This document shows positions 1-64,000 of a stretch of 64,000 bases of DNA, one piece after another (positions within the stretch are counted from its first letter, which is position 1; each line of letters starts with the position of its first letter). The translations under genes were made by a program, and so were the position numbers. The stretch is from Desulfobacterales bacterium (GTDB taxonomy: Bacteria; Desulfobacterota; Desulfobacteria; Desulfobacterales; JAHEIW01). The stretch covers positions 1-64,000 of the forward strand of contig JASJAN010000014.1 in the NCBI GenBank assembly GCA_030066985.1, read 5' to 3'. The notes under the pieces are model-generated. The model made no database searches, had not been told where the DNA came from, and saw nothing but the letters and a program-made list of their open reading frames with translations.

Positions 1-3000
1 CGGATGCGAATTTTGGTCACGACCCCATCGGTGGTGCCCACGGTAACAATATCACCAACCCGGATTGGGCGCTCAAACAGGATAATCAGGCCGCAGATAA
101 AATTGGCGATAATCTCCTGCAGCCCAAAACCGATGCCCACACCCAGGGCCGCCACCAGCCACTGCAGGCTTGACCAGCGAATGCCCAGAGTGTTTAAAGC
201 AATCACCGCGCCTACAGCGGTTAGCGTGTAGCGACTGATCGCAGCGTAGGCATAGCGGGCACCTGGATCCAGAGGCAGTCGGTTCAACAGAATCATTTCC
301 AGCAACCCCGGCAGATTGCGAACAGCGATTATCGTGATCGTAATGATAATGACACCAACAACAACGTCGGCCAATGTAATTGCCTGCAGCTGGCTGACGC
401 CGTCAATTACAGTGGTGTAGCTCCAGAGAGTAACATTTTGTAAAATTCCCAGCGCCGGGAAAACCGGTGCCCAGATGTTCCAAAGGCCCGCAACAGCCAG
501 AATGAAAATGACTGTTTTGATTAACGCCCGGGTTTGATCATCAATCGTACCCATGTCGATGGTGGATTGCATTAACGGTGACGGTTCAGCGTCGGTCGTT
601 GCAGTCGTGGAATCAGAATCTTGGCCTGAAGATTTTTCCTTTAGCAGCTGTTGAGCCAAGCGCGCTTTTTTCAGTGCAATTTGCCGTCGGGTCAGCATCA
701 GCAGCCTGAGCACCAGTGCGTTGAAAACAACCAGACCAAAGGCCAGAGCAGCGGTTAGACGTATGAGATGATGTATTTCAAGCGCAGAGTAATAGTATCC
801 CTGAACGGCAAGATAAATCGTCACCACCGGTACAGCAATCATCAACGGATACCAGACATAACGCAATCGGGTCAGCCAGTTTTTGGGATATTTCTGAATC
901 AGCAGCGAGGTGATCCCCCCCTTGAAGCGTAGAATCCGGGCAAAAAATATGGCTGTGGCAGCAGATATGAAAACCAGAGCAATTTTGGCAAGCACATCTC
1001 CAGATTCAATTTCCGGAATCTCCGCCATACCAGCTACAATAAAGCTAAACCCGACGATGATCGGAATAGACCAATTCAAATTCTGTCTTAGGGTTTTGCG
1101 AACAGACTCATTCCAGCGAAAGTGCACCTGGGCCAGACCATCTTTGCGACAAATATGGTAGGCCAATCCCAAGACAAACAATGATTTCGCGGCCTCTAAC
1201 AGACCGCCGGCCGCCCCTCGGGTATGGGGCTGGGTTTGCGCCAGTTTGGTTATCACGAATGCCGGAAACGCCATGATGAAAGGCCAGACAGTGGCCAGCA
1301 GCACGGTCAGCCATAGTACTTTGAGCGTCAGGGAGATCGAATCCTGTAAAGGGTGCTGCTGCACACTTGCGTTAATTTCGCTTATTTTTCCGACTTCCCG
1401 CTGCCTGGCCAACACCAGAACCAGCGCGATGATGATTCCGATCGACCATAAAAACCAGTGACGCTGCAGCGAACGCCTTAAATCCTGCCAGTTTTGACGC
1501 CAGCCATCGGGCCCAAAAAACCACCCGATAGCATTTTTTACATTAAGCAGATCATTTGGGCTTAATGATTTGGAGCTGCGAATCCAGAGCAGATGGCGGT
1601 CGAGAAATTCACCAAAATTTTTAGTGGTGACAACGATGGTCTGGGTGGTAAACTCAATATCCTGCAAAAGCCTGAAGATCCGATTGTAGCCGGATTTCAA
1701 TTTTTCGAGGATCTCGACGCGATTGGCGATCAATTCCTGAATTTTCAGATCAAAGGATTGGCGATCAACATCCGAAAGAAAACTGACCGAACCCACCAGA
1801 CGTTGAACCAGCGCTGTGGGGGATGAAAATTCACGCAACATTTCATCCAAGTCAATCAGTTTTTCACTGATTTCACTCATTCTGCTCTCACGGGCCTCAA
1901 CATCCGCAATATACAGATCGGCTGAAGGCAGGTTTAAACGTTTTTTGCGCATCGCCAGTCCCATGGTCTCGCTGAGCTGGGTCAACTCAAATCTTTTTTT
2001 AATTGTAGCAAGATCGGTTTCCAGCGCATTTAAGCGGGCTTGATAATCTTCATACCTTTGGATAAGAGTGGCCTCTTCCCGGGTGATCTCTTCCAACTCA
2101 GTACTCAGCTCAATATTGAGATCAAACTGATCCTGGATCATTTTGGGCAGCGTTTGTGTCAGGCCCATGGCATCCTGAGCATCTTGTCGCGACTGAGCGG
2201 CTTCCTGCTGACGACGTTGTTGAACTTCGGCCTGCCATACGCTCAACAGTGTCGAGCGGCTTTGCACTGCTTTCTGGGCGACGTCGATTTCCATACCAAA
2301 CAGCTCGACCAGCAAATTGTGGCTTTGCTTTCGCAGCTCGTTAAATTCGCTCTCGGCTCTTAATTTTTCACGCTCAGACCGAAGGCTGAGCATTCTGGTA
2401 TAGTTGCCAATATCGTCTTCGGCAACATCGTTTAGAGTCGTCAGATCTGCCTGAAGCTCATTGAGACGCCTGGTAGCATCCACCATTTTTTCAGATGCTT
2501 GATTGATGGTATTTTTTTCGGCTGTTAAACGGTCGTTCAATTCTTGCAGCTTGCCTTTCTCTTTGGCCAGATCGGCTTCCTCCAGGTTGCGCTTTTGTTC
2601 AAGAGCCGCAGTGTCCATTTGCTGCGCTTTATTTTTTATCTGTTCAATGGTTGGGAGCGGCTTTCTCAACTCTTGGCGTAAAATTTTCAAGCGTCCGGGG
2701 GCTGTCTTTATCTGCTGAGACAGGTTCTGTGCTTTGGTGTTAAATCCGTCGGCCAATTTAAGATCCGCCATCGCATTATCAAGAAACTTAAGGCTTTCGG
2801 CCTTAAGCGTCGCATCGATATCTGTCATTTTGTCAATGGCTGCCCGCCGGTTTTTGAGCGCATCGATGGTTAGGCTTTTGGATGTAGCGGTCGCTACTGT
2901 GGCAGGTGTACTTTGTTGGGCCTGAATTTCCGCCAATACTAGCAGTAGCCCAATTGAAATGAACGTCACTAGAAAGCTGATTTTTGTAAGATTGTGCTGC

Positions 3001-3002
3001 AT
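1..3002 (-). CDS. Large MscS/MscK-type mechanosensitive channel (C-terminus beyond window)
   Basis: This gene runs off the left edge, so only its first 1000 codons are visible. The start at 3002 is preceded by a GGAGGAGAG ribosome-binding site. The product opens with a signal-peptide-like hydrophobic segment ending near AEIQAQ. A long charged, heptad-rich periplasmic region (about residues 40-480) follows, then about ten hydrophobic segments. The last visible part, GVGIGFGLQEIIANF through FERPIRVGDIVTVG, is the pore-lining helix and upper beta domain of the MscS family. Length and layout resemble MscK/KefA-type channels, which open under membrane tension to release solutes during hypo-osmotic shock. 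The gene appears to be a single transcription unit, since a terminator lies upstream of it. Family assignment is firm; subtype is inferred. Confidence 0.9.
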   Translation of the reverse strand, partial: MQHNLTKISFLVTFISIGLLLVLAEIQAQQSTPATVATATSKSLTIDALKNRRAAIDKMTDIDATLKAESLKFLDNAMADLKLADGFNTKAQNLSQQIKTAPGRLKILRQELRKPLPTIEQIKNKAQQMDTAALEQKRNLEEADLAKEKGKLQELNDRLTAEKNTINQASEKMVDATRRLNELQADLTTLNDVAEDDIGNYTRMLSLRSEREKLRAESEFNELRKQSHNLLVELFGMEIDVAQKAVQSRSTLLSVWQAEVQQRRQQEAAQSRQDAQDAMGLTQTLPKMIQDQFDLNIELSTELEEITREEATLIQRYEDYQARLNALETDLATIKKRFELTQLSETMGLAMRKKRLNLPSADLYIADVEARESRMSEISEKLIDLDEMLREFSSPTALVQRLVGSVSFLSDVDRQSFDLKIQELIANRVEILEKLKSGYNRIFRLLQDIEFTTQTIVVTTKNFGEFLDRHLLWIRSSKSLSPNDLLNVKNAIGWFFGPDGWRQNWQDLRRSLQRHWFLWSIGIIIALVLVLARQREVGKISEINASVQQHPLQDSISLTLKVLWLTVLLATVWPFIMAFPAFVITKLAQTQPHTRGAAGGLLEAAKSLFVLGLAYHICRKDGLAQVHFRWNESVRKTLRQNLNWSIPIIVGFSFIVAGMAEIPEIESGDVLAKIALVFISAATAIFFARILRFKGGITSLLIQKYPKNWLTRLRYVWYPLMIAVPVVTIYLAVQGYYYSALEIHHLIRLTAALAFGLVVFNALVLRLLMLTRRQIALKKARLAQQLLKEKSSGQDSDSTTATTDAEPSPLMQSTIDMGTIDDQTRALIKTVIFILAVAGLWNIWAPVFPALGILQNVTLWSYTTVIDGVSQLQAITLADVVVGVIIITITIIAVRNLPGLLEMILLNRLPLDPGARYAYAAISRYTLTAVGAVIALNTLGIRWSSLQWLVAALGVGIGFGLQEIIANFICGLIILFERPIRVGDIVTVGTTDGVVTKIRI

Positions 3003-3142
3003 ATCTCTCCTCCGAGCGTTGATAAGGCAATGCTTGTGCGTGGTAGGTTTGTTGAGGGGGACTTTCGCAAGCCAAAAAACAATATTCACAATCCCGTTTG
3101 ATGTCAAACAAATTGCCTTGGCTTAACTGGATGAAGAAACAA

Positions 3143-3177
3143 ACAAGGCAGGATCGTTTGGACCCTGCCTTGTTTTA
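3143..3177 (-). terminator. Hairpin terminator after the TrxR-like gene
   Basis: Perfect 10-bp arms (ACAAGGCAGG and CCTGCCTTGT) flank an 11-base loop. On the minus strand the hairpin is followed by TTGTTTGTTTC, and on the plus strand by TTTTAG, so it could work in both directions. It lies between the TrxR-like stop codon (3273) and the channel gene, and would separate the two. Confidence 0.75.
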
Positions 3178-3272
3178 GTCATCAATATGCTAATCCATAA
3201 TTCTAAATATTGAAATTTAAAGGTGAGCAATGCTACGGTCAACGCTCATCCCGTGTATTTTACCGTCACCTC

Positions 3273-4907
3273 TTAATTCTGTTTCCCATCCAGCCAATAC
3301 GGATTAATCAGATCTTCAAAAATGGTCATGGCGGCTTCAGCGCCCTGACCTGATGCGGTGACGATCTGCTTGTAACCGCCTTCCACGTCTCCGGCTGAAT
3401 ATATGCCCGGAATAGAGGTGCGGTGTTTGCCGTCCTGCTGGATATAGCCGTCCTCATTTATTTTGAGACCAAACGTTTCGGCCAGTTCCACCGCCGGCTC
3501 ATAGCCGATGGCGATAAAGACGCCGTCGGTTTTAAATTCGGTTTTTTCATCGGTTTTGTTGTTGACCAGCAGCACTTCGCTGACCCGCTCTTCGCCGCGA
3601 ATTTCTTTGACCTCGGTGTCCCACAGCACAGGGATATTGTTGTCAAATAATTGTTGGGCCAAAAATTCCTGTGCGCGCAGCTTGTCACGCCGATGGATCA
3701 GGGTAACATCGATACCCATGTGGAAAAGGTGCAAGGCTTCAGTCACAGCACTGTTGCCGCCGCCCACCATGACTACCTTTTTGTTTTTAAACAGCGGCCC
3801 GTCGCAGGTACTGCAATAGCTGACCCCCCTGCCGGCCAAGCGCTTTTCGCCGCGAATGTTCAAATGCCGATGACTGGCTCCGGTGGCCAATAGAACCGTT
3901 TTGGTATTAAATTGCCGACGGTTGGTTTTGACGCTAAATGGCGGACCGGACTTTATTTCCACCACCGCTTCTCCCTGAAAAATCTGAACATATTGCAGGG
4001 CATGGCTGACCATGATATCCACCAGTGATTTGCCGCCCACCGACGTAAAACCGGGGTAGTTTTCAACAATAGGGGTGGTGGCGACCTGCCCGCCGAGCGC
4101 GTCGCGCTCGACAATGGCCGTGCGCAAACCACTGCGAACCGCATAAATACCGGCAGTCAATCCGGCCGGCCCGCCGCCGACTATTAACAAATCGGTTTCA
4201 ACCAGCTCGGCATCACTGTCGGGGATAAATATGGTCTGAGCCTCTAATTTTTCCAGCGACAGGATAAACACTTCTTCCGGTTGAGCGCCCTGACCGATCA
4301 AAACATCGTTGGCATATGCCTGGGGAACACTCTGAGCCGAATACTGATCGGCCAGCTCCGGTTCGCTCTGGATATCGATAATCTCCACAGAAATCTTATC
4401 CGGCATCTCAATTGCAGCCTTGACCGCGTTAATGGCCTGCTGGGGGCAGTACGGGCAGGTTGGGCTGACAAAAATTTTGATATGTCTGTCCGCATCAATT
4501 TTATTTAAAACTTTTAAGGCTTGATCGCTCAGCTGGCTCTGTCCCAGACCAATAAGAATCAATATCTCCAAAAAGGTGCGGGCCTCTTCACCCATGGGCG
4601 CCCCGAGCCAATGGATGGCAAATTTTTCCGGCGCGATCACCAGCGTAGGGGAGTGGGTCACATTCCATTTTTTGGCCAGCTCGTGATCCATATCATGCTC
4701 GCGCAGGGTGATTTTGTCGGTCAGCTGCCGGAAGGCGCGTATCACCTCGCGGTTGGCATGCGTAAAAACATCTTCATGCCCCTTGGCGGTGAACAGGTAC
4801 AACGGTATGTCATTGGGCAACTGATCAAATGTTGCTTTCAGCTGCTGCAGATAGGCCTGACTGGCCATCTCGCTTTGTCTGGGATCCATTTGAGAGGTAT
4901 CTTGCAT
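3273..4907 (-). CDS. Thioredoxin-reductase-like flavoprotein with N-terminal glutaredoxin-like domains (AhpF-like)
   Basis: The 544-residue product has two thioredoxin folds in front of a complete thioredoxin-reductase module. The first fold (about 30-120) lacks CxxC. The second carries CPYC at 151-154 and the cis-proline motif VPQA. The reductase part shows the FAD motif GGGPAG (244-249), the redox pair CSTC (365-368), the NADPH motif VGGGNSA (about 381) and the C-terminal FAD motif GIYSAGD. The layout is that of AhpF, which passes electrons from NAD(P)H to a peroxiredoxin or other disulfide partner. No ahpC lies next to it, so the partner is unknown. The start at 4907 is chosen over an upstream in-frame codon because AAGGAAGGA lies 7 bases before it. 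Cytoplasmic, monocistronic. Confidence 0.9.
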   Translation of the reverse strand: MQDTSQMDPRQSEMASQAYLQQLKATFDQLPNDIPLYLFTAKGHEDVFTHANREVIRAFRQLTDKITLREHDMDHELAKKWNVTHSPTLVIAPEKFAIHWLGAPMGEEARTFLEILILIGLGQSQLSDQALKVLNKIDADRHIKIFVSPTCPYCPQQAINAVKAAIEMPDKISVEIIDIQSEPELADQYSAQSVPQAYANDVLIGQGAQPEEVFILSLEKLEAQTIFIPDSDAELVETDLLIVGGGPAGLTAGIYAVRSGLRTAIVERDALGGQVATTPIVENYPGFTSVGGKSLVDIMVSHALQYVQIFQGEAVVEIKSGPPFSVKTNRRQFNTKTVLLATGASHRHLNIRGEKRLAGRGVSYCSTCDGPLFKNKKVVMVGGGNSAVTEALHLFHMGIDVTLIHRRDKLRAQEFLAQQLFDNNIPVLWDTEVKEIRGEERVSEVLLVNNKTDEKTEFKTDGVFIAIGYEPAVELAETFGLKINEDGYIQQDGKHRTSIPGIYSAGDVEGGYKQIVTASGQGAEAAMTIFEDLINPYWLDGKQN

Positions 4908-5024
4908 CTTCTGTCCTTCCTTTTTGCGTTGAAACACTTAAGATAGTGTTTTATCAAAATAATGGAAATAATATGTTAAGTCTATCAAATGCATGTGTCA
5001 ACCGGGTTTAACCGTTGTTGAGAC

Positions 5025-5042
5025 AGGAGGTTTGCGATGTAA
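5025..5042 (+). promoter_or_regulatory. Strong ribosome-binding site leading into an ATG-TAA start-stop
   Basis: AGGAGG at 5025-5030 is ideally spaced from ATG at 5037, but that ATG is followed at once by TAA (5040-5042). Reading on in the same frame gives the residues expected for the first beta strand of the downstream protein (NPLIVGV) and then ATG at 5064. The original second codon was probably AAA, changed to TAA. Alternatively this is a minimal start-stop element that makes ribosomes reinitiate downstream, or an assembly error. Confidence 0.6.
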
Positions 5043-5063
5043 AATCCGTTAATTGTCGGTGTT

Positions 5064-5528
5064 ATGGGAGGCGGCAGTGTCGATCACGAGACAGGTCAAA
5101 GCGCCTATCAGCTAGGAAGCTTGATTGCTGCCCGGGGATGGATTCTTTTAAATGGAGGCCGCGATGCCGGCGTCATGGCAGCCTCTGCCAAAGGCGCCAG
5201 AGAAAACGGCGGTGTGACCGTCGGCATTTTACCCGATGAAACCACCCGGGGGGCCTCACCGTTTATTCAAATTCCCATTTTGACGGGAATGGGCAACGCA
5301 CGCAACTGCATTAATGTGCTATCGAGCCACGTCGTCGTCGCCTGCGCCGGCGGCACCGGTACCATTTCGGAGATTGCCCTGGCGCTTAAAAGCGGCCGAC
5401 CGGTGATTCTGTTGAATTTTAAAGTTCAGGAAATGTTTCAACGCTATCTGAATGCCGGCGAGCTGTTTACCGTTCAGACACCCCACGAAGTCATCGCCCA
5501 AATGGAGTCGCTATTCCCTCAAAAATAA
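5064..5528 (+). CDS. Rossmann-fold LOG/TIGR00725-like protein, N-terminus interrupted
   Basis: The 154-residue product has the Rossmann pattern of the LOG/lysine-decarboxylase-like superfamily: MGGGS at the start, LLNGGRDAGVMAA, and CAGGTGTISEIALAL, close to the PGGxGTxxE nucleotide-binding signature. Relatives include cytokinin-type nucleoside 5'-monophosphate phosphoribohydrolases, but this short branch has no settled function. The preferred start at 5037 is blocked by a stop codon. The first open start is therefore ATG 5064, which has no ribosome-binding site of its own and removes the first beta strand (PLIVGV). The gene may be poorly translated, depend on reinitiation, or be a very recent pseudogene; the rest of the frame is intact. 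Confidence 0.7.
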   Translation: MGGGSVDHETGQSAYQLGSLIAARGWILLNGGRDAGVMAASAKGARENGGVTVGILPDETTRGASPFIQIPILTGMGNARNCINVLSSHVVVACAGGTGTISEIALALKSGRPVILLNFKVQEMFQRYLNAGELFTVQTPHEVIAQMESLFPQK

Positions 5529-5537
5529 AGGCACGGG

Positions 5538-6242
5538 TTAATCATCGAATATGCCTTTTTGCAGCAAAGTGCGGGCGAGCTTCAGATCATCTGGATGGGT
5601 GATCTTTATATTGCTGCGACTGCCGGGTATGATGCTAACCTTTACGCCCATGCGCTCCACAAGGGAGGCGTCATCGGTACCGCTGAAGCCGTCCTGTGCG
5701 GCAGTTGCATGGGCCTTTTTGATCATTTTCAATTCAAAGGCCTGTGGGGTTTGCGCCAACCATAGGGTATCGCGCTGCCGGGTCCTGACGATTTCATTTT
5801 TGGAATTGACCTGTTTAACCGTATCGAATGCCGGCAGACCCAGAATACAGGCGCCTTTTTCGTGAGCACCTTCAATACAGGCCAGCAGATGTTGCTGGCG
5901 CACAAAGGGTCGCACCCCATCATGAATTAAAACAATGCCATCATCGTTTTTGATCGCTTTGAGGCCGTTGTACACCGAATCCTGTCTTCGTTCTCCACCG
6001 CTGACAAGGTGCGTCCTTTTTACCAATTGGGCATCGGATAATATTTCTTGGCGACAGAATTCGATATCTTCGGCAGGCACCGCCAAAATGATTTGATCGA
6101 TGCCCTCACAGCGGTTGAATGCCGTCAGAGTGTGGGCCAAGATGGGCTTACCGGCCAGAACCATGTACTGTTTGCGCATGCTGTCTTGCATGCGTAAGCC
6201 CTTCCCCGCGGCGACAATTATTGCATAAACTGTTGCATTCAT
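5538..6242 (-). CDS. ispD: 2-C-methyl-D-erythritol 4-phosphate cytidylyltransferase
   Basis: IspD joins CTP and methylerythritol phosphate in the non-mevalonate isoprenoid pathway. The 234-residue product is of normal length. It shows the N-terminal CTP-binding loop AIIVAAGKGLRM with the following KQY, the LIHDGVRPF motif, and the C-terminal pattern NIKITHPDDLKLA typical of the family. The gene converges with the Rossmann-fold gene, with 9 bases between the stop codons. No ispF is adjacent. It follows the HPr-domain gene on the same strand but is separated from it by about 180 bases of repeat sequence, so it probably has its own promoter. Confidence 0.96.
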   Translation of the reverse strand: MNATVYAIIVAAGKGLRMQDSMRKQYMVLAGKPILAHTLTAFNRCEGIDQIILAVPAEDIEFCRQEILSDAQLVKRTHLVSGGERRQDSVYNGLKAIKNDDGIVLIHDGVRPFVRQQHLLACIEGAHEKGACILGLPAFDTVKQVNSKNEIVRTRQRDTLWLAQTPQAFELKMIKKAHATAAQDGFSGTDDASLVERMGVKVSIIPGSRSNIKITHPDDLKLARTLLQKGIFDD

Positions 6243-6296
6243 TATACGATTTGGAGCTTTCGGTTCTGTTTGTTGATATAATCTGTTTAAGCAGCT

Positions 6297-6420
6297 TAAT
6301 CAGGTTTGCCGGTTACCCGTTTAGCCGGTTAAACCCGTTAGAAAGGCTGAATAGGTGCGATCATAAACCGGGTAAGGGGTTAACCCACCGTAGGCGGACA
6401 AGCGGGCAACGGGCTCAACC
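6297..6420. repeat. Dispersed CCGTTA/CCGGTT-rich repeat, copy 1
   Basis: This gap contains alternating short units such as TTGCCGGTTACCCG, TTAGCCGGTTAAACCCG and CGGGCTCAACCC, partly self-complementary. The same units recur at 28313-28436, 53488-53595, 53668-53772 and 62779-62820. All copies lie between genes. Confidence 0.6.
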
Positions 6421-6422
6421 CA

Positions 6423-7733
6423 TTATTTTAAATAACTTAATGCTTCTGGCAGCGGCACGCCCTTGCCCATGGTATCTTCACCGTAATTTACGCTGGCAAG
6501 AATTTCGATATCCGTTAAGGTGCGCACATCCCCTTCGAAAATGACCTGATCAAGTTTTTCCTTTTGAATCTTACCACCCGCCCACTGAAGATCCAGGACG
6601 CTGCTGGCATCAAACCGATCCGATCCAACACACAGCTCCACCTGCCCGCCGTAATGTTGCACAATTTTAGCGACCAGCAAACAGGGTCGACTGTGAAACC
6701 CTAGTTTAACCGGAACGCCAACTTTAATCGATGAGCGCTCAATATTGACATTGAGTATTTTCTGGGCCAAATCAATTCCGCTGGTTAGAAAATGGCAGGC
6801 ATAGTACAGGCCGTAGTTTATCGTCCGATCCAGCAGTGTTCTGGGATTCACCAGTTTGGACAGTCTCACCTGAACTTTTTTGTAAATCCTTTTGTAGCCA
6901 GCCTCATACAGATGTCGTTCGTAAAAATGAAGCAGACGACCGATCATTTGGAGAAGATGCAAAACGACTGAAAAATATCCCCGCAGCTGTTTGAGTTCAC
7001 GATTGCCGAATCTGAATCCTCCGTGGATAACATAGGTGTCGAAAGAAGATTGCAGATTGTGCACCAGCATTTCGTAACGCCTGATCTCAACCTCATTGAC
7101 CCTTTCGGGTACAAGGGTCAAAATTTCTTTATAAGGATAAGGATCATAAAATTTGAGCTGATCAAAACTCTTGGCAATATTGAGAAACTCACTTGAGATT
7201 TTAACGATATTTTTTTTCTGCTGATCCTTGTCCTTATCATCGATATCATAGTCAAGCATTTGCTGGGTAACGACACTTGGAAAATCAGCAGCTATATATC
7301 TCTCTTTTGGTATCGGGATCTGCAGTCTTTGGGCTTCCTTCATTATGACCGGAGCCATTTTCATTAAAGCGCTGTTTAAAAAATCAAGCGTTGTATCACC
7401 CTGTCCAGGGAATTCGCCGACATCTGCCAGGTCATAAAACACGAGTCGATTGGAAATGTGTTTTTGAAAATTAGCGGCCAAACTGATGTGACGAACAGCC
7501 GCAGACAGTTCCCGGTAAAAGTACCAGTTCTCGTTGTTTTTAGCGCCGTGGAAATCGAGAAAATCTTCCAGCAGCATTGAAGTTGAGATGAGCGTCGAAT
7601 AAAGCTTCTGCGTAAAAGCTGTCGTGAGGCGGTCAACACCTGTAATGTAGTGGCAGCATTTCAAATAATCATTGGAAAAAATGCGCACCTTTTCAGCAAA
7701 AGACTCCTCAACTGCCGACGCTGTTTTTTTCAT
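6423..7733 (-). CDS. HPr-like phosphocarrier domain fused to a long helical N-terminal region
   Basis: The 436-residue product has an HPr-like domain at its C-terminus (about 335-420). It includes GFHSRP, where His347 matches the phosphorylated histidine of HPr in the usual GLHARP loop, and a SSV motif near 377 at the regulatory-serine position. The first 330 residues are predicted mostly helical with no familiar catalytic motif. HPr proteins are normally about 85 residues, so here the domain is probably a regulatory or receiver module rather than a free sugar-transport carrier. No other PTS gene is in the window. The gene starts downstream of rnpB, with AAGGAA about 12 bases before ATG. Function unknown; the domain call is solid. 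Confidence 0.75.
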   Translation of the reverse strand: MKKTASAVEESFAEKVRIFSNDYLKCCHYITGVDRLTTAFTQKLYSTLISTSMLLEDFLDFHGAKNNENWYFYRELSAAVRHISLAANFQKHISNRLVFYDLADVGEFPGQGDTTLDFLNSALMKMAPVIMKEAQRLQIPIPKERYIAADFPSVVTQQMLDYDIDDKDKDQQKKNIVKISSEFLNIAKSFDQLKFYDPYPYKEILTLVPERVNEVEIRRYEMLVHNLQSSFDTYVIHGGFRFGNRELKQLRGYFSVVLHLLQMIGRLLHFYERHLYEAGYKRIYKKVQVRLSKLVNPRTLLDRTINYGLYYACHFLTSGIDLAQKILNVNIERSSIKVGVPVKLGFHSRPCLLVAKIVQHYGGQVELCVGSDRFDASSVLDLQWAGGKIQKEKLDQVIFEGDVRTLTDIEILASVNYGEDTMGKGVPLPEALSYLK

Positions 7734-7770
7734 TGATAAGGGTTATTCCTTTTTAAGAAGAGGTCCATAA

Positions 7771-7799
7771 CAAAGAATGCCAACACCAGTACTGTTGGC
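7771..7799 (-). terminator. Possible weak terminator downstream of RNase P RNA
   Basis: Arms of 7 bp (GCCAACA and TGTTGGC) with a 7-base loop are followed on the minus strand by ATTCTTTG. The U-tract is short, so it may be a processing hairpin rather than a full terminator. It lies between rnpB and the HPr-domain gene. Confidence 0.4.
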
Positions 7800-7839
7800 C
7801 TCAATCTATTGCATTTATAAACCTGTTATAAAACATAAC

Positions 7840-8219
<380 letters not shown>

Positions 8220-8230
<11 letters not shown>

Positions 8231-8957
8231 GTTTATCGATATTTTTCCAGTAAATCAGTCTCTGACAAATTGGACATTTTGTCAAATGGTCACCGCGCTG
8301 CAGTTCATTGTACATCTGCGGCGGGATATTCATATGACACCCCTGGCAAACAGCATCGATAACAGCGACAATGCCCACTGCATTGCTTTGATTCGATTTT
8401 ACCTGCTGATACGTCCTCAGCAATGCGGCATCAATATTTGTGGTTAGGGTTTTCAATTCTGTATCGAGGTTTTCGATATGCTGTTTATCTTGTTGGGTCT
8501 TTTTAACAATGATATCTTTTTCACGATTAAGCTGGGCCTGAAGTTCATCATATTCTTTCATTTTCGCCTTAAGTAAATTTTCCGCTTCTTCGATGCGGTC
8601 TAAAATTTCGATCATATCATCTTCTATGGCTGAATTTTTATCTTTTATATCATCAATTTCCTTTAACGATGATTGATACTCTTTGTTGGTTTTAACAGAA
8701 CTGAGTTTGGCCTCACTTTTTTTGATGCTGTCAAGATTCAAGCGCACATCTGATTCATAGCTGCGGTATTTTTGATTCAATTCTTCAATGACCGCTTGTT
8801 GTTCCTCGATGACATTTTTGAAATCAAGCAGCTCTTTATCGAGATCAGCTATGCGTTGATCGACATTGCTTAAATTGGCTTCAAGGTTGTGGATTTCAAG
8901 TTCGATCTGTTGCAGATTGACTAGATTCTTGATTTCATTTTTTGTAATATTTGACAT
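8220..8957 (-). CDS. Coiled-coil protein with C4 zinc ribbon
   Basis: The 245-residue product is a long coiled coil (about residues 10-185, rich in E, K, L and D) ending in a zinc ribbon with Cys204, Cys207, Cys228 and Cys231 (CQGC and CPIC). This is the C4-type zinc ribbon/DUF164 family; some relatives are linked to nucleic-acid or ribosome-related roles, but the molecular function is not settled. It follows the Nif3-like gene in the same direction with an 89-base gap. Its TAG stop sits inside the P1 stem of rnpB, so the last residues (RSE) are written in sequence that also folds in the RNA. Confidence 0.85.
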
Positions 8958-9046
8958 CTCTTTTTCCTGCTTGAACCCTTTCTAAAATTGAAGCTTGCAC
9001 GTCAATTGCGAAAAGAAAGTGTGCTGTCCTATCACCCTGTACTATC

Positions 9047-9892
9047 TTATACTAAGCTAAACGGATCTTTCTCCATGGCGCAAGCCGTAACCTCAGCGCT
9101 AATTCCCTCTTCGGAAAGCAGCTGAGTCAGTCGCTCGTCAAGAGCTTCGACCATTAGATGCTCTGATGCAAAGTGCCCGATATCAATAATCGCTCGCTGA
9201 GCGCTCTCGGCATCACGAGCATTATGATAGTGAATATCACCACTGATGTAGACCTCGGCTTCTGAAGCTAAAAAGGCTGCCATCAGACTTGATCCACTGC
9301 CGCTGCAGATCGCAACACGTGAAACTTTCATATTCAGATCTCCAGCCACTTTTACAAAATCAAGTTTCAGTTTCTTTTTGATCATTGAAATTAAAGCCTT
9401 TAAGGTCATGCGCTTACTAAGAAATCCCGTTCGTCCGATTCCGAAAGCTGTAGCTTCGTCAGCGGCTGAGCGCATTTCATTTTGCATCGCGGCCGCCACT
9501 TTGACCGCTTGAAGTATTTCCAACTTTTTGAGCCCCAGTCGATTGGCCAGGATGTCATTGACGCCATCACTGACAATATCAAAATTGGTATGCGCTGAGA
9601 AGATCGCCAGTTGATGTTGGGCCGCCATCTGAATAATGGAGCCACCCGGTGTAGCGAAATCAATAGATTTCAGCGGTTTGAAAATCAAGGGGTGATGTGT
9701 AATTAATAAGTCTACATTCTTTTTACATGCCGCACTAATGACTTCCAAACCCGCATCCAACGCAATCCAGATTCGTTTCACAGGTAGCTGAGGATTGCCG
9801 ATCTGAAGACCGACGTTATCCCATTCCTCTGCCAGCCAGGGTGGAATCAGGCGGTCCATGATATGAATGATTTGCGCAACAGTGGCTTCCAT
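9047..9892 (-). CDS. Nif3-like dinuclear metal-centre protein (DUF34/YbgI family)
   Basis: The 281-residue product starts with EEWDNVGLQIG and carries LLITHHPLIFKP (metal-binding His pair), FSAHTNFD and, near the C-terminus, DIGHFASEH, all ligands of the di-metal site in Nif3/YbgI proteins. These form toroidal hexamers; GTP cyclohydrolase-like activity has been reported for some members but a general function is not settled. The start at 9892 (MEATVAQ) has AAGGAATGAG just upstream. A longer upstream reading would run back through a terminator hairpin and is not credible. It is probably co-transcribed with the zinc-ribbon gene. Confidence 0.88.
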   Translation of the reverse strand: MEATVAQIIHIMDRLIPPWLAEEWDNVGLQIGNPQLPVKRIWIALDAGLEVISAACKKNVDLLITHHPLIFKPLKSIDFATPGGSIIQMAAQHQLAIFSAHTNFDIVSDGVNDILANRLGLKKLEILQAVKVAAAMQNEMRSAADEATAFGIGRTGFLSKRMTLKALISMIKKKLKLDFVKVAGDLNMKVSRVAICSGSGSSLMAAFLASEAEVYISGDIHYHNARDAESAQRAIIDIGHFASEHLMVEALDERLTQLLSEEGISAEVTACAMEKDPFSLV

Positions 9893-9911
9893 CTCATTCC
9901 TTTTTCTAAAA

Positions 9912-9952
9912 TTGAAAATAAAAATGGCGTGGTTTTTACGTCCCACGCCATT
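9912..9952 (-). terminator. Rho-independent terminator after the tRNA gene
   Basis: Perfect 10-bp arms (AATGGCGTGG and CCACGCCATT) with a 10-base loop are followed on the minus strand by TTTTTATTTTC. It would end transcripts that come through tRNA-CAU, possibly from rpoD, just before the Nif3-like gene. Confidence 0.85.
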
Positions 9953-10101
9953 CGGAGAAAACGTCAACCAACCGCGGTCGCCATCTTCGCGGTTTGGTAA
10001 GCAAAACAAATCGTTTTAACCTGCCCAAAGACAAATGATTTGTTTGATGGGTTACAGAGCCAACGTTTTTTTCTGAGTGTAGCATATTTGCAAATTAGGT
10101 A

Positions 10102-10174
10102 TGGGCCCACCTGGGATCGAACCAGGGACCTACCGGTTATGAGCCGGTGGCTCTGCCAACTGAGCTATGGGCCC
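10102..10174 (-). tRNA. tRNA with CAU anticodon (elongator Met; Ile2 not excluded)
   Basis: A complete 73-base cloverleaf: acceptor GGGCCCA pairs with TGGGCCC, D-arm AGCTCAGTTGGCAGAGC, anticodon loop CTCATAA on an ACCGG/CCGGT stem, and T-arm CTGGTTCGATCCCAG. The 3' CCA is not encoded. CAU tRNAs outside the initiator class can be Met or, after lysidine modification, Ile. The sequence alone does not settle which. It lies 46 bases downstream of rpoD in the same direction. Confidence 0.95.
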
Positions 10175-10219
10175 TGCAGAAATAGCGTTATCTAACGATA
10201 AGGGTATGGTTTGTCAAGT

Positions 10220-12583
10220 TCAGCTTTCGATAAAATTTTTCAACTTACGACTGCGCGTGGGGTGACGCAATTTTCGCAACGCTTTGGCTTCTATTTGTCG
10301 TATTCTCTCGCGAGTAACTGCGAAATCCTGACCAACCTCTTCAAGCGTATGGTCAGCTCTTTCACCAATTCCAAAACGCATGCGCAAAACCTTTTCCTCA
10401 CGCGGTGTCAACGTAGCCAGTACCTTTCGCGTTTGCTCTGCCAGATTCATATTTACCGCAGCATCCGATGGCAGCATGAATTTTTTATCTTCTATAAAAT
10501 CCCCTAGATGGCTATCCTCCTCCTCGCCGATCGGTGTTTCAAGTGAAATTGGTTCACGTGCGATTTTTAACACCTTGCGGACTTTTTCCAAAGGAATTTC
10601 CATTTTTTCGGCGATTTCTTCGGGGGTGGGCTCCCGACCCTGCTCCTGCACCAAATAGCGAGATGTTCGAATAAGCTTGTTGATGGTCTCGATCATATGG
10701 ACCGGGATCCGTATCGTTCTTGCCTGATCCGCGATGGCGCGGGTAATGGCTTGCCGAATCCACCAGGTGGCATAGGTACTAAATTTATAACCCCGACGAT
10801 ATTCAAACTTGTCCACCGCTTTCATTAGTCCGATGTTTCCTTCCTGAATCAGATCCAAAAACTGCAGTCCGCGGTTGGTATACTTTTTGGCAATGCTGAC
10901 AACCAGTCGCAAATTGGCCTTGGTCAATTCACTCTTGGCCAATTTTGCTCTGAAACGACCCTCTTCAACAGCTGACATCACACGTTTTAGCGAGCGGTTA
11001 TAGGCTTTTAATTCGTATTCGCGTTCGGCAACATTTTCTGTGATTTTTTTGAGCTCTTTGTGTAGCATACCCAATTGTTCTTTAGGCAGATCACACCTCG
11101 GGGTTGCCCATTTGACAAATTTTGTCTTGGTGTTTAAGTGTGCTTTTAAATCTGTGACGGATGTTTCAACAATGCTGGCCCCCTTGCTGAGCATTTTATT
11201 CATTTCATCAAACCACAAAATTTGCGCGCGGATGTATGCTTCAATCTCATCGATAACATTCGCCTCAAGACGCCAGTCTTTTAGAAGTTCAAATATTTTA
11301 TCGATTCGCTCTCCGATATTTTGTTTAAGCTTTTTCTTTTCATCTAAGTTTATTTTATTGCCAAATAATTTTTCGCGATTTTTTTTGTTTTCTTCATGAA
11401 GCTTTCGGATGCTGTTGATGGTTTTCAAAAACTTTTCCGTTTGCGCCATTTCATCAACATAGGTATCGCCTTCATCGATATCTCTAAGAACGTTTTTAGG
11501 GCGCATATTGCCTTCGGCAATTTCATCACCGAGACTGATGATGCTTTCTACTCCGATAATCGTTTCAAGTAGGGCATGCAGCACTTCTTGTTCTCCAGCC
11601 TCGATCTTCTTTGCAATCTCGACTTCTCCTTCTCGACTCAACAGTGTCACAAGGCCCATTTCTCGAAGATACATTTTAACCGGATCGGTAACGGTTCCAA
11701 AATCAGAATCTCTGATTGTTTGGCTGACCGGTTTTTTTTCTTTTTTCTTTTTCTTTGAAATCAGCTTATTTTTAGTTTTCTCATCAACCACCTCGATTTC
11801 GTTCTCATCGAACATAATAAGGGTTTCATCGATCTGTTCGGGAGAAAGCAATTCGGCTGGCAAGAGTTCGTTAATTTCGTCGTAACTTAAAAAGCCTTGT
11901 TTCTTGCCTTTGGTCAACAATTGCTTGATGGCCTTCTTGGTTGCCGCTTTTTGCTTGGATGCTGTGAGTTTGGTTTTGGCGGCAGCGGTTTTGGCCTTCG
12001 GTGCTTTGGGTTTGGTCCTGATTACCGCAGCTTTTGTTTTGCGGGCAGCTGCTTTGGTTTTAGGAGCCGCTCTTTTAGTTTTTGGCGTTGCTTTTTTGGC
12101 CCTGCGCACCGCTGTTTTGGCTTTGGGCGTAGCTGCTTTTTTTCTGGGCGCAGCTGCTTTGCGTTTAGGCCGTGTGGCCTTGGCGCGGGTCGCAGTGGTT
12201 TTGGATTTGCGAGCAGCTGTTTTGGCTTTGGGAGCCGCGGCTTTGCTTTTGGGTTTGACGGCTTTGGCCCGAGTCGGCGCTGCTTTGGGTTTCGTGGTGG
12301 TTTTTCTGGCTTTACCTGCCACTGCTTTGCCCTTGGTTTTTGTTGCTTTGGGTCTAGCCCCTGCTGCTTTGGCCCGGGTTTTTGTAGCTTTGGATCGAGT
12401 CCCAGCTGCTTTGGCCCGTGCGGTCGCCTTTTTGGCCTTAGCTGTTTTGGCAGCACTTTTTCGTGCCGGCGCTTTTTGGGCAGCGCGCTTGCCGCGACCG
12501 GGTTTACTGGCAGCTTTTTTGGGAGTTGTCCGTTTTGCGGCTTTTTTTACGTTTCCCTTTTTTGTAGCAGATTTTCTTGCCAT
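10220..12583 (-). CDS. rpoD: Primary sigma factor RpoD with a histone-H1-like N-terminal extension
   Basis: RpoD directs RNA polymerase to housekeeping promoters. From about residue 217 onward the 787-residue product is a normal sigma-70: region 1.1 ([12 protein letters not shown]), the non-conserved domain with SVTDLK, region 2 ([32 protein letters not shown]), region 3 ([10 protein letters not shown]) and the region 4 helix-turn-helix ([20 protein letters not shown]). In front sits an extra block of about 216 residues made almost only of K, A, T, P, R and S, with short repeats such as KAKTAA, KATKT and PKTKAA. No Asp or Glu occurs before Asp235. The start is well supported, with GGAGGG about 10 bases upstream. 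It follows dnaG with a 159-base gap. The extension probably binds nucleic acid non-specifically; that is inference. Confidence 0.95.
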
Positions 12584-12742
12584 AAAATCTTGCCCTCCGG
12601 AAAATTTCTACCATTCGGCCCCGCTGTTTCTGGGGTTTTGGAGCGGTTTGGGGCCGTAAGGGTTATTTTTGTATTAAGCATTATAAAATCTATATGTTAA
12701 ATGGGCATAGTCAAGGCCCATCGGTCAGATAATGATCTATTT

Positions 12743-14548
12743 TTAGGCCAGATATTGCTTTTGACTGCGCATGGCCAGTTTCTGCTTTTGTTTGAGCAAT
12801 TTTGCCAGCGCTTCTTGATCGTTATTTTTCTCCGCAGCCTTTATTTGATCAATAAGCTGGTGATCGCGACGTTTTTGACCGTTCTTAACAAATTGTGAGA
12901 TCAGCTTCAGGCAGCCATTTATTTCCCACGCTTCCTCGATCATTGCCAAAGCGGATATCAGCCTTTCTTGTTCAGATTTTCCAATGAACAGTTCCGCTAT
13001 TTGCTCATCCGAAGATATCTGATGTTGCAATATCGTGGTGCCGATGGACCGTAACTGCGGATTTTCAATGTACTCAATGACGTCATGCTTTCTGATTTCC
13101 GGCAATATGTCCGGAAATTGGAGCATCATGGCAATAATTTGGCGTTCCAGTCGACTGCCTTCGGATTGCCTTGCGGCAGCATGTTTGCCACTGCCGTTGA
13201 TATCCTTTGGGGCAGTGCCTGTCCGTATCTCCGCTAAAATGATATCTTCTTCAATACCAATACGCTCAGCAAGCTGTTTTACATATAATGATCTGGCAAC
13301 ATTATCATTTATGGCAGCTAAAGACCCTTTCAGGTCGGCAACAACACGGATTTTGCCTTCGGTAGAGCGTCCATGCTTATCAATGGATTGCTCAATTAAA
13401 AATGATACAATACCGGGCGCATGGGCAGCTGCGTTTTGAAACGCTTTTGCCCCCTTTTCTTTTAAAAAAGAATCCGGGTCATGCCCGTCCGGCAAAACAA
13501 GGATCTGGGTGTCTGCTTTGTCCTCGCGAAATACATCCCCCCGGCTAAAATCCACATGCTCCTTCCAAAAAATATCGATACATCGTCTGGCTGATCGAAT
13601 ACCCGCTTCATCCGAGTCGTAAACCAAAACCAGTCGGGAAACATAGCGACTTAACATTCGAACATGATCGACTGTCAACGCGGTGCCAAGTGTTGCAACC
13701 GCATTTTCTATTCCGTGTTGATACAGCGTGAGTAAATCAAGATATCCTTCTACGATATAGATGGTATCAGTTGTACGGCTCATATTTTTTGCCAGAACCA
13801 ACCCATACAAAGATCGGCTTTTGCTGTAAACCGGTGTTTCGGGTGAATTAAGATATTTGGGTAATGCATCATCCATCACCCTGCCACCGAAACCGACAAC
13901 ATTTTTATTTACATCAATAATCGGGAATACGATACGGTCCCGAAAACGATCATAATAACCGCGTTTGTCCTTTTTTGGCAAAATCAGACCGGATCGTTCA
14001 ACTCTTGCCAATGGCAAACCGCTTTTAGCAAAAAAATCAATTATATTGCTCCAACCTTTGGGCGCATATCCGAGATGAAATCGATCGATAGTATCCGTCG
14101 ACAGCCCCCTGTTTTTTAAATAGGCCATTGCCCTTTGCCCCTTAGGGCTGCGACACAACATTTGATGATAATAATCCATTGCCTGACGATTGATTTTCAG
14201 CAGGCTTTCGCGTTCGCCCATACGCTTTTTTTGTTGGGGCGTCAGATGCTTTGTGGGCAGATCAATGCTATAGCGTCGAGCCAGCAAACGGGCTGCCTCG
14301 GGAAAAGCAAGTCCATCATTTTTCATCAAAAAGCTGAATACGTTTCCACCTGCTCCACAACCGAAGCAATAAAATATTTGTTTTTCCGGGCTGACCGTAA
14401 ATGAAGGTGTTTTTTCAGAGTGAAACGGACACAAGCCGACAAAATTTCTCCCTGTCTTCTTTAAATGGACGACTTCTGATACCACATCGACAATATCAGC
14501 CGCATTTTTAATGTCTATTATCTTATCTTCAGGGATAAAAATTGCCAA
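12743..14548 (-). CDS. dnaG: DNA primase
   Basis: DnaG makes RNA primers for replication. The 601-residue product has the N-terminal CHC2 zinc finger (Cys40, His43, Cys61, Cys64), the RNA-polymerase domain motif GFGGR, the TOPRIM motifs IVEGYLDLL and VYDSDEAG, and a helicase-binding C-terminal region of usual size. The start is placed at TTG 14548 because GGAGG sits 9 bases upstream; a TTG three codons earlier touches the ribosome-binding site directly and is less likely. It is followed by rpoD, the dnaG-rpoD pair of the macromolecular-synthesis operon, with no rpsU nearby. A hairpin (GCCATAAGT/ACTTATGGC, 14674-14697) lies in its 5' region. Confidence 0.96.
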   Translation of the reverse strand: MAIFIPEDKIIDIKNAADIVDVVSEVVHLKKTGRNFVGLCPFHSEKTPSFTVSPEKQIFYCFGCGAGGNVFSFLMKNDGLAFPEAARLLARRYSIDLPTKHLTPQQKKRMGERESLLKINRQAMDYYHQMLCRSPKGQRAMAYLKNRGLSTDTIDRFHLGYAPKGWSNIIDFFAKSGLPLARVERSGLILPKKDKRGYYDRFRDRIVFPIIDVNKNVVGFGGRVMDDALPKYLNSPETPVYSKSRSLYGLVLAKNMSRTTDTIYIVEGYLDLLTLYQHGIENAVATLGTALTVDHVRMLSRYVSRLVLVYDSDEAGIRSARRCIDIFWKEHVDFSRGDVFREDKADTQILVLPDGHDPDSFLKEKGAKAFQNAAAHAPGIVSFLIEQSIDKHGRSTEGKIRVVADLKGSLAAINDNVARSLYVKQLAERIGIEEDIILAEIRTGTAPKDINGSGKHAAARQSEGSRLERQIIAMMLQFPDILPEIRKHDVIEYIENPQLRSIGTTILQHQISSDEQIAELFIGKSEQERLISALAMIEEAWEINGCLKLISQFVKNGQKRRDHQLIDQIKAAEKNNDQEALAKLLKQKQKLAMRSQKQYLA

Positions 14549-14778
14549 AAACAGCAACCTCCATTTTTAATGGAACAGGGAAGATATAAATACTCGGAAG
14601 GATCTTAGATGAAATGAAGCGTTTCAAATGTCGCATTTACCCGGTTTGCTAATTTGAATTGCCCTAAAATTTTGCCATAAGTTTGAAGACTTATGGCCCC
14701 CCAGTATAAGAAATTGTTAACCGCGAAAAATAATATGATATGGCTTATTTGTCAAGAATTTTTTACATTTTTTCTGTT

Positions 14779-15522
14779 TCATTCAGCAGCAACAGACGGC
14801 GAATTTGTCAGTTCAAGTGCTGATTTCAATTCCAAAGCGCCGCTGTAAAGCGCTTTACCAACAATTACTCCGATGACACCGCTTGTTTCAAGTGGTAACA
14901 AATCTTTGATATCCTGAATCGATGATACTCCACCAGAGGCCACCACGGGGATCGATATGGCTTCCGCCAACTGTTTCGTAGCTGCCAAATTGGGGCCGGT
15001 CTGCATTCCATCGCGGGCAATATCGGTAAAATTAATGGCCGCAACCCCGCAGTCTTCAAACTTTCTTGCCAAATCAACCGCTTCTACTTGGGTTGTTTGA
15101 GTCCAGCCGTCTATTGCCACCTTGCCCTCACGCGCGTCAATCCCCACAATGACCTGCCCGGGATATGCTTGACAAATGTTACGAACAAAAGTGGGATTTT
15201 TTATGGCCTCAGTACCGATAATAACGTATTTGATCCCCATCTCCAGATACATATCGACGGTTTTTTCATTGCGAATACCACCCCCGAGTTGTATCGGCAC
15301 CTGTACAGAACCAGCTATTTTTCGAATACTTTCAACATTTTGAGGGTTTTTTAAAAAAGCACCATCCAGGTCTATAACGTGGATACGCTCAGCGCCAAGT
15401 CGCTCCCATTTTGCCGCCATGGCTTCGGGGTCATCCGAATATACGGTATCGTCGTCCATACGGCCCTGCAACAGCCGCACACATTTGCCATCCTTGATAT
15501 CAACAGCTGGTATTATTATCAT
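14779..15522 (-). CDS. hisA: Phosphoribosylformimino-5-aminoimidazole carboxamide ribotide isomerase
   Basis: HisA performs the Amadori-type isomerisation in histidine biosynthesis. The 247-residue TIM barrel carries the family start IIPAVDIKDGKCVRLLQG, with the catalytic Asp in VDIKDG, IQLGGGIRN, the second catalytic Asp in FTDIARDGM, and VVASGGVSS. It lies 109 bases downstream of hisB. hisH and hisF, usually near, are not here, so the histidine genes are split in this genome. Confidence 0.96.
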   Translation of the reverse strand: MIIIPAVDIKDGKCVRLLQGRMDDDTVYSDDPEAMAAKWERLGAERIHVIDLDGAFLKNPQNVESIRKIAGSVQVPIQLGGGIRNEKTVDMYLEMGIKYVIIGTEAIKNPTFVRNICQAYPGQVIVGIDAREGKVAIDGWTQTTQVEAVDLARKFEDCGVAAINFTDIARDGMQTGPNLAATKQLAEAISIPVVASGGVSSIQDIKDLLPLETSGVIGVIVGKALYSGALELKSALELTNSPSVAAE

Positions 15523-15631
15523 TTCACCGAGTTTTATAGTATTTTAGGTTTTGTGTTTGGTAAAACGGTTATCGTGAAATAATAAGCGATTAGCGTAGAC
15601 AATACGAAATACCAAACACTCGTTTGGCAGG

Positions 15632-16222
15632 TTATAGTGTTCCTTTTGAGGATCGAACATTTACGATGCGGGCATCGGTCGAAGCCGCTTGATCCAGGGC
15701 TCTGCCCAGGGCCTTGAACATGGATTCAATAATGTGATGCTCATTTTCTCCATAGGAAACATTAATGTGCAGATTGAGTCCACCGCGGGTTGCAAATGCC
15801 TTGAAAAACTCCTTTGCCAGCGAGACGTTAAAAGCAGACCCGGAAGGCTGAAATGTGGGCACATGGTAAGCCAAATAGGGACGTTTGGAAAGATCAACGG
15901 TTACAGCCGTAAGGGCATCATCCATAGGCGTGACCGCATGACCGAAACGCTTGATACCCTTGCGGTTACCCAAGGCTTGATCAAATGCCTGACCCAGAAC
16001 AAGGCCGACATCTTCAACCGTATGATGGAAATCAACTTCCAGATCGCCTTTGGCCTTGACCGCCAGATCAAAAAAACCATGCACGGTCAACAAAACAAGC
16101 ATATGATCAAAAAAAGGGATACCGGTTGAAATTTCTGATTGGCCGCTACCATCTAATTTTAGGCCGATTCGAATGGCCGTTTCTTTGGTTTTGCGTTCAA
16201 CCTCGGTTTTCGCTTCCATCAT
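15632..16222 (-). CDS. hisB: Imidazoleglycerol-phosphate dehydratase
   Basis: HisB dehydrates imidazole-glycerol phosphate in histidine biosynthesis. The 196-residue product has both manganese-binding repeats of the family: FFDHMLVLLTVHG with DFHHTVEDVG, and the second set around GENEHHIIESMFKALGRAL. It is the single-domain dehydratase without a histidinol-phosphatase part. GGGGATAAAAA precedes the start. It is probably the first gene of a hisB-hisA unit. Confidence 0.96.
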   Translation of the reverse strand: MMEAKTEVERKTKETAIRIGLKLDGSGQSEISTGIPFFDHMLVLLTVHGFFDLAVKAKGDLEVDFHHTVEDVGLVLGQAFDQALGNRKGIKRFGHAVTPMDDALTAVTVDLSKRPYLAYHVPTFQPSGSAFNVSLAKEFFKAFATRGGLNLHINVSYGENEHHIIESMFKALGRALDQAASTDARIVNVRSSKGTL

Positions 16223-16450
16223 TTTTTATCCCCTGTGATTGATCAATTAATGCCAGAGATTATGATATCGGACCATCACCCCTTCAGCGGCTGACAAATA
16301 GCACAAAATTGGCCTATCATTCGGCAGCACCCATTGCTCAGCAGGATCATAATCAATTTTTTTAAGAAATGCAATCGTTTATATCAATTTAAGTGTACCC
16401 ACGACGTGTGTCAATTATGCCACATCATCCCCCGTTGCAGCGACCCCATC

Positions 16451-16488
16451 CAAAAACAAAAAGGGTGGCTCATCGAGATGAACCACCC
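16451..16488 (-). terminator. Minus-strand terminator-like hairpin
   Basis: Arms GGGTGG and CCACCC enclose an inner TCAT/ATGA stem with a four-base loop, and the minus strand continues into TTTTTGTTTTTG. It lies 440 bases from the nearest upstream minus-strand gene, which already has a closer terminator. It may therefore end a separate small transcript, or form a hairpin just before the ribosome-binding site of the short plus-strand frame. Confidence 0.6.
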
Positions 16489-16504
16489 GTGAAAGGAGGT
16501 CAGA

Positions 16505-16570
16505 ATGAAGCACTATGACGTACTTACTCTGAGGCAACCTGAATATAGAGTTCAGGAAACCATATGTTAA
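16505..16570 (+). CDS. Possible 21-residue peptide with a strong ribosome-binding site
   Basis: AAGGAGGT at 16493-16500 is ideally placed before ATG 16505. The frame encodes a 21-residue peptide beginning MKHYDVLTLRQ and ending VQETIC. It has no membrane segment and no match that I recognise. A stable hairpin lies directly upstream of the ribosome-binding site. The strong site could be chance or part of a leader element; only translation data would show it. Confidence 0.3.
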   Translation: MKHYDVLTLRQPEYRVQETIC

Positions 16571-16760
16571 GATCCGTTGCATGGATAAAAGTTACAAAAT
16601 ATTAATAATAACATCTAACAAACAATACCGGAACCTTTTAAATATGATGCCAAGTTAAGCCGTATCAAGAATTATCAAACATCGCAAATACAAGATAGAA
16701 GGGTTTCAAGCTTTAGCTGAACATCAGGGTAAGAATGATGCGCCAACAAAAGGCCCATAT

Positions 16761-16801
16761 GAAAATCAAAAGGGCAGCCCAGAGTTGTACGTGAGCTACC
16801 C
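16761..16801 (-). terminator. Terminator downstream of the SYLF gene
   Basis: In RNA sense the minus strand forms a 9-pair stem, GGGUAGCUC with GGGCUGCCC (three G-U pairs), and a 12-base loop, followed by UUUUGAUUUU. It is about 130 bases past the SYLF stop codon. Confidence 0.65.
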
Positions 16802-16930
16802 TTGAATGAGAGGACAACAGTAAGTTAAATGTAGCCTCCCCTCACATTCCTAAATAAAAGTAACCATCGTTTAACGGGAATGCAACAGGCGCTAAAGACA
16901 CTTAGACCGCAAACCGATGGTCGAATCCTA

Positions 16931-17530
16931 TTATTTATATTTATCAAGTTTTGAAAATTTTCCGCCCTTCAACGAAAAGTCAAAAAATAGCCCTTTCACG
17001 TCAAACACGATTGCCGTGATTGGTTCTTTAGTGGTGAAATTGCTTGCCGTACCGCCATCGCCGGCTTTAATCATGGCAATGTTTCCGTCCACACCAGCCT
17101 CCCAGTTTTTGCTGGCACGGAATTGTTCCAGTGCCTCAGATGTCAAAAATGCAATTATAATATCCTTTGCTTCTCCTCCGATTTGCAGACCCAATGATCC
17201 GGCCGACATGCTGTAGTAATCCACGGTCTTGTCGTCAATGCGGAGCACTCCCTTTCCATGTTCTATGCCAACAATAAGAGCGCCTTTTCCGACATTTGGC
17301 ATAATCAGTAAAGCCTCTGCCTTTTCGGCAAACGCCTTGCCACCGTCTAATTTATAAAGACGTTCAATAGCCGCATCTGCTTCGGCGTCGATTTTATCAA
17401 AATCAATCTTTTTTTCATCGGCCGCCATCACGGCCGAATTCAGGAATAAAATCGAAAGTAGCATCAATACGCTTGTGATCAGCCATAACATACGGTTACA
17501 ACTATCAAAATTTGCAATAATCAATCTCAT
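16931..17530 (-). CDS. Exported SYLF-domain (Ysc84-like) lipid-binding protein
   Basis: The 199-residue product has a signal peptide (positive N-terminus, hydrophobic MLWLITSVLMLLSILFL core, cut near VMA-AD). The rest is a SYLF/Ysc84 domain: KAEALLIMPNV near the front, the YYSMSAGSLGLQIGGEAKD segment, and the DVKGLFFDFSLKGGKF end typical of the family. Eukaryotic relatives bind phosphoinositides; the bacterial role is not known. The start at 17530 is chosen because AAGGA lies 9 bases upstream; a longer reading has no such site. Monocistronic, with a terminator behind it. Confidence 0.88.
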   Translation of the reverse strand: MRLIIANFDSCNRMLWLITSVLMLLSILFLNSAVMAADEKKIDFDKIDAEADAAIERLYKLDGGKAFAEKAEALLIMPNVGKGALIVGIEHGKGVLRIDDKTVDYYSMSAGSLGLQIGGEAKDIIIAFLTSEALEQFRASKNWEAGVDGNIAMIKAGDGGTASNFTTKEPITAIVFDVKGLFFDFSLKGGKFSKLDKYK

Positions 17531-18080
17531 GGTGATTGTCCTTTCTGCTGATTTTTGGCACGGTAACAAAAAAATAAATATGTAATGCGCTTAAAAAGAA
17601 ATACCGTTTATTCATACGTGCTGTTCGTTTAAAATTAATGCTGTCACTCCTTATGCTGAAACGTCAAAGTAAAGTGAAACTTAATACCGTTTTCGCAATT
17701 AACAACTTGATGCATTTGCACTAAATTAAGCATAGACAAATGGTGTTAAAACAACGGATGGGTGGATTGATTTATTGCAATTCTTGCAAAAAAAGGGATT
17801 GCCTTAACTTCGATAATTTGATACCACACCGTAGCGCTTTAGAGCGGGACCGTATCTTGAATGATCCCCTGATTTCGGTCTTACCATCTAAAGCGCTTAT
17901 TGTATCACGGGCAATTTGAAACCTAAATTAATCGAAAGCGGCAGCATGCAAAAATCAATAGGTGGCTAAATGAAGGCTCATGGGTCAACCGCCTTTGTGC
18001 GGATGATTTTATAGACCGATTTGGGTTGAAGCCTGAGCCTGATTGAAGCGATATAATCGAGAAGTTGGTTAAGGAAAAAG
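17531..18080. other. Gap of about 550 bases with one long inverted repeat
   Basis: Exact 11-bp arms (AGCGCTTTAGA at 17833-17843, TCTAAAGCGCT at 17887-17897) flank a 43-base loop. No protein gene is credible: one open frame crossing the neighbouring tRNA is a translation of tRNA sequence. Otherwise AT-rich; it must contain the promoter of the SYLF gene, which I cannot place with confidence. Confidence 0.5.
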
Positions 18081-18153
18081 TGGAGATGAGGGGGATCGAA
18101 CCCCTGACCTCGGCATTGCGAACGCCGCGCTCTCCCATCTGAGCTACATCCCC
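18081..18153 (-). tRNA. tRNA-Ala (CGC anticodon)
   Basis: A 73-base cloverleaf: acceptor GGGGATG with CATCTCC, D-arm AGCTCAGATGGGAGAGC, anticodon loop TTCGCAA on a CGGCG/TGCCG stem, variable AGGTC, and T-arm AGGGGTTCGATCCCCCT. Anticodon CGC reads GCG alanine codons. CCA is not encoded. Confidence 0.95.
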
Positions 18154-18223
18154 ACAACGGACCGTTTTCATATCAGAATGATTTAAAACGGTCAATCTAA
18201 AACCCGAATTGATCGTCAATAAA

Positions 18224-19969
18224 ATGAAAAACACAAAGTTTACCGTTGAGTTAAAAGACGCTTACAAAGGTTTTACCTTTGACCAGGATAAAATAATGTC
18301 TCCGGAAGATACGGTGCAGCGATTTAAAGGCAAACTCAAGAAAATCAACTTGGATATTCTCAAACGAACCATCCGAATTGATAATGGTCGTCTGGATATA
18401 CCGATTTATTTTAGCCTCTGTGGTCAAGATGCTCATGAGATCATCGGCACCAAAAAACAAATGGGCAAAGGTGGAACACCCAGCCAATCGGAAGCCAGTG
18501 CAGTAATGGAATTGGCTGAAAGATTCAGTTTTTTCAGTTTTGTCAAAAAACCCAGCAATTTTTTTGTTGAAAAATATGGCCAGATAAAAGATCGGGTTAT
18601 TCCTTTTGAAATGATCGCTAAATCGGTTCATGATGAGTCAGATGATCTGCAGGTCACCCAAAAAATATTTGAAAATTTACCCCTTAAATGGACCTGGGCC
18701 TATAACTTAAGCCGCAATGAGGAAACCTTAGTCCCTTTTGATTGGTTTTTTGCCATCAATGAATTCAACGGCCCTTCTGCCGGCAATTGCGTTGAAGAAG
18801 CGGTCAGCCAGGGGATTTGCGAAATTATCGAAAGACACACCTCATCGGTCATCAGCCATAAGCGTTTAAAAGTTCCCGCCATTCGCGCCGATTCAGCCAC
18901 TGATCCGCTAGTTGTTGAAATGCTTGGCAAATATCGCAAGGCTGGTGTAGAGTTGTTTGTTTCTGATTTTACCCTTGATACAGGCATTCCGAGTGTCGGC
19001 ATTTTGGCTTACGATCCGACCACATTCCCGGAGCTGAGTGAAATCGTATGGACCGCCGGGACGACGCCGGACCCTCAGAAAGCATTCAGTCGGGCACTGA
19101 CCGAGGTGGCACAGTTGGCGGGTGATTTTGATACCGCTGCCAACTATGTGGCCAGCGGGCTTCCCAAATTTACCGATCTGGCGGACGCCGACTATGTCAT
19201 GAATCCAGGAAAAGAAATAGATATCACTCAGCTGCCGGATTTATCAAATGACAATATAAAAGTTGAAGTCGAAAACTGTCTGGAAGCGCTCAGCCGCATC
19301 GGAATGGATGTGTTATTGATCGACACGATGCATTCGGAGCTGCAAATCCCCGCGTTTTACACAATAATACCAGGCGCTCATTTCAGAGAACGGGCATTGG
19401 CTACCAGTGTCGGGATGTTTTCAGCGAAGCACATTGCCGATAACCAGAGTCCAGAAAAGGCCATCGGCGAATTATCCCAGATCGATCAGGATTTGCCGGG
19501 TAAATATTATGTCAAATTTTATCTCGGCACCTGCCACCTGGCATTGACTGATCCCAAAACAGCTTTTAACTGTTTTAAAGAAGCCTTAAACCTGGAGCCC
19601 AATCCGCAGGATGTTCCCAGTATTTATTCATACCTGGGTGTGGCCTTGAAAGACATGGGTGAATACCGCCAAGCGCTCAATGAACTTGCAAAAGGTGTCG
19701 AATTGGATCCGGAAAGAACCGATTTATACAATTTGATGGGATTTTGCCATTTCATGCTAAAAGAACATGAAGCTGCAATCGAGAATTTCAAAAAAGTCAT
19801 TCAGCTGGATCCATCATCCGCTATAGACTACGCCAATATTGCTTCCAACTATCGCGATATGGGACAAACCGCCAAAGCCATTCGCTATTACGAAATGGCC
19901 CTGACCTTGGATGCATCCATTGAATTTGCCAGAGATAATCTGGCCAGACTTAAATCGCTTGATAGTTAA
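18224..19969 (+). CDS. YcaO-domain protein with C-terminal TPR repeats
   Basis: YcaO enzymes use ATP to activate backbone amides; known products include azolines, thioamides and other peptide changes. The 581-residue product has the YcaO ATP/Mg signature in two places: SQSEASAVMELAER (Ser89, Glu96, Glu99, Arg100) and GNCVEEAVSQGICEIIERH. From about residue 400 it carries three to four TPR units (SIYSYLGVALKDMGEYRQAL and following) for protein binding. Size and layout resemble E. coli YcaO, which is linked to modification of ribosomal protein S12. There is no precursor-peptide or cyclisation-partner gene, so a housekeeping role is likelier than a natural-product role. ATG 18224 is preferred to TTG 18209; neither has a clear ribosome-binding site. 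Confidence 0.9.
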   Translation: MKNTKFTVELKDAYKGFTFDQDKIMSPEDTVQRFKGKLKKINLDILKRTIRIDNGRLDIPIYFSLCGQDAHEIIGTKKQMGKGGTPSQSEASAVMELAERFSFFSFVKKPSNFFVEKYGQIKDRVIPFEMIAKSVHDESDDLQVTQKIFENLPLKWTWAYNLSRNEETLVPFDWFFAINEFNGPSAGNCVEEAVSQGICEIIERHTSSVISHKRLKVPAIRADSATDPLVVEMLGKYRKAGVELFVSDFTLDTGIPSVGILAYDPTTFPELSEIVWTAGTTPDPQKAFSRALTEVAQLAGDFDTAANYVASGLPKFTDLADADYVMNPGKEIDITQLPDLSNDNIKVEVENCLEALSRIGMDVLLIDTMHSELQIPAFYTIIPGAHFRERALATSVGMFSAKHIADNQSPEKAIGELSQIDQDLPGKYYVKFYLGTCHLALTDPKTAFNCFKEALNLEPNPQDVPSIYSYLGVALKDMGEYRQALNELAKGVELDPERTDLYNLMGFCHFMLKEHEAAIENFKKVIQLDPSSAIDYANIASNYRDMGQTAKAIRYYEMALTLDASIEFARDNLARLKSLDS

Positions 19970-20041
19970 AAAGGCTTCTGATTTGTCGTCGATGTCCTCT
20001 TCATCGGTTTTGGGGGTCAAATCAGAACGCGTTCTTATATT

Positions 20042-22288
20042 TCAGTTCGCCTGTTCGATGCGCCGGCGCAGATGGCCGATACTTCCTTTTACACCCGCAG
20101 AATTCTGATTCATTTCCTTTAACAGTTGCAACGTTTGCTCTTTATCAATTTTGGTGTTGTCCAAGCGATCGCTCACAGCGGCAAGGTCGGTAACAAAGAG
20201 TTGGAAGCGGTCCTGCATGAGGTCGACAAGATGATCAGCGAAATTATCGATGAGTTTAAACAGGAAAGCAAATTTGAGGTTTTCACGGTAATCCTTGAGT
20301 TGTTCAACGACAATCCTCATCGTGTCTCTTTTCATTTGCCGGGTGCCGCCGCTCAGGGCCTGCTGTATCACATCGGCTCGTTTGCGGGTGGGCTGTTTTA
20401 ACAATTTTTTTAAATTTTGCTGCAGGCTGTAAACGCCCATGCGCAGCAATGCAGCGGTTTTGATTTTGGCCGAGTATTGCATCGAAGTGACCAATTTGGG
20501 TGGTGTTGGCCCGGACTGCTCGAGTTGAGCCTTGATATTCGGCAATTCAACTTTTAATTGTGTTTCATTGTTCAGGCCTACACCAAGCTTGTTCATCATG
20601 CGCATATATTCATCATAGGCATCCGAGAGCGCGCCATGATAGGGCTGAAGAATGGTTTCGAAATACTTACCGATTTCATTTTCCTTTACTTTCACGAAAC
20701 GCACAATTTCCGGGTTGATATCTTCAGTCATAAATTTGTTGAGCGATTGTTTAAAGTCCTGATAGCCCCGGTATATGGTTTTGGAAACACCGGGCAAATC
20801 CGCTTTGCCATCGACGGGCTGGGTTAATCCTTTGTACTCTTTTATGAACCCGGTAATTTGACGAAAGAGCTCTCCCGAACGTACATCAAAATAACGGTTT
20901 ACATCGACATTGAGCTTCTTTTTGATCTTGCTCACTGCCCCGGAAATGGTGGTTTTTAAGACCGTTTTCATTTGATCGACGCGAGCCTGATGCTCCTGTA
21001 GCCGTTGCATCAGTTCCTGAGCACTTTCTGAATCCCGCTCCAGGATATCCTGATTGATTCCGATCCAATTCTCCATACCGGATAAAATGACGCTAAGTCG
21101 TTCGATGTGATTTTTTAGCAAAAGCGCACCGCGCGTGTTACCGAGTTTTGAATCAAGAGTCGATTTGAATTTCACTGTCTCCTGATCTGAAAATTCCGTT
21201 AATTCGGCCTCTGCCCGCCATTGCTGCATTCGAAGCTGGTCTTTTTCAGAGAGCGTCAAATTCGGCGAAGAAAATAAATTGAATAGCGCTGAAAAAGTAA
21301 ATACCTCCGGATCGGGTTTGATCAGAGCCAGTTCCTCTTTTACCCTATTTACAAGGGCTTGAAGCTCTTGTATTGATTCGTGTTCACTAAAATCGCAGTT
21401 GACAACAAACAGCATATTGTCGAGGATACCCATTTTTTTGATAATGGACAAAAACTGAATGTCCGCCTGACGGAGTCCTGTGCGGCTGCTGATCACATAA
21501 ACAATCATATGCGTCAACAATAGATAATCCTGTATCATCGCCAGGTGCATTGGATTTGAACTGTCGCTGCCCTGGCAATCTGCGATTTCGATATTGGCAG
21601 CAAATGCTTCTGATGGAATTTGCAGCTGAACATCTTTTAAATAAACTGCTAAATTTTCATCACCCACAAAGCTTTTATGCTCTGGAAAGGTCTTGGTGTC
21701 ATACTGCCGGGTTGTATTTTTGTCAGATATGAGATCGTAAACGCTTTCGTATCCTTTGATGTATGAGGATAGCAGTACATTATTAATGTTGCGGGTATCG
21801 TGTGATATTAATTGGTCAGCGCTTAACAATTTGAGGGCCTTTTCAATTTGCTCCCGCTCTTCGGATTTGCGGATATCCACACCTAAATCTGTTCGGCGCC
21901 ATTCCAGTGTCGGAAAAAGAACCAGGGCCTGTTCCATTTCGGCATTCACTTCATCCCAGGATTTGAAAAAAAGTTGCGCACTGAGTTGATCGCCATTGCG
22001 AACCCGGGTGACAATAGAAGTGACCACGCCGGCGCCTCTTTTTAAATAATCACCTTGCAGAATTGAATTTAAAAAAGTGCTTTTGCCGGATTTAATCGGT
22101 CCGGCAACAGCCACCCGCATCATATCCTCTGACATCTGTTGCGGAAGTCTTTGACAGGTCTGGCGCCAATCATCAAAACGCGATTCCGCCATGCCGGGCA
22201 AAGAGTTGGCCCTTGAAATTAATGCCTGGATGTCTTGATTGACCTTTAAGATTTCCTCTTTAAGATAGTGATAGGTGTCCATGCTCAT
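20042..22288 (-). CDS. Dynamin-like large GTPase
   Basis: The 748-residue product has the G1 loop GPIKSGKST (63-71), a G2 threonine at VVTS (Thr90), the G3 region IADCQGSD and a G4-like VVNCDFSE, followed by long helical regions (about 400-740) suited to a dynamin stalk. Residues 80-200 contain an insertion rich in charged and aromatic residues. Bacterial dynamin-like proteins remodel or protect membranes, often acting in pairs; only one copy is present here. No obvious transmembrane segment is seen, so membrane contact would be peripheral. It converges with the YcaO gene and stands alone on its strand. Confidence 0.85.
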
Positions 22289-22369
22289 TCTTTGGTTTCT
22301 TGTATTTTAGATAAATGTTATGGCGCAGTTCATACAATCAACAGAGTAGAATGTCAAAGCGATTTAGCA

Positions 22370-22435
22370 GGGTGTCTCACGCAAAGCCGCAAAGTCGCAA
22401 AGACTATATTAATTTTTCGGCATGTCTTTGTGCAA
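22370..22435. repeat. CGCAAAGCCGCAAAGTCGCAAAG-type repeat
   Basis: The gap between two minus-strand genes contains three tandem short units of the form GCAAAGCC/GCAAAGTC/GCAAAGAC (22380-22404) and a partly complementary TCTTTGTGCAAGC 20-30 bases on. It has the look of the low-complexity self-complementary elements found in many other gaps of this window. Confidence 0.5.
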
Positions 22436-22462
22436 GCTTGGGTTACCGAAATTTCAGGCTAA

Positions 22463-23047
22463 TCATATAAATTGAATGCCCTTAAACAGGCCATCAGGCT
22501 GTTTATCGATTTTAGCTTTCATGGCTTCGACATAATCCGGTCGGGTTTCAGCCTGCCAGCCGGGATATCCACCCCGCCAGACGTATTTGATCAGCTCCTG
22601 AAACGTTTTATGGCTGAATATATATTCGCCTATGGCGATCTCTTTTGTCGGCAGAGTTGCCACAATGGGCAGTTGCAACTGGTGGGCATAAGCGCAGATC
22701 ATATCCCGCACAATGGCCTGGTTCAAATACCCATTGGTTTTTTGTTTGAAGTCTTCCGGCATCGGCGGGAAAGGATAACGTTGGTATAATTCGCCGATGA
22801 ATCCGGTGAAGCGAATCCCGTGAATCGCACCCATTAAGTCTCCGATTTTAGCCCGGTCTTCTATGACATATACCGTCCATTTGGATTGATATTCATTTTT
22901 ATCCGACTCCTCTGCCATTGCAGAGATATGATCACAAAAATCAGAACCAAACAAAAAGACCTTTTCCAGCAGCAGCATATCCGATTCGATATTGAAAAAG
23001 CCGAATGCAATCGTGCCATGGCTAAGGGATTCAAAAGCTAACGGCAT
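22463..23047 (-). CDS. Uncharacterised protein
   Basis: A 194-residue soluble protein without signal peptide or membrane segment. I recognise no family. Notable parts are the acidic-basic centre EESDKNEYQSKWTVYVIEDRA, which leads into GDLMGAIHGIRF, and an aromatic end (YVWRGGYPGWQAETRPDYV). The start has GGGAGCGTAAG directly upstream. The next gene upstream on the same strand, 95 bases away, is the DUF6125-like protein; they may be co-transcribed. Confidence 0.6.
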   Translation of the reverse strand: MPLAFESLSHGTIAFGFFNIESDMLLLEKVFLFGSDFCDHISAMAEESDKNEYQSKWTVYVIEDRAKIGDLMGAIHGIRFTGFIGELYQRYPFPPMPEDFKQKTNGYLNQAIVRDMICAYAHQLQLPIVATLPTKEIAIGEYIFSHKTFQELIKYVWRGGYPGWQAETRPDYVEAMKAKIDKQPDGLFKGIQFI

Positions 23048-23142
23048 CTTACGCTCCCAATTTTAATTCTACAATCACCCAACCTTGTTCTGTTCAGCCC
23101 TTAGGTTGCCGCGGCGAAGCTCTTCAGAGCGAAGACGGGTCC

Positions 23143-23658
23143 TCATGACTTATTTAATGTAAACCGCCACTTGCACATCATATCGTCCGGATGCGGGTCC
23201 GGCGGCGCAAAAAGACATTCAACCTGTATGCGTTGGTCAATCTCGCAAGCAAAGCGTGAGAATTCTTCCCGGTGCATGGCTTTACAGGCATATTCGTCCA
23301 AGCCTCGTTTTAATCTGGCTGTTTGGGTCGGGCAAGAAGGGACGTGAAGCACAACCTCATCAGCAGTTTCTGTGATTTGATAGCCAACCATAATACACCA
23401 GGGAAAATATTTCAGGGCCTTAACAAAGCCACCGAGGCCCTGCTCACTGATATGAAAGCGCTTTTGCAGATCTTTGGCGGCCATCGCCGCTGCTTTGCCC
23501 CATACCTTTTCATTTAACCGGTCTGCCGTCGGTTCATCATATTGCTCGCTGACATTGATGTACCAAAAGGCATCAATGACCCGATAATGCCACAGCAAAA
23601 ATTCAATATAGCTTTGCAAATCCTTTTTTTCCATTTGGTCAAATATTTCAAGATCCAT
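23143..23658 (-). CDS. DUF6125-like protein (L-2-amino-thiazoline-4-carboxylate hydrolase-like fold suspected)
   Basis: The 171-residue soluble protein has a helical front ([20 protein letters not shown]) and a Cys-containing C-terminal half ([42 protein letters not shown]). This pattern recalls small anaerobe proteins filed as DUF6125 or as ATC-hydrolase-like; I am fairly but not fully sure of this. No catalytic role can be claimed. Start supported by GAAAGGATGCATCC upstream. It begins 12 bases after the MFS transporter gene ends, so the two are very likely one operon. Confidence 0.55.
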
Positions 23659-23670
23659 GGATGCATCCTT

Positions 23671-24888
23671 TCATTGTGACTGCTCGGGAAATGTAAGCCA
23701 GCCGGCGAAAAAAGATCCGATGGCGATCAGCCCGCCGCAAATCATAATACCCAGAGCAAAACTGTGCTCATCGCCAATAAAACCGATGAAAATCGGCGCC
23801 AAACCACCGCCGGCCACAAAGGCCAGGGGAACTATAAGTGAAACGGCAATATTTCTTAAATTGGACGGCACGATCAGAGACATGGCTGCAAATCCGGCCG
23901 GAAAGAAGCAAACGGCAATTAAGGGTTGCGTAAAAACGAGGACCCGAATAATCGAACTGGATGCCATGCCCAGAGATAAAGTCATTAATCCGGCAATCAG
24001 CAAAACAATTTGCAGTGTCCGCCGGGGTCCCATTCGATCAGTTGCCCAGCCGGCAATAAACGCCATTAGAACACTGGGCACCCTGGAAAACGCTATCAAG
24101 GTATTGGCCGCGTTGCGATCAATATCATGCTCAGATACCAGAAAAAGCGGTAACATGGTATAAAGGCCCAGCGTACTGATCACACCCAAACTAAACAATA
24201 TCACCATCAACCAAAAGGATAAATTGCCAAACAGCTGCCCCAAGGCGCTGAAGCCGGGCGCCTCGCCCTTAAAATCACCGCCGCGACTGTAGCGAACGAA
24301 AACCGGGCTCATTATCAATGGTATTACACCCAATACTAAAAAGACCTCTCGCCAGGAAAACCATACCAGGACGGCTTCACTGATTAATGGTGCGGCAATA
24401 AAACTAAGATTGGGAGCCAGCTCATGAATGGCGATGGCTTTACCCCAGTGCTGCGAAGGGATTAAAGACGTCAACGTCGCAATGGCAGAAGGCAAATATA
24501 GACCCGCGGCCATCCCGACGGAAAACAAACCCAGTCGCATTGTCCAGGGCCCGCTGCAAAAAGCGGTTCCGATCAGGGCAACGCCCAAGGCCGTGTTGGA
24601 AGCAACAATGGTGCGCTTATGATTTAAACGGGATGATATAAACCCGGAGCCAACCAGCGTTATAAAATAGCCCATCGAAATGAATAGAAACAGGGTTCCA
24701 GTTTCAGCATGGCTCAAATTAAGGTCTGATTCGATTCGGGGCGCCAGGGGTGCCGGCGTGATCCGGGCTGTAAAATTAAGAAAAAATATCGAAGTTAAAA
24801 TCAGAATTGGACCAATGGTGTTGCGAAAGGCATTTGCGGAATTGTGTCCCGCATGGCCAGGTTCGGTGGCCTCAATATTTTTGCGCAT
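23671..24888 (-). CDS. Major facilitator superfamily transporter
   Basis: The 405-residue membrane protein has about 12 hydrophobic segments, the MFS loop 2-3 signature in the form GSGFISSRLNHKRTI, and its second-half counterpart GWATDRMGPRRTL. The substrate cannot be read from sequence; size and layout fit an anion:cation or exporter-like MFS subfamily. It heads a small minus-strand unit with the two following uncharacterised genes. Confidence 0.88.
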   Translation of the reverse strand: MRKNIEATEPGHAGHNSANAFRNTIGPILILTSIFFLNFTARITPAPLAPRIESDLNLSHAETGTLFLFISMGYFITLVGSGFISSRLNHKRTIVASNTALGVALIGTAFCSGPWTMRLGLFSVGMAAGLYLPSAIATLTSLIPSQHWGKAIAIHELAPNLSFIAAPLISEAVLVWFSWREVFLVLGVIPLIMSPVFVRYSRGGDFKGEAPGFSALGQLFGNLSFWLMVILFSLGVISTLGLYTMLPLFLVSEHDIDRNAANTLIAFSRVPSVLMAFIAGWATDRMGPRRTLQIVLLIAGLMTLSLGMASSSIIRVLVFTQPLIAVCFFPAGFAAMSLIVPSNLRNIAVSLIVPLAFVAGGGLAPIFIGFIGDEHSFALGIMICGGLIAIGSFFAGWLTFPEQSQ

Positions 24889-24971
24889 TTCAAACCGTTT
24901 TAAGCGGGCACACTTGGCATTATAGGATCATCGTTGCCCGCAATTTTTTCTAAAAATAGTTTATATTATTA

Positions 24972-25757
24972 TTAATTTCTATTTATTATATAATATTCTT
25001 CAACTATTGGTTCATGTATGGTCTGTCCGATGACCACCCCGTTCAAATATGTCCGCGCATAAGATGTCAACAGCTGGGCGATCTTTTTACCGGCTGCCAG
25101 GCTGCCTGGAAAATCTGCCTGATTGAGAAATATAAAACGCTTGGCCAGCCCGGGCGCGTTTTTCATCATCCCGTTTTCGTCCAGGCACAATTTCGCAATG
25201 GCCGCAACGTCGATAGCAGCATCTGATTTAAGCCCGGTTAGAGCGGAGACGATTTGCGGTCGAAAGACCCACTCCGGGCTCAATGGTTTTCCGACGACCG
25301 ATAATCCCACTGTGGCAATCATCCAGTGTGTACAGTCAGGGATGACCGGTTCGTGTGCCGCCGGCGCTTTAAGCGGTCTTCCAGCTGCCCCGTCCGCTTC
25401 GACAATAATCCAGCGAAACACACCGGACTGCCAGATACGATCGATGGCCTGCGGTTTGAATCCCTTTAGTTTGTGTTGAAAATGCAAAATTCGCCTGCCA
25501 GCTGTTATATGACAACAACGCCTGACCAGAAATCGGGCTTGTTTTAAAAAAGAATCAACGGATTCACATGGCAGCACGATCGATGATTGCCGTTGCATGG
25601 GCATGCGAATCTTGGTTGTGGTTGTTGTCAGCACCCGGTCGCCTTTTGCGGCCAGCTCCCGGGCCAGCCGAAACATCAGGGCCGTTTTGCCGCCGGCGCC
25701 CACGATGCTGATCACACCGCCATTGTTTAAGCTCAGGCTATGCCGTAGTGACGTCAT
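24972..25757 (-). CDS. yqeC: YqeC-like accessory protein of selenium-dependent molybdenum hydroxylases
   Basis: The 261-residue product opens with a P-loop (VGAGGKTALM, 19-28) and the TTTTTKIRMP segment, then VEADGAAGRPLKAP, and ends with NGVVIGQ. These are the marks of the TIGR03172/YqeC family, found beside selenium-dependent molybdenum hydroxylases and thought to help load or mature the cofactor. It follows yqeB on the same strand with a repeat-filled gap of about 260 bases. Together with yqeB and the nearby hydroxylase subunits it points to a labile-selenium form of the enzyme. The family call is good; the role is inferred. Confidence 0.85.
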   Translation of the reverse strand: MTSLRHSLSLNNGGVISIVGAGGKTALMFRLARELAAKGDRVLTTTTTKIRMPMQRQSSIVLPCESVDSFLKQARFLVRRCCHITAGRRILHFQHKLKGFKPQAIDRIWQSGVFRWIIVEADGAAGRPLKAPAAHEPVIPDCTHWMIATVGLSVVGKPLSPEWVFRPQIVSALTGLKSDAAIDVAAIAKLCLDENGMMKNAPGLAKRFIFLNQADFPGSLAAGKKIAQLLTSYARTYLNGVVIGQTIHEPIVEEYYIINRN

Positions 25758-25774
25758 TGTCGGGTTTCGTGCTC

Positions 25775-26012
25775 CAAGTCTAATTCAGGTTTCAGGTGTT
25801 CCGTCGCAGGCGGATTCAGGTGTCAGCACATAAATGGTTTCAGGTGTCGGGCCTTCGCCGCGCCGAAGCGGCTACGTCCGCGCAGGCAGGTGTCAGGTAT
25901 CAGTAGATGTATTGCTGAAACCACAAAATATTGAAAGCATTGCGACCGTAAATGCTGCTAAGTAACAAAGGTCCGGAACTGGCCACCGAAGGCCTGACAC
26001 CTAACACCTGAA
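25775..26012. repeat. CAGGTGTCAGGTGTC-type repeat, copy 1
   Basis: This gap is built from units such as CAGGTTTCAGGTGT, TTCAGGTGTCAG and, in the opposite sense, CTGACACCTAACACCTGAAC, so its ends are complementary. The unit GGCCACCGAAGGCCTGA (25980-25996) recurs at about 60660-60677 with the same flanks. A short piece of the same kind (TTTCGGGTGTCAGGTTTCAG) lies at 26862-26881. Confidence 0.7.
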
Positions 26013-26014
26013 CA

Positions 26015-26845
26015 CTAATTGTAGACCCTTAAGATAGCTTCCAAAACCGATCCAGAAATGGCCCGTGCTTTATCGGAAATCGTATGGCAGTAATGCGCAT
26101 CTCCCCGGGGGTCGATATCACCGATTTTTAACCCCTGCTTCACATGCGAAGCACTTCGAATCAAACCACGCAGCACACCATCGATTTGCGCCCGTACGAT
26201 TTGTGATGCAATGGTGCCGATTCGATCTCCTTTTTTGACGGGATCACCAATAGAATATGCGGCTTTAAATTCACCGTCACAGGGAGCTCGCAAAACCCTT
26301 TCTTCGGTATAGCCGCTGATCTCACCCGGTATGCCCGTATTGGGCTCAGCACTGCCGGCCGTTATAATCCTGCCCAGGTGATGGCCCCGCTGCGTTTCAA
26401 CCACCAGATGGACATCCTGACCGGCAGCAAACCCGGGACCCAGCCCGATGACCAGTGGCGCCTCATCCATACGGGTGCCCAGATTATGTTTCGCCAGGAT
26501 GGCATCGATGACCACATCGGGTTGGATACCAGCGAGCAATTTCCAGTCGGGATCGACGCTGACTGCCAGTTGACTTTTCTGCCAGCAAACGCGCACTGAA
26601 TCGATGTTATCTGCCCGCTTGGCGGTCACATCTTCGACAATTTGCTGCCCGTCAACCACAGCCTCACAAAATGACACCGCACGCCTGACAGCCAGAGGCG
26701 CAGCGGTTTCCAGCATCAGGATCTGGCGCATATGGGACCGATACAGTCGCCAGGCAACTGCACTGGCCATCTCCCCTGCCCCCTTGATCACCACTATTAA
26801 GTCACTCAATTTTTGGTTTCGTGATCTTAGTTTAGATTCAGTCAT
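26015..26845 (-). CDS. yqeB: YqeB (EF2563-type) selenium-dependent molybdenum hydroxylase system protein
   Basis: The 276-residue product begins with a Rossmann-like VVIKGAGEMASAVAWRLYRS and contains LVIGLGPGFAAGQDVHLVVETQRGHHLG and GSAEPNTGIPG, hallmarks of the TIGR03309 family that accompanies selenium-dependent molybdenum hydroxylases. The C-terminal half (ERVLRAPCDGEFKAAYSIGDPVKKGDRIG) looks like a barrel-sandwich segment. ATG 26845 is preferred to a TTG four codons earlier. It forms a maturation pair with yqeC; the likely target enzyme is encoded at 33.5-37.7 kb. Confidence 0.87.
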   Translation of the reverse strand: MTESKLRSRNQKLSDLIVVIKGAGEMASAVAWRLYRSHMRQILMLETAAPLAVRRAVSFCEAVVDGQQIVEDVTAKRADNIDSVRVCWQKSQLAVSVDPDWKLLAGIQPDVVIDAILAKHNLGTRMDEAPLVIGLGPGFAAGQDVHLVVETQRGHHLGRIITAGSAEPNTGIPGEISGYTEERVLRAPCDGEFKAAYSIGDPVKKGDRIGTIASQIVRAQIDGVLRGLIRSASHVKQGLKIGDIDPRGDAHYCHTISDKARAISGSVLEAILRVYN

Positions 26846-26934
26846 ATTGGCTATCAAAACAGGTTTCGGGTGTCAGGTTTCAGTCGAAGGTGCTGACTTT
26901 TACCTCAAAAGGTAAATTTGCAAGGCCATCGCTA

Positions 26935-27633
26935 TTATTTGACCCAATCTTCATCTTCCAATTTGCGGCCGCCTTTTCCGCCGCCCTTCTCAAAATGATC
27001 GATCCATTGCCGGACACGCTCCGGCCCATAAAGTGTTTTCCATGACTCAAGAATACAATCCACCGGTATGTCGGCAAAGGTGCCATGATCTGAAATGTAT
27101 TCCATAAACATTTTTTTTTCTTCATTGTACGGCTGGAAGATGGAATCTTCCCGGCCATTGAATTCCAGCGGACTCACCTTGGCTTTGCGGCACAGTTCTT
27201 TGTTGAAGGCCGGCGTCGCCTTGACCCAGCGTCCGTCCAGATAAAATTCGGTGAATCCGTGATAGCCAAAAATATCGGATCCCAGATACTCAAGCAGTTG
27301 TCGCGTGGCGAGATGATTGCGCACATCGGCAAACCCGATGCGTGCCGGGATGCCACTGGCCCGACCCAGGGCGCACAACAGACCGGCTTTGCCAATACAA
27401 AAGGCCCGGCCAGTTTTTAACACATAGCTGGAGCGGTAGTGTTCAGCCCGGTAAAACGGAATGTAGGGATCATACCAGATCGAATCTCGCACAGCATAAT
27501 ACAGTTTAATGGCCTTTTGCGGCGGAGAAAGATCATTGTCCTCAATGGCTGACATCGCATAATCAATAATTATCTTTGAATCAGAATCGATGATCGATGT
27601 TGCGCTCAGGTATTTTTCATGAACAGTGGTCAT
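26935..27633 (-). CDS. Transglutaminase-like (papain-fold) protein
   Basis: The 232-residue soluble product has the transglutaminase-core order: Cys79 in TGRAFCIGKAGLLCALGRASGIPARIGF and His125 in YHGFTEFYLDGRWVKATPAF. The third position, usually Asp in a WxxxDPT context, is Thr140 here, so a normal catalytic triad is not evident. Proteins of this type in anaerobes may be peptidases, amidases or inactive binders. It has no signal peptide, unlike many transglutaminase-core proteins. AGGAATCTGAA precedes the start. It lies upstream of yqeB on the same strand with an 89-base gap. Confidence 0.75.
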   Translation of the reverse strand: MTTVHEKYLSATSIIDSDSKIIIDYAMSAIEDNDLSPPQKAIKLYYAVRDSIWYDPYIPFYRAEHYRSSYVLKTGRAFCIGKAGLLCALGRASGIPARIGFADVRNHLATRQLLEYLGSDIFGYHGFTEFYLDGRWVKATPAFNKELCRKAKVSPLEFNGREDSIFQPYNEEKKMFMEYISDHGTFADIPVDCILESWKTLYGPERVRQWIDHFEKGGGKGGRKLEDEDWVK

Positions 27634-27757
27634 TTCAGATTCCTATAAAACCCTGCAAAGGTTATCAAGCAATATAAGCACAATTTAAATGCTGTATAGA
27701 AAATCGCCTTGGGCTGTGTTAGCATCTTTCTGTTTTTTCTCATCGAAGGAGGTTGTC

Positions 27758-28090
27758 ATGTCAGCGAAAGTCATGGTTATTATATCAACAGCGGAAAAAG
27801 ACAAAGCACTGACCGGAATTTTATATGCCAAAAACGCCCAACTCAACAAGTGGGTCGATGATGTCCGGGTGATTTTTTTCGGTCCCTTTGAAAATCTGGT
27901 TTGTGAAGACCAAGATGTCCTCCATGCCGCCACTGAATTGCTTGATCATAGTTCGCCGATTGCCTGTAAATTTTTATCCGATAAATCCGGCGCCAGCACA
28001 AAACTCGAAGACCTGGGGTTTAACGTCGAGTACGTGGGCGCCCTGATTTCCGACTCGATCAAGGCCGGATATATTCCGCTCGTCTTTTAA
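27758..28090 (+). CDS. DsrE/DsrF-like protein
   Basis: The 110-residue product has the DsrE fold pattern: KVMVIISTAEKDKALTGILYAKNA, VRVIFFGPFENLVCEDQDV, SPIACKFLSDKSGA and GYIPLVF at the end. Family members handle sulfur on a cysteine; here Cys in IACKF sits near the usual sulfur-binding position. Start fixed by AAGGAGG 7 bases upstream of ATG 27758; a longer reading has no such site. It is monocistronic and followed by strong palindromes. Sulfur relay to a molybdenum or selenium enzyme would fit the neighbourhood but is only a suggestion. Confidence 0.8.
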   Translation: MSAKVMVIISTAEKDKALTGILYAKNAQLNKWVDDVRVIFFGPFENLVCEDQDVLHAATELLDHSSPIACKFLSDKSGASTKLEDLGFNVEYVGALISDSIKAGYIPLVF

Positions 28091-28104
28091 CCTGGGTTTT
28101 GTAT

Positions 28105-28283
28105 GAAAATAAATGAGAAATATTTTCTAAAATAAAGGATAGAATCCATTTTATCTCATTTATTTTCACCCTCTGGGCGCACCGGAGGCTTCCATCTGCT
28201 GCGTTATTAAGGCCGAGGCATAGTTCGACTATAGCCTCGCCCTTAAATGCCTTGCATATGAAAACCTCCAGCGCGTCCAAAAA
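28105..28283. repeat. Two adjoining inverted-repeat elements
   Basis: First, exact 14-bp arms GAAAATAAATGAGA (28105-28118) and TCTCATTTATTTTC (28154-28167), just past the DsrE-like stop codon. Second, a larger imperfect palindrome (about 28170-28283) with outer arms GCGCACCGGAGGCTTCCATC and GATGGAAG-like ATATGAAAACCTCCAGCGCG, and a central hairpin CGAGGC-ATAGT / ACTAT-GCCTCG (28214-28239). The plan resembles the nested palindrome at 35904-36059. Confidence 0.7.
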
Positions 28284-28312
28284 TCAGGACAATTAAGAAA
28301 CAGATTTTCCAT

Positions 28313-28436
28313 TGCCGGCCGAAGGTCCTCGTGAAACGGGAATGAGCCGGTTTAGCCCGTTAAATAAGAATACCGTTAAATTATATCAATTTTAGCCGGT
28401 AAACGGGCCAACGGGTAACCGGCTCAACCTGTATAA
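28313..28436. repeat. Dispersed CCGTTA/CCGGTT-rich repeat, copy 2
   Basis: Contains GAGCCGGTTTAGCCCGTTA and, about 70 bases on, CGGGCCAACGGGTAACCGGC, i.e. partly complementary ends. Same units as at 6297-6420 and near 53.5 and 62.8 kb. Confidence 0.6.
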
Positions 28437-28505
28437 TTTTGGCATATTCTTAGACGCACCTGATCTGCCTCTAAAAGGCTTTTATAGTAAAAGTTGGACA
28501 ATAAC

Positions 28506-29129
28506 ATGATTAAAGAAATACCAACAGCCGGAATTATTCTGGCGGCAGGCGCGTCGACACGATTCGGCCAACCCAAGCAGCTGGTGCGCTTTAAAGACCG
28601 CTATCTGATCGAGTGGGTCTTGGATGCCGCCATACATTCAAAACTCAGCCGAATTGTTGTGGTCCTGGGCGCTTCCCACCAGAAAATTATGCAGACCCTT
28701 GATCAACAATTGCAGCACTCAAAAATCCAGATAGAAATCAACCCGGAATTTAAACAAGGACAGAGCACTTCATTACGGGCTGGATTATCAATCGTTAAGG
28801 ATCATTTTGCAGCCGTCATGTTTTTGCTCGCCGACCAGCCCATGCTGAATTCCGGAATCATCAACACTTTGCTGGAAAAATTATGGGGGTCCGATAAAGA
28901 TATTTGCATTCCCACCACCTGCGGCATAAGAAAGAACCCGACCCTATTTCGTCACCGCCTTTACGACCAGCTAATGGCCGTTAAAGGTGATATGGGTGCG
29001 CGCCAGCTTATTGAAAAAAATCCAGACCACGTATTATCTGTTGAAATCGACGATCCAGTGTATTTTTGGGATATCGATACCCAGCAAGACATTGAGGCGC
29101 TAAAAAAACGACTCGAAAAAAATGGATAA
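28506..29129 (+). CDS. MocA-like molybdenum-cofactor cytidylyltransferase
   Basis: The 207-residue product is a MobA/MocA-type nucleotidyltransferase: AGIILAAGASTRFGQPKQLV at the N-terminus, VVVLGASHQ, MFLLADQPML and the end motif DIDTQQDIEAL. MocA adds CMP to molybdopterin to give the cofactor form used by xanthine-dehydrogenase-family enzymes, and such genes are common beside them, as here. ATG 28506 is preferred to TTG 28494; the ribosome-binding site is weak. It stands alone on the plus strand between minus-strand neighbours. Confidence 0.88.
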   Translation: MIKEIPTAGIILAAGASTRFGQPKQLVRFKDRYLIEWVLDAAIHSKLSRIVVVLGASHQKIMQTLDQQLQHSKIQIEINPEFKQGQSTSLRAGLSIVKDHFAAVMFLLADQPMLNSGIINTLLEKLWGSDKDICIPTTCGIRKNPTLFRHRLYDQLMAVKGDMGARQLIEKNPDHVLSVEIDDPVYFWDIDTQQDIEALKKRLEKNG

Positions 29130-29158
29130 AACTCAGCGAATCACGCTTTGGCTTTTGA

Positions 29159-30313
29159 TCAATCAGAGTCCCAGAACTTTCCCGCCGAAACCGATTTGTC
29201 ATAGCCTAAAATATCATCGACCCAGAGCAAAAACCGGTTGAAAGAGGGTGTTTTTTTTCGAACGAGAAGTCGAGAAAAGTCATGGATCTTGCCTGCTGGC
29301 TTATTAAATGGACACACACGGATACAGTTGGCACAATCTGAGCGGTTTTTGGCCCAAAAAGAAAAACACTTTTCAGCATCCACATACCACTTGTGGGTTC
29401 CAGATTGGTTCGAAATATTAGGACCTTCAGTTGTCATTACACCGTTCGGAATCGCCCGACTCGGGCAGTACTTGGCGCATTTTTTACATGTTTGGCAGAA
29501 CTCTGTTACGCCAAAAGGTCTGTAAGCGTCATAGCTGAGCGGCAGATCCGTAAACACTTTACATAGTCGAATACGAGGACCAAATTTTTCACTAATGATA
29601 AATCCCAGCCGCCCGGGCTCACCCAGACCGGCCGCCATGGCAAGCGGAACACTCAAAGCGGTATCATTGCCGCAGGGTATCGCGCGATAGCCAAGACCGC
29701 GTATAAATATGGATAATAAATTGGCGACAAAGGCCATCATCGAGTAACCCAATCCGACCTCAGCCCCTTGAATCGTGGTAGGAGATGTGCGAATTCTGTC
29801 ATAGTCCATAGCAATACCCAAAACAATTGCATTATGGCATCCATCGGGAAGTTCGATGGGATAATGTTCCCGGGTAACTGTATTATATTCGTGGGAGTAA
29901 ACCCAATTCGGATGAACCCGACAGATTCCAGTCAAATCAGCGCCAAAATAACGAGCGGCCTTTTTGATGATTCGGCTCATCTCTTCAGGCGATTCTTTGA
30001 TTGGCGTGCTGGAATCCAGATACGGCTTAATTTTTATGTTCCCGCCTTCCCAGGAATAGAGTCCTGAATTACTTCGTGAGTTGCCTAGTCCGAAGCCCCA
30101 CTCCAAATTCCAGGCGGCATTCTGCAGGGCATAGTCCATCTGTCGATAGCCGACTTTCTCCCTGAATTTAATATCGCGATAGAAGCGAAAACCGTGGGGC
30201 TTCATTTTCTCATCCCAGATGGATCTTTTGAACATCTCGTTTTTCTGATCAAATCGATCCAGTGGAGCAGCGAACGGCAAATCCAACGGGTATTGTTCAG
30301 ATACGGATGGCAT
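29159..30313 (-). CDS. RdhA-like reductive dehalogenase homologue without Tat signal
   Basis: The 384-residue product matches the RdhA core: AIVLGIAMDYDRI, MMAFVANLLSIFIRGLGYRA, MAAGLGEPGRLGFIISEKFGPRIRL, FTDLPL, then two 4Fe-4S motifs (Cys273, 276, 279, 283; and Cys316, 327, 330, 334, each ending CP). Such proteins bind a corrinoid and two iron-sulfur clusters and cut carbon-halogen bonds; many distant homologues have unknown substrates. It has no twin-arginine signal peptide and no small membrane-anchor RdhB gene beside it, so it should be cytoplasmic and not directly part of organohalide respiration. It lies downstream of the TRAP transporter on the same strand (102-base gap). Substrate unknown; queuosine reductase QueG, a distant relative, is less likely given the RdhA-type motifs. 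Confidence 0.82.
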   Translation of the reverse strand: MPSVSEQYPLDLPFAAPLDRFDQKNEMFKRSIWDEKMKPHGFRFYRDIKFREKVGYRQMDYALQNAAWNLEWGFGLGNSRSNSGLYSWEGGNIKIKPYLDSSTPIKESPEEMSRIIKKAARYFGADLTGICRVHPNWVYSHEYNTVTREHYPIELPDGCHNAIVLGIAMDYDRIRTSPTTIQGAEVGLGYSMMAFVANLLSIFIRGLGYRAIPCGNDTALSVPLAMAAGLGEPGRLGFIISEKFGPRIRLCKVFTDLPLSYDAYRPFGVTEFCQTCKKCAKYCPSRAIPNGVMTTEGPNISNQSGTHKWYVDAEKCFSFWAKNRSDCANCIRVCPFNKPAGKIHDFSRLLVRKKTPSFNRFLLWVDDILGYDKSVSAGKFWDSD

Positions 30314-30415
30314 AACATTTTTCCTTTAATAAGCTGGTCTCAATTGGGGTGGCAATTAACAGGGCATAAACTGGTTCGGCTGCGCCTGTCTTCCGTATTT
30401 ATGGGATGACACCTA

Positions 30416-31720
30416 TCAGCGCATAAGATTCGGTATGATCAATACAATTTGGGGGAACACAATTAAAATGATCGTGCAAACGATACACGCCAATAGGAAA
30501 AAGGACGCGCTCATGAATATGGTACCCAAATTTATTTCTGGCGCCAGCGCTTTGACCACAAAAATATTAACACCCACCGGCGGAGTGATCGCCCCCATAG
30601 TGGTAACCATGGTGATAATGATGGCAAACCAAATGGGATCAAATCCCAGCGCTTTTCCCAGCGGGAAAAAGATGGGGATGGTCAGCACCAGAAATCCAAG
30701 GGCGTCCACAAAACAGCCACCAATCAAATAAATCAATAATATAATTGCCAAAATGGCATATGGCGAGATTGGCAATGAAGCCGCAAAATCAGCCACAAGG
30801 AACGGAAGTCGTGTAATCGCCAAAAAGCGGCCAAAGATCAATGCGCCTGTGACAAGCATAAACGCCATGCAGGAGATTTTCAGGGTTTCTTTGAGTGAAT
30901 TGATCAGACCCTTTAAGGTTAGTTTGCGGGTGGGAAGCGTTACAATTAATGTCAGTAAAACACCAGCCGCACCCGCTTCAGTGGGGGTAAAGATACCGGC
31001 ATACAATCCCCCTATAACGAGCACAAAAATGGATAAAGCTTCCAAAACTCCGGAGAGCGATTTAAACTTTTCTTTGATACCCGTCTTGGGGCCGGCCGGT
31101 CCGAAATCGGGATTGATTCTGCACAAGATCACAATGGTAAGGACGAACAAAAATCCCAGGAGGATAGCCGGCAGTATACCGCCCAAAAAAAGCTTTATGA
31201 TGGATTGTTCAGTCTGCAAACCGATAATAATCAGCAAAACACTGGGCGGCATGACAGTTCCCAGGGTTCCACCAGTAACAACCGTCCCTGTGCTTAACCG
31301 CGTATCATAATTGTACTTTTTCATTTGCGGCAGCGCAATGGCCGCCATGGTTGCAGCTGTAGCAGTGTTGGATCCGCAAATAGCGGCAAAAAATTCGTCT
31401 GCGGCAATGGTGGCAATCGCCAGACCACCACGCCAGTGCCCCACCCATTTATATGCAGTATTGTAAAGCTTTTCAGCGATACCGGAATTAAACGCCAGAT
31501 ATCCCATCAAGATGAAAAGGGGGATAACCGTTAGACCGTACTTGGAAAAAGTACCCCAGACGTCCGTGCCGACCATTGCGAAAGCAGCTTTAAAAGATAC
31601 CAGATAGGCAAACCCGCAGAAACCCACAACAGCCATGGCAAAGCCCACCGGCATCCCCAAAAAGAACAATATCAAAAGCAGGATGACAATTCCGAGGATG
31701 CCGACAAGTTCAGGGCTCAT
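30416..31720 (-). CDS. dctM: TRAP transporter large permease
   Basis: DctM is the 12-helix import channel of tripartite ATP-independent periplasmic transporters, driven by an ion gradient. The 434-residue product is highly hydrophobic and carries GMPVGFAMAVVGF, FAAICGSNTATAATMAAIALPQM and TPPVGVNIFVVKALA, as usual in the family. The start at 31720 overlaps the end of dctQ by 11 bases, so the pair is translationally coupled. Last gene of a P-Q-M set. Confidence 0.93.
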   Translation of the reverse strand: MSPELVGILGIVILLLILFFLGMPVGFAMAVVGFCGFAYLVSFKAAFAMVGTDVWGTFSKYGLTVIPLFILMGYLAFNSGIAEKLYNTAYKWVGHWRGGLAIATIAADEFFAAICGSNTATAATMAAIALPQMKKYNYDTRLSTGTVVTGGTLGTVMPPSVLLIIIGLQTEQSIIKLFLGGILPAILLGFLFVLTIVILCRINPDFGPAGPKTGIKEKFKSLSGVLEALSIFVLVIGGLYAGIFTPTEAGAAGVLLTLIVTLPTRKLTLKGLINSLKETLKISCMAFMLVTGALIFGRFLAITRLPFLVADFAASLPISPYAILAIILLIYLIGGCFVDALGFLVLTIPIFFPLGKALGFDPIWFAIIITMVTTMGAITPPVGVNIFVVKALAPEINLGTIFMSASFFLLACIVCTIILIVFPQIVLIIPNLMR

Positions 31721-32219
31721 TGACCGTTCCCCTGATTTCCAATATGGATTTAAGAAAGTCCACAAAAAACGTAAACGCCAGAACTAAACATCCCAGGGCA
31801 ACGGCGTATGTGAACGGATAGTAGACGATTTGCAGTGTCTCGGTAACCTCCCCGGTTTCCCAGAGGGTAGTGGCGTATTTGAAAACCTGCCAGGTCACAA
31901 TTCCAAAGAAAAACATACAAATTAAATAATTCACCGCATTTAGGATTTTTTGGGTTTTCTTTGAAAATCGCAACACCACTATATCGACGGCGATGTGACT
32001 GCCTTTGCTTTGGGCATAAGCCAGAGCAAAAGCGGTTACGACCGCACCGAAGTATCCCATTAGTTCAAATGTGCCGCGAATGGGAAGCCAGAATAGTCGT
32101 ACAATAATGTTGGCGCCTGTTATGGTAATCATGGCGATTAAAAACAGGCCTGCTATCCATAAAAGTGCTTTATTCAGGAAACGGCTTAACTTTTCTAGCA
32201 CACCCATGGGTTCATCCAA
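31710..32219 (-). CDS. dctQ: TRAP transporter small permease
   Basis: The 169-residue product has four hydrophobic segments (ALLWIAGLFLIAMITITGANIIV; LMGYFGAVVTAFALAYA; LICMFFFGIVTWQVF; TYAVALGCLVLAFTFFV) and the SKGSHIAVDIV motif between helices, typical of DctQ. It pairs with DctM in the membrane. A second in-frame ATG at 32207 is also possible. The intergenic stretch to dctP is about 210 bases, with nothing recognised in it. Confidence 0.9.
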   Translation of the reverse strand: MDEPMGVLEKLSRFLNKALLWIAGLFLIAMITITGANIIVRLFWLPIRGTFELMGYFGAVVTAFALAYAQSKGSHIAVDIVVLRFSKKTQKILNAVNYLICMFFFGIVTWQVFKYATTLWETGEVTETLQIVYYPFTYAVALGCLVLAFTFFVDFLKSILEIRGTVNEP

Positions 32220-32428
32220 TTATCGTTAGATGATTTGCATGCAGCCTTCGCTGAAAAAGGGCTGATGTACCATGACAGCGACGTTCATCAAAACATACGG
32301 ACGCTCTCTCCACCACCCCCGCTGAGGCGAGCACTAAAGCCCGCCTCTATATGTATGGGTTGATGGTGTTCGTCGGCATGTACTCAGTAAAACGGGATTA
32401 CTTCATCCGCTATTTATATCCAACCGAT

Positions 32429-33448
32429 CTATTGATTTTTCTCCATAAAGGCCTTAATATCGGCCACGATAGCCTCTGCCGGATAACCTTTCTTTTTGGC
32501 ATCGGCAATCCAGCCGGTCATAATCGGATCAAGCAGACCGTTCCACTTCGCTTTTTGTTCTTTAGAAAGGGTGATCACTTCCACCCCCTGGGTTTTCTTT
32601 GACCATTCGACGGATTCGATGATGTGATTGTCCATGTAGTTGCCGGTCCATTCCGCATGTTCCCGCGCCATATCTGCCATTACTTTCTGGACGTCTTTTG
32701 GCAAAGAATTCCATTTGTCCAGGTTCATGACAACCGAGAAAGGATAGATGACCGCATCCGTCATGGTGACATATTTGCAAATCTCGGCAAATTTAAAATC
32801 TTTCATCACTTCCAGAGATGAAAACAGGCCTTTGACGACACCTTTCTGCAAGGCTTCAGGGGTCGCGGACATCGGCATACCGATCTGGTTGGCCCCCCAG
32901 GCTTTCAGGGTTTTGGCCGCACCGCCTGAGGCCCTCAAATCCAAACCGTTCAGATCAGCCAACGATCTGACTGGCACCTTGGACATGATATTGGAAGGAC
33001 CGGAGGTGTACATGCACAGAACCTTCACTTTTGCAAAAGATTTGGGTTGGTATTTGGAGTATAAATCCCAAAGTGTCAGGCTGGCCACACGCGCATTGGG
33101 AAATCCAAAAGGCAAGCTCGTCGCATTGGTTATCACAAAACGGCCCGGTTGATAGGCCATGACAAGCGTTCCAATATCAGCCGTACCGGCGATAACGCCA
33201 TCCATCATATTTTTGGCTCCCAGCAGCGTGCCACCGTGAAAGGCGTCGATCTTGACTTTGCCGCCGGTGCGCTTTTCCACTTCTGCGATCCATCTTTCTA
33301 GCTGCACCCCGACAAAGGTCTTTGCAGGCGCAAACTGGGCGTAACTTAACTTGATCGGTTCCGCCTGGGCAGAGGTCAGCATAAAGAAGCTAAAGACCAT
33401 AAACAATGCCATCATAAAACCAACGACAACGCGTAACTGCTTTTTCAT
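32429..33448 (-). CDS. dctP: TRAP transporter substrate-binding protein
   Basis: The 339-residue product is a periplasmic DctP-type receptor: signal peptide (MKKQLRVVVGFMMALFMVFSFFMLTSAQA), then a binding domain with WIAEVEKRTGGKVKIDAFHGGTL, DLNGLDLRASGG and the organic-acid-contacting region around VYPFSVVMNLDKWNSLP. The start at 33448 is set by a perfect AGGAGG upstream; longer readings run into the promoter region. It is the first gene of the P-Q-M set and lies just after the Mo-subunit gene. An acid made or used by the hydroxylase/CoA-ligase genes is a reasonable ligand, by inference. Confidence 0.93.
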   Translation of the reverse strand: MKKQLRVVVGFMMALFMVFSFFMLTSAQAEPIKLSYAQFAPAKTFVGVQLERWIAEVEKRTGGKVKIDAFHGGTLLGAKNMMDGVIAGTADIGTLVMAYQPGRFVITNATSLPFGFPNARVASLTLWDLYSKYQPKSFAKVKVLCMYTSGPSNIMSKVPVRSLADLNGLDLRASGGAAKTLKAWGANQIGMPMSATPEALQKGVVKGLFSSLEVMKDFKFAEICKYVTMTDAVIYPFSVVMNLDKWNSLPKDVQKVMADMAREHAEWTGNYMDNHIIESVEWSKKTQGVEVITLSKEQKAKWNGLLDPIMTGWIADAKKKGYPAEAIVADIKAFMEKNQ

Positions 33449-33536
33449 TTTTATACCCTCCTTTTTGCGTTTGGGTAATGATGTCCATTTCAAATGGCGC
33501 ATCTTACCAGCTACGAATAATTGATAGCGTAACCTT

Positions 33537-35864
33537 TTATTCTTCGATAATACAAGCGTCAGCATCATCACTTCCAATTTCCTGGCCGCAGGGGTCTAAA
33601 CCTTTCTTTTCCCTGATGGCAGCCAAAACCTTTTCGGGGGTAATCGGCAACTCGTTTATGCGCACCCCAACTGCATCGTAAATTGCATTGGCAATCGCCG
33701 GTGCGGTGGGCACACAGCCGGGTTCACCGATGCCCTTGGCGCCAAAAGGCCCGTCTTCATCATAGGTCTCAAGTACCGGCGCGTCGATAGGCACCACATC
33801 TTTGGCTGTCAATATTTTATAATCGCGAAAATTGGGGTTCATATTCTGCCCTTTATCGGAGATAACCTGCTCGGTGAGGGCATATCCCACACCCATCATT
33901 ACCCCACCGTACACCTGACCTTCAAGCAGCAATGGATTTATCGCCTTGCCAACGTCATGCGCGGCAACATACTGCAAAATATTAACTTTGCCGGTTTCCT
34001 CATCGACTTTGACCCGCACGCCATGAGTGCCGAAGGTGTAAGTCATCGACATATTGCCGCGGAAGTCCTTGCCCATGTTCTCATTGGCCGGATCGTAGAA
34101 ATGCTCAGCCATCAACATTTGCCCGCCGTGGCTAAAATGCGCTTTGCGTAAAACTTTGCCAATGGCCATCTTTTTCTCAGGATCATCCTTATGGACAATA
34201 TGGCGCCCCTGAAGGCTTAATTTTTCCAATGGTGATTCCAGCAATTTGGCTCCCATCTCCAGAATGCGGGCTTTGAGCTTGCGGGCAGCGCCTAAAGCGG
34301 CGTTTCCGGCGATGAAGGTCGTTCGGCTGGCATGTGATCCCACATCCCAGGGGCAGACATCGGTATCGGAGTGAATCACATGAATATCGTCAACTTCAAG
34401 ACCAAGCTCTTCGGCCACGATCTGGGCAACAACCGTATCGGATCCCTGCCCCATATCGGTGGCCCCGGTGAACAGATCGATTTTGCCGAAATCATCCATT
34501 TTAATCATTGTGCCGCAGCCGTCTGATTTATACACCCGTGCGCCACCGCCCACATGAATTAAAGAAGCCATCCCAATGCCTTCGCCGGGCTTTTTGGGCT
34601 GGTCCCATTGCAGTTTTTCTTGGACCGCTTGCATACATTCGGTCAGACCGCAGGTGGTAATACGCAGCCCCTGGGTGGATACATCACCGGACTGGTTGGC
34701 GTTGATGCGACGAAATTCGACCGGATCAATCCCGGCGGCTTCGGCCAGCATGTCGATCGTGCTTTCGATGGCATAGGTTGCCTGAGGATTTCCGTAGCCG
34801 CGCATCGCCTGGGCATAGGTGTTGTTGGTGTAAACGCATCTGGCTTCATATCGAACGTTGGGCACCCGATACAAGGTGCTGATCGGCATCATCATCACCG
34901 AGGGTGTTGTCGCTCCCCAGGAAGTATAGGCGCCGTTGTCGAGGATCATGGATATATCACGGAAAAGAAGTTTTCCGTTTTGATCGCAACCTTGAGAGAT
35001 ATGCGTAATGGTGGGTTGTCGCGTAGATGTCGCGATAAACTCTTCGGTACGGTCAAATTCGATCTTCACCGGTCTGCGGGTGTGGAAAGCCAGTAAAATA
35101 GCAACATATTCATAGGCATAGGTATCCAGTTTACTGCCGAACCCGCCGCCAATGCAGGGTTTTACGACCCGGACCCTGCGGTCACTGATGCCCATCGCTT
35201 TAAGGGCGTCCAAAAAATCCTTTTGGGCCAGCGACGGAATCTGGGTATTGGTGTGTATGGTCAGGTTATTGGCCGGATCAAATTCGGCGATGGCGCCGCT
35301 GGTGCCCATACAGCAATGGGTCACCCAGGTGGTCGTGAAGCGGTCTTCTACGGTATAGGCCGCTTCCTTCTTGGCAGCTTCCACATCGCCATAATGCAGT
35401 TTCCAGGGCATTTTTAAGATATTGGTCTTGTGGGCCTCATGAATCAACGGAGCGCCCTCTTGCATGGCCGCTTCCGGATCGAAAATGGCCGGCAGCGCTT
35501 CATAAGTAACCTCGATTCGATTTAACGCCGCTTCGGCGATATCCGGCGAAATGGCTGCCACGGCCGCCACTTCATCGCGAAAAGAGCACACTTTCTCTTT
35601 TTTGAGCGGCCGATTGTCCTTATAGACCCCCATGCGAATATCGGGAATATCGTCACCGGTTAAAACGGCCATAACACCGGGCAGCTCCCGGGCTTTGGAT
35701 GTATCAATTTTGACGATTTTGGCATGGGCATATTTGCTGTACAAAATTTTGCCATACAGCATTCCCGGCACCTTTAAATCCTGGATATATTGCACCCGCC
35801 CGGTGGCCTTATCGACCGCATCCAGCTTGGGCACTCTTTTGCCAACCGAACACAAATTCTGCAT
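33537..35864 (-). CDS. Molybdopterin-binding subunit of a xanthine-dehydrogenase-family hydroxylase
   Basis: The 775-residue product is the large subunit of a three-part molybdenum hydroxylase. It shows GGGFGSK (239-245), RGYGNPQATYAIE, the cofactor loop GATDMGQGSDTVV, and the C-terminal GAKGIGEPG with the catalytic-base candidate Glu714. There is no fused FAD or 2Fe-2S part, so it works with the two genes upstream on the same strand. Enzymes of this class hydroxylate N-heterocycles or, as 4-hydroxybenzoyl-CoA reductase, remove a ring hydroxyl; the substrate cannot be read from these motifs. Nearby yqeB and yqeC suggest an extra selenium ligand at the active site. The frame contains no in-frame TGA. 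Confidence 0.92.
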   Translation of the reverse strand: MQNLCSVGKRVPKLDAVDKATGRVQYIQDLKVPGMLYGKILYSKYAHAKIVKIDTSKARELPGVMAVLTGDDIPDIRMGVYKDNRPLKKEKVCSFRDEVAAVAAISPDIAEAALNRIEVTYEALPAIFDPEAAMQEGAPLIHEAHKTNILKMPWKLHYGDVEAAKKEAAYTVEDRFTTTWVTHCCMGTSGAIAEFDPANNLTIHTNTQIPSLAQKDFLDALKAMGISDRRVRVVKPCIGGGFGSKLDTYAYEYVAILLAFHTRRPVKIEFDRTEEFIATSTRQPTITHISQGCDQNGKLLFRDISMILDNGAYTSWGATTPSVMMMPISTLYRVPNVRYEARCVYTNNTYAQAMRGYGNPQATYAIESTIDMLAEAAGIDPVEFRRINANQSGDVSTQGLRITTCGLTECMQAVQEKLQWDQPKKPGEGIGMASLIHVGGGARVYKSDGCGTMIKMDDFGKIDLFTGATDMGQGSDTVVAQIVAEELGLEVDDIHVIHSDTDVCPWDVGSHASRTTFIAGNAALGAARKLKARILEMGAKLLESPLEKLSLQGRHIVHKDDPEKKMAIGKVLRKAHFSHGGQMLMAEHFYDPANENMGKDFRGNMSMTYTFGTHGVRVKVDEETGKVNILQYVAAHDVGKAINPLLLEGQVYGGVMMGVGYALTEQVISDKGQNMNPNFRDYKILTAKDVVPIDAPVLETYDEDGPFGAKGIGEPGCVPTAPAIANAIYDAVGVRINELPITPEKVLAAIREKKGLDPCGQEIGSDDADACIIEE

Positions 35865-35903
35865 CAGTTATACTCCTTACTTAATCGATGATTGAAATTA
35901 TAC

Positions 35904-36059
35904 AAAACTCGTTTTAAAGCCTCAGATTTTGTCCGATGGCTCGGCGCAATTCGTTTCAAAAGCGGAGCGTACACGGTAGTACGCGAGCATTTTGAAACGG
36001 ATTGTAATCCGCCCAAGGCGGACCATCGGGCAAAAGATGGGGTTTTAAAATGAGTTTTT
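35904..36059. repeat. Nested palindromes between hydroxylase subunit genes
   Basis: Outer imperfect arms AAAACTCGTTTTAAAGC and GGTTTTAAAATGAGTTTTT enclose middle arms CAATTCGTTTCAAAA (35947-35961) and TTTTGAAACGGATTG (35990-36004), and a core hairpin GCGTAC-acggta-GTACGC (35967-35984). The whole 150-base gap between the 2Fe-2S and Mo subunit genes can fold on itself, and its right arm touches the 2Fe-2S stop codon. Confidence 0.75.
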
Positions 36060-36579
36060 ATTCGCCGCGCTCACTTTCATCGGACCTAAAGGCCACCACA
36101 TGCGGTTGGTCATCTCCGTGACCGCTGACGGCTTTAATCGAATCGATGATTTGCACGTAGCCGGTACAGCGACAGAGATTGCCGGCAATTGCTTCCTTGA
36201 TGTCGTCTTCGGAAGCGTTGGGACTTTTATCCAACAGGGCTTTGGCCGACAGAATCATTCCCGGTGAACAAAATCCGCACTGGATGCCCCCCTTTTCGAC
36301 AAATGATTGTTGAATAGGATGCAGGGTTCCATCGGCGGCTGCCAATCCTTCAATGGTGGTTAATTGCTTGCCATCGATTTCAGCAGCCAGGTAAAGACAA
36401 GAATTAACGGCTTGGTCATCTATGATGACCGTACAAGCACCGCACTCACCGCTGCCGCATCCCTCTTTGGTGCCGGTATAACCGATCTCTTCTCGAATCA
36501 GATGCAATAGCGTCCAATGGTCTTGGATGACCATTTTCATCGGATTTCCATTAAACGTAAATGATATTTCCCTTGGCAT
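36058..36579 (-). CDS. 2Fe-2S subunit of the molybdenum hydroxylase
   Basis: The 173-residue product carries both clusters of this subunit family: a plant-ferredoxin type (Cys41, 46, 49, 61) and the helical type (Cys101, 104, 136, 138), with the motifs EGCGSGECGACTV, CGFCSPGM and LCRCTGY. It relays electrons from the Mo site to FAD. GGAG lies upstream of ATG 36579. It sits between the FAD and Mo subunit genes, separated from each by repeat-filled gaps. Confidence 0.95.
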   Translation of the reverse strand: MPREISFTFNGNPMKMVIQDHWTLLHLIREEIGYTGTKEGCGSGECGACTVIIDDQAVNSCLYLAAEIDGKQLTTIEGLAAADGTLHPIQQSFVEKGGIQCGFCSPGMILSAKALLDKSPNASEDDIKEAIAGNLCRCTGYVQIIDSIKAVSGHGDDQPHVVAFRSDESERGE

Positions 36580-36640
36580 TAAAAAATTCTCCTAATGTTC
36601 AGTTATTAGCGTTTAGAATAAGTGTTGTCACACACAACAT

Positions 36641-36730
36641 TTTTTTTACCACAGAGTTCGCAGAGAAATTTCTTAAATTTAGGAATTAAAAATAAAAACT
36701 CAGTGTTCTCTGTGTTCTCCGTGGTAAAAA
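36641..36730. repeat. ACCACAGAG-type inverted repeat
   Basis: Left arm TTTTTTTACCACAGAG (36641-36656) and right arm CTCTGTG...CTCCGTGGTAAAAA (36708-36730) are near-complementary. Read as protein, the right arm gives the pattern TTENTENTE, familiar from a widespread bacterial intergenic repeat. It fills the gap between the FAD and 2Fe-2S subunit genes. Confidence 0.75.
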
Positions 36731-36759
36731 TGTTTTTATCTTCATTCCGGATTCCGACT

Positions 36760-37650
36760 TCACACTTCTTTTTTATTTTCCTTCGCTCGTTCAAGCGCTT
36801 TGAGCCCCATACGCTTGACCAGCACCCCGACCATTTCCCGCCGGTACCAGGCCACACCGCGGATACTGTCGCGAACCTTGGATTCCTGACCAGCAATTCG
36901 CCCGGCTTCAGCCAGAGTGCTTTCATGCATGGTTTTTCCCTTCAAGTGTTTTTCGGCTTCCAGCGCCCTAAACGGTGTTGGGGCCGCCACACCCAGGCAA
37001 ATTCTGGCTTTGGCACAGGTGAGCATATCTTTTTCAAGACTCAGCAAAACACCCACCCCCAGCATCGGCAGCTCCATGGCTTCGCGTCGTCCGTGTTTGA
37101 TGTAAGCACTGCCAGTGCGCGGCAACGGCGGCGGAATGGCAATCTCAGTTAGTATTTCACCGGCTTCTAGATCACACTGTCCCGGGCCCAGAAAAAAGCG
37201 TCTGAGCTCAACCGTGCGCTGACCTTTGGCGCCATAGATGTTGGCTTTGGCATCCAGAGCGATCAAGGGAATGGCGCCATCAGCGGAGGGAACAGCGTTC
37301 ACCAGATTGCCGCCAATGGTGGCCACGTTGCGAATCTGCACGGACCCGATATTTTTAACCGCATCATGAATAATAGGATAGTGATGCTGTATCAGTTGCG
37401 ATGCTTCAATGGATCCGTGGGTGCAAAAGGCGCCAATATACAACTCGCCAGTTTCCTGGTTTAAAAAAGGGCGATCTTGTCCGATGATATGCTTCAGCGA
37501 AATCAGATACTCCGGTGCTAATTTGCCTTCTTTAACTTTCACCATCACATCGGTTCCCCCGGCAATATATTTGGCGCTTTCACCATGCGACACATGCAAC
37601 GATATGGCTTCATCCAGGGTTTTGGGGGTTAAATATGTAAACTGTTTCAT
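36760..37650 (-). CDS. FAD-binding subunit of the molybdenum hydroxylase
   Basis: The 296-residue product is a CoxM/XdhB-type flavoprotein: AKYIAGGTDVMVKVKEG and TIGGNLVNAVPSADGAIPL are the two FAD-contacting loops, and KHGRREAMELPMLGVGV opens the C-terminal domain. It passes electrons out of the enzyme. There is no 4Fe-4S insertion like that of 4-hydroxybenzoyl-CoA reductase beta subunits, which argues mildly against that enzyme. First of the three subunit genes in transcription order. Confidence 0.93.
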   Translation of the reverse strand: MKQFTYLTPKTLDEAISLHVSHGESAKYIAGGTDVMVKVKEGKLAPEYLISLKHIIGQDRPFLNQETGELYIGAFCTHGSIEASQLIQHHYPIIHDAVKNIGSVQIRNVATIGGNLVNAVPSADGAIPLIALDAKANIYGAKGQRTVELRRFFLGPGQCDLEAGEILTEIAIPPPLPRTGSAYIKHGRREAMELPMLGVGVLLSLEKDMLTCAKARICLGVAAPTPFRALEAEKHLKGKTMHESTLAEAGRIAGQESKVRDSIRGVAWYRREMVGVLVKRMGLKALERAKENKKEV

Positions 37651-37724
37651 AAAGAAACCTCTTTAACAATTTGTAAATAATATAAATATATAAATTAAAA
37701 TCAACACGCAACCCGAAACGCGTC

Positions 37725-38915
37725 CTATCCAACCTTGAGCACAATGGCGGCAGCCGTATCGCCGGCGGCACATCCTGCAAACAGCACATAACCGCCGCCT
37801 TTCATGGCCGCTTCTTCGATGCCTTCGATGATCAGGCGTCCGCCGGTGGGCCCTTGTGGATGACCAAAAATCAGAGAAGAACCGTAATTATTCATGCCGT
37901 TGACGTCAACACCCAAATTGTTGGCCAGGTGAATATCATTGGCTGCAAAAGGGTTGTGCGTTTTTATAATACTGACGTCATTGGCTCCGAGGTTGGCATT
38001 TTCAAGTGCCATCTGAACTGCCGGGAATACAGCGGCAGCCATAAAAGCCTTTTTCACGCGTGCATATCCATATGAAACAACCTGAACCGCAATGTTTGGA
38101 TCGGCACTGAGTTCTTTGGCCTTGTCCTGCGTCGTAACGGTGATACCGCAATTGCCGTCCGCAGGATGGGTCTGGGCGCCAAATGTATGCACGCCGTCAG
38201 GCAGCACCGGCCGCAGTTTGGCCAACCCTTCGGCGGTGGTTTCCATAACGCCTTCATCGGCTTCAAGCATAATGGTTTTCTTTCTGGAAACCTTGACTTC
38301 CACTGGAAACATATACCGTTTTTGAAAAGCGCGGTCGTCAGCCAGTGCATCCTGGTATTGCTCATAGCGGCGTAAGGCCACGGCATCGCATTGCTCTCTC
38401 GTAATCCCGGCTTCAGCAGCTACGTTTTCAGCGGTTTTAATCATGGCTTCGCCGGCCCAGGGATCTTTGTTAAAATTATCCATGACCCAATCTTCAGATG
38501 TGACCTGTCCACCCGGCCCCAGGGGATTCGGCCAGACCGCATGCGGACCATTTGAACAGCGATCGGTCATCAGACAAAACGGGGTCTGGTAAAGACCGGT
38601 TTCAACACCCACACTTGCCAAATAAACCGCAATGGTGGATGTCGAACAGGCCTGGCTCACATATATACCAGGCACGCCTTCAGCACCGGTCAGCGCAGCG
38701 GACCAGGGGCCCCCATAAAATGCATGCGGCTGGTGAACGGAAATACCCAAATAGGTATAATCGAATATTTTGGGATCCCATTTTTTCTGTTCGAGCCAGC
38801 GTTTGGCGGTGGCGGCTCCCAGCGTAATCGAATTGTCATTAGCCAGGGTGCCTTGCCAGCGCGAAAAAGGTGAGCTGTAGTACCCACCGTAAGGTATAAA
38901 GGCTTTTTGCAGCAT
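37725..38915 (-). CDS. Thiolase-family acyl-CoA acetyltransferase
   Basis: The 396-residue product has the thiolase active-site residues: Cys90 in VSQACSTST, the GHPQGPTGGR His loop and Cys in LFAGCAAGDTAAA. Thiolases cleave 3-ketoacyl-CoA with CoA, so it probably makes the final cut of the pathway encoded around it. The N-terminal half is unlike standard FadA (no typical GRTP start), placing it in a divergent branch. TAGGAGGGATTTGAA precedes the start. It follows the CoA-ligase gene with a 194-base repeat-rich gap. Confidence 0.88.
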   Translation of the reverse strand: MLQKAFIPYGGYYSSPFSRWQGTLANDNSITLGAATAKRWLEQKKWDPKIFDYTYLGISVHQPHAFYGGPWSAALTGAEGVPGIYVSQACSTSTIAVYLASVGVETGLYQTPFCLMTDRCSNGPHAVWPNPLGPGGQVTSEDWVMDNFNKDPWAGEAMIKTAENVAAEAGITREQCDAVALRRYEQYQDALADDRAFQKRYMFPVEVKVSRKKTIMLEADEGVMETTAEGLAKLRPVLPDGVHTFGAQTHPADGNCGITVTTQDKAKELSADPNIAVQVVSYGYARVKKAFMAAAVFPAVQMALENANLGANDVSIIKTHNPFAANDIHLANNLGVDVNGMNNYGSSLIFGHPQGPTGGRLIIEGIEEAAMKGGGYVLFAGCAAGDTAAAIVLKVG

Positions 38916-38939
38916 TTCAAATCCCTCCTAGTTGCAATT

Positions 38940-39062
38940 TCAGCAAGCTGAAATTGCAGTTAATAGTTATACGTTATATGTTATTAGCGTAATTCGTTAT
39001 TCGCATCATGATGTTTTCACTCCAATAACAAGTAACCGATAACAAAAGGTTTTTTGGATATT
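38940..39062. repeat. GTTAT/ATAAC-rich self-complementary repeat
   Basis: Units such as AGTTATACGTTATATGTTATTAGCG on one side and CCAATAACAAGTAACCGATAACAAAAGG on the other are complementary in type. Similar units occur between iorA and iorB (58485-58590). Confidence 0.5.
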
Positions 39063-39109
39063 GGCCAGTTGTTATTCCCGAACACAAGTGCTTATTTCCT
39101 TAGCTAAAG

Positions 39110-40402
39110 CTAATCAAGGCGATTGTCAAAAAACCGCTTAGATTTGCGCTCCGATCTTGGCAGCGAACAATATTCAACGACATCGACCTCACAGCTGACC
39201 ATAATCTTATTTTTAATCTCAGCTTGAACCTTTTTGGCAAGTTCTGACTTGCGCGAAGCCTCAAAACCATCGCAGCACTCCAGCCGAACGGTCATATAGT
39301 CTTTGCCATCCTCACCGCGGTCGAGGTGCACCTGGTATTCGCAGCTGGCTTCCGGTATGGTTGAAAGAACCTCGTCGACTTGACCGGGATAGATGTTAAC
39401 TGCGCGAAATATGATCATGTCGTCTGAACGCCCCAAGATTCTATCATGCATTGGCAAAACGCTGCCGCAGGAACATGGGTCATCAATCAGGCGTGTCAGA
39501 TCGCGGGTGCGATAGCGGATGAGTGGCGTGGCTTCTTTGCAAAGGGTTGTAACAACCATTTCTCCGATTTCACCGGGAGCAACCGGCTTCAGTGTATTTG
39601 GATCCAGGATTTCCAAAAGATAATAGTCCGCCCAATAGTGAATGCCTTCGTGATGCTGACAATCCAGACCAGTACCGGGCCCATATAGCTCCGTCATGCC
39701 GGTAATATCAAACATATCCTCCAGACCCAACAATTCTGTGATGCGGGCACGCATGGCATCACTGCTGCGCTCGGAACCAAATATCATTTTCTTCAGCGCA
39801 ATTTTATCTTTCAGTCCCCGGCTATTAACTTCTTCAGCCATCAGCAGGCCCATTGAAGCGGTGCAGCACATGACAGTGGACTGCAGATCCACCAGAAACT
39901 GACATTGCATATCCACATTTCCGGGACCCACCGGAAGCGCCATGGCACCAAATTTTTCGCATCCCAGCTGAAAACTGATCCCCGCTGTCCATACCCCGTA
40001 CCCAACGGCTATCTGCACGCGATCTTCTGCGCTCAGCCCGGCCATTTGATAGCAGCGGGCAAAAAAATGCGTCCAATCGTCGATGTCTTTCTGGGTATAG
40101 GCCAGAATTTTGCGTTTGCCGGTGGTACCGGATGATGCGTGTATTCGAACCACTTCTGATACAGGCACGGAAAGCAGCGGAAAAGGATACCCCTGGCGCA
40201 AATCATCGGCAGTCGTAAAGGGCAATTTTCGGATGTCATCCAGGGAATGGATGTTTTCCGGCTGAATGCCGGCATCATCGAGCCGTTGGCGATAAAACTC
40301 AGAGCCTCGGTAAGCATGCGCAAGAGTCCAGTGCAGGCCTCTGAGCTGGTGTTCCTTAAGCGCTTCGGCATCTTTAAAAGAAGGCATGAAGGTTTTTGCC
40401 AT
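39110..40402 (-). CDS. Phenylacetate-CoA-ligase-family enzyme
   Basis: The 430-residue product is of normal length for PaaK. It has the AMP-binding loop SSGTTGKRK (90-98), TELYGPGTGLDC, YRTRDLTRL and GRSDDMIIFRAVNIYPGQVDEVL. PaaK-type ligases activate aryl-acetates and related acids with ATP and CoA. It begins the thiolase/ligase part of the minus-strand cluster, and GGAGACAGATA lies upstream of the start. The true acid is unknown; phenylacetate is only one option, and indole- or heteroaryl-acetates are others. Confidence 0.9.
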   Translation of the reverse strand: MAKTFMPSFKDAEALKEHQLRGLHWTLAHAYRGSEFYRQRLDDAGIQPENIHSLDDIRKLPFTTADDLRQGYPFPLLSVPVSEVVRIHASSGTTGKRKILAYTQKDIDDWTHFFARCYQMAGLSAEDRVQIAVGYGVWTAGISFQLGCEKFGAMALPVGPGNVDMQCQFLVDLQSTVMCCTASMGLLMAEEVNSRGLKDKIALKKMIFGSERSSDAMRARITELLGLEDMFDITGMTELYGPGTGLDCQHHEGIHYWADYYLLEILDPNTLKPVAPGEIGEMVVTTLCKEATPLIRYRTRDLTRLIDDPCSCGSVLPMHDRILGRSDDMIIFRAVNIYPGQVDEVLSTIPEASCEYQVHLDRGEDGKDYMTVRLECCDGFEASRKSELAKKVQAEIKNKIMVSCEVDVVEYCSLPRSERKSKRFFDNRLD

Positions 40403-40430
40403 TATCTGTCTCCGTCAGCTATATATTGTT

Positions 40431-40505
40431 TGTAGGGGCGGGGTTTATCCCCGCCCGATATAACGGATATTTTCAATAAGGGCGGGGATAAACCCCGCCC
40501 CTACA
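40431..40505. repeat. Perfect 26-bp inverted repeat
   Basis: Arms at 40431-40456 and 40480-40505 are exact complements (TGTAGGGGCGGGG... and ...CCCCGCCCCTACA), with a 23-base loop. Each arm also contains its own small palindrome (GGCGGGG-ttta-CCCCGCC-like). It lies between the HyuB and CoA-ligase genes and would form a very stable RNA hairpin. Confidence 0.9.
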
Positions 40506-40511
40506 TATGTT

Positions 40512-42239
40512 TTATCCACCGCCCTTGCGCTGCTCTCTGAGTTTTTGCGTTTTCTCCACATCAACTTCAAGCGTTTTCGGATCGATGACTACACCGTAAT
40601 CTGCCAGCGCCCGCTCTACGCTGACATATTCGTTGCGAACATCCCGGGCGACTGCCTGCGGATCTCTGTCCAGCGCTTCACCATACCCCCCGCCACCGGC
40701 ACTGATAAATTGAATCATATCGCCGGACTCACACAACGTCAGCCCGCTGGAGTCGCCGTCTTTATCGTTAACGATAAATTGGGCTTTGTTGGCAGCATCG
40801 CCATTAAAGAGGCCACCGGGCGGATAACGGTATCGACCGGCCTGAATGGCGATGGAAGTTGGCGCTTGGGGCGCCAATTCATCGTCTGGTACCCGGATGA
40901 CAAATTTTCTGCCCAGACCGCCCCGCATCTTACCAGGCCCACCGGAATCACATAACAGACTGCGCTCTTTGACCATCAGCGGGGTGTCGCTTTCAAAGAT
41001 TTCAACAGGGGTGTTGGCGCCATTTGCTGGAAAAATTGCGCAGTGGTGACCATCCATTTTACTGCTGGCGCCCATACCGCCACCCCGAATGATCATGGTC
41101 AGCCAGGAATTTCCGTTGTGCCGTTTGCCGTAAAAAATATTGGTCTGAGCCGGCGTTCCGCCGCTCTCGGCAATAATGTTGTCAGGGGTCGCTTTGGCCA
41201 GAGCTTTGAACACCATTTCGGTCATGAAATGACCAATTTGCATCCGGGCAGCCACAGCAGCCGGAAATTTGCAATTGACCACACTGCCCTCCGGTGCTGT
41301 CATCTTAACCGGGCGGATCGCGCCTTCATTGATGGGGATATCCGGATCAAAAGCGCTTTTAACCGCCATAAATACATAGGCAAAGGTAAAATTGTAAACC
41401 ACATTGCCGCCCCAATCGACCTGGGGCGATGTCCCGCCGAAATCAATATTTATATCGCTGCCCTTGACTTCGACTTTCAGTTTGACATCAATATCTTTAC
41501 GCTGACCAGCACCTTCAATAATGCCTTCATAGGGATAAACGCCATCCGGGATTTTGCTGATGGCGGCCCGCATGCTGGCTTCAGTGCGATCGATGATTTC
41601 GTCTGCCAGATCATCGAGTGTCTCCAGGCCTTCATCGTCCAGCATCTCGACAACTTTTTGGGCGCACACATGATTGGCGGCCACCTGGGAGCGAATATCC
41701 CCAGTGACCTCTTCTGGAGTGCGAACATTCCAGCGAATCATATTCAACACCGGTTCGTTCAGCACACCGGCATCATACAACTTAATTAAAGGGATAAACA
41801 ATCCCTCTTCAAAAACCTGCCGGTTATCAGACGCCACTCGGCCACCGATGTCTGAATGATGAAAAACACAGGCGGTAAATGCCACCGGGCGCTTCTTGTA
41901 GAAAATGGGGCTCAAGACGCAGACATCATTGAGATGACCCGCCAACAGCCAGGGATCGTTAACAATAAAAACATCGCCCGGTTGGTATTGTTCCAGGGGA
42001 ATTGAATTGATGATGGATTTAACCCCCAGCGCCATTGCCCCGGCCTGGCCGGGTGTGCAAAAGGTTCCCTGAACCAGTTCTTGTCCCCGGCTGTCGGTAA
42101 ACATACAGGTATAATCATGGGCATCGCGCAACAGGCTTGAGAATGCCGTGCGGGCAACCGAAGCATCGGCTTCATCGACAATCGAAATGAGCCGGCGCCA
42201 CAAAATTTCCAATGTAATCGGGTCAAACTTCGAAGGCAT
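40512..42239 (-). CDS. hyuB: Hydantoinase/oxoprolinase subunit B family protein
   Basis: The 575-residue product is HyuB-like: FDPITLEILWRRLISIVDEADASVARTAFSSLLRDAHDYTCMFTD, VNDPWLLAGHLNDV, FTACVFHHSDIGG and a long C-terminal region with GGGGYG. With HyuA it forms ATP-dependent enzymes that open cyclic amides (5-oxoproline, hydantoins, lactams) or carboxylate ketones such as acetophenone. The start at 42239 has GAGGA upstream; the longer open frame before it runs through repeat sequence. The substrate is not predictable; context suggests a ring-opening or carboxylation step before the B12 mutase. Confidence 0.9.
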   Translation of the reverse strand: MPSKFDPITLEILWRRLISIVDEADASVARTAFSSLLRDAHDYTCMFTDSRGQELVQGTFCTPGQAGAMALGVKSIINSIPLEQYQPGDVFIVNDPWLLAGHLNDVCVLSPIFYKKRPVAFTACVFHHSDIGGRVASDNRQVFEEGLFIPLIKLYDAGVLNEPVLNMIRWNVRTPEEVTGDIRSQVAANHVCAQKVVEMLDDEGLETLDDLADEIIDRTEASMRAAISKIPDGVYPYEGIIEGAGQRKDIDVKLKVEVKGSDINIDFGGTSPQVDWGGNVVYNFTFAYVFMAVKSAFDPDIPINEGAIRPVKMTAPEGSVVNCKFPAAVAARMQIGHFMTEMVFKALAKATPDNIIAESGGTPAQTNIFYGKRHNGNSWLTMIIRGGGMGASSKMDGHHCAIFPANGANTPVEIFESDTPLMVKERSLLCDSGGPGKMRGGLGRKFVIRVPDDELAPQAPTSIAIQAGRYRYPPGGLFNGDAANKAQFIVNDKDGDSSGLTLCESGDMIQFISAGGGGYGEALDRDPQAVARDVRNEYVSVERALADYGVVIDPKTLEVDVEKTQKLREQRKGGG

Positions 42240-42299
42240 TGTCACACCATCCTCGCTAAATTTCTTTGCGGCTGTAACGATTCTGCCTGTATGACTGAT

Positions 42300-42375
42300 A
42301 ACTTCTTTTAGACAGGATCTACAGGATTTTCTGGATATTCTATTTTTCCTGGCTTTCCAGATGAAAGCCAGGAAA
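42300..42375. repeat. AGACAGGATCTACAGGATT repeat followed by a strong hairpin
   Basis: AGACAGGATCTACAGGATT (42310-42328) is a repeat type seen across many genomes. It is followed by perfect 13-bp arms TTTCCTGGCTTTC (42345-42357) and GAAAGCCAGGAAA (42363-42375) with a 5-base loop. There is no clear U-tract on either strand, so it is more likely an mRNA-stabilising or attenuating hairpin than a terminator. Confidence 0.65.
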
Positions 42376-42452
42376 CCCAATCAGCCTGCAGCTGAAAGCA
42401 ACCTAAAATATTTATAGTATATATAACAATAATTTACGTTCAATTTATTCGT

Positions 42453-44633
42453 TTAAAACTTTAATGTATTGTAGTTCATTTTAGTTTTGGAACTATTTTC
42501 TTCCAACCTCTGTCCTCTGACATCTGACCTCTGGTATCTGTCTTCTGCGACCAAATCGATCCACACAAAACCGTGTTCATCAACAGAGGCTTTGGCGTCT
42601 TCTCCGACAATAATCGTTGATTCCTTTTCTTCGATAATCGCCGGCCCGTTGAATGCCGCACCCGGAAATAGCTTAAAACGATCAAAAACCGTAAAGGGAA
42701 TGTATTCTTTTTGGGTTAAAGAAAAAGCTCTGCGTTCGCCTTTGATGCAATCGTTAATTGATGTCGCCGTATGCTGCAAGGCCGGAATCCGAAAGGGTCG
42801 TTCCGGCAAACTGGCGCGGACTTTAAAGGTTACAAATTCAACCGGTGTGTCCGGATATGTGCGCCCGTATAATTTTTGATAAACATCATCAAATCGCTCT
42901 CGAATCTGGCTTTTATTCCATTGATCAAAAGGTCGGGCATCGATGTGCAGGTCAGTTTCAGCACCCTGCCCTACGAATCGCATCATCAAGGTACGTTCAA
43001 AGGTAATTTTTTGATTCTTGCCGGCCTGCTCAAGAATGGCGGCACCTTCGGTCTCCAGTTTTTTAAACAACCGCTCAATTTGTTCAAAATCGGCGTCCTC
43101 GAGGGTCTCACGGTGGCTGCGGGTCAAATCAAAGGCTACCGGGGCCGTAAAAAACCCAAGCGCGGAGCCAACGCCGGCCAGAGGTGGCACCAGTATGCGG
43201 GGCGCACCGATCTTTTTTGCCAGACCATAGGCGTGCACCGGTCCGGCGCCGCCGAAAGCCGAAATCGTAACGATATTCGGATTACCGCCCTTTTCGGCAA
43301 TATGGGTTTTGGCGGCTGCTGCCATGGTTTCGTTGATCAGGTCATGAATACCAAACGCAGCTGCGGTTACCCCGGTTTCAAGGGGTTTGGCCACTTTTTC
43401 TTCGATGGCCTTTTCGGCCAAGGCTTTATCCAGCAGCATGCTACCACCCAGAAAATAGTTCGGATCCAGATATCCCAGCACCAGGTCGGCATCGGTCACC
43501 GTTGGGTTTTGACCGCCGCGGGCATAACAGGCCGGTCCGGGATCAGCACCGGCACTTTCCGGTCCTACTTGCAGCAGGCCCATTTTGCTCATGTGGGCAA
43601 TGCTGCCGCCGCCGGCGCCGATTTCCATCAAATCTACCACCGGTACCTGAATGGGCAAACCGCTGCCTTTTTTAAACCGCTGAACGCGACCGACCTCAAA
43701 TGTCGACACCAGTCCTGCCTGTCCTTTTTGAATCAGACAGGATTTGGCGGTGGTGCCGCCCATATCAAAACAAAACATGTCCTTGATCTGAAACATTTTG
43801 CCGTAATGCTGCGAGGCAATTACCGCGGCTGTCGGCCCGGATTCTATGATTCTAACCGGATATTTGCGAGCGGTTTCCACCGAGGTAATGCCGCCGCTGG
43901 ATAGCATGATAAACAATTTGCCTTTAAAGCCGAGCGCTTCTAATCGTGCAGACAACTTGGCCAGATAGTTTGCTGTAATGGGCTTGACATAGGCATTGGT
44001 GGCAGTGGTACATGTTCGCTCATATTCCCGGATCTGCGGCAACACCTCGCAAGAAGTTGACAGCGATAATTCAGGCGCTTTTTGGGTCACAATTTCTTTG
44101 ATCTGAATCTCGTGGGTCGGATTCTCATAAGAATTAATCAAACAGACCGCCAGCGATTCGATGCCGGCATCACACAGCTCAGAAACGAGATCGCTGACTT
44201 CTTCAGGATCGAGCTTTACCAGAACGCGGCCGTCAGCTGTAATGCGCTCGGAAACCTCCCGGCGGTAGGGGCGCGGCACCAGCGGCTCCGGATATTCGGC
44301 AAATATATCATAGGCGTCATATCGAATTTCGCGGCCGAGCTCTAAAATGTCCCGGAATCCCTGGGTGGTCAACAGGGCTGTTTTAGCACCTTTGCGCTCA
44401 ATGATGGCATTAATTACCAGGGTGGTACCGTGGATAATCTCATCAACATGGGGCATAAATCCCGGTACACGCTCCAGTAAACCCCGGATACCCGCTTCCA
44501 CTGCATCAGATGGATCTGCAGGTGTTGTCAGGCATTTATTGATCTGAAACTCACCGCTTTTATCATCGACCAACACAAAATCAGTAAAAGTGCCGCCAAT
44601 GTCACATCCTAGTCGATAGGCGCCGTTTCCCAC
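42453..44633 (-). CDS. hyuA: Hydantoinase/oxoprolinase subunit A family protein
   Basis: The 726-residue product is HyuA-like: LGCDIGGTFTDFVLVDD (actin-like phosphate loop), HGTTLVINAIIERKGAKTALLTT, MGGTTAKSCLI, and GGAGPVHAYGLAKKIG. It supplies the ATPase half of HyuAB enzymes. It starts with GTG, 12 bases after the mutase stop codon, with AGGAG between, so it is tightly coupled to the acyl-CoA mutase large subunit. The last 25 or so residues (around YQRSDVRGQRLEEN) are encoded by a GATGTCAGAGGTCAGAGG-type dispersed repeat, so the original C-terminus has been replaced or extended by repeat sequence. Confidence 0.9.
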   Translation of the reverse strand: MGNGAYRLGCDIGGTFTDFVLVDDKSGEFQINKCLTTPADPSDAVEAGIRGLLERVPGFMPHVDEIIHGTTLVINAIIERKGAKTALLTTQGFRDILELGREIRYDAYDIFAEYPEPLVPRPYRREVSERITADGRVLVKLDPEEVSDLVSELCDAGIESLAVCLINSYENPTHEIQIKEIVTQKAPELSLSTSCEVLPQIREYERTCTTATNAYVKPITANYLAKLSARLEALGFKGKLFIMLSSGGITSVETARKYPVRIIESGPTAAVIASQHYGKMFQIKDMFCFDMGGTTAKSCLIQKGQAGLVSTFEVGRVQRFKKGSGLPIQVPVVDLMEIGAGGGSIAHMSKMGLLQVGPESAGADPGPACYARGGQNPTVTDADLVLGYLDPNYFLGGSMLLDKALAEKAIEEKVAKPLETGVTAAAFGIHDLINETMAAAAKTHIAEKGGNPNIVTISAFGGAGPVHAYGLAKKIGAPRILVPPLAGVGSALGFFTAPVAFDLTRSHRETLEDADFEQIERLFKKLETEGAAILEQAGKNQKITFERTLMMRFVGQGAETDLHIDARPFDQWNKSQIRERFDDVYQKLYGRTYPDTPVEFVTFKVRASLPERPFRIPALQHTATSINDCIKGERRAFSLTQKEYIPFTVFDRFKLFPGAAFNGPAIIEEKESTIIVGEDAKASVDEHGFVWIDLVAEDRYQRSDVRGQRLEENSSKTKMNYNTLKF

Positions 44634-44645
44634 TCAACTTCTCCT

Positions 44646-46280
44646 TTAAAATATAGATGGTTCCTGCCATTCTCCAAAAACGTCACGAAACACGCCGGCC
44701 ATCTCTCCGACGGTGGCATAGGCCCGGCAGCAGGCAACCAGCAACGGCATCACATTTTTACCGTTGCGCGCCGCCGTTTCCAGTTCCTTGAGCAAACGCT
44801 GAACTTCCCGGTTATCTCGGGTGCGGCGAAGCTCCTTGAGGCTGGCAACCTGGGTGTCGGCCCACTGCTCACTGTATTCGTGCAGATCCACATCGGTTTG
44901 ATCCTCACTGCCTTCTGCATATTTGTTGACGCCGACTTTAATGTATTCTCCCTTTTGAATACCGCTCTCATACTCGTAGGCCTGCTGGGCCACTTTTCGC
45001 TGGATAAAACCGGTGGCCACCGCGTGCACCATCCCGCCGACCTCCTGTATTTGCTGCATCTCATCTAAAATTTTTTCTTCCATCTGTTTGGTCAAAGTTT
45101 CAATAAAATAAGAGCCTGCCAACGGATCGACGGTATCGCGCAAACCCACTTCGTCCATCAGAATTTCAAGGGTCCTCAGCGAAAGTAAAGCTGCCCGGGG
45201 TGTGGGTATCGTATAGGCCTCATCAAAGGAGCACAGGGCGGTGGTCTGGGCACCACTGAGCGCAGCACCCAGGGCGTAAAAGGCACCGCGCATGATATTA
45301 TTTTCCGGTTGCTCTTTGGTCAGGCCGCTGCCGCCGCCGCCGAAAAGACCTCTGAGAAACAGTTTTTTCTTTTCCTGCACATTGTATTCTTCTTTGAGCA
45401 TCTTGGCCCAGAGCTTGCGGGCAGCCCGAAATTTGGCAATTTGCTCCCATAGATTGCCGAACACGTTCAGGTTAAATGAAAACCGCCCCACAAAATCCTC
45501 AACAGCCAGACCGCGGGACTGCACATTTTCAATATACGCTTTGGCAATTTCAAATGCACAGGCAATTTCCTGGGCTGGATTGGCACCCGATTCACGGATA
45601 TGATAGCCACAGATACTGACTGGATTACAGCGCGGCAGTTCCTTGACCGAATACTCGATGCTGTCTCCCACCAAACGCACGGCCTGCTCCACAGGAAATA
45701 TCCAGGCGCCCCGGCCGATCATTTCTTTGAGGATATCGTTTTGAGGTGTGGCGCTAATTTTTTCTTTGGGGTAGCCGAATTTTTCGGCGGTGGCCTGATA
45801 CATGGCCAGCATAATGGAAGCCACGGCATTGATGGTCAACCCTGAACCGATACGATCCAGCGGTATGCCGTCAAAAGCAATTTCAAAATCGCGCAGCGAA
45901 TCAATGGCCATTCCAACACGACCGACCTCACCCAGGGCCTTGGGATCGTCCGAGTCGTATCCCATCTGGGTGGGCAAATCAAAGGCAACGTTTAAACCGG
46001 TCTGACCATGGGAGATCATCAGCTTGAAGCGCTCATTGGTTTCCTGCGGTGTACCAAAACCGGTGTATTGTCGGGTCGTCCACGCCCGGGACCGGTAACC
46101 CTGAGGGTGCAAATTACGGGTAAACGGATATTCACCGGGATCCCCCAGATCGTTGTCATAATTAAATCCAACGTCTTCAAGATCTTTTGGGGTGTAAACC
46201 GGTTTTACTTTAATGCCAGACTGATAGACGACTTCTTTAATCGCATCTTTTTCGTTTTTGATGTATTTCGCAACGCCCAT
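44646..46280 (-). CDS. Methylmalonyl-CoA-mutase-family large subunit (substrate-binding domain only)
   Basis: The 544-residue product is the TIM-barrel part of a B12-dependent acyl-CoA mutase: YRSRAWTTRQYTGFG, GLNVAFDLPTQMGYDSD, TPQNDILKEMIGRGAWIFP and FSFNLNVFGNLWEQIAKFRAARKLWA. The B12 domain is on a separate gene (46451-46852). Tyr72 and Arg190 match the Tyr and Arg that bind the substrate carboxylate in methylmalonyl-CoA mutase, whereas isobutyryl- and 2-hydroxyisobutyryl-CoA mutases have other residues there. This favours a dicarboxylic CoA substrate (methylmalonyl- or ethylmalonyl-type). The GAW after Arg190 is unusual. AGGGAG precedes ATG. The gene leads directly into hyuA. Confidence 0.88.
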   Translation of the reverse strand: MGVAKYIKNEKDAIKEVVYQSGIKVKPVYTPKDLEDVGFNYDNDLGDPGEYPFTRNLHPQGYRSRAWTTRQYTGFGTPQETNERFKLMISHGQTGLNVAFDLPTQMGYDSDDPKALGEVGRVGMAIDSLRDFEIAFDGIPLDRIGSGLTINAVASIMLAMYQATAEKFGYPKEKISATPQNDILKEMIGRGAWIFPVEQAVRLVGDSIEYSVKELPRCNPVSICGYHIRESGANPAQEIACAFEIAKAYIENVQSRGLAVEDFVGRFSFNLNVFGNLWEQIAKFRAARKLWAKMLKEEYNVQEKKKLFLRGLFGGGGSGLTKEQPENNIMRGAFYALGAALSGAQTTALCSFDEAYTIPTPRAALLSLRTLEILMDEVGLRDTVDPLAGSYFIETLTKQMEEKILDEMQQIQEVGGMVHAVATGFIQRKVAQQAYEYESGIQKGEYIKVGVNKYAEGSEDQTDVDLHEYSEQWADTQVASLKELRRTRDNREVQRLLKELETAARNGKNVMPLLVACCRAYATVGEMAGVFRDVFGEWQEPSIF

Positions 46281-46294
46281 AACAACTCCCTTAG

Positions 46295-46450
46295 AAAATG
46301 CCTAAAATTTAAATTGTCTAAAATGCCTAAAATAAAAAACGGAATCAAAGTCTTATATAAAATTGGTGATACTTGAATTTAAGGACATATAATCAGATAA
46401 GATCCATATTTTAACTTTAGACATTTTAGATCATTTTAGGCATTTTAAAT
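46295..46450. repeat. AAATGCCTAAAAT-type inverted repeat
   Basis: Left side AAATGCCTAAAATTTAAATTG and TCTAAAATGCCTAAAAT; right side ATTTTAGATCATTTTAGGCATTTTAAATTT. The two sides are complementary and fill nearly all of the gap between the two mutase subunit genes. Confidence 0.75.
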
Positions 46451-46852
46451 TTATTTAATGACTTGATTTATGCCACCCACGATCTGATCAAAAGGTGTTC
46501 CTCCCGGAAAAACACCGGCAATACCCAAGTCGTTCAATTTGGGTATATCCTGTTTGGGAATGACACCGCCGACAACGACCGGAATATCCTGAATTCCTTC
46601 TGCTTTCATCAACTCCAGAAGTTTCTGACAGATCGGCAGGTGCGCGCCGGACATAATACTCAACCCAACCACATCAACCGCTTCCTGCACGGCTGCTCTG
46701 ACAATCTGTTCAACTGTCTGATGCAGCCCAGTATAAATAACCTCCATGCCGGCATCTCTTAGTGCCAAAGCCGTCACCTTGGCCCCACGATCATGTCCGT
46801 CCAATCCAGGCTTTCCGATGAGTACCTTTGTTTTTTTTGCGGTCATATCCAT
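46451..46852 (-). CDS. B12-binding small subunit of the acyl-CoA mutase
   Basis: The 133-residue product is a stand-alone cobalamin-binding domain: LDGHDRG (DxHxxG with lower-ligand His20), LSIMSGAH and VVVGGVIPKQD. It holds adenosylcobalamin for the large subunit encoded downstream. AAAGGG lies upstream of ATG 46852. Split mutases of this kind include isobutyryl-CoA, 2-hydroxyisobutyryl-CoA and some archaeal-type methylmalonyl-CoA mutases, so the split layout alone does not tell the substrate. Confidence 0.93.
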   Translation of the reverse strand: MDMTAKKTKVLIGKPGLDGHDRGAKVTALALRDAGMEVIYTGLHQTVEQIVRAAVQEAVDVVGLSIMSGAHLPICQKLLELMKAEGIQDIPVVVGGVIPKQDIPKLNDLGIAGVFPGGTPFDQIVGGINQVIK

Positions 46853-46899
46853 TGCCCTTTAAAAAAGTTTCCCGTGCGCGCCAATCGAAGGGGCACGCA

Positions 46900-47607
46900 T
46901 TAATCCAATCGTTGCCGGTCATAGGCCTGCAACACCATTTCCTGTCCTCTGAGTATATGCTCTCTGACCAAACGCTCCGCACCCTCCGCATCACGTTTGC
47001 GAATAAAGGTCAGCATTTTTTTATGGTCCAAATTACTGGTCGATGCGAATTTGCTTTCTTTCAGAATCATCTCCCGGTAGCGGTATATCTGGTCTCGCAG
47101 CCCATTAATCATATTGATCAACTTGGGGCTTTTGCTCAGCCCATACAGCATATCGTGAAATTCGGTATTGATGGCCGGCAGCAGATTCATTTTCTTGCAG
47201 TCCAGGGCTTTTTGAAATTCTGCAATTTTTTGTTCCAGCATCTCCAATTCTTCAGCTTCATGCTTGATCGCTGCCAGATGAGCGGCATAACCTTCGAGTA
47301 CGCTGCGGATGCCAAAGGTCTCCTCGATATCTTCACGATTTAAACCCAGGACCGTAAACCCGCCCCGAGGCTGCCGTTCAATGAACCCTTCGCGCTCGAG
47401 CTTGTGAAATGCTTCCCGCACCGGGGTGCGGCTGATACCCAGCGTTTCGGCGATATGGCTTTCCACCAGCCACTCGCCTGACGACATTTTGCCTCTGACA
47501 ATTGCTTGCTTCAGGCTTTCAAAAACATGCTCACCCAATGATTTGCGCTCCTGAAATGCCTGTAGCGGCCCGAGATCAAGGTTATTTAATTCTGCCCTTT
47601 TCTTCAT
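46900..47607 (-). CDS. GntR-family (FadR/FCD type) transcription regulator
   Basis: The 235-residue product has an N-terminal winged helix-turn-helix (LGEHVFESLKQAIVRGKMSSGEWLVESHIAETLGISRTPVREAFHKLEREGF) and an FCD ligand-binding domain with metal-site histidines in EFHDML, LDHKKML and REHILRG. FCD-type GntR proteins usually repress catabolic genes and release DNA on binding a carboxylic acid or CoA ester. It lies between the CoA-transferase and mutase genes, so it would be transcribed with the operon it controls. FadR-subfamily sites typically contain GT-N-AC cores; the GTATAC-containing palindromes at 48951, 54758 and 62567 fit this and are its proposed operators. Confidence 0.92.
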   Translation of the reverse strand: MKKRAELNNLDLGPLQAFQERKSLGEHVFESLKQAIVRGKMSSGEWLVESHIAETLGISRTPVREAFHKLEREGFIERQPRGGFTVLGLNREDIEETFGIRSVLEGYAAHLAAIKHEAEELEMLEQKIAEFQKALDCKKMNLLPAINTEFHDMLYGLSKSPKLINMINGLRDQIYRYREMILKESKFASTSNLDHKKMLTFIRKRDAEGAERLVREHILRGQEMVLQAYDRQRLD

Positions 47608-47669
47608 CTTTCGTACCTTAATATTTTTGGATCTTGTGTTGCTTGTTTGCCAAATCCTTGATTCTTAAA

Positions 47670-48860
47670 TCAGATGATCCCCTTTTCTTTCAGACGCACA
47701 AGATCGTCGTCTGAATAGCCCAGTTTTTGGCCGTATATGGCGCTGTTTTGCTCCCCAAATCGCGGCGGAAACGACAGTTTACGGTCGGAATTTTCGAGAA
47801 ATGCAGTCATATTCGGCGGTGGCGCCAGTGTTATCTGCTTACCGCTAACCGGGTCCTGGGCTTTTAATAGTCGTTTTTCAACCAGGGGATCTTGGATGAC
47901 TTCAGCAACCGTTTTTATTTTGCTGATCGGAACCGTAAGGCTGGTAAATAGCTCAATCAATTCTTCAGAGGTATGCTTGCGCGTAATTTCGTTTATGGCC
48001 TGATTGAGTTGTTTGACATCCTTAATGCGGCCGGCATTTTTTTCATATTCCGGCTTATCCAGGGCTTTAAACATTTCTTGAGACACGATGGTTTTCCACT
48101 GCCGATCGTTGCCGACGGCGACATAGACAAAACCATTTTGAGTCTGATACACAGATACGGGCGCAAAAAATTCGTGGGTGTTACCCCGTCTGGATATATT
48201 TTTGTCAAAACTGCCGGTCAGGGTAATGGGTACCGTCAGCCATGAGACAGAAGATTCAAACATAGCCATGTTGATGCAGCTGCCCTCACCTGTCACTTGG
48301 CGTTGGTAAAGCGCTTTCATAAGCAAGCCATAAGCGTGCTCACTGGTGCCCATGTCCGGCAAGGGTATACCCACAACCTGGGGGTCGCCTTCGGCCTCAC
48401 CGGTCAGTTCCATCAAACCTGAGCGTGCCTGCAATATGGGGTCGTAAGCCGCTTCATTGCTGTCGGGTCCAAAACCGGTCACACCCAGCCAGATGATATC
48501 CGGCTTCAATGCTTTAAGACTGTCATAATCAATACCCAATTTATGGTAGTTTTTCGGCAGCTGATTGGTGGCAAAAATGTCCACCTGGAGTTCTTTGATC
48601 AACGAATGAAAAATTTTTTGGCCCTCGTCTTCAGCAAGATTTAACGTCAGCGCCTTTTTGCCGGCATTGATGCACAAAAAATAGGCATTCATACGTTCTT
48701 CATTGAGAACGTTTTCGCCGATGAACCGATTCGGATCACCGTATACCGGGTGTTCCAATCGAATAACATTCATCCCATCTTGTGCCAAACGATATGTTAA
48801 ATAAGGCAAAACGGTTGCCTGCTCAAGGGATAACACGGTAAGGTCATTGAAAGAAGCCAT
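47670..48860 (-). CDS. Class III CoA-transferase (CaiB/BaiF family)
   Basis: The 397-residue product is a formyl-CoA-transferase-like enzyme that moves CoA between carboxylic acids. It shows LSLEQATVLPYLTYRLAQDGMNVIRLEHP, LTLNLAEDEGQKIFHSL and IPLPDMGTSEHAYGLLMKAL with Asp169 in the position of the catalytic aspartate. The start at 48860 has GGAGAGGACC upstream; the longer reading crosses the promoter. It is the first gene of the minus-strand cluster and lies directly downstream of the palindromic operator. It may activate the substrate acid or recycle CoA from a product. Confidence 0.92.
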   Translation of the reverse strand: MASFNDLTVLSLEQATVLPYLTYRLAQDGMNVIRLEHPVYGDPNRFIGENVLNEERMNAYFLCINAGKKALTLNLAEDEGQKIFHSLIKELQVDIFATNQLPKNYHKLGIDYDSLKALKPDIIWLGVTGFGPDSNEAAYDPILQARSGLMELTGEAEGDPQVVGIPLPDMGTSEHAYGLLMKALYQRQVTGEGSCINMAMFESSVSWLTVPITLTGSFDKNISRRGNTHEFFAPVSVYQTQNGFVYVAVGNDRQWKTIVSQEMFKALDKPEYEKNAGRIKDVKQLNQAINEITRKHTSEELIELFTSLTVPISKIKTVAEVIQDPLVEKRLLKAQDPVSGKQITLAPPPNMTAFLENSDRKLSFPPRFGEQNSAIYGQKLGYSDDDLVRLKEKGII

Positions 48861-48950
48861 GGTCCTCTCCATTAGCAAAGTTGGGGTCAGTGTTTGTGAG
48901 GCCGATGGTCCCGGTGTCTCCGGAGACCTAAGGTGTGGATTCAACAGGTT

Positions 48951-48982
48951 TTTGTATACGGTATACAAAGTACAAATGTCAA
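48951..48982 (-). promoter_or_regulatory. Promoter with overlapping palindromic operator, site A
   Basis: On the minus strand TTGACA (48977-48982) and TATACA (48953-48958) are 18 bases apart, a near-consensus sigma-70 promoter pointing to the CoA-transferase gene. The perfect palindrome TTTGTATACGGTATACAAA (48951-48969) covers the -10 box and part of the spacer, so a bound dimer would block polymerase. Confidence 0.75.
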
Positions 48983-49063
48983 GAAGTGTTTTGTGCCGCA
49001 ATAAAATTTTCTGGCCCACAAAGGGTTGATTTGAGACACTGAAAAGCCTAAATAAAACCCGAT

Positions 49064-49381
49064 ATGCAAAAAATGATTTTCAGATGTATCGCCAACGCCG
49101 CCATTGTTGTGGGTTTTTTTTTGTTGACCAAGGCCATTTACGGTGCCGCGGACAACACCATAGCTTCTTCGTTTTGGCCGCAATCACAGGGAAAAATGTG
49201 GCACACGCTGGTTGGACTCAGCCTGAGCCTGCCCATACCCTTGCATATCATCTCGGTTGGTTTGATTTTGCAGCGGCGCTGGTTGCCGCCTCAGTGGGCA
49301 AAAATCGCTATGCCGGCGGTGGTCATCTCCGGATGTTGGCTGGGTGCTGCTCTGGCAATTAAATTGTTTTTGATAAGGTAA
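49064..49381 (+). CDS. Small membrane protein, uncharacterised
   Basis: The 105-residue product has three hydrophobic segments (about 8-26, 46-65 and 82-101) with short polar links; the middle loop contains RRWLPPQW. I recognise no family. It is 4 bases ahead of a lipoprotein gene on the same strand, so the two are likely co-expressed. It is divergent from the CoA-transferase operon; whether operator site A also affects it is unknown. Confidence 0.65.
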   Translation: MQKMIFRCIANAAIVVGFFLLTKAIYGAADNTIASSFWPQSQGKMWHTLVGLSLSLPIPLHIISVGLILQRRWLPPQWAKIAMPAVVISGCWLGAALAIKLFLIR

Positions 49382-49385
49382 AACG

Positions 49386-50072
49386 ATGCCCGCTATTTCG
49401 TTCAACAAACAGATAAGCGCTATTATCGTGTTGTTTTTATCGGGCTGCCTCAGTGCGGCACCTCCTCAAAAAACCGATGAGGCGCAGCCAACCAGAACGG
49501 ACGCGAAAAACCCAAAAACCTTTGTGTTTGAGTGCAAGCCTGCCTTCTCATTTGTTGCCAGAATCGAGGATCAAACAGCTTGGCTGTTTTTACCGCAAAC
49601 AACCCTTAGCTTGCCTCAAGTGCCCGCTGCTTCTGGTGAGAAATTCAGTGATAAGTTGACCACCTTCTGGATCAAAAACGATACGGCGCTACTTAAAAAT
49701 AACAATACAACTTATCGAAATTGTAAAAATAATAGGGCCAAGGCGATCTGGGAACATGCCAAGCTCAACGGCGTTTCTTTTCGAGCGGTGGGCAATGAGC
49801 CCGGCTGGTATCTGGAAATTCGAAATCAAGAGTCCATCCTTTTTGTCGCGGACTATGGAAGCTCTCGTGATGAATTCCCCGCACCCCAACCAATGATCGA
49901 TCAACAGAAACGCAAGACCACATACCAGACCCATTCTGATGGGAAAAACCTGACAGTTGTTATCGAAGGCCAGCCGTGCATGGATTCAATGAGCGGCGAA
50001 ACGTTTGCAGCACAGGTAAGCGTAATGCTAAACCAAAAGCGCTATTTAGGGTGCGGTCGCGCACTGCACTGA
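49386..50072 (+). CDS. Lipoprotein with MliC-like domain and COG3650-like region
   Basis: The 228-residue product has a lipoprotein signal (hydrophobic core, LSGC lipobox with Cys21). Residues about 45-115 match the MliC pattern: FECKPAFSFVAR, LPQVPAASGEKFSD, TYRNC, known from membrane-bound inhibitors of C-type lysozyme. Residues about 130-225 (GVSFRAVGNEPGWYLEI through GQPCMDSMSGETF and YLGCGRALH) match a second lipoprotein family often fused to it. The likely role is envelope protection, attached to a membrane. Follows the small membrane protein almost directly. Confidence 0.85.
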   Translation: MPAISFNKQISAIIVLFLSGCLSAAPPQKTDEAQPTRTDAKNPKTFVFECKPAFSFVARIEDQTAWLFLPQTTLSLPQVPAASGEKFSDKLTTFWIKNDTALLKNNNTTYRNCKNNRAKAIWEHAKLNGVSFRAVGNEPGWYLEIRNQESILFVADYGSSRDEFPAPQPMIDQQKRKTTYQTHSDGKNLTVVIEGQPCMDSMSGETFAAQVSVMLNQKRYLGCGRALH

Positions 50073-50109
50073 GCTGAGCTTTTGGCAAAAAAAAATTTTA
50101 TACCAACCC

Positions 50110-50484
50110 ATGAGAAATAATATGATGGATACGCGAACACTTACAGCCAACCGAATGTCGGTTCGCATTGTTTTCATTTTTGCGCAAGCAGTATTGATCC
50201 TTGTCGTTTTATGTTCTGGTTGGCTTAAGAATGTCCGTGCCGACGACACCAATGTGGGTGATACAGTGACCATTGTGACTCCGGGAATTGAAGCCCGGCT
50301 CTGTCCTCAGCCAGCGTGCGGTCCCAATCAACACCTTACCCGCATACCCGAAGGAAGCGTTTTTACCATTCTGAGCACAGATGTTTTTGCTATCGGCACG
50401 TTTAAAGTCAAATGGTTTGAGGTGATTTACGAAAACCAGCGCGGCTGGATCAGCATCTATGACACGGATCGGGCTCAAAAATGA
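50110..50484 (+). CDS. Exported SH3-like (SH3b) domain protein
   Basis: The 124-residue product has an N-terminal hydrophobic segment (IVFIFAQAVLILVVLCSGWL) followed by a probable cleavage region (VRADD). The mature part carries an SH3b pattern: IEARLCPQPAC, IPEGSVFTIL, KWFEVIYENQRGWISI. Bacterial SH3b domains often bind cell wall. It overlaps the DinB-like gene by 4 bases. The lipoprotein, SH3b, DinB and GNAT genes appear to form one plus-strand unit. Confidence 0.75.
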   Translation: MRNNMMDTRTLTANRMSVRIVFIFAQAVLILVVLCSGWLKNVRADDTNVGDTVTIVTPGIEARLCPQPACGPNQHLTRIPEGSVFTILSTDVFAIGTFKVKWFEVIYENQRGWISIYDTDRAQK

Positions 50485-50990
50485 AGGATATCGGAAAGAT
50501 GAATCAGAAAATGGATAATTTGGATGAAGTTGCCAGTAAAATCGGGCAGGCCGTGGATTCAGCGGTTCAACGCTGGTGTGATGTCCCCGAAGAAGCGCTA
50601 AGGTTTCGCCCTTCAGCAAAGGCCTGGTCTACCAAAGAAATCATTGGCCATCTGATTGATTCGGCTTCCAACAATCACCAGCGGTTTGTGCGTCTGCAGT
50701 TAACCGAGCGGCTAATATTTCCCGACTACGGACAGGACAACATCCATTGGGTTAAAATCCAAGGCTACCAGGACCGACCCTGGACGCAATTGTTGGAGCT
50801 GTGGCGTTATTTTAACAAACAACTGGCCTATCTTATGCGCTTAGTTGACCCTGCCGCCCTTTCACATGTTTGGCAGGTTGATCCAAAAACCAGCGTTACG
50901 CTTTTTGACCTGATGACCGACTATCTTCGGCACCTGGAAGATCATCTGGATCAAATCAGCGTTACATTGGATGCTTTCAGGGAGCATTAA
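50481..50990 (+). CDS. DinB-like four-helix-bundle protein
   Basis: The 169-residue product has the DinB/YfiT pattern: RFRPSAKAWSTKEIIGHLIDSASNNHQRF with the first metal-binding His, and YLRHLEDHLDQI with the remaining histidines. Members are metal-dependent thiol-transferase-like enzymes of varied, often unknown substrates. Start overlaps the upstream stop (ATGA), so translation is coupled. Confidence 0.85.
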   Translation: MKDIGKMNQKMDNLDEVASKIGQAVDSAVQRWCDVPEEALRFRPSAKAWSTKEIIGHLIDSASNNHQRFVRLQLTERLIFPDYGQDNIHWVKIQGYQDRPWTQLLELWRYFNKQLAYLMRLVDPAALSHVWQVDPKTSVTLFDLMTDYLRHLEDHLDQISVTLDAFREH

Positions 50991-50997
50991 CGTAAAA

Positions 50998-51492
50998 ATG
51001 TATCCGATTATCAGGGAAGCTCAGACCAGCGATGCGTCCGAATTATCCAGTCTGATCCGACACGCGTATCGCGACGTGGCCGACCGATTCGAGCTGACAG
51101 CGACAAACTGCCCCAAACATCCTTCAAACTGCACTGACGGGTGGGTTGAAAATGACTTTTCCAGGGGCGTGCGCTATTTCATTCTGGAAAAAGAGCACAA
51201 ATCAGTGGGATGTGCTGCCATCGAAATGGCTGGCCATGGTCTTTGCTACCTGGAACGCCTGGCGGTCTTACCCTCTGAGAGACATAAAGGAAACGGCCAG
51301 CAACTGGTGGAACATGTTTTTCAAGAGGCCAGGAAACTAAATATAGAAAAGATCAGCATCGGTATCATCAACCAGCAAACAGAATTAAAGCAATGGTATA
51401 AAAAAATGGGCTTTGTTGAGGGAGAAATAAAAGAATTCGAACACTTACCGTTTTGTGTCTGTTTTATGACGATTGATCTGCGCCAGGTATGA
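50998..51492 (+). CDS. GNAT-family N-acetyltransferase
   Basis: The 164-residue product is a GNAT enzyme: IIREAQTSDASELSSLI at the start, the acetyl-CoA-binding segment LERLAVLPSERHKGNGQQLVEHV (RxxGxG/A in the form RHKGNG), and KQWYKKMGFVEGE near the end. The acceptor is unknown. ATG 50998 is preferred since homology begins there; an earlier in-frame ATG at 50971 lies inside the DinB-like gene. Last gene of the plus-strand unit. Confidence 0.9.
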   Translation: MYPIIREAQTSDASELSSLIRHAYRDVADRFELTATNCPKHPSNCTDGWVENDFSRGVRYFILEKEHKSVGCAAIEMAGHGLCYLERLAVLPSERHKGNGQQLVEHVFQEARKLNIEKISIGIINQQTELKQWYKKMGFVEGEIKEFEHLPFCVCFMTIDLRQV

Positions 51493-51544
51493 CAGCATTA
51501 ATGCGTGAATGGTAGGGAATAAAATATCGTCCTAGACGAGGATC

Positions 51545-52009
51545 TTATTCGCAGGGCTCCTCTTTCATACGGTCAATCAGGGTGGCCAGCATCTCTTCGA
51601 TATAAGGGCTTATATCTTTGAATTCAACCCCGATGCCGCTTCGATTGACCTGAACAATTTCGCCCTTCACTTTAAGCGGCTTGTCAAACCCGGCTATCGA
51701 AAACGACATTGCGATTTCTTCGCCCACAAATAAAGGACGGTGGGTTTCGATAAAGACACCTCTTTGGCTGATGTTTTTGATGGTGTCAGTATAATAGCGA
51801 TCATAAGTTGCGTAGCTAACTGTGATTGAGCACGATTTTCGGATATAAGCCCGCCGTTCGACAGTGAGCAAGTCTTCAGCATATTTCAGCAGAGCCGTTT
51901 GTTTTTCTTCGGACAGATTTAATACCAGCTGAAACAATTTGGGAATGACGACATTGTATTTTTCAAAATCAGTTTCCGATATTTTCATACCAGCATATAT
52001 CCTTTGCAA
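51545..52009 (-). CDS. PilZ-domain protein
   Basis: The 154-residue product has a helical N-terminal part and a PilZ domain (about 55-150) with both c-di-GMP-binding motifs: RRAYIRK (RxxxR type) and KNISQRGVFIE (N/DxSxxG). It should bind cyclic di-GMP and act as a soluble effector; the partner is unknown. A second ATG at residue 8 (MKISETD) could be the true start. It converges with the GNAT gene and stands alone. Confidence 0.9.
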   Translation of the reverse strand: MQRIYAGMKISETDFEKYNVVIPKLFQLVLNLSEEKQTALLKYAEDLLTVERRAYIRKSCSITVSYATYDRYYTDTIKNISQRGVFIETHRPLFVGEEIAMSFSIAGFDKPLKVKGEIVQVNRSGIGVEFKDISPYIEEMLATLIDRMKEEPCE

Positions 52010-52315
52010 CCCAATAAATACGCCACCATTGATCAGTACGGGACTCGAAAACTGTATCGGAAAATTATAGGTTTTACTTTAGCCTTCTTTCGCTGCATTC
52101 GCAATTAAATTAATCTTAAATGAGCATATTGCCAAAATAATAAAATAAAATTATTTAACATTATATTAATTGTTTAAATTTCAAATATTAAATTTTTACT
52201 TTAGAAACTTTCAATTTGCTTTTTGAGTTGAGTTCCCCAAAAACAAGAGGGCTGTTTAAACTCGCTCTATTTTAAACAGCCCTCTTCCGAGAAGTGATGT
52301 AACGCTGACCTGTAA
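52010..52315. other. AT-rich gap of about 300 bases
   Basis: Very AT-rich (about 52120-52200 is almost all A and T) and without an open frame worth naming. It must hold the PilZ-gene promoter on the minus strand, and its right end contains the terminator of the rhodanese/beta-lactamase-fold gene (next entry). Confidence 0.6.
52238..52286 (-). terminator. Rho-independent terminator
   Basis: Perfect 16-bp arms AAGAGGGCTGTTTAAA (52245-52260) and TTTAAACAGCCCTCTT (52271-52286) with a 10-base loop, followed on the minus strand by GTTTTTGG. It lies 30 bases past the stop codon of the rhodanese/beta-lactamase-fold gene. Confidence 0.92.
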
Positions 52316-53467
52316 TCAAGTCGCCTTCATTGCACTGGCGGCACATTCATTTTTTCCCAGATCCATTATTTCCTGTTGCTCGGCATCCACCTCCAATATT
52401 CCGGCGTTGACTTTGCGTATCTCAGCATACACCTCCGGTTGGGTTCGCATATTATTTTCAATAAAGCCGATAAAGGCATCTTCGCTGGAGATACCGTATA
52501 TATCCGCATTTTTGAATTTTATATTGCCCAGGGTATCTGAAAATATCTGATTTGGGTTGGCTTCACGCCAGTCCATATAGTGGCCGGGTAAAATGACGAC
52601 CTCATCATCCAAATTTTCGATTTTAGTCTTAAGGGTATTGTACAAGAGCTTTGACCATTCTTCGGCTTTACCCCCCAGGTCGGGCCGCCCTATGGATAAG
52701 ATGAAGACCGTATCGCCTGATATCAGATACTTATTATCAATTAAATATGATGTGCTTCCCGGGGTGTGGCCAGGCATATGCAGGGCCCTGATTTCAGGAC
52801 CGCCTTTTGAGAAGGGATAAATCGCCTCATCTTCGATCTTCTCGTACGGAAAAGCTGCACCTTTAAAATCGTTTTCATGCCCGAAAATAATCGCCCCGCT
52901 GTCAGAGGCAATCTGTTTGCTGCCGGATATGTAATCGGCCTGTAGATGGGTTTCAAAGGTTTTGGTGATCGTAGCGCCGTGTTGTTCGGCAAAGCTATTA
53001 TAAAAATCGATATTTCGCGTGGGGTCGAACAAAACCATTTCATCCCCGGAGATAAGACCGTAACTGCAGGAGGCTTTGCCCGGGCGAATGAACTGAAAAA
53101 GCTGGTACCTATCATCAGCAGCCACTAATTTGGGTGCCAGCATATTGCCCCAGTTTTTGATGCCGCCTTCCAGAAAGCCGACATCTTTAAATCCGTGATT
53201 CATCAGGATTTCACCGACAAATTTGGCGGATCCTTCCTTGGCACACACAATCCGGATTTTGTCAACCCGGGGCACTTGGGCCACACTTTCTTCTTCATGT
53301 TCGACAAATTCCACATAAGGAACATTGACCATCTCGCCAAGATAAGGCCCTTCGACCTTAAAGTTGTCAAACTGTTCCGTGACGCGAACATCCAGCAGCA
53401 AAAATTCTTCACCTTCTGTGGTTACCCACTCGAACAGATCTTCTGCGGTGTACTTTATTGGCTCCAT
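52316..53467 (-). CDS. Rhodanese plus metallo-beta-lactamase-fold protein (persulfide dioxygenase-like)
   Basis: The 383-residue product begins with a rhodanese domain (about 5-110; LLLDVR, active-loop Cys75 in VCAKEGS). A metallo-beta-lactamase fold (about 120-330) follows. The usual HxHxDH motif is H174-L-Q176-A-D178-Y179: the first His is kept but two ligands are changed. His234 (GHTPG) and Asp252 (SGDT) are kept, so all three ligands of a mono-iron persulfide dioxygenase (ETHE1-type His, His, Asp) remain while the second metal site is lost. It may oxidise or hydrolyse persulfides handed over by the rhodanese domain. An anaerobe would need another use for such an oxygen-linked activity. 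Stand-alone gene with its own terminator. Confidence 0.85.
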   Translation of the reverse strand: MEPIKYTAEDLFEWVTTEGEEFLLLDVRVTEQFDNFKVEGPYLGEMVNVPYVEFVEHEEESVAQVPRVDKIRIVCAKEGSAKFVGEILMNHGFKDVGFLEGGIKNWGNMLAPKLVAADDRYQLFQFIRPGKASCSYGLISGDEMVLFDPTRNIDFYNSFAEQHGATITKTFETHLQADYISGSKQIASDSGAIIFGHENDFKGAAFPYEKIEDEAIYPFSKGGPEIRALHMPGHTPGSTSYLIDNKYLISGDTVFILSIGRPDLGGKAEEWSKLLYNTLKTKIENLDDEVVILPGHYMDWREANPNQIFSDTLGNIKFKNADIYGISSEDAFIGFIENNMRTQPEVYAEIRKVNAGILEVDAEQQEIMDLGKNECAASAMKAT

Positions 53468-53487
53468 ACTTCATTACCTCCTTCACA

Positions 53488-53595
53488 TTGGTTGAGCCCG
53501 TTACCGGTTGTCCAGTTTGCCCGTTAAAACAAACAGAACGTTTCCTCTTTGCCAGGCTAAACCGGCTCAACAGGCTAGACCCCGTTTCACGGGGA
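53488..53595. repeat. Dispersed CCGTTA/CCGGTT-rich repeat, copy 3
   Basis: Contains TTGAGCCCGTTACCGGTTG and, in the opposite sense, AGGCTAAACCGGCTCAACAGG, so the ends can pair. It lies just upstream of the rhodanese/beta-lactamase-fold gene, where its promoter must also be. Confidence 0.6.
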
Positions 53596-53667
53596 CCTTC
53601 GGCCCGCAAACCCATAATTTTTTGATTTTAGAACCGAAAAACGCAAATGGGTTACATAAAATATTAA

Positions 53668-53772
53668 TAGGTTGTGCCCGTTACCCGTTAGCCCGTTTGC
53701 CGGTTACAAAATCAGATCTCTTCTTTTATTACGGGCTTAATCCGCCGGCGGCGGACTCAACGGGCCAACCGC
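53668..53772. repeat. Dispersed CCGTTA/CCGGTT-rich repeat, copy 4
   Basis: GTGCCCGTTACCCGTTAGC and CGTTTGCCGGTTAC at one end, GGACTCAACGGGCCAACCG at the other. It ends at the stop codon of the enoyl-CoA hydratase-like gene. Together with copy 3 it fills the 308-base gap between the two minus-strand genes; no gene is seen there. Confidence 0.6.
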
Positions 53773-53775
53773 TTG

Positions 53776-54573
53776 CTATTTGCCTTTGAAGTGCGGCTTG
53801 CGTTTCTCCAAAAAGGCCACCTGCCCTTCCTGCAGGTCTTGGCTTGTCAAAGCAGTTTTAAAAATTGCTTGCGCTTCTGCCGCTGACGCCTCATCCAAAC
53901 GGCTGGTTTGCAATAATATATTGATGACCCTTTTGATGCCTTTTAATGCCAGCGGTGCATTATCCGCAATTTCCCGGGCCATATCAAAGGTGAATGCTTC
54001 TAGTTGATCCCGCGGAACCAGATAATCAACAAGCCCGAGTGTTTTGAGGTGGCTGCCGCTGTAAGTGCGACCGGTAAAAAAAATTTCTTTGGTGCTTTGC
54101 AGGCCGACACGCTGGATAAATCGCTGCAAACCGTGCCAGGGATATACCAAGCCCAGTTTAGCAGGCGGCATCCCCATGCGAATATCTTCGGCTCCGATGC
54201 GAATATCGCAGCACACCGCCAGTTCGCATCCCAGACCAAATGCAAAGCCATTGAGCATGGCAATGGTCGGGTATGGAAAATTAATCAAATATTGCAGCAG
54301 TGATTCCACCCGATCCAATGATGCCAGACGCTGATCTGCATTTCCTTTGGCCTGCGTTGGCAGCGCGCCGATATCAAATCCAGAACAAAATGCCTTATCC
54401 CCTGCCCCGCGTAAAATAACCGCACGCACACTGTCATCTTCGGCCATTTCCTGCAGGGTGGCGCCAAGCTGCTCTACCAATTCAAGAGACAGAGAGTTTT
54501 TCTTTTCCGGCCGATTCAATGCCAGCACACAAATTTGTTTTTTTTGCTCCTTTAATAGAATCTTAGGGATCAA
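53776..54573 (-). CDS. Enoyl-CoA hydratase/isomerase-family protein (crotonase fold)
   Basis: The 265-residue product has the crotonase pattern: LNRPEKKNSLSLELVEQL, AFCSGFDIGAL (first oxyanion-hole segment), and LNGFAFGLGCELAVCCDIRI (second, with Glu117 of the hydratase pair). The second catalytic Glu, normally in PExxLG, is missing: the loop reads MPPAKLGLVYP. It may therefore be an isomerase, hydrolase or lyase rather than a normal hydratase. The start is TTG 54573, placed by GGAGG 7 bases upstream; an earlier ATG reading has no such site. It is divergent from the carboxyltransferase gene, with operator site B between them. Confidence 0.85.
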   Translation of the reverse strand: MIPKILLKEQKKQICVLALNRPEKKNSLSLELVEQLGATLQEMAEDDSVRAVILRGAGDKAFCSGFDIGALPTQAKGNADQRLASLDRVESLLQYLINFPYPTIAMLNGFAFGLGCELAVCCDIRIGAEDIRMGMPPAKLGLVYPWHGLQRFIQRVGLQSTKEIFFTGRTYSGSHLKTLGLVDYLVPRDQLEAFTFDMAREIADNAPLALKGIKRVINILLQTSRLDEASAAEAQAIFKTALTSQDLQEGQVAFLEKRKPHFKGK

Positions 54574-54744
54574 AGATGACCTCCAATCTCTGATAATACC
54601 TATATCGATCACAAAAATCGATGCAAGACTCACTGGTTATAGTGAATGCTTGACCGACAATCAACCCATTTTGAACCAGCGATTTTCAACGGATGCGGGA
54701 GTGTTGCCTGCTCTCATGATGGTTTTCTTTGCAAAAGGAAATAA

Positions 54745-54776
54745 TTGACACCTTGATCTGGTATACAGTATACAAA
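54745..54776 (+). promoter_or_regulatory. Promoter with overlapping palindromic operator, site B
   Basis: TTGACA (54745-54750) and TATACA (54769-54774) are 18 bases apart and point to the carboxyltransferase gene at 54831. The palindrome CTGGTATACAGTATACAAA (54758-54776) differs from the exact site only in its left arm and centre and again covers the -10 box. Confidence 0.7.
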
Positions 54777-54830
54777 GATCAATCACATCCCGGTCGACAT
54801 ACACAAACACAATAAAAGGGAACAGCAGCC

Positions 54831-56393
54831 ATGACGAAAGCCAAAACACACCAAAGTGAATTGGAGCGGTTGGCGACTTTAGAGCAACAGGCTGAAATGG
54901 GTGGTGGCAAAAAATCCATCGAGCGCCAACATGATCGCGGCAAATTAACGGCCAGAGAGCGTCTGGACCTGCTCTTTGATCCGGGCAGCTTTATGGAGGT
55001 CAACAAACTGGCTGAAAGCCAATCCATCGATTTTGGTATGCAGGAAAAAAAGGTACCCGGTGATGGTGTCGTGACCGGTTATGGCAACATCGACGGCCGT
55101 TTGGTGTTTGCCTATGCCCAGGATGTGACGGTGCTGGGCGGATCAGTGGGCACCATTCACGGTCAAAAAATCTGTCGCATCATGGACGAGGCTATCAAAG
55201 TCAAAGCGCCCCTGGTGGCATTGAACGATTCCGGTGGCGGCCGCCTGCACGAGGGCTTTTTTGCATCCAAAGGGGTTGCCGGCATGTTTTACCGCAATAC
55301 CGCCGCTTCAGGCCTTATCCCCCAGATCACCGGCATGATGGGCTCATCTGCAGGGGTAGCGGTATACTCGCCGGCGTTAACAGATTTTATCGTCATGGTC
55401 AAAGGCAGAAGCCATATGGTGATCACCGGCCCGGGAATCATAAAATCCGTCACCGGTGAAGACATCAGCCTGGAGGAGCTCGGCGGAGCCAAGGTGCATA
55501 GCGAAATTACCGGTACGGCTCACTTTGTGGCTGAAAGCGATGAGGAATGCATCGCTTTCATCAAAAAAGTGCTGAGCTACCTGCCGTCCAATAACAGCGA
55601 AGACCCGCCCGTCGTAAAAACCGACGACGATCCGGAACGCATCGATAAAAAACTCAAAGAAATCGTCCCGGCCGACTTTAAAAAATCATACGACATGCAC
55701 CAGGTCATCGAGCGGGTGGTGGATCAAGGCTCTTTTTTCGAAGTCCTGCGCCGCTACGCGCTCAATATCATCGTCGGCTTTGCCCGCATGGATGGTCATA
55801 CGGTTGGCGTCGTCGCCAATCAGCCGCGCTTTAAAGCCGGTTGTCTGGATGTGGACGCCTCCGACAAAGCCGCGCGCTTCATCCGCTTCTGCGATGCCTT
55901 CAATATTCCCTTGATCAATTTCGTTGATGTTCCCGGATATTTTCCGGGTGTGACCCAGGAGCATGCCGGCATTATTCGACACGGCGCCAAAATGCTTTAC
56001 GCTTACTCGGAAGCCACTGTACCCAAAATCACCCTGGCCTTGCGCAAAGAATACGGTGGCGCGGTAATGGGAATGTGCTGCGTGGGCATGGGCGTTGATC
56101 TCATGCTGGCCTGGCCCATCGCGCAACTGGTGGTCCTGGATACCACCGCAGCCGTCAATTTAATCTTTCGCAAGGAAATCCAGGCCGCTGAAGATCCAAA
56201 GGCCCTCCGGCAGCAGCGCATAGATGAATATGATTACAAATATTCAAACCCTTATCATGCGGCTTCCAATATGCTGGTGGACAGTGTTATCAAACCCAAG
56301 GAAACACGTCCCCAGCTGATTAAAGCCCTCAGAATGTTGCGCAACAAAGAGCGGCCCCGGCTGAACAAGCGGCATGGTAACATCCCACTTTGA
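54831..56393 (+). CDS. Acyl-CoA carboxylase/decarboxylase carboxyltransferase subunit (PccB/MmdA family)
   Basis: The 520-residue product has both carboxyltransferase halves: KGKLTARERLDLLFDPGSFMEVNKL-type start, GGSVGTIHGQKI, NDSGGGRLHEGFF with the acyl-CoA-binding loop, and later VDVPGYFPGVTQEHAGIIRHGAKMLYAYSEATVPKI and YGGAVMGMCCVGMG. It fits propionyl-CoA carboxylase beta or methylmalonyl-CoA decarboxylase alpha. No biotin carboxylase or biotin carrier gene is near, so a decarboxylase, or shared subunits elsewhere, must be considered. Its product or substrate, methylmalonyl-CoA, links to the mutase at 44.6-46.9 kb. First gene after operator site B. Confidence 0.92.
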   Translation: MTKAKTHQSELERLATLEQQAEMGGGKKSIERQHDRGKLTARERLDLLFDPGSFMEVNKLAESQSIDFGMQEKKVPGDGVVTGYGNIDGRLVFAYAQDVTVLGGSVGTIHGQKICRIMDEAIKVKAPLVALNDSGGGRLHEGFFASKGVAGMFYRNTAASGLIPQITGMMGSSAGVAVYSPALTDFIVMVKGRSHMVITGPGIIKSVTGEDISLEELGGAKVHSEITGTAHFVAESDEECIAFIKKVLSYLPSNNSEDPPVVKTDDDPERIDKKLKEIVPADFKKSYDMHQVIERVVDQGSFFEVLRRYALNIIVGFARMDGHTVGVVANQPRFKAGCLDVDASDKAARFIRFCDAFNIPLINFVDVPGYFPGVTQEHAGIIRHGAKMLYAYSEATVPKITLALRKEYGGAVMGMCCVGMGVDLMLAWPIAQLVVLDTTAAVNLIFRKEIQAAEDPKALRQQRIDEYDYKYSNPYHAASNMLVDSVIKPKETRPQLIKALRMLRNKERPRLNKRHGNIPL

Positions 56394-56399
56394 AACCAA

Positions 56400-56560
56400 C
56401 AGGATTGCAACAACATTTTATGTCGGCTTTAGACGTAGGCACCAATACTGGCAGGAATACTGGAAGATTGGAATAGTGGATGGTTGGGATTCTTTTGAGC
56501 CTCTGAATTTCATATCCCATTACTCGAATTTTCCATCATTCCAGTTTGGGGTTGATAACC
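56400..56560. repeat. TGGAAGATTGGAATAGTGG-type self-complementary repeat
   Basis: TACTGGAAGATTGGAATAG with GGATGGTTGGGA on the left and TCCCATTACTCGAATTTTCC with ATCATTCCAGT on the right are complementary in outline. Fills most of the 220-base gap between carboxyltransferase and acyl-CoA dehydrogenase genes. Confidence 0.55.
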
Positions 56561-56615
56561 AAATTGTATAACCTGACTGGATAAAATATAGTACCGATAT
56601 TAGAAAGGAAGACAA

Positions 56616-57764
56616 ATGGATTTTGATCTGACCAGAGAACAACAGTATATTCAAAAAGCGGCCCGGGAATTTGCGAAAGGTGAGTTTCCAGCCGTTGCCC
56701 TTGAGCATGACATCAATGAAACCATTCCAGCTGAAATTCTAAAAAAAGCCCGCGAATTGGACCTGATCGGTCTTTTCATTCCCGAAGAATACGGTGGTCC
56801 CGGCCTCGGGTTTTTCGAACAGGCGCTGGTGCTCGAAGAATTCTGGAAGGTGGATCCGGGTATTGCCCAGCAGTTGTGCTCGATATCTTTCGGCGCCGAG
56901 GAGCTGCTGCTCTTTGGAACCGAAGAGCAAAAAAAGAAATACCTGCCCCCTCTTTTCAAAGCAGACGGTATTTTGGGTTTTGCCATCACCGAGCCCGATG
57001 CCGGCAGTGACACCGCTGCAGCCACCACATCGGCTGTCAAAGACGGTGATGACTATATCATCAACGGCAGCAAAGTAATGATTGGCAACGGGACCGTGGG
57101 GACTCATATGCTGACTTACTGTCTGACCGATCCGGATGCGCAATCCAAAACCGGTCGGCACAGCATTATTATGGTGGAAACCAATCGCAAAGGTTATAAA
57201 GCCGAACCCATGCACGGTAAAATGGGTTTGCGGGCATCGGATACAGCTGCGGTTTATTTTAACAACTGCCGCGTTCCCCAGGAAAACCTGATCGGTGCTG
57301 AAGGCAACGGTTTTATCCAGCTGATGAAATTCTTCGATCATTCCCGCGCCTATGTGGCCGCCCACGGTGTCGGGCTGGCCCAGGGAGCCCTGGACATGGC
57401 AGTCAAACACGTCAAGGGCCGGCAGCAGTTTGGTCGCCCGTTAGGGGCATTTCAAGCCACTCAGTTTAAAATTGCCGACATGGCCACCAAGGTCGAAACC
57501 GCCCGCAACATGGTCTACAAATCCGCCTGGCTGCTCGATCAAGGTAAACCGGACACCAAGCTGACCGCCATCGCCAAAATGTACGCCTGCCATGTTGCCG
57601 TTGAAGTGGTCGACGAATCTCTGCAATTGCATGGCGGCTACGGCTATTTTAACGACTATGATATCGAGCGTTTTTACCGTGCCGCCAAGGTGTTGGAGAT
57701 TTATGAAGGCACAAAAGAGGTTGAGAAGATAATTATTTCGAGGGAAGTACTGGGCAAGCTTTAA
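56616..57764 (+). CDS. Acyl-CoA dehydrogenase
   Basis: The 382-residue product is a standard acyl-CoA dehydrogenase: FDLTREQQYIQKAAREFAKGEF start, LGFAITEPDAGSD and the FAD/substrate loop, MHGKMGLRASDTAAVYFNNCRVP, and GGYGYFNDYDIERFYRAAKVLEIYEGTKEVEKI, with the catalytic base Glu364 in the usual C-terminal position. It oxidises an acyl-CoA to the enoyl-CoA and passes electrons to ETF. GAAAGGAAGACAA precedes ATG. It follows the carboxyltransferase in one direction and is probably under the same promoter. Confidence 0.95.
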   Translation: MDFDLTREQQYIQKAAREFAKGEFPAVALEHDINETIPAEILKKARELDLIGLFIPEEYGGPGLGFFEQALVLEEFWKVDPGIAQQLCSISFGAEELLLFGTEEQKKKYLPPLFKADGILGFAITEPDAGSDTAAATTSAVKDGDDYIINGSKVMIGNGTVGTHMLTYCLTDPDAQSKTGRHSIIMVETNRKGYKAEPMHGKMGLRASDTAAVYFNNCRVPQENLIGAEGNGFIQLMKFFDHSRAYVAAHGVGLAQGALDMAVKHVKGRQQFGRPLGAFQATQFKIADMATKVETARNMVYKSAWLLDQGKPDTKLTAIAKMYACHVAVEVVDESLQLHGGYGYFNDYDIERFYRAAKVLEIYEGTKEVEKIIISREVLGKL

Positions 57765-57799
57765 AGTTCAAACGTCCTGCAACATGTAGCTGGTTTTTA

Positions 57800-57900
57800 G
57801 ATTGCACTGGAGTGTTGGAGCACCGGAGTATTGGAGTAATGTTTAAGTACGATCGGATGATATCTTTTCCCAACACTCCATTACTCCATCACTCCAATTT
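57800..57900. repeat. GGAGTATTGGAGTAATG-type inverted repeat
   Basis: Left side CTGGAGTGTTGGAGCACCGG and AGTATTGGAGTAATG; right side CCAACACTCCATTACTCCATC and ACTCCAATTTAC, which is largely the complement. It lies between the converging acyl-CoA dehydrogenase and iorB genes and may act as a two-way terminator-like hairpin. Confidence 0.7.
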
Positions 57901-58468
57901 ACTTTCTTAACTCCTTATACCCCGCTTCCAGCGCCTTAATCGAGGCATCCAGTATTTTTTGGCGGCTACCGAATCTTTTCTTCAAGACCTTCTTGATGTC
58001 TGCCATTGAGCAAAACAGATTGATGCCATTTTGTTTTTTCCTACCGGCCATTGCCAATGCCAGACCCAGCACGATCAAATTGAGCGATTTAGGGTTTTTG
58101 ATTTCCTGAGCCAACCGGTCGGCATCCACGGTGCTGGTGACCATCTTTTTATTGATTTTCATATCATTGCTGCTGTTGATCGCAGCCCAGCCGCCGGGTT
58201 TTAAAAATGAACCATGCTGGGCGATGTTTTCGTCTTTTAAAACCAGCAACCCGTCTGCCTGAAACGGCCGAATTAAAGGGCTTGAAAAATCACCGACCTT
58301 AAAATGCGACACCACTGTACCGCCGCGCTGCGCCATCCCATGGGTTTCAGAAGTAAACACTGGAAGTCCTTTACTGATGGCAGCTTCGGCCAGCAGGCTG
58401 GTTATAAACAATACCCCCTGCCCCCCAACACCGCTGATCAGGATTTGCTGTTTGATGGCTTTGCTCAT
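57899..58468 (-). CDS. iorB: Indolepyruvate ferredoxin oxidoreductase, beta subunit
   Basis: The 189-residue product is IorB: QILISGVGGQGVLFITSLLAEAAI at the start, SETHGMAQRGGTVVSHFKVG and the following DGLLVLKDE. It pairs with IorA, encoded upstream on the same strand. The enzyme decarboxylates aryl-pyruvates to aryl-acetyl-CoA with reduction of ferredoxin, as in breakdown of aromatic amino acids. Confidence 0.95.
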   Translation of the reverse strand: MSKAIKQQILISGVGGQGVLFITSLLAEAAISKGLPVFTSETHGMAQRGGTVVSHFKVGDFSSPLIRPFQADGLLVLKDENIAQHGSFLKPGGWAAINSSNDMKINKKMVTSTVDADRLAQEIKNPKSLNLIVLGLALAMAGRKKQNGINLFCSMADIKKVLKKRFGSRQKILDASIKALEAGYKELRK

Positions 58469-58484
58469 CTCAAACCTTTCGGTT

Positions 58485-58600
58485 GTTATTAGTTAATGAT
58501 TATTGGTTATTCTTTGATCGATAAAGATATTTGATAGGACAATTACTTCTTTCCAAAAACAAATAACAGATAACGAGTAACTGTTTCCAGATTTACAATC
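58485..58600. repeat. GTTATT/AATAAC-rich self-complementary repeat
   Basis: GGTTGTTATTAGTTAATGATTATTGG on one side and CAAATAACAGATAACGAGTAAC on the other; similar in kind to 38940-39062. It fills the iorA-iorB gap (174 bases). Confidence 0.5.
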
Positions 58601-58642
58601 GTCAAACAACCTTCTTTTATCCCTAACTGCAGGTAGCCAAAC

Positions 58643-60463
58643 CTACTTTTTAGGAACAAAGGCGCCTTTGGGGCAGACATTCAGGCACACACCGCATTCG
58701 GTGCACAGAATCGGGTCGATGGTGACATGCTTATCATCTTTATCTTCATCATGATAAATCAGGGCCGGGCATTCAAAATGCTTGATGCAATATCCACAGC
58801 CGTCGCAGTCATCACTGACTTCCACCGGAATGATCTCACCGGAACCGCCCTGTCGCGCCCGATGAAGCACGCACGGATATTTTGAAAGCACCACCGCCGG
58901 GCCTTTGGCGCGGCTGTATTTGACGGCATCCTTTAGCAGCGCAATAAAATCTGTAAGCTCGTACGGGTTGGCCTCGCGGATGTATTTAACGCCGCAACCC
59001 TCAACCAGCGCGCGAATATCGACGGTCTCTGTTTCCTCGCCGCAAGCCCCGTGGCCGGTGGCCGGCGTGGGTTGATTGCCGGTCATGGCGGTGGTGCGGT
59101 TGTCTAAAATCACCAGCACAAAACCCACCTTCTGAACGACGGCATCAATTAGGGCCGGAACCCCCGCGTGGAAAAAGGTCGAATCACCGATGGTGGCCAC
59201 GATATCCGGCCGTTTTTTCTCATTCTTGTAGGCATGGTAAAACCCGGCGGCCTGACTGATGGCAGCCCCCATGCAAAGGACCGTATCCACCGCCCCCATA
59301 TTGAGCCCCAGGGTATAGCACCCGATATCACTGGTGTAGATGCCCCGGGGAGCGGCTTTTTTAATGGCAAAGAAACTGGCGCGATGCGGGCACCCCGGGC
59401 ACAGGGTCGGTCGCCGTCCGGGCGGTGATTGAATCGAGAAGACCTCGGATTTGAGCCCGACAAAATCACTGACGATCTGCTCGATTTTTTCAGGACTGAG
59501 CTCACCGACCTTGGGCACCGTGGCAGACATCTTGCCTTTGATCCGATAGCGGTCTGCCAGTTGCATCTCGATGACCCCCATGGTCTCTTCGATGACCAGG
59601 ATCTCTTCGTATTTTTCGATCATCTGATCAATAAATTTAGTATGCAAAGGAAACGGCTGAATCACCTGATAAAAAGGAATCTTTGACCAGATCTTCAGTT
59701 CCTTTAAGACATCCTTGGTATGGGCTGCCGCCACCCCGGATGCAACAATTGCACGCTTGGATTTGGCGGTGCGGTTCAGCTTTTTAGGGGCCGTGGGCCG
59801 GTATCTGGCAATCGCGGCCAGCTTCTCTTCGAGTTCTTTGTGCAGTTGCAGGCGAAATTTGGGCGTGGCCGCCCAACGGGCCGGGTTCTTTTCAAATTTA
59901 ACATCGTAATTGATATTCGGAATTTTCCCCAGCGCGATATCCTGCCGGGAATGACACACCCGGGTTGTTGGCCGAATCATTACGGGAATCTTATGGGCTT
60001 CGGACAGCGCATATGCCATCCCCATCATATCTTTGGCCTGGCGGGGAGAATCCGGGTCCAGCACCGGGATCTTGGCAAACATGGCCATCAGCCGGCTGTC
60101 CTGCTCGGTTTGTGAAGAATGGGGTCCGGGATCATCGGCACTGATGAGAACGAATCCACCCTTGGTTCCCAGGTAGGCGGCACTCATCAACGGGTCGGAG
60201 GCAACATTTAAACCCACCTGCTTCATACTGACTGCCGCTCGCAAACCCGCTTGGCAGCCGGCATACGCAACTTCAAAGGCAATTTTTTCGTTGACAGCCC
60301 ATTGCGTATGCATGGACAGCGACTCCTGGTTTTGAAAAAAGGCCACCGCCGCCAGAATCTCCGAGGCCGGCGTTCCAGGATATGACGTTGCAATGGCACA
60401 TCCGCTTTCAATCAGACCGCGCGCTATGGCTTCATTACCCAGTAATAGTTTTCTTTTGCTCAC
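58643..60463 (-). CDS. iorA: Indolepyruvate ferredoxin oxidoreductase, alpha subunit
   Basis: The 606-residue product is IorA: LLLGNEAIARGLIESGCAIATSYPGTPASEI start, the TPP-binding region CPGCPHRASFF through GDSTFFHAGVPALIDAV and DNRTTAMTGNQPTP, and a C-terminal ferredoxin-like domain (CDGCGYCIKHFECP and CTECGVCLNVCPKG) for two iron-sulfur clusters. It is first in transcription order before iorB. Products such as phenylacetyl-CoA or indoleacetyl-CoA link it in theme to the PaaK-type ligase at 39.1-40.4 kb. Confidence 0.96.
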   Translation of the reverse strand: MSKRKLLLGNEAIARGLIESGCAIATSYPGTPASEILAAVAFFQNQESLSMHTQWAVNEKIAFEVAYAGCQAGLRAAVSMKQVGLNVASDPLMSAAYLGTKGGFVLISADDPGPHSSQTEQDSRLMAMFAKIPVLDPDSPRQAKDMMGMAYALSEAHKIPVMIRPTTRVCHSRQDIALGKIPNINYDVKFEKNPARWAATPKFRLQLHKELEEKLAAIARYRPTAPKKLNRTAKSKRAIVASGVAAAHTKDVLKELKIWSKIPFYQVIQPFPLHTKFIDQMIEKYEEILVIEETMGVIEMQLADRYRIKGKMSATVPKVGELSPEKIEQIVSDFVGLKSEVFSIQSPPGRRPTLCPGCPHRASFFAIKKAAPRGIYTSDIGCYTLGLNMGAVDTVLCMGAAISQAAGFYHAYKNEKKRPDIVATIGDSTFFHAGVPALIDAVVQKVGFVLVILDNRTTAMTGNQPTPATGHGACGEETETVDIRALVEGCGVKYIREANPYELTDFIALLKDAVKYSRAKGPAVVLSKYPCVLHRARQGGSGEIIPVEVSDDCDGCGYCIKHFECPALIYHDEDKDDKHVTIDPILCTECGVCLNVCPKGAFVPKK

Positions 60464-60554
60464 TGTTCGGTTCCTTTAATAGTTAATGTCGCTTCAACTC
60501 GATTTAGTCTTCATTTTAAACCCTACGCTGCCGATTTCTTTCCAGTAAATCCAA

Positions 60555-60715
60555 GGTGTCAGGTGTCAGTGTTCAGGTGTCAGGGAGCATCAGAATAAAA
60601 TCTGAAAAAAGTGAAAACATGCGCCCGATACTGCACCTGAATAGCAAGGGCACGAGACAGGCCACCGAAGGCCTGAAACCTGACACCCGACACCTGAAAC
60701 CTATTGTTTCCAGCA
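60555..60715. repeat. CAGGTGTCAGGTGTC-type repeat, copy 2
   Basis: AGGTGTCAGGTGTCAGTG at one end and GGCCTGAAACCTGACACCCG with ACACCTGAAACC at the other are complementary. Same units as 25775-26012, including GGCCACCGAAGGCCTGA. It lies in the 310-base gap between serA and iorA; no gene is seen there. Confidence 0.7.
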
Positions 60716-60773
60716 ACCCGCAACTCGTGGTTCGGCAAACGAATCACCCTGAGCGGAGTCGAAGGGCACCCGT

Positions 60774-62354
60774 CTACAGCTCAAACGCCGCCACGCTGAT
60801 CATCAGCGGCAAGGCTCTCATTTTTTCGATAACATCCTCAGGGATGGGCGTGTCGGTGCGCAAAAAAATCATGGTTTTGTCGGAGCCCGCTTCCTGACCC
60901 ACCCGCATGCGGCTGATATTTATGTTGTGGTCACCCAGCAAGGTCCCGATGCTGCCGATAGCACCGGGTTTATCATGATTGTGGATTAAGATGAACCGAT
61001 CCACCGGCTCCAGTTCAAGTCGGAAATTATTGATGTGCACAACACGTGGATTTTTACGGCCAAAAATCGTCCCAGCCACCAGGTTCTCATCTTTATCCGA
61101 TATGGCCCTGACCGTTATCAGGTTAATATACTCCTCAGATTCTGATATTTTGGATTCCTTAACTTTAATACCGCGCTCTTTGGCCAGCAGTTTTGCATTC
61201 ACAAAATTAACGTCGTCTTTGATCATGGGTGTCATTAAGCCCTTTAATACCGCCGTAGTAACCGGTGACAGGTCCAGATCTTCAAAATCACCGGCATATT
61301 CGATCAGCACCTCTTTAATGGCACCCTGGGACAGTTGGGCCTGCAAACAGCCCATACGATCCGCCAGGGTTAAATAGGGATTTAATTTTTCGAGCAGATC
61401 ACCACTGACCGCCGGCACATTGACGGCATTGATCACCGTGCCATCCCTGAGAAAGGCGATGATTTGTTCGGCCACCATAACGGCCACATTGGTCTGGGCT
61501 TCCAGGGTCGACGCCCCGAGGTGCGGCGTGCAAATAACCCGCTCAATCTCAAACAGCGGGCAAACACCCGGCGGCTCGGTCTCAAATACATCCAGCGCAG
61601 CGCCGGCCACCTTGCCTTCTTTAAGGGCATCGTTCAAATCGGCTTCAGAGACAATGCCGCCGCGGGCGCAGTTAATGATCATCACTCCGTCTTTCATTTG
61701 ATCAAATGCTTTTTTATCAAGTAAACCGACAGTATCTTTGAGTTTGGGCACATGCACCGTAATATAGTCGGACCGCGCGTATAAGTCTTCAAGGGGGACA
61801 GCCTCAAAACCGGCTTTTTCAATCAGCTCGGCCGAGATATACGGATCGTGAACGATCACATTCATTTTTAAGCCCCGGGCACGGTCTGCCACAATGGATC
61901 CAATTTTACCAAACCCGATGATCCCGAGTACTTTATGATATATTTCACGCCCCTGAAGCTTCTTTTTTTCCCATTTTCCGTCTTTGAGCGTCGCGGTCCC
62001 CCAGGGGATATTGCGGGTTAAGGCCATCATCATGGCGATGCTATGTTCGGCAGTGGTGACCACATTGCCTGTCGGGGTGTTCATCACCAGCGTGCCCCGT
62101 TTGGTGGCGGCCGGGATATCCACATTGTCCAGACCAATGCCGGCACGCCCAATAACTTTAAGATTCTTGGCAGCGCCGAGAAGATCTTCAGTCACCTTTG
62201 TGGCACTGCGAATCACCAGCGCATCATAGTCGCCGATGATCTCTTTGAGCGCGTCCGGTTCTAAACCAGTGTTCACATCCACCTCAAATCCCGGTTCGGA
62301 CTCAAACATTTTAATGCCTGCTTCTCCGAGGTTATCACTAATCAATATTTTCAT
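60774..62354 (-). CDS. serA: D-3-phosphoglycerate dehydrogenase
   Basis: SerA catalyses the first step of serine synthesis. The 526-residue product is the long form: NAD-binding LGIIGFGKIGSIVADRARGL, catalytic Arg in NCARGGIVSEADL, Glu region and His in CTPHLGASTLEAQ, then the intermediate ASB domain (about 320-450) and a C-terminal ACT domain (FILIHNHDKPGAIGSIGTLL) for serine feedback. Start at 62354 with GGGGGGA upstream, preferred to a codon six positions earlier. It faces the hydroxyacyl-CoA dehydrogenase gene across a 480-base gap that contains operator site C. Confidence 0.96.
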   Translation of the reverse strand: MKILISDNLGEAGIKMFESEPGFEVDVNTGLEPDALKEIIGDYDALVIRSATKVTEDLLGAAKNLKVIGRAGIGLDNVDIPAATKRGTLVMNTPTGNVVTTAEHSIAMMMALTRNIPWGTATLKDGKWEKKKLQGREIYHKVLGIIGFGKIGSIVADRARGLKMNVIVHDPYISAELIEKAGFEAVPLEDLYARSDYITVHVPKLKDTVGLLDKKAFDQMKDGVMIINCARGGIVSEADLNDALKEGKVAGAALDVFETEPPGVCPLFEIERVICTPHLGASTLEAQTNVAVMVAEQIIAFLRDGTVINAVNVPAVSGDLLEKLNPYLTLADRMGCLQAQLSQGAIKEVLIEYAGDFEDLDLSPVTTAVLKGLMTPMIKDDVNFVNAKLLAKERGIKVKESKISESEEYINLITVRAISDKDENLVAGTIFGRKNPRVVHINNFRLELEPVDRFILIHNHDKPGAIGSIGTLLGDHNINISRMRVGQEAGSDKTMIFLRTDTPIPEDVIEKMRALPLMISVAAFEL

Positions 62355-62556
62355 GATATGTCCCCCCAGCACTTAATTTCTTTGTCTTTGACAAATATGT
62401 TTGGCGGATATGGATGAAATGGCAAAATGGATGTGCATCATCTCGCAGAGCGCTAAAACCCGTCTGTAACTGAGACCTTATGGTCAGGAATAAAAGTGAA
62501 ACGCTTGGGTGATGATTGATGCCGCTATGTTTTCGCAAACGAGCACATTTAGTGGC

Positions 62557-62595
62557 TTGACACACTTTTGTATACGGTATACAAAAACCTGTCAA
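62557..62595. promoter_or_regulatory. Palindromic operator, site C, flanked by inverted TTGACA boxes
   Basis: The exact 19-bp palindrome TTTGTATACGGTATACAAA is at 62567-62585, identical to site A. TTGACA lies at 62557-62562 on the plus strand and, inverted, at 62590-62595. On both strands a TATACA follows 15 bases later, a short spacing, so each divergent promoter would be weak unless helped. It can serve serA (minus), the hydroxyacyl-CoA dehydrogenase gene (plus), or both. Confidence 0.7.
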
Positions 62596-62838
62596 GCTAT
62601 TTATCCAGAGCATTTATCAGATTTTCCGAATATCCTTAAAGTGCCTATAATGCTCATTTTTTTAAGAAACTTAAAAAAAAAATAAATATTGATCTTGAAA
62701 GCTATCTTAAAAATAGTAGATCACCATTTAAGTTAACCGGTTGAGCTCGAATAATCAGAAATTGCCTAATACTATTTTTTACCGGCCAACGGGCCAACCG
62801 GTAACGGGCTCAACCATTATAAGAAAGGAAAGTCCACC
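62596..62838. other. AT-rich leader before the hydroxyacyl-CoA dehydrogenase gene, with repeat copy 5
   Basis: About 180 AT-rich bases without an open frame, then a short CCGTTA-family repeat (62779-62820: CCGGCCAACGGGCCAACC, GTAACGGGCTCAACC). If the plus-strand promoter at site C is used, this gives an untranslated leader of over 200 bases. Confidence 0.5.
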
Positions 62839-64000
62839 ATGGATGCTGCTAAAAATCTTTATCGCTCGGCCTTAAACCCTTTACTAATAGAACCCGCCAG
62901 CCCGTTACCCACCGAAATTGCGGTGATCGGTGCCGGAACCATTGGCCCGGATATCGGCTATTATCTTAAAAGTGCAATGCCGGACTGCAAACTGTATTTA
63001 GTGGATGTGGTTGAAAAACCCCTTCAACAGGCAGAAAAAAGGATTGTGGGATACACAGAAAAAGCCATCGAGAAAAAAAAGATGAAGCCCGAGCTTGCAG
63101 CTGCCGTTCGTGAAAATATCGTCTATACAACCGATTACCAGCAGATCAAAAACTGCCAGCTTGTCATCGAAGCGGCCACCGAGGCGATCCCGCTTAAACA
63201 GAAAATATTTGGAACCGTGGAAAATATCGTCAGTGATGACACCATCATCACCTCAAACACCTCCTCGATTCCGGCTGACAGAATATTTCAGAATATGAAA
63301 AAACCGGAAAGGACATCCATTACGCATTTTTTTGCTCCGGCCTGGCGCAGTCTTCCGGTTGAAGTGATCGCTTGGGAAAAAGGCAGTCAGGAAACACTGG
63401 ACTATCTGTTCTGGTTTTTTGCCAAAACAGGCAAAGCCCCTATTATCACCGATAATGCCATCTGTTTCGTCCTGGACCGCATATTTGACAACTGGTGCAA
63501 CGAATCCGCCTATTTGTTGGAAAGCGCAACGGCCAGCCAGATTGATAAAGTGGCGGAAGAATTTGTATTCGCCGGACCCTTTTTCGTGCTCAACCTGGCC
63601 AACGGCAATCCCATCATTATCGAGACCAACAGCCTGCAAATGGAAGAAGGCGCCCATTACCTGCCGGCCGGTATTTTGGCCTCAGTGGACCGCTGGCTCA
63701 CCCATCGCCCGGGCACCCCGGTGGAGGTGCCCGAAAATCTGAAATCCAGCATCAGGGATCGCCTGCTGGGCATCCTTTTTTCCCAATCTTTTGATATTAT
63801 CGACCGTGGTATTGGAACCAGGGAAGATCTGAATTTTGGCTGCCAGGTGGCACTGGGATTCCGTCAGGGGCCGTTGGATTTGATGCGGGATCTGGGGGAA
63901 AATGAGGTCATGCGCATCATGGAAAAATTTCAGTCGGATAGACCGGGTTTTCCGATGCCACAGCAGGCCTATTCCGCCTATCAGGATTTTAAGCGCTTTG
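62839..64000 (+). CDS. 3-hydroxyacyl-CoA dehydrogenase family protein (C-terminus beyond window)
   Basis: The visible 387 residues show an NAD-binding GAGTIGPDIG (31-40), VEAATEAIPLKQKIF, and TSNTSSIPADRIF followed by HFFAPAWRSLPVEVI, as in the 3-hydroxyacyl-CoA dehydrogenase family, where the catalytic His lies in the HFF region. A C-terminal dimerisation-like domain begins near residue 200. AAAGGAAAG precedes ATG 62839. The N-terminal 24 residues before the Rossmann fold are extra. It would oxidise a 3-hydroxyacyl-CoA to the keto form ahead of a thiolase. The gene runs off the right edge. It is downstream of operator site C. Confidence 0.9.
   Translation, partial: MDAAKNLYRSALNPLLIEPASPLPTEIAVIGAGTIGPDIGYYLKSAMPDCKLYLVDVVEKPLQQAEKRIVGYTEKAIEKKKMKPELAAAVRENIVYTTDYQQIKNCQLVIEAATEAIPLKQKIFGTVENIVSDDTIITSNTSSIPADRIFQNMKKPERTSITHFFAPAWRSLPVEVIAWEKGSQETLDYLFWFFAKTGKAPIITDNAICFVLDRIFDNWCNESAYLLESATASQIDKVAEEFVFAGPFFVLNLANGNPIIIETNSLQMEEGAHYLPAGILASVDRWLTHRPGTPVEVPENLKSSIRDRLLGILFSQSFDIIDRGIGTREDLNFGCQVALGFRQGPLDLMRDLGENEVMRIMEKFQSDRPGFPMPQQAYSAYQDFKRF

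Follow-up and report, generated by a model that had tools for sequence, protein, structure and literature searches.

A short Tat-less reductive dehalogenase closes an indoleacetate-type gene cluster in a member of the Desulfobacterales

Here, we describe an open reading frame (29159-30313, minus strand, 384 aa, ATG start) that is a reductive dehalogenase (RDH) by sequence identity, predicted fold and active-site residues, as shown by computation. It lies at the end of a gene cluster of the indoleacetate (iaa) type, directly behind the genes of a TRAP importer, and is missing from the same cluster in two congeners. We propose, with a probability of roughly 0.5, that this RDH is a cytoplasmic catabolic enzyme which would dehalogenate imported halo-arylacetates for the indoleacetate-type route. 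The window, i.e. the whole stretch of DNA that was analysed, comprises 64,000 nucleotides of a Desulfobacterales bacterium with a draft genome of 81 contigs.

The NCBIfam model for reductive dehalogenases (TIGR02486) gives the encoded protein 216 bits, well above its cutoff of 160.35. In contrast, the QueG model (TIGR00276) reaches only 53.2 bits with a cutoff of 200, and the Pfam entry Dehalogenase (PF13486) stays with 22.9 bits slightly below its cutoff of 24.3. The first-pass annotation had reported the core RdhA sequence marks together with both 4Fe-4S motifs (Cys273-283 and Cys316-334), and this agrees with the passed TIGR02486 model and with the complete sets Cys273/276/279/283 and Cys316/327/330/334, all eight cysteines being invariant in 32/32 aligned sequences (the window protein and 31 out of 41 related loci). 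Alignment to PceA equates Tyr190, Asn216 and Arg249 with PceA Tyr246, Asn272 and Arg305; in the same 32 sequences the tyrosine and the asparagine are invariant (32/32 each) and the arginine is kept in 31/32. The catalytic set of NpRdhA is Tyr/Lys/Arg, and the residue pattern of the window RDH is PceA-like. In the excerpted text of PMC6737245 the three PceA residues are described as highly conserved active-site residues. Substitutions in comparison with four relatives pile up at the third codon position (0.56-0.60 vs 0.12-0.30 at positions 1 and 2), with synonymous sites saturated or nearly so, and because of this concentration the gene is judged to be under constraint.

The AlphaFold model of the protein (mean pLDDT 91.3, pTM 0.91) finds its best VIA-align match in 8q4h (Z 46.1, rmsd 2.3 over 372), followed by PceA of Sulfurospirillum multivorans (Z 40.5-41.6), NpRdhA (Z 35.3-35.8) and QueG (Z 15.1-16.1); Foldseek ranks these matches in the same order. 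The identity to solved PceA-type enzymes in the structural alignments amounts to 35-38%. A quick tree with 56 rows puts the window RDH in a clade of 16 short RDHs, here called clade A (SH-aLRT 99), with locus L016 (69%) as its nearest neighbour. The split of the two QueG rows has an SH-aLRT of 99, and BhbA/Ruegeria form a branch separate from the window clade; several rows of this tree sit on long branches, and the deep order of the RDH groups is weakly fixed. The first-pass annotation had named membership in the QueG clade as one outcome that would speak against its assignment. Such a placement did not occur, and a QueG identity is ruled out by the TIGR00276 score (53.2 vs 200 bits), the tree and the structural Z of 15-16. 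The phylogeny it had suggested thus sets the window clade apart from QueG as well as from the fused catabolic RDHs, of which two examples (BhbA/NpRdhA type) have 1070-1071 aa compared with 384 aa in the window. As to the corrinoid pocket, the loss of which was the other outcome named there, the model keeps the fold of corrinoid enzymes (Z 40-46 to PceA-type RdhAs) and retains Tyr190, Asn216 and Arg249; a corrinoid is presumably bound.

The cytoplasmic placement put forward in the first-pass annotation fits all tests. The first 80 residues are free of RR, and since only four codons lie between the upstream in-frame stop and the ATG, a hidden N-terminal signal is impossible and a Tat signal masked by a mis-called start is ruled out. 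The sole hydrophobic stretch (residues 186-204) lies inside a helix of the modelled core and not in an N-terminal membrane segment. A membrane anchor gene is also lacking: a hydropathy scan of 27.0-32.4 kb detected no RdhB-like ORF, with rdhB taken, after the excerpts of PMC3939436, as an adjacent gene for less than 150 aa with two to three membrane segments. Among the ORFs of 45-200 aa in this interval, several hydrophobic segments are found only in DctQ, a TRAP subunit. Neither of the two hallmarks of respiratory RdhAs, the Tat signal and the adjacent rdhB, is thus present.

The designation “orphan” holds for the lack of RdhB and fails in the sense of a sole RDH, as the genome contains two more RDHs, namely L002 with a Tat motif and L003 with N-terminal membrane helices (both by eye), and also five matches of lower significance (E 4e-7 to 5e-4). 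The L003 protein fits the hybrid type described in the excerpts of PMC6797604. In the family of the window organism six out of nine other RDH loci (L003, L010-L014) have a PaaK-like ligase in the fetched flank, 27-29% identical to that of the window, and this pairing may hint at the substrate of these RDHs; N-terminal membrane helices, seen by eye, occur in five of the six (not L010), similar to published hybrid RDHs. A scan for the Tat pattern in the 60 residues ahead of the core found the motif in 2/54 RDH ORFs, which is a lower bound because the L002 motif seen by eye was missed by the pattern. Both hits come from L051, a 9.8-kb contig from Peptococcaceae which carries at least three RDH genes; these two have the Tat motif.

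All genes of the cluster are located on the minus strand. In the direction of reading it contains a class III (CaiB-type) CoA-transferase (47670-49019; NF052585, 167.9 bits), a GntR-family regulator (46900-47607; by eye), the B12-binding small subunit (46451-46852; TIGR00640, 145.3 bits) and the large subunit (44646-46280; TIGR00641, 557.7 bits) of a B12-dependent acyl-CoA mutase, the HyuA-type (42453-44633; NF050156, 548 bits) and HyuB-type (40512-42380; NF050157, 266.8 bits) subunits of a lactamase/hydantoinase, an arylacetate-CoA ligase-like protein of the PaaK family (39110-40402; TIGR02155, 391.4 bits) and a thiolase-family protein (37725-38915; TIGR01930, 172.8 bits). A Mo-hydroxylase follows with its FAD subunit (36760-37650; NF043083, 246 bits), [2Fe-2S] subunit (36058-36579; NF043084, 192.7 bits) and large subunit of the xanthine dehydrogenase / 4-hydroxybenzoyl-CoA reductase family (33537-35864; TIGR03194, 624.7 bits). 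In this NCBIfam scan of ten cluster proteins only the two mutase parts exceed their cutoffs; the thiolase-family protein stays below its cutoff and the others below their equivalog cutoffs, and all of these are assigned at family level. The TRAP importer consists of the solute-binding protein DctP (32429-33577; family by eye), the small permease DctQ (31710-32219; hydrophobic segments) and the large permease DctM (30416-31765; family by eye and DctM cluster).

The RDH gene closes this row on the same strand, 102 bp after dctM. A solute importer and a molybdenum hydroxylase had been noticed beside the RDH before, and the TRAP genes (30416-33577) and the three-subunit Mo-hydroxylase (33537-37650) indeed adjoin it upstream on the same strand. 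A terminator scan, which is weak evidence, revealed no terminator-like site in the gap between dctM and the RDH gene. The RDH gene is presumably co-transcribed with the TRAP genes and the cluster. No halogen-specific gene was recognised by eye near the RDH. The source genome encodes CobS, and B12 is used in it by the mutase. On the other side, the window contains at 24972-29129 genes resembling YqeB, YqeC and MocA (by eye), kept beside the cluster in the congeners G005 and G003; they are possible maturation factors of the Mo-hydroxylase. Farther away, at 10220-12583, a sigma-70-like factor (by eye) is encoded with an unusually long repetitive N-terminal stretch, its first 225 residues consisting to 80% of Lys, Ala, Arg and Thr.

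At family level the cluster comprises the set of iaa operons, namely CoA ligase, HyuAB-type lactamase, CoA-transferase and two-part B12 mutase, and most of it recurs in other Desulfobacterota. According to the reading of the match list, HyuA orthologues with at least 64% identity are present in 50/395 genomes of this phylum, own included. Around these, 20 regions were fetched, mostly of the best matches and representing 20 of the 49 other genomes with an orthologue; several of the regions stop at contig ends. They contain HyuB (20/20), the ligase (19/20), a Mo-hydroxylase subunit (18/20), the mutase (17/20), GntR (12/20), a TRAP gene with at least 45% identity (8/20) and CaiB (7/20), and an RDH in none (0/20). 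An acyl-CoA dehydrogenase is found in 8/20 regions in nine copies, all of which (9/9) carry GGG instead of YEG; the remaining 12/20 gave no dehydrogenase match. In the excerpts of PMC8360864 GGG is the hallmark of IaaF, which acts as benzylmalonyl-CoA dehydrogenase in indoleacetate degradation. Since related regions carry such GGG dehydrogenases, predicted iaa operons are among the members of the family to which the window cluster belongs. With two dehydrogenases as queries, no IaaF was detected in the own genome, where ten acyl-CoA dehydrogenase loci lack GGG, and the best match in five genomes of the family reached only 36%. The classification as a canonical iaa operon was therefore not accepted, and the cluster is called iaa-type. 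Next to it, at 53776-57764, the window encodes enoyl-CoA hydratase-like, carboxyltransferase-like (54831) and acyl-CoA dehydrogenase (56616; YEG, not GGG) proteins. The genes at 54831 and 56616 also stay beside the cluster in G005, and their products perhaps split the IaaF reaction in two and replace the missing enzyme, which is a guess.

DctP matches at 1e-90 occur in 90/395 genomes (89 besides the own). Among 29 other DctP loci listed, 19 lie beside an iaa-type gene or IorAB, or 17 if IorAB is not counted (two have IorAB alone). An RDH was seen near DctP in 1/29 of these other listed loci, with a flank of about 1.5 kb from which an RDH behind DctM could escape. A synteny of RDH and iaa-type genes conserved throughout the phylum is thus rejected (0/20 cluster regions and 1/29 other listed DctP loci). 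In L193 and L197, from two genomes of the taxonomic order to which the window organism belongs, IorAB directly precedes an iaa-type DctPQM, and this arrangement supports a link of this TRAP group to aryl- or indole-pyruvate.

The congeners G005 and G003 offer a direct comparison. Their cluster keeps the gene order of the window between CaiB and the MFS gene, yet DctM is followed directly by MocA with no RDH in between. In the other genomes of the family the contig ends inside the cluster (G004) or no TRAP follows theirs (G001, G002). The catalytic genes of window and congeners are 85-95% identical, whereas the TRAP genes drop to 67-68% (DctP), 58-59% (DctQ) and 76-77% (DctM), compared with 93%, 85% and 95% between the two congeners. 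Genes beyond MocA show 71-81% in all pairs of these genomes, and therefore the low identity there is not specific to the window while the TRAP contrast is. At the border of XdhL and DctP, i.e. at the start of DctP, DNA identity falls from about 84-86% to 70-72%. In quick trees DctM (SH-aLRT 97) and DctP (SH-aLRT 100) of the window group with the iaa-type TRAP of G298, a genome of another family, and not with the congeners; DctQ is equally far from both (59% and 58-59%) and shows no preference. The G+C content of the TRAP-RDH block (0.44-0.48) differs from that of the listed catalytic genes (0.51-0.52), but this is weak evidence because the block does not deviate from the mean of the whole window (0.477). 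Judged from these sequence comparisons, the TRAP genes were probably replaced and the RDH gained by transfer, and both may have arrived in one event. As the two congeners already differ from each other in MocA (66%), this gene is only a possible part of the swapped block. With an iaa-type cluster and an apparently replaced importer, the surroundings of the RDH are more specific than the first-pass annotation had recognised.

Matches to the window RDH at 1e-70 are found in 16/395 genomes, own included. When their positions were compared with those of the best DctP matches, an RDH match on the contig of an iaa-type TRAP was found only in the window and in G304. There, contig C21 (3,756 bases) shows in a row a partial iaa-type GntR gene (52%), a Tat-less RDH (42%), an iaa-type DctP (63%) and a partial DctQ (46%). 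The RDH tree does not include the G304 protein, relatives of which exist in 14/395 genomes. At L017, a clade-A RDH comes directly after HyuA and HyuB (36% and 30% to those of the window), an AMP-dependent ligase (by eye) and an IaaF-type dehydrogenase with GGG that is 67% identical to the copy of L146; L021 contains HyuAB, a ligase and an RDH. Clade-A relatives occur in many other contexts as well. Short RDHs come after TRAP or ABC importers at L019, L022, L028, L038, L047, L055, L080, L092 and L093, and importer genes show a modest enrichment near RDHs (26/180 near vs 13/183 far; Fisher p=0.028), with an imperfect control, since the far genes are from the same contigs and some from the same clusters. 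A general rule that a short RDH has an importer as partner therefore receives only weak support. On a Dehalococcoidia contig (L035, 4325-15461) a short RDH lies near genes resembling 2-hydroxyacyl-CoA dehydratase/benzoyl-CoA reductase (by eye) and a Mo-hydroxylase.

For the proposed catabolic dehalogenation we infer the electron donor, reaction, substrate and order of steps as follows. The TRAP importer would take an aromatic carboxylic acid into the cell, where a soluble, cytoplasmic RDH, dependent on corrinoid and two [4Fe-4S] clusters, would be reduced by a low-potential donor such as ferredoxin, with electrons coming for example from an IorAB-like pair (57899-60463; by eye). The enzyme would then exchange a ring halogen (probably Br or Cl) for hydrogen, with the free acid or its CoA ester as substrate. 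Activation of the product by the PaaK-like ligase, hydroxylation of the ring to an oxo-lactam by the Mo-hydroxylase and ATP-dependent lactam opening by HyuAB would follow, and CoA transfer, the B12-dependent mutase and thiolysis would complete the route. The likeliest substrates would be halogenated indole-3-acetate or related arylacetates. Brominated or chlorinated indoles are marine natural products. Brominated indoles in particular are known from marine animals (PMC6266195 and PMC6627171). A wider reading, which we hold only tentatively and against the odds, regards TRAP and cytoplasmic RDH as a mobile “halogen-removal cassette” for indoleacetate-type operons, extending the catabolism of auxin and the tryptophan side chain to brominated or chlorinated indoles. 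If it were true, an RDH would be wired by gene order, and not by mere co-occurrence in a genome, into an anaerobic pathway of N-heteroaromatic compounds.

Among the alternatives, a dehalogenase for some other haloaromatic compound (e.g., a halophenol or halobenzoate) that landed by the cluster with no metabolic link to it has to be taken seriously, doubtful as it seems to us. It would account well for the absence of an RDH from all 20 related clusters and for clade-A RDHs that elsewhere lie beside ABC importers and other genes, and the order TRAP-RDH also occurs outside iaa-type clusters (L019, L047, L092 and, by the neighbour search, L038). It explains less well that the adjoining TRAP belongs to the iaa-type group and that G304 and L017 independently link an RDH to iaa-type genes.

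Two further explanations concern the reaction itself and its purpose. The RDH scaffold could serve a reduction other than dehalogenation, e.g. of a pathway intermediate that is bound to CoA or contains an N-heterocycle; QueG shows that other reductions exist in the superfamily, the protein shares only 35-38% identity with solved PceA-type enzymes and no gene specific for halogens was spotted nearby. Congeners that have the same cluster without the RDH indicate that the step is not obligatory, and the Tyr/Asn/Arg triad of PceA is intact, which makes this use of the scaffold unlikely. Even less probable is a respiratory role in the cytoplasm, in which a membrane partner encoded at another site would supply the electrons, or a role in the re-oxidation of cofactors. 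Re-oxidation is among the options in the excerpts of PMC4959651, and the best structural match, 8q4h with Z 46.1, is the RdhA of a menaquinol:organohalide oxidoreductase. Nevertheless, Tat signal, N-terminal membrane segment and nearby RdhB-like gene are all absent and the neighbourhood is catabolic, so that the catabolic rather than respiratory role already assumed in the first-pass annotation fits the tests.

Sea-floor metagenomes often contain Tat-less RdhA genes (excerpts of PMC3939436). For one such gene the locus points to a concrete class of substrates, namely halogenated indole- or aryl-acetates, and supplies an importer as well as a pathway further downstream. Congeners that possess this cluster with another version of the importer and no RDH provide a natural comparison. 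If the catabolic dehalogenation of halo-arylacetates is right, anaerobes of this phylum would feed on natural organohalogens besides respiring them, with consequences for carbon and bromine cycling in sediments. A gene cluster would then also back a proposal that was made for Asgard archaea from genome content (PMC6737245, in excerpts).

The class to which the enzyme appears to belong is not new. Tat-less rdhA genes, mostly without rdhB, are known from marine Dehalococcoidia, Desulfobacula, relatives of Desulfatiglans and subseafloor metagenomes, and a catabolic dehalogenation was already suggested for them (excerpts of PMC4959651, PMC6129605 and PMC3939436). Like the window RDH, the proteins of DEH-C11 (marine Dehalococcoidia), Desulfobacula toluolica Tol2 and Smkt (PMC4959651, PMC3939436) and of marine Desulfatiglans single-cell genomes (SAGs; PMC6129605) have no Tat signal, no or rarely an rdhB and both Fe-S motifs, and they come from sediment anaerobes; unlike in the window, the excerpted accounts name neither an indoleacetate-type cluster nor the replacement of an importer. 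A second clade of the tree, clade B, which contains Desulfobacula and Dehalococcoidia rows, may be the DEH-C11/Tol2 clade, with the window in clade A. The respiratory RdhAs possess a Tat signal and an RdhB anchor (PMC6797604, in excerpts), and the window RDH has neither of them; the closest fold is nevertheless that of PceA of Sulfurospirillum multivorans and the 8q4h RdhA (Z 40-46), PceA sharing also the Tyr/Asn/Arg triad. BhbA of Comamonas 7D-2 and NpRdhA are cytoplasmic and catabolic (excerpts of PMC6797604 and PMC4959651), as proposed here. BhbA adjoins a transporter binding protein in the way the window RDH adjoins TRAP, but with 1071 aa it has further domains absent from the 384-aa protein and a separate branch, and NpRdhA is structurally farther away (Z 35.3-35.8 vs 40-46 for the PceA type).

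With the iaa operon of Aromatoleum aromaticum (PMC8360864; lactamase PMC5214803) the window cluster shares CoA ligase, lactamase, CoA-transferase, two-part B12 mutase and solute-binding protein, and it differs in that no GGG-type IaaF was found in the cluster or the genome; the excerpts of both papers do not mention an RDH. Ferroglobus placidus has an RDH according to excerpts of PMC6737245 and a predicted iaa operon according to those of PMC8360864. We found no description of an RDH in an indoleacetate cluster in the open-licence literature, and the nearest account is PMC6737245, in the excerpts of which Tat-less RDHs of Asgard archaea are proposed, from genome content, to remove chlorine from derivatives of aromatic amino acids before these enter a pathway of the arylacetate type. 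These enzymes of Loki- and Thorarchaeota resemble the window RDH in lacking Tat signal and B protein, in having PceA as nearest characterised relative and in the same Tyr/Arg/Asn triad. In contrast, RDH and pathway merely co-occur in the Asgard genomes, the neighbours of the Lokiarchaeota RDH being arginyl-tRNA synthetase, agmatinase and deoxyhypusine synthase, while the window RDH adjoins importer and cluster. Both the Tat-less and RdhB-less RdhA class with a suggested catabolic role and the idea of a dehalogenation that feeds arylacetate pathways are thus already in print; new, as far as the open-licence literature shows, is that gene order ties an RDH to a cluster of the indoleacetate type, and so is the comparison of this cluster with that of the congeners.
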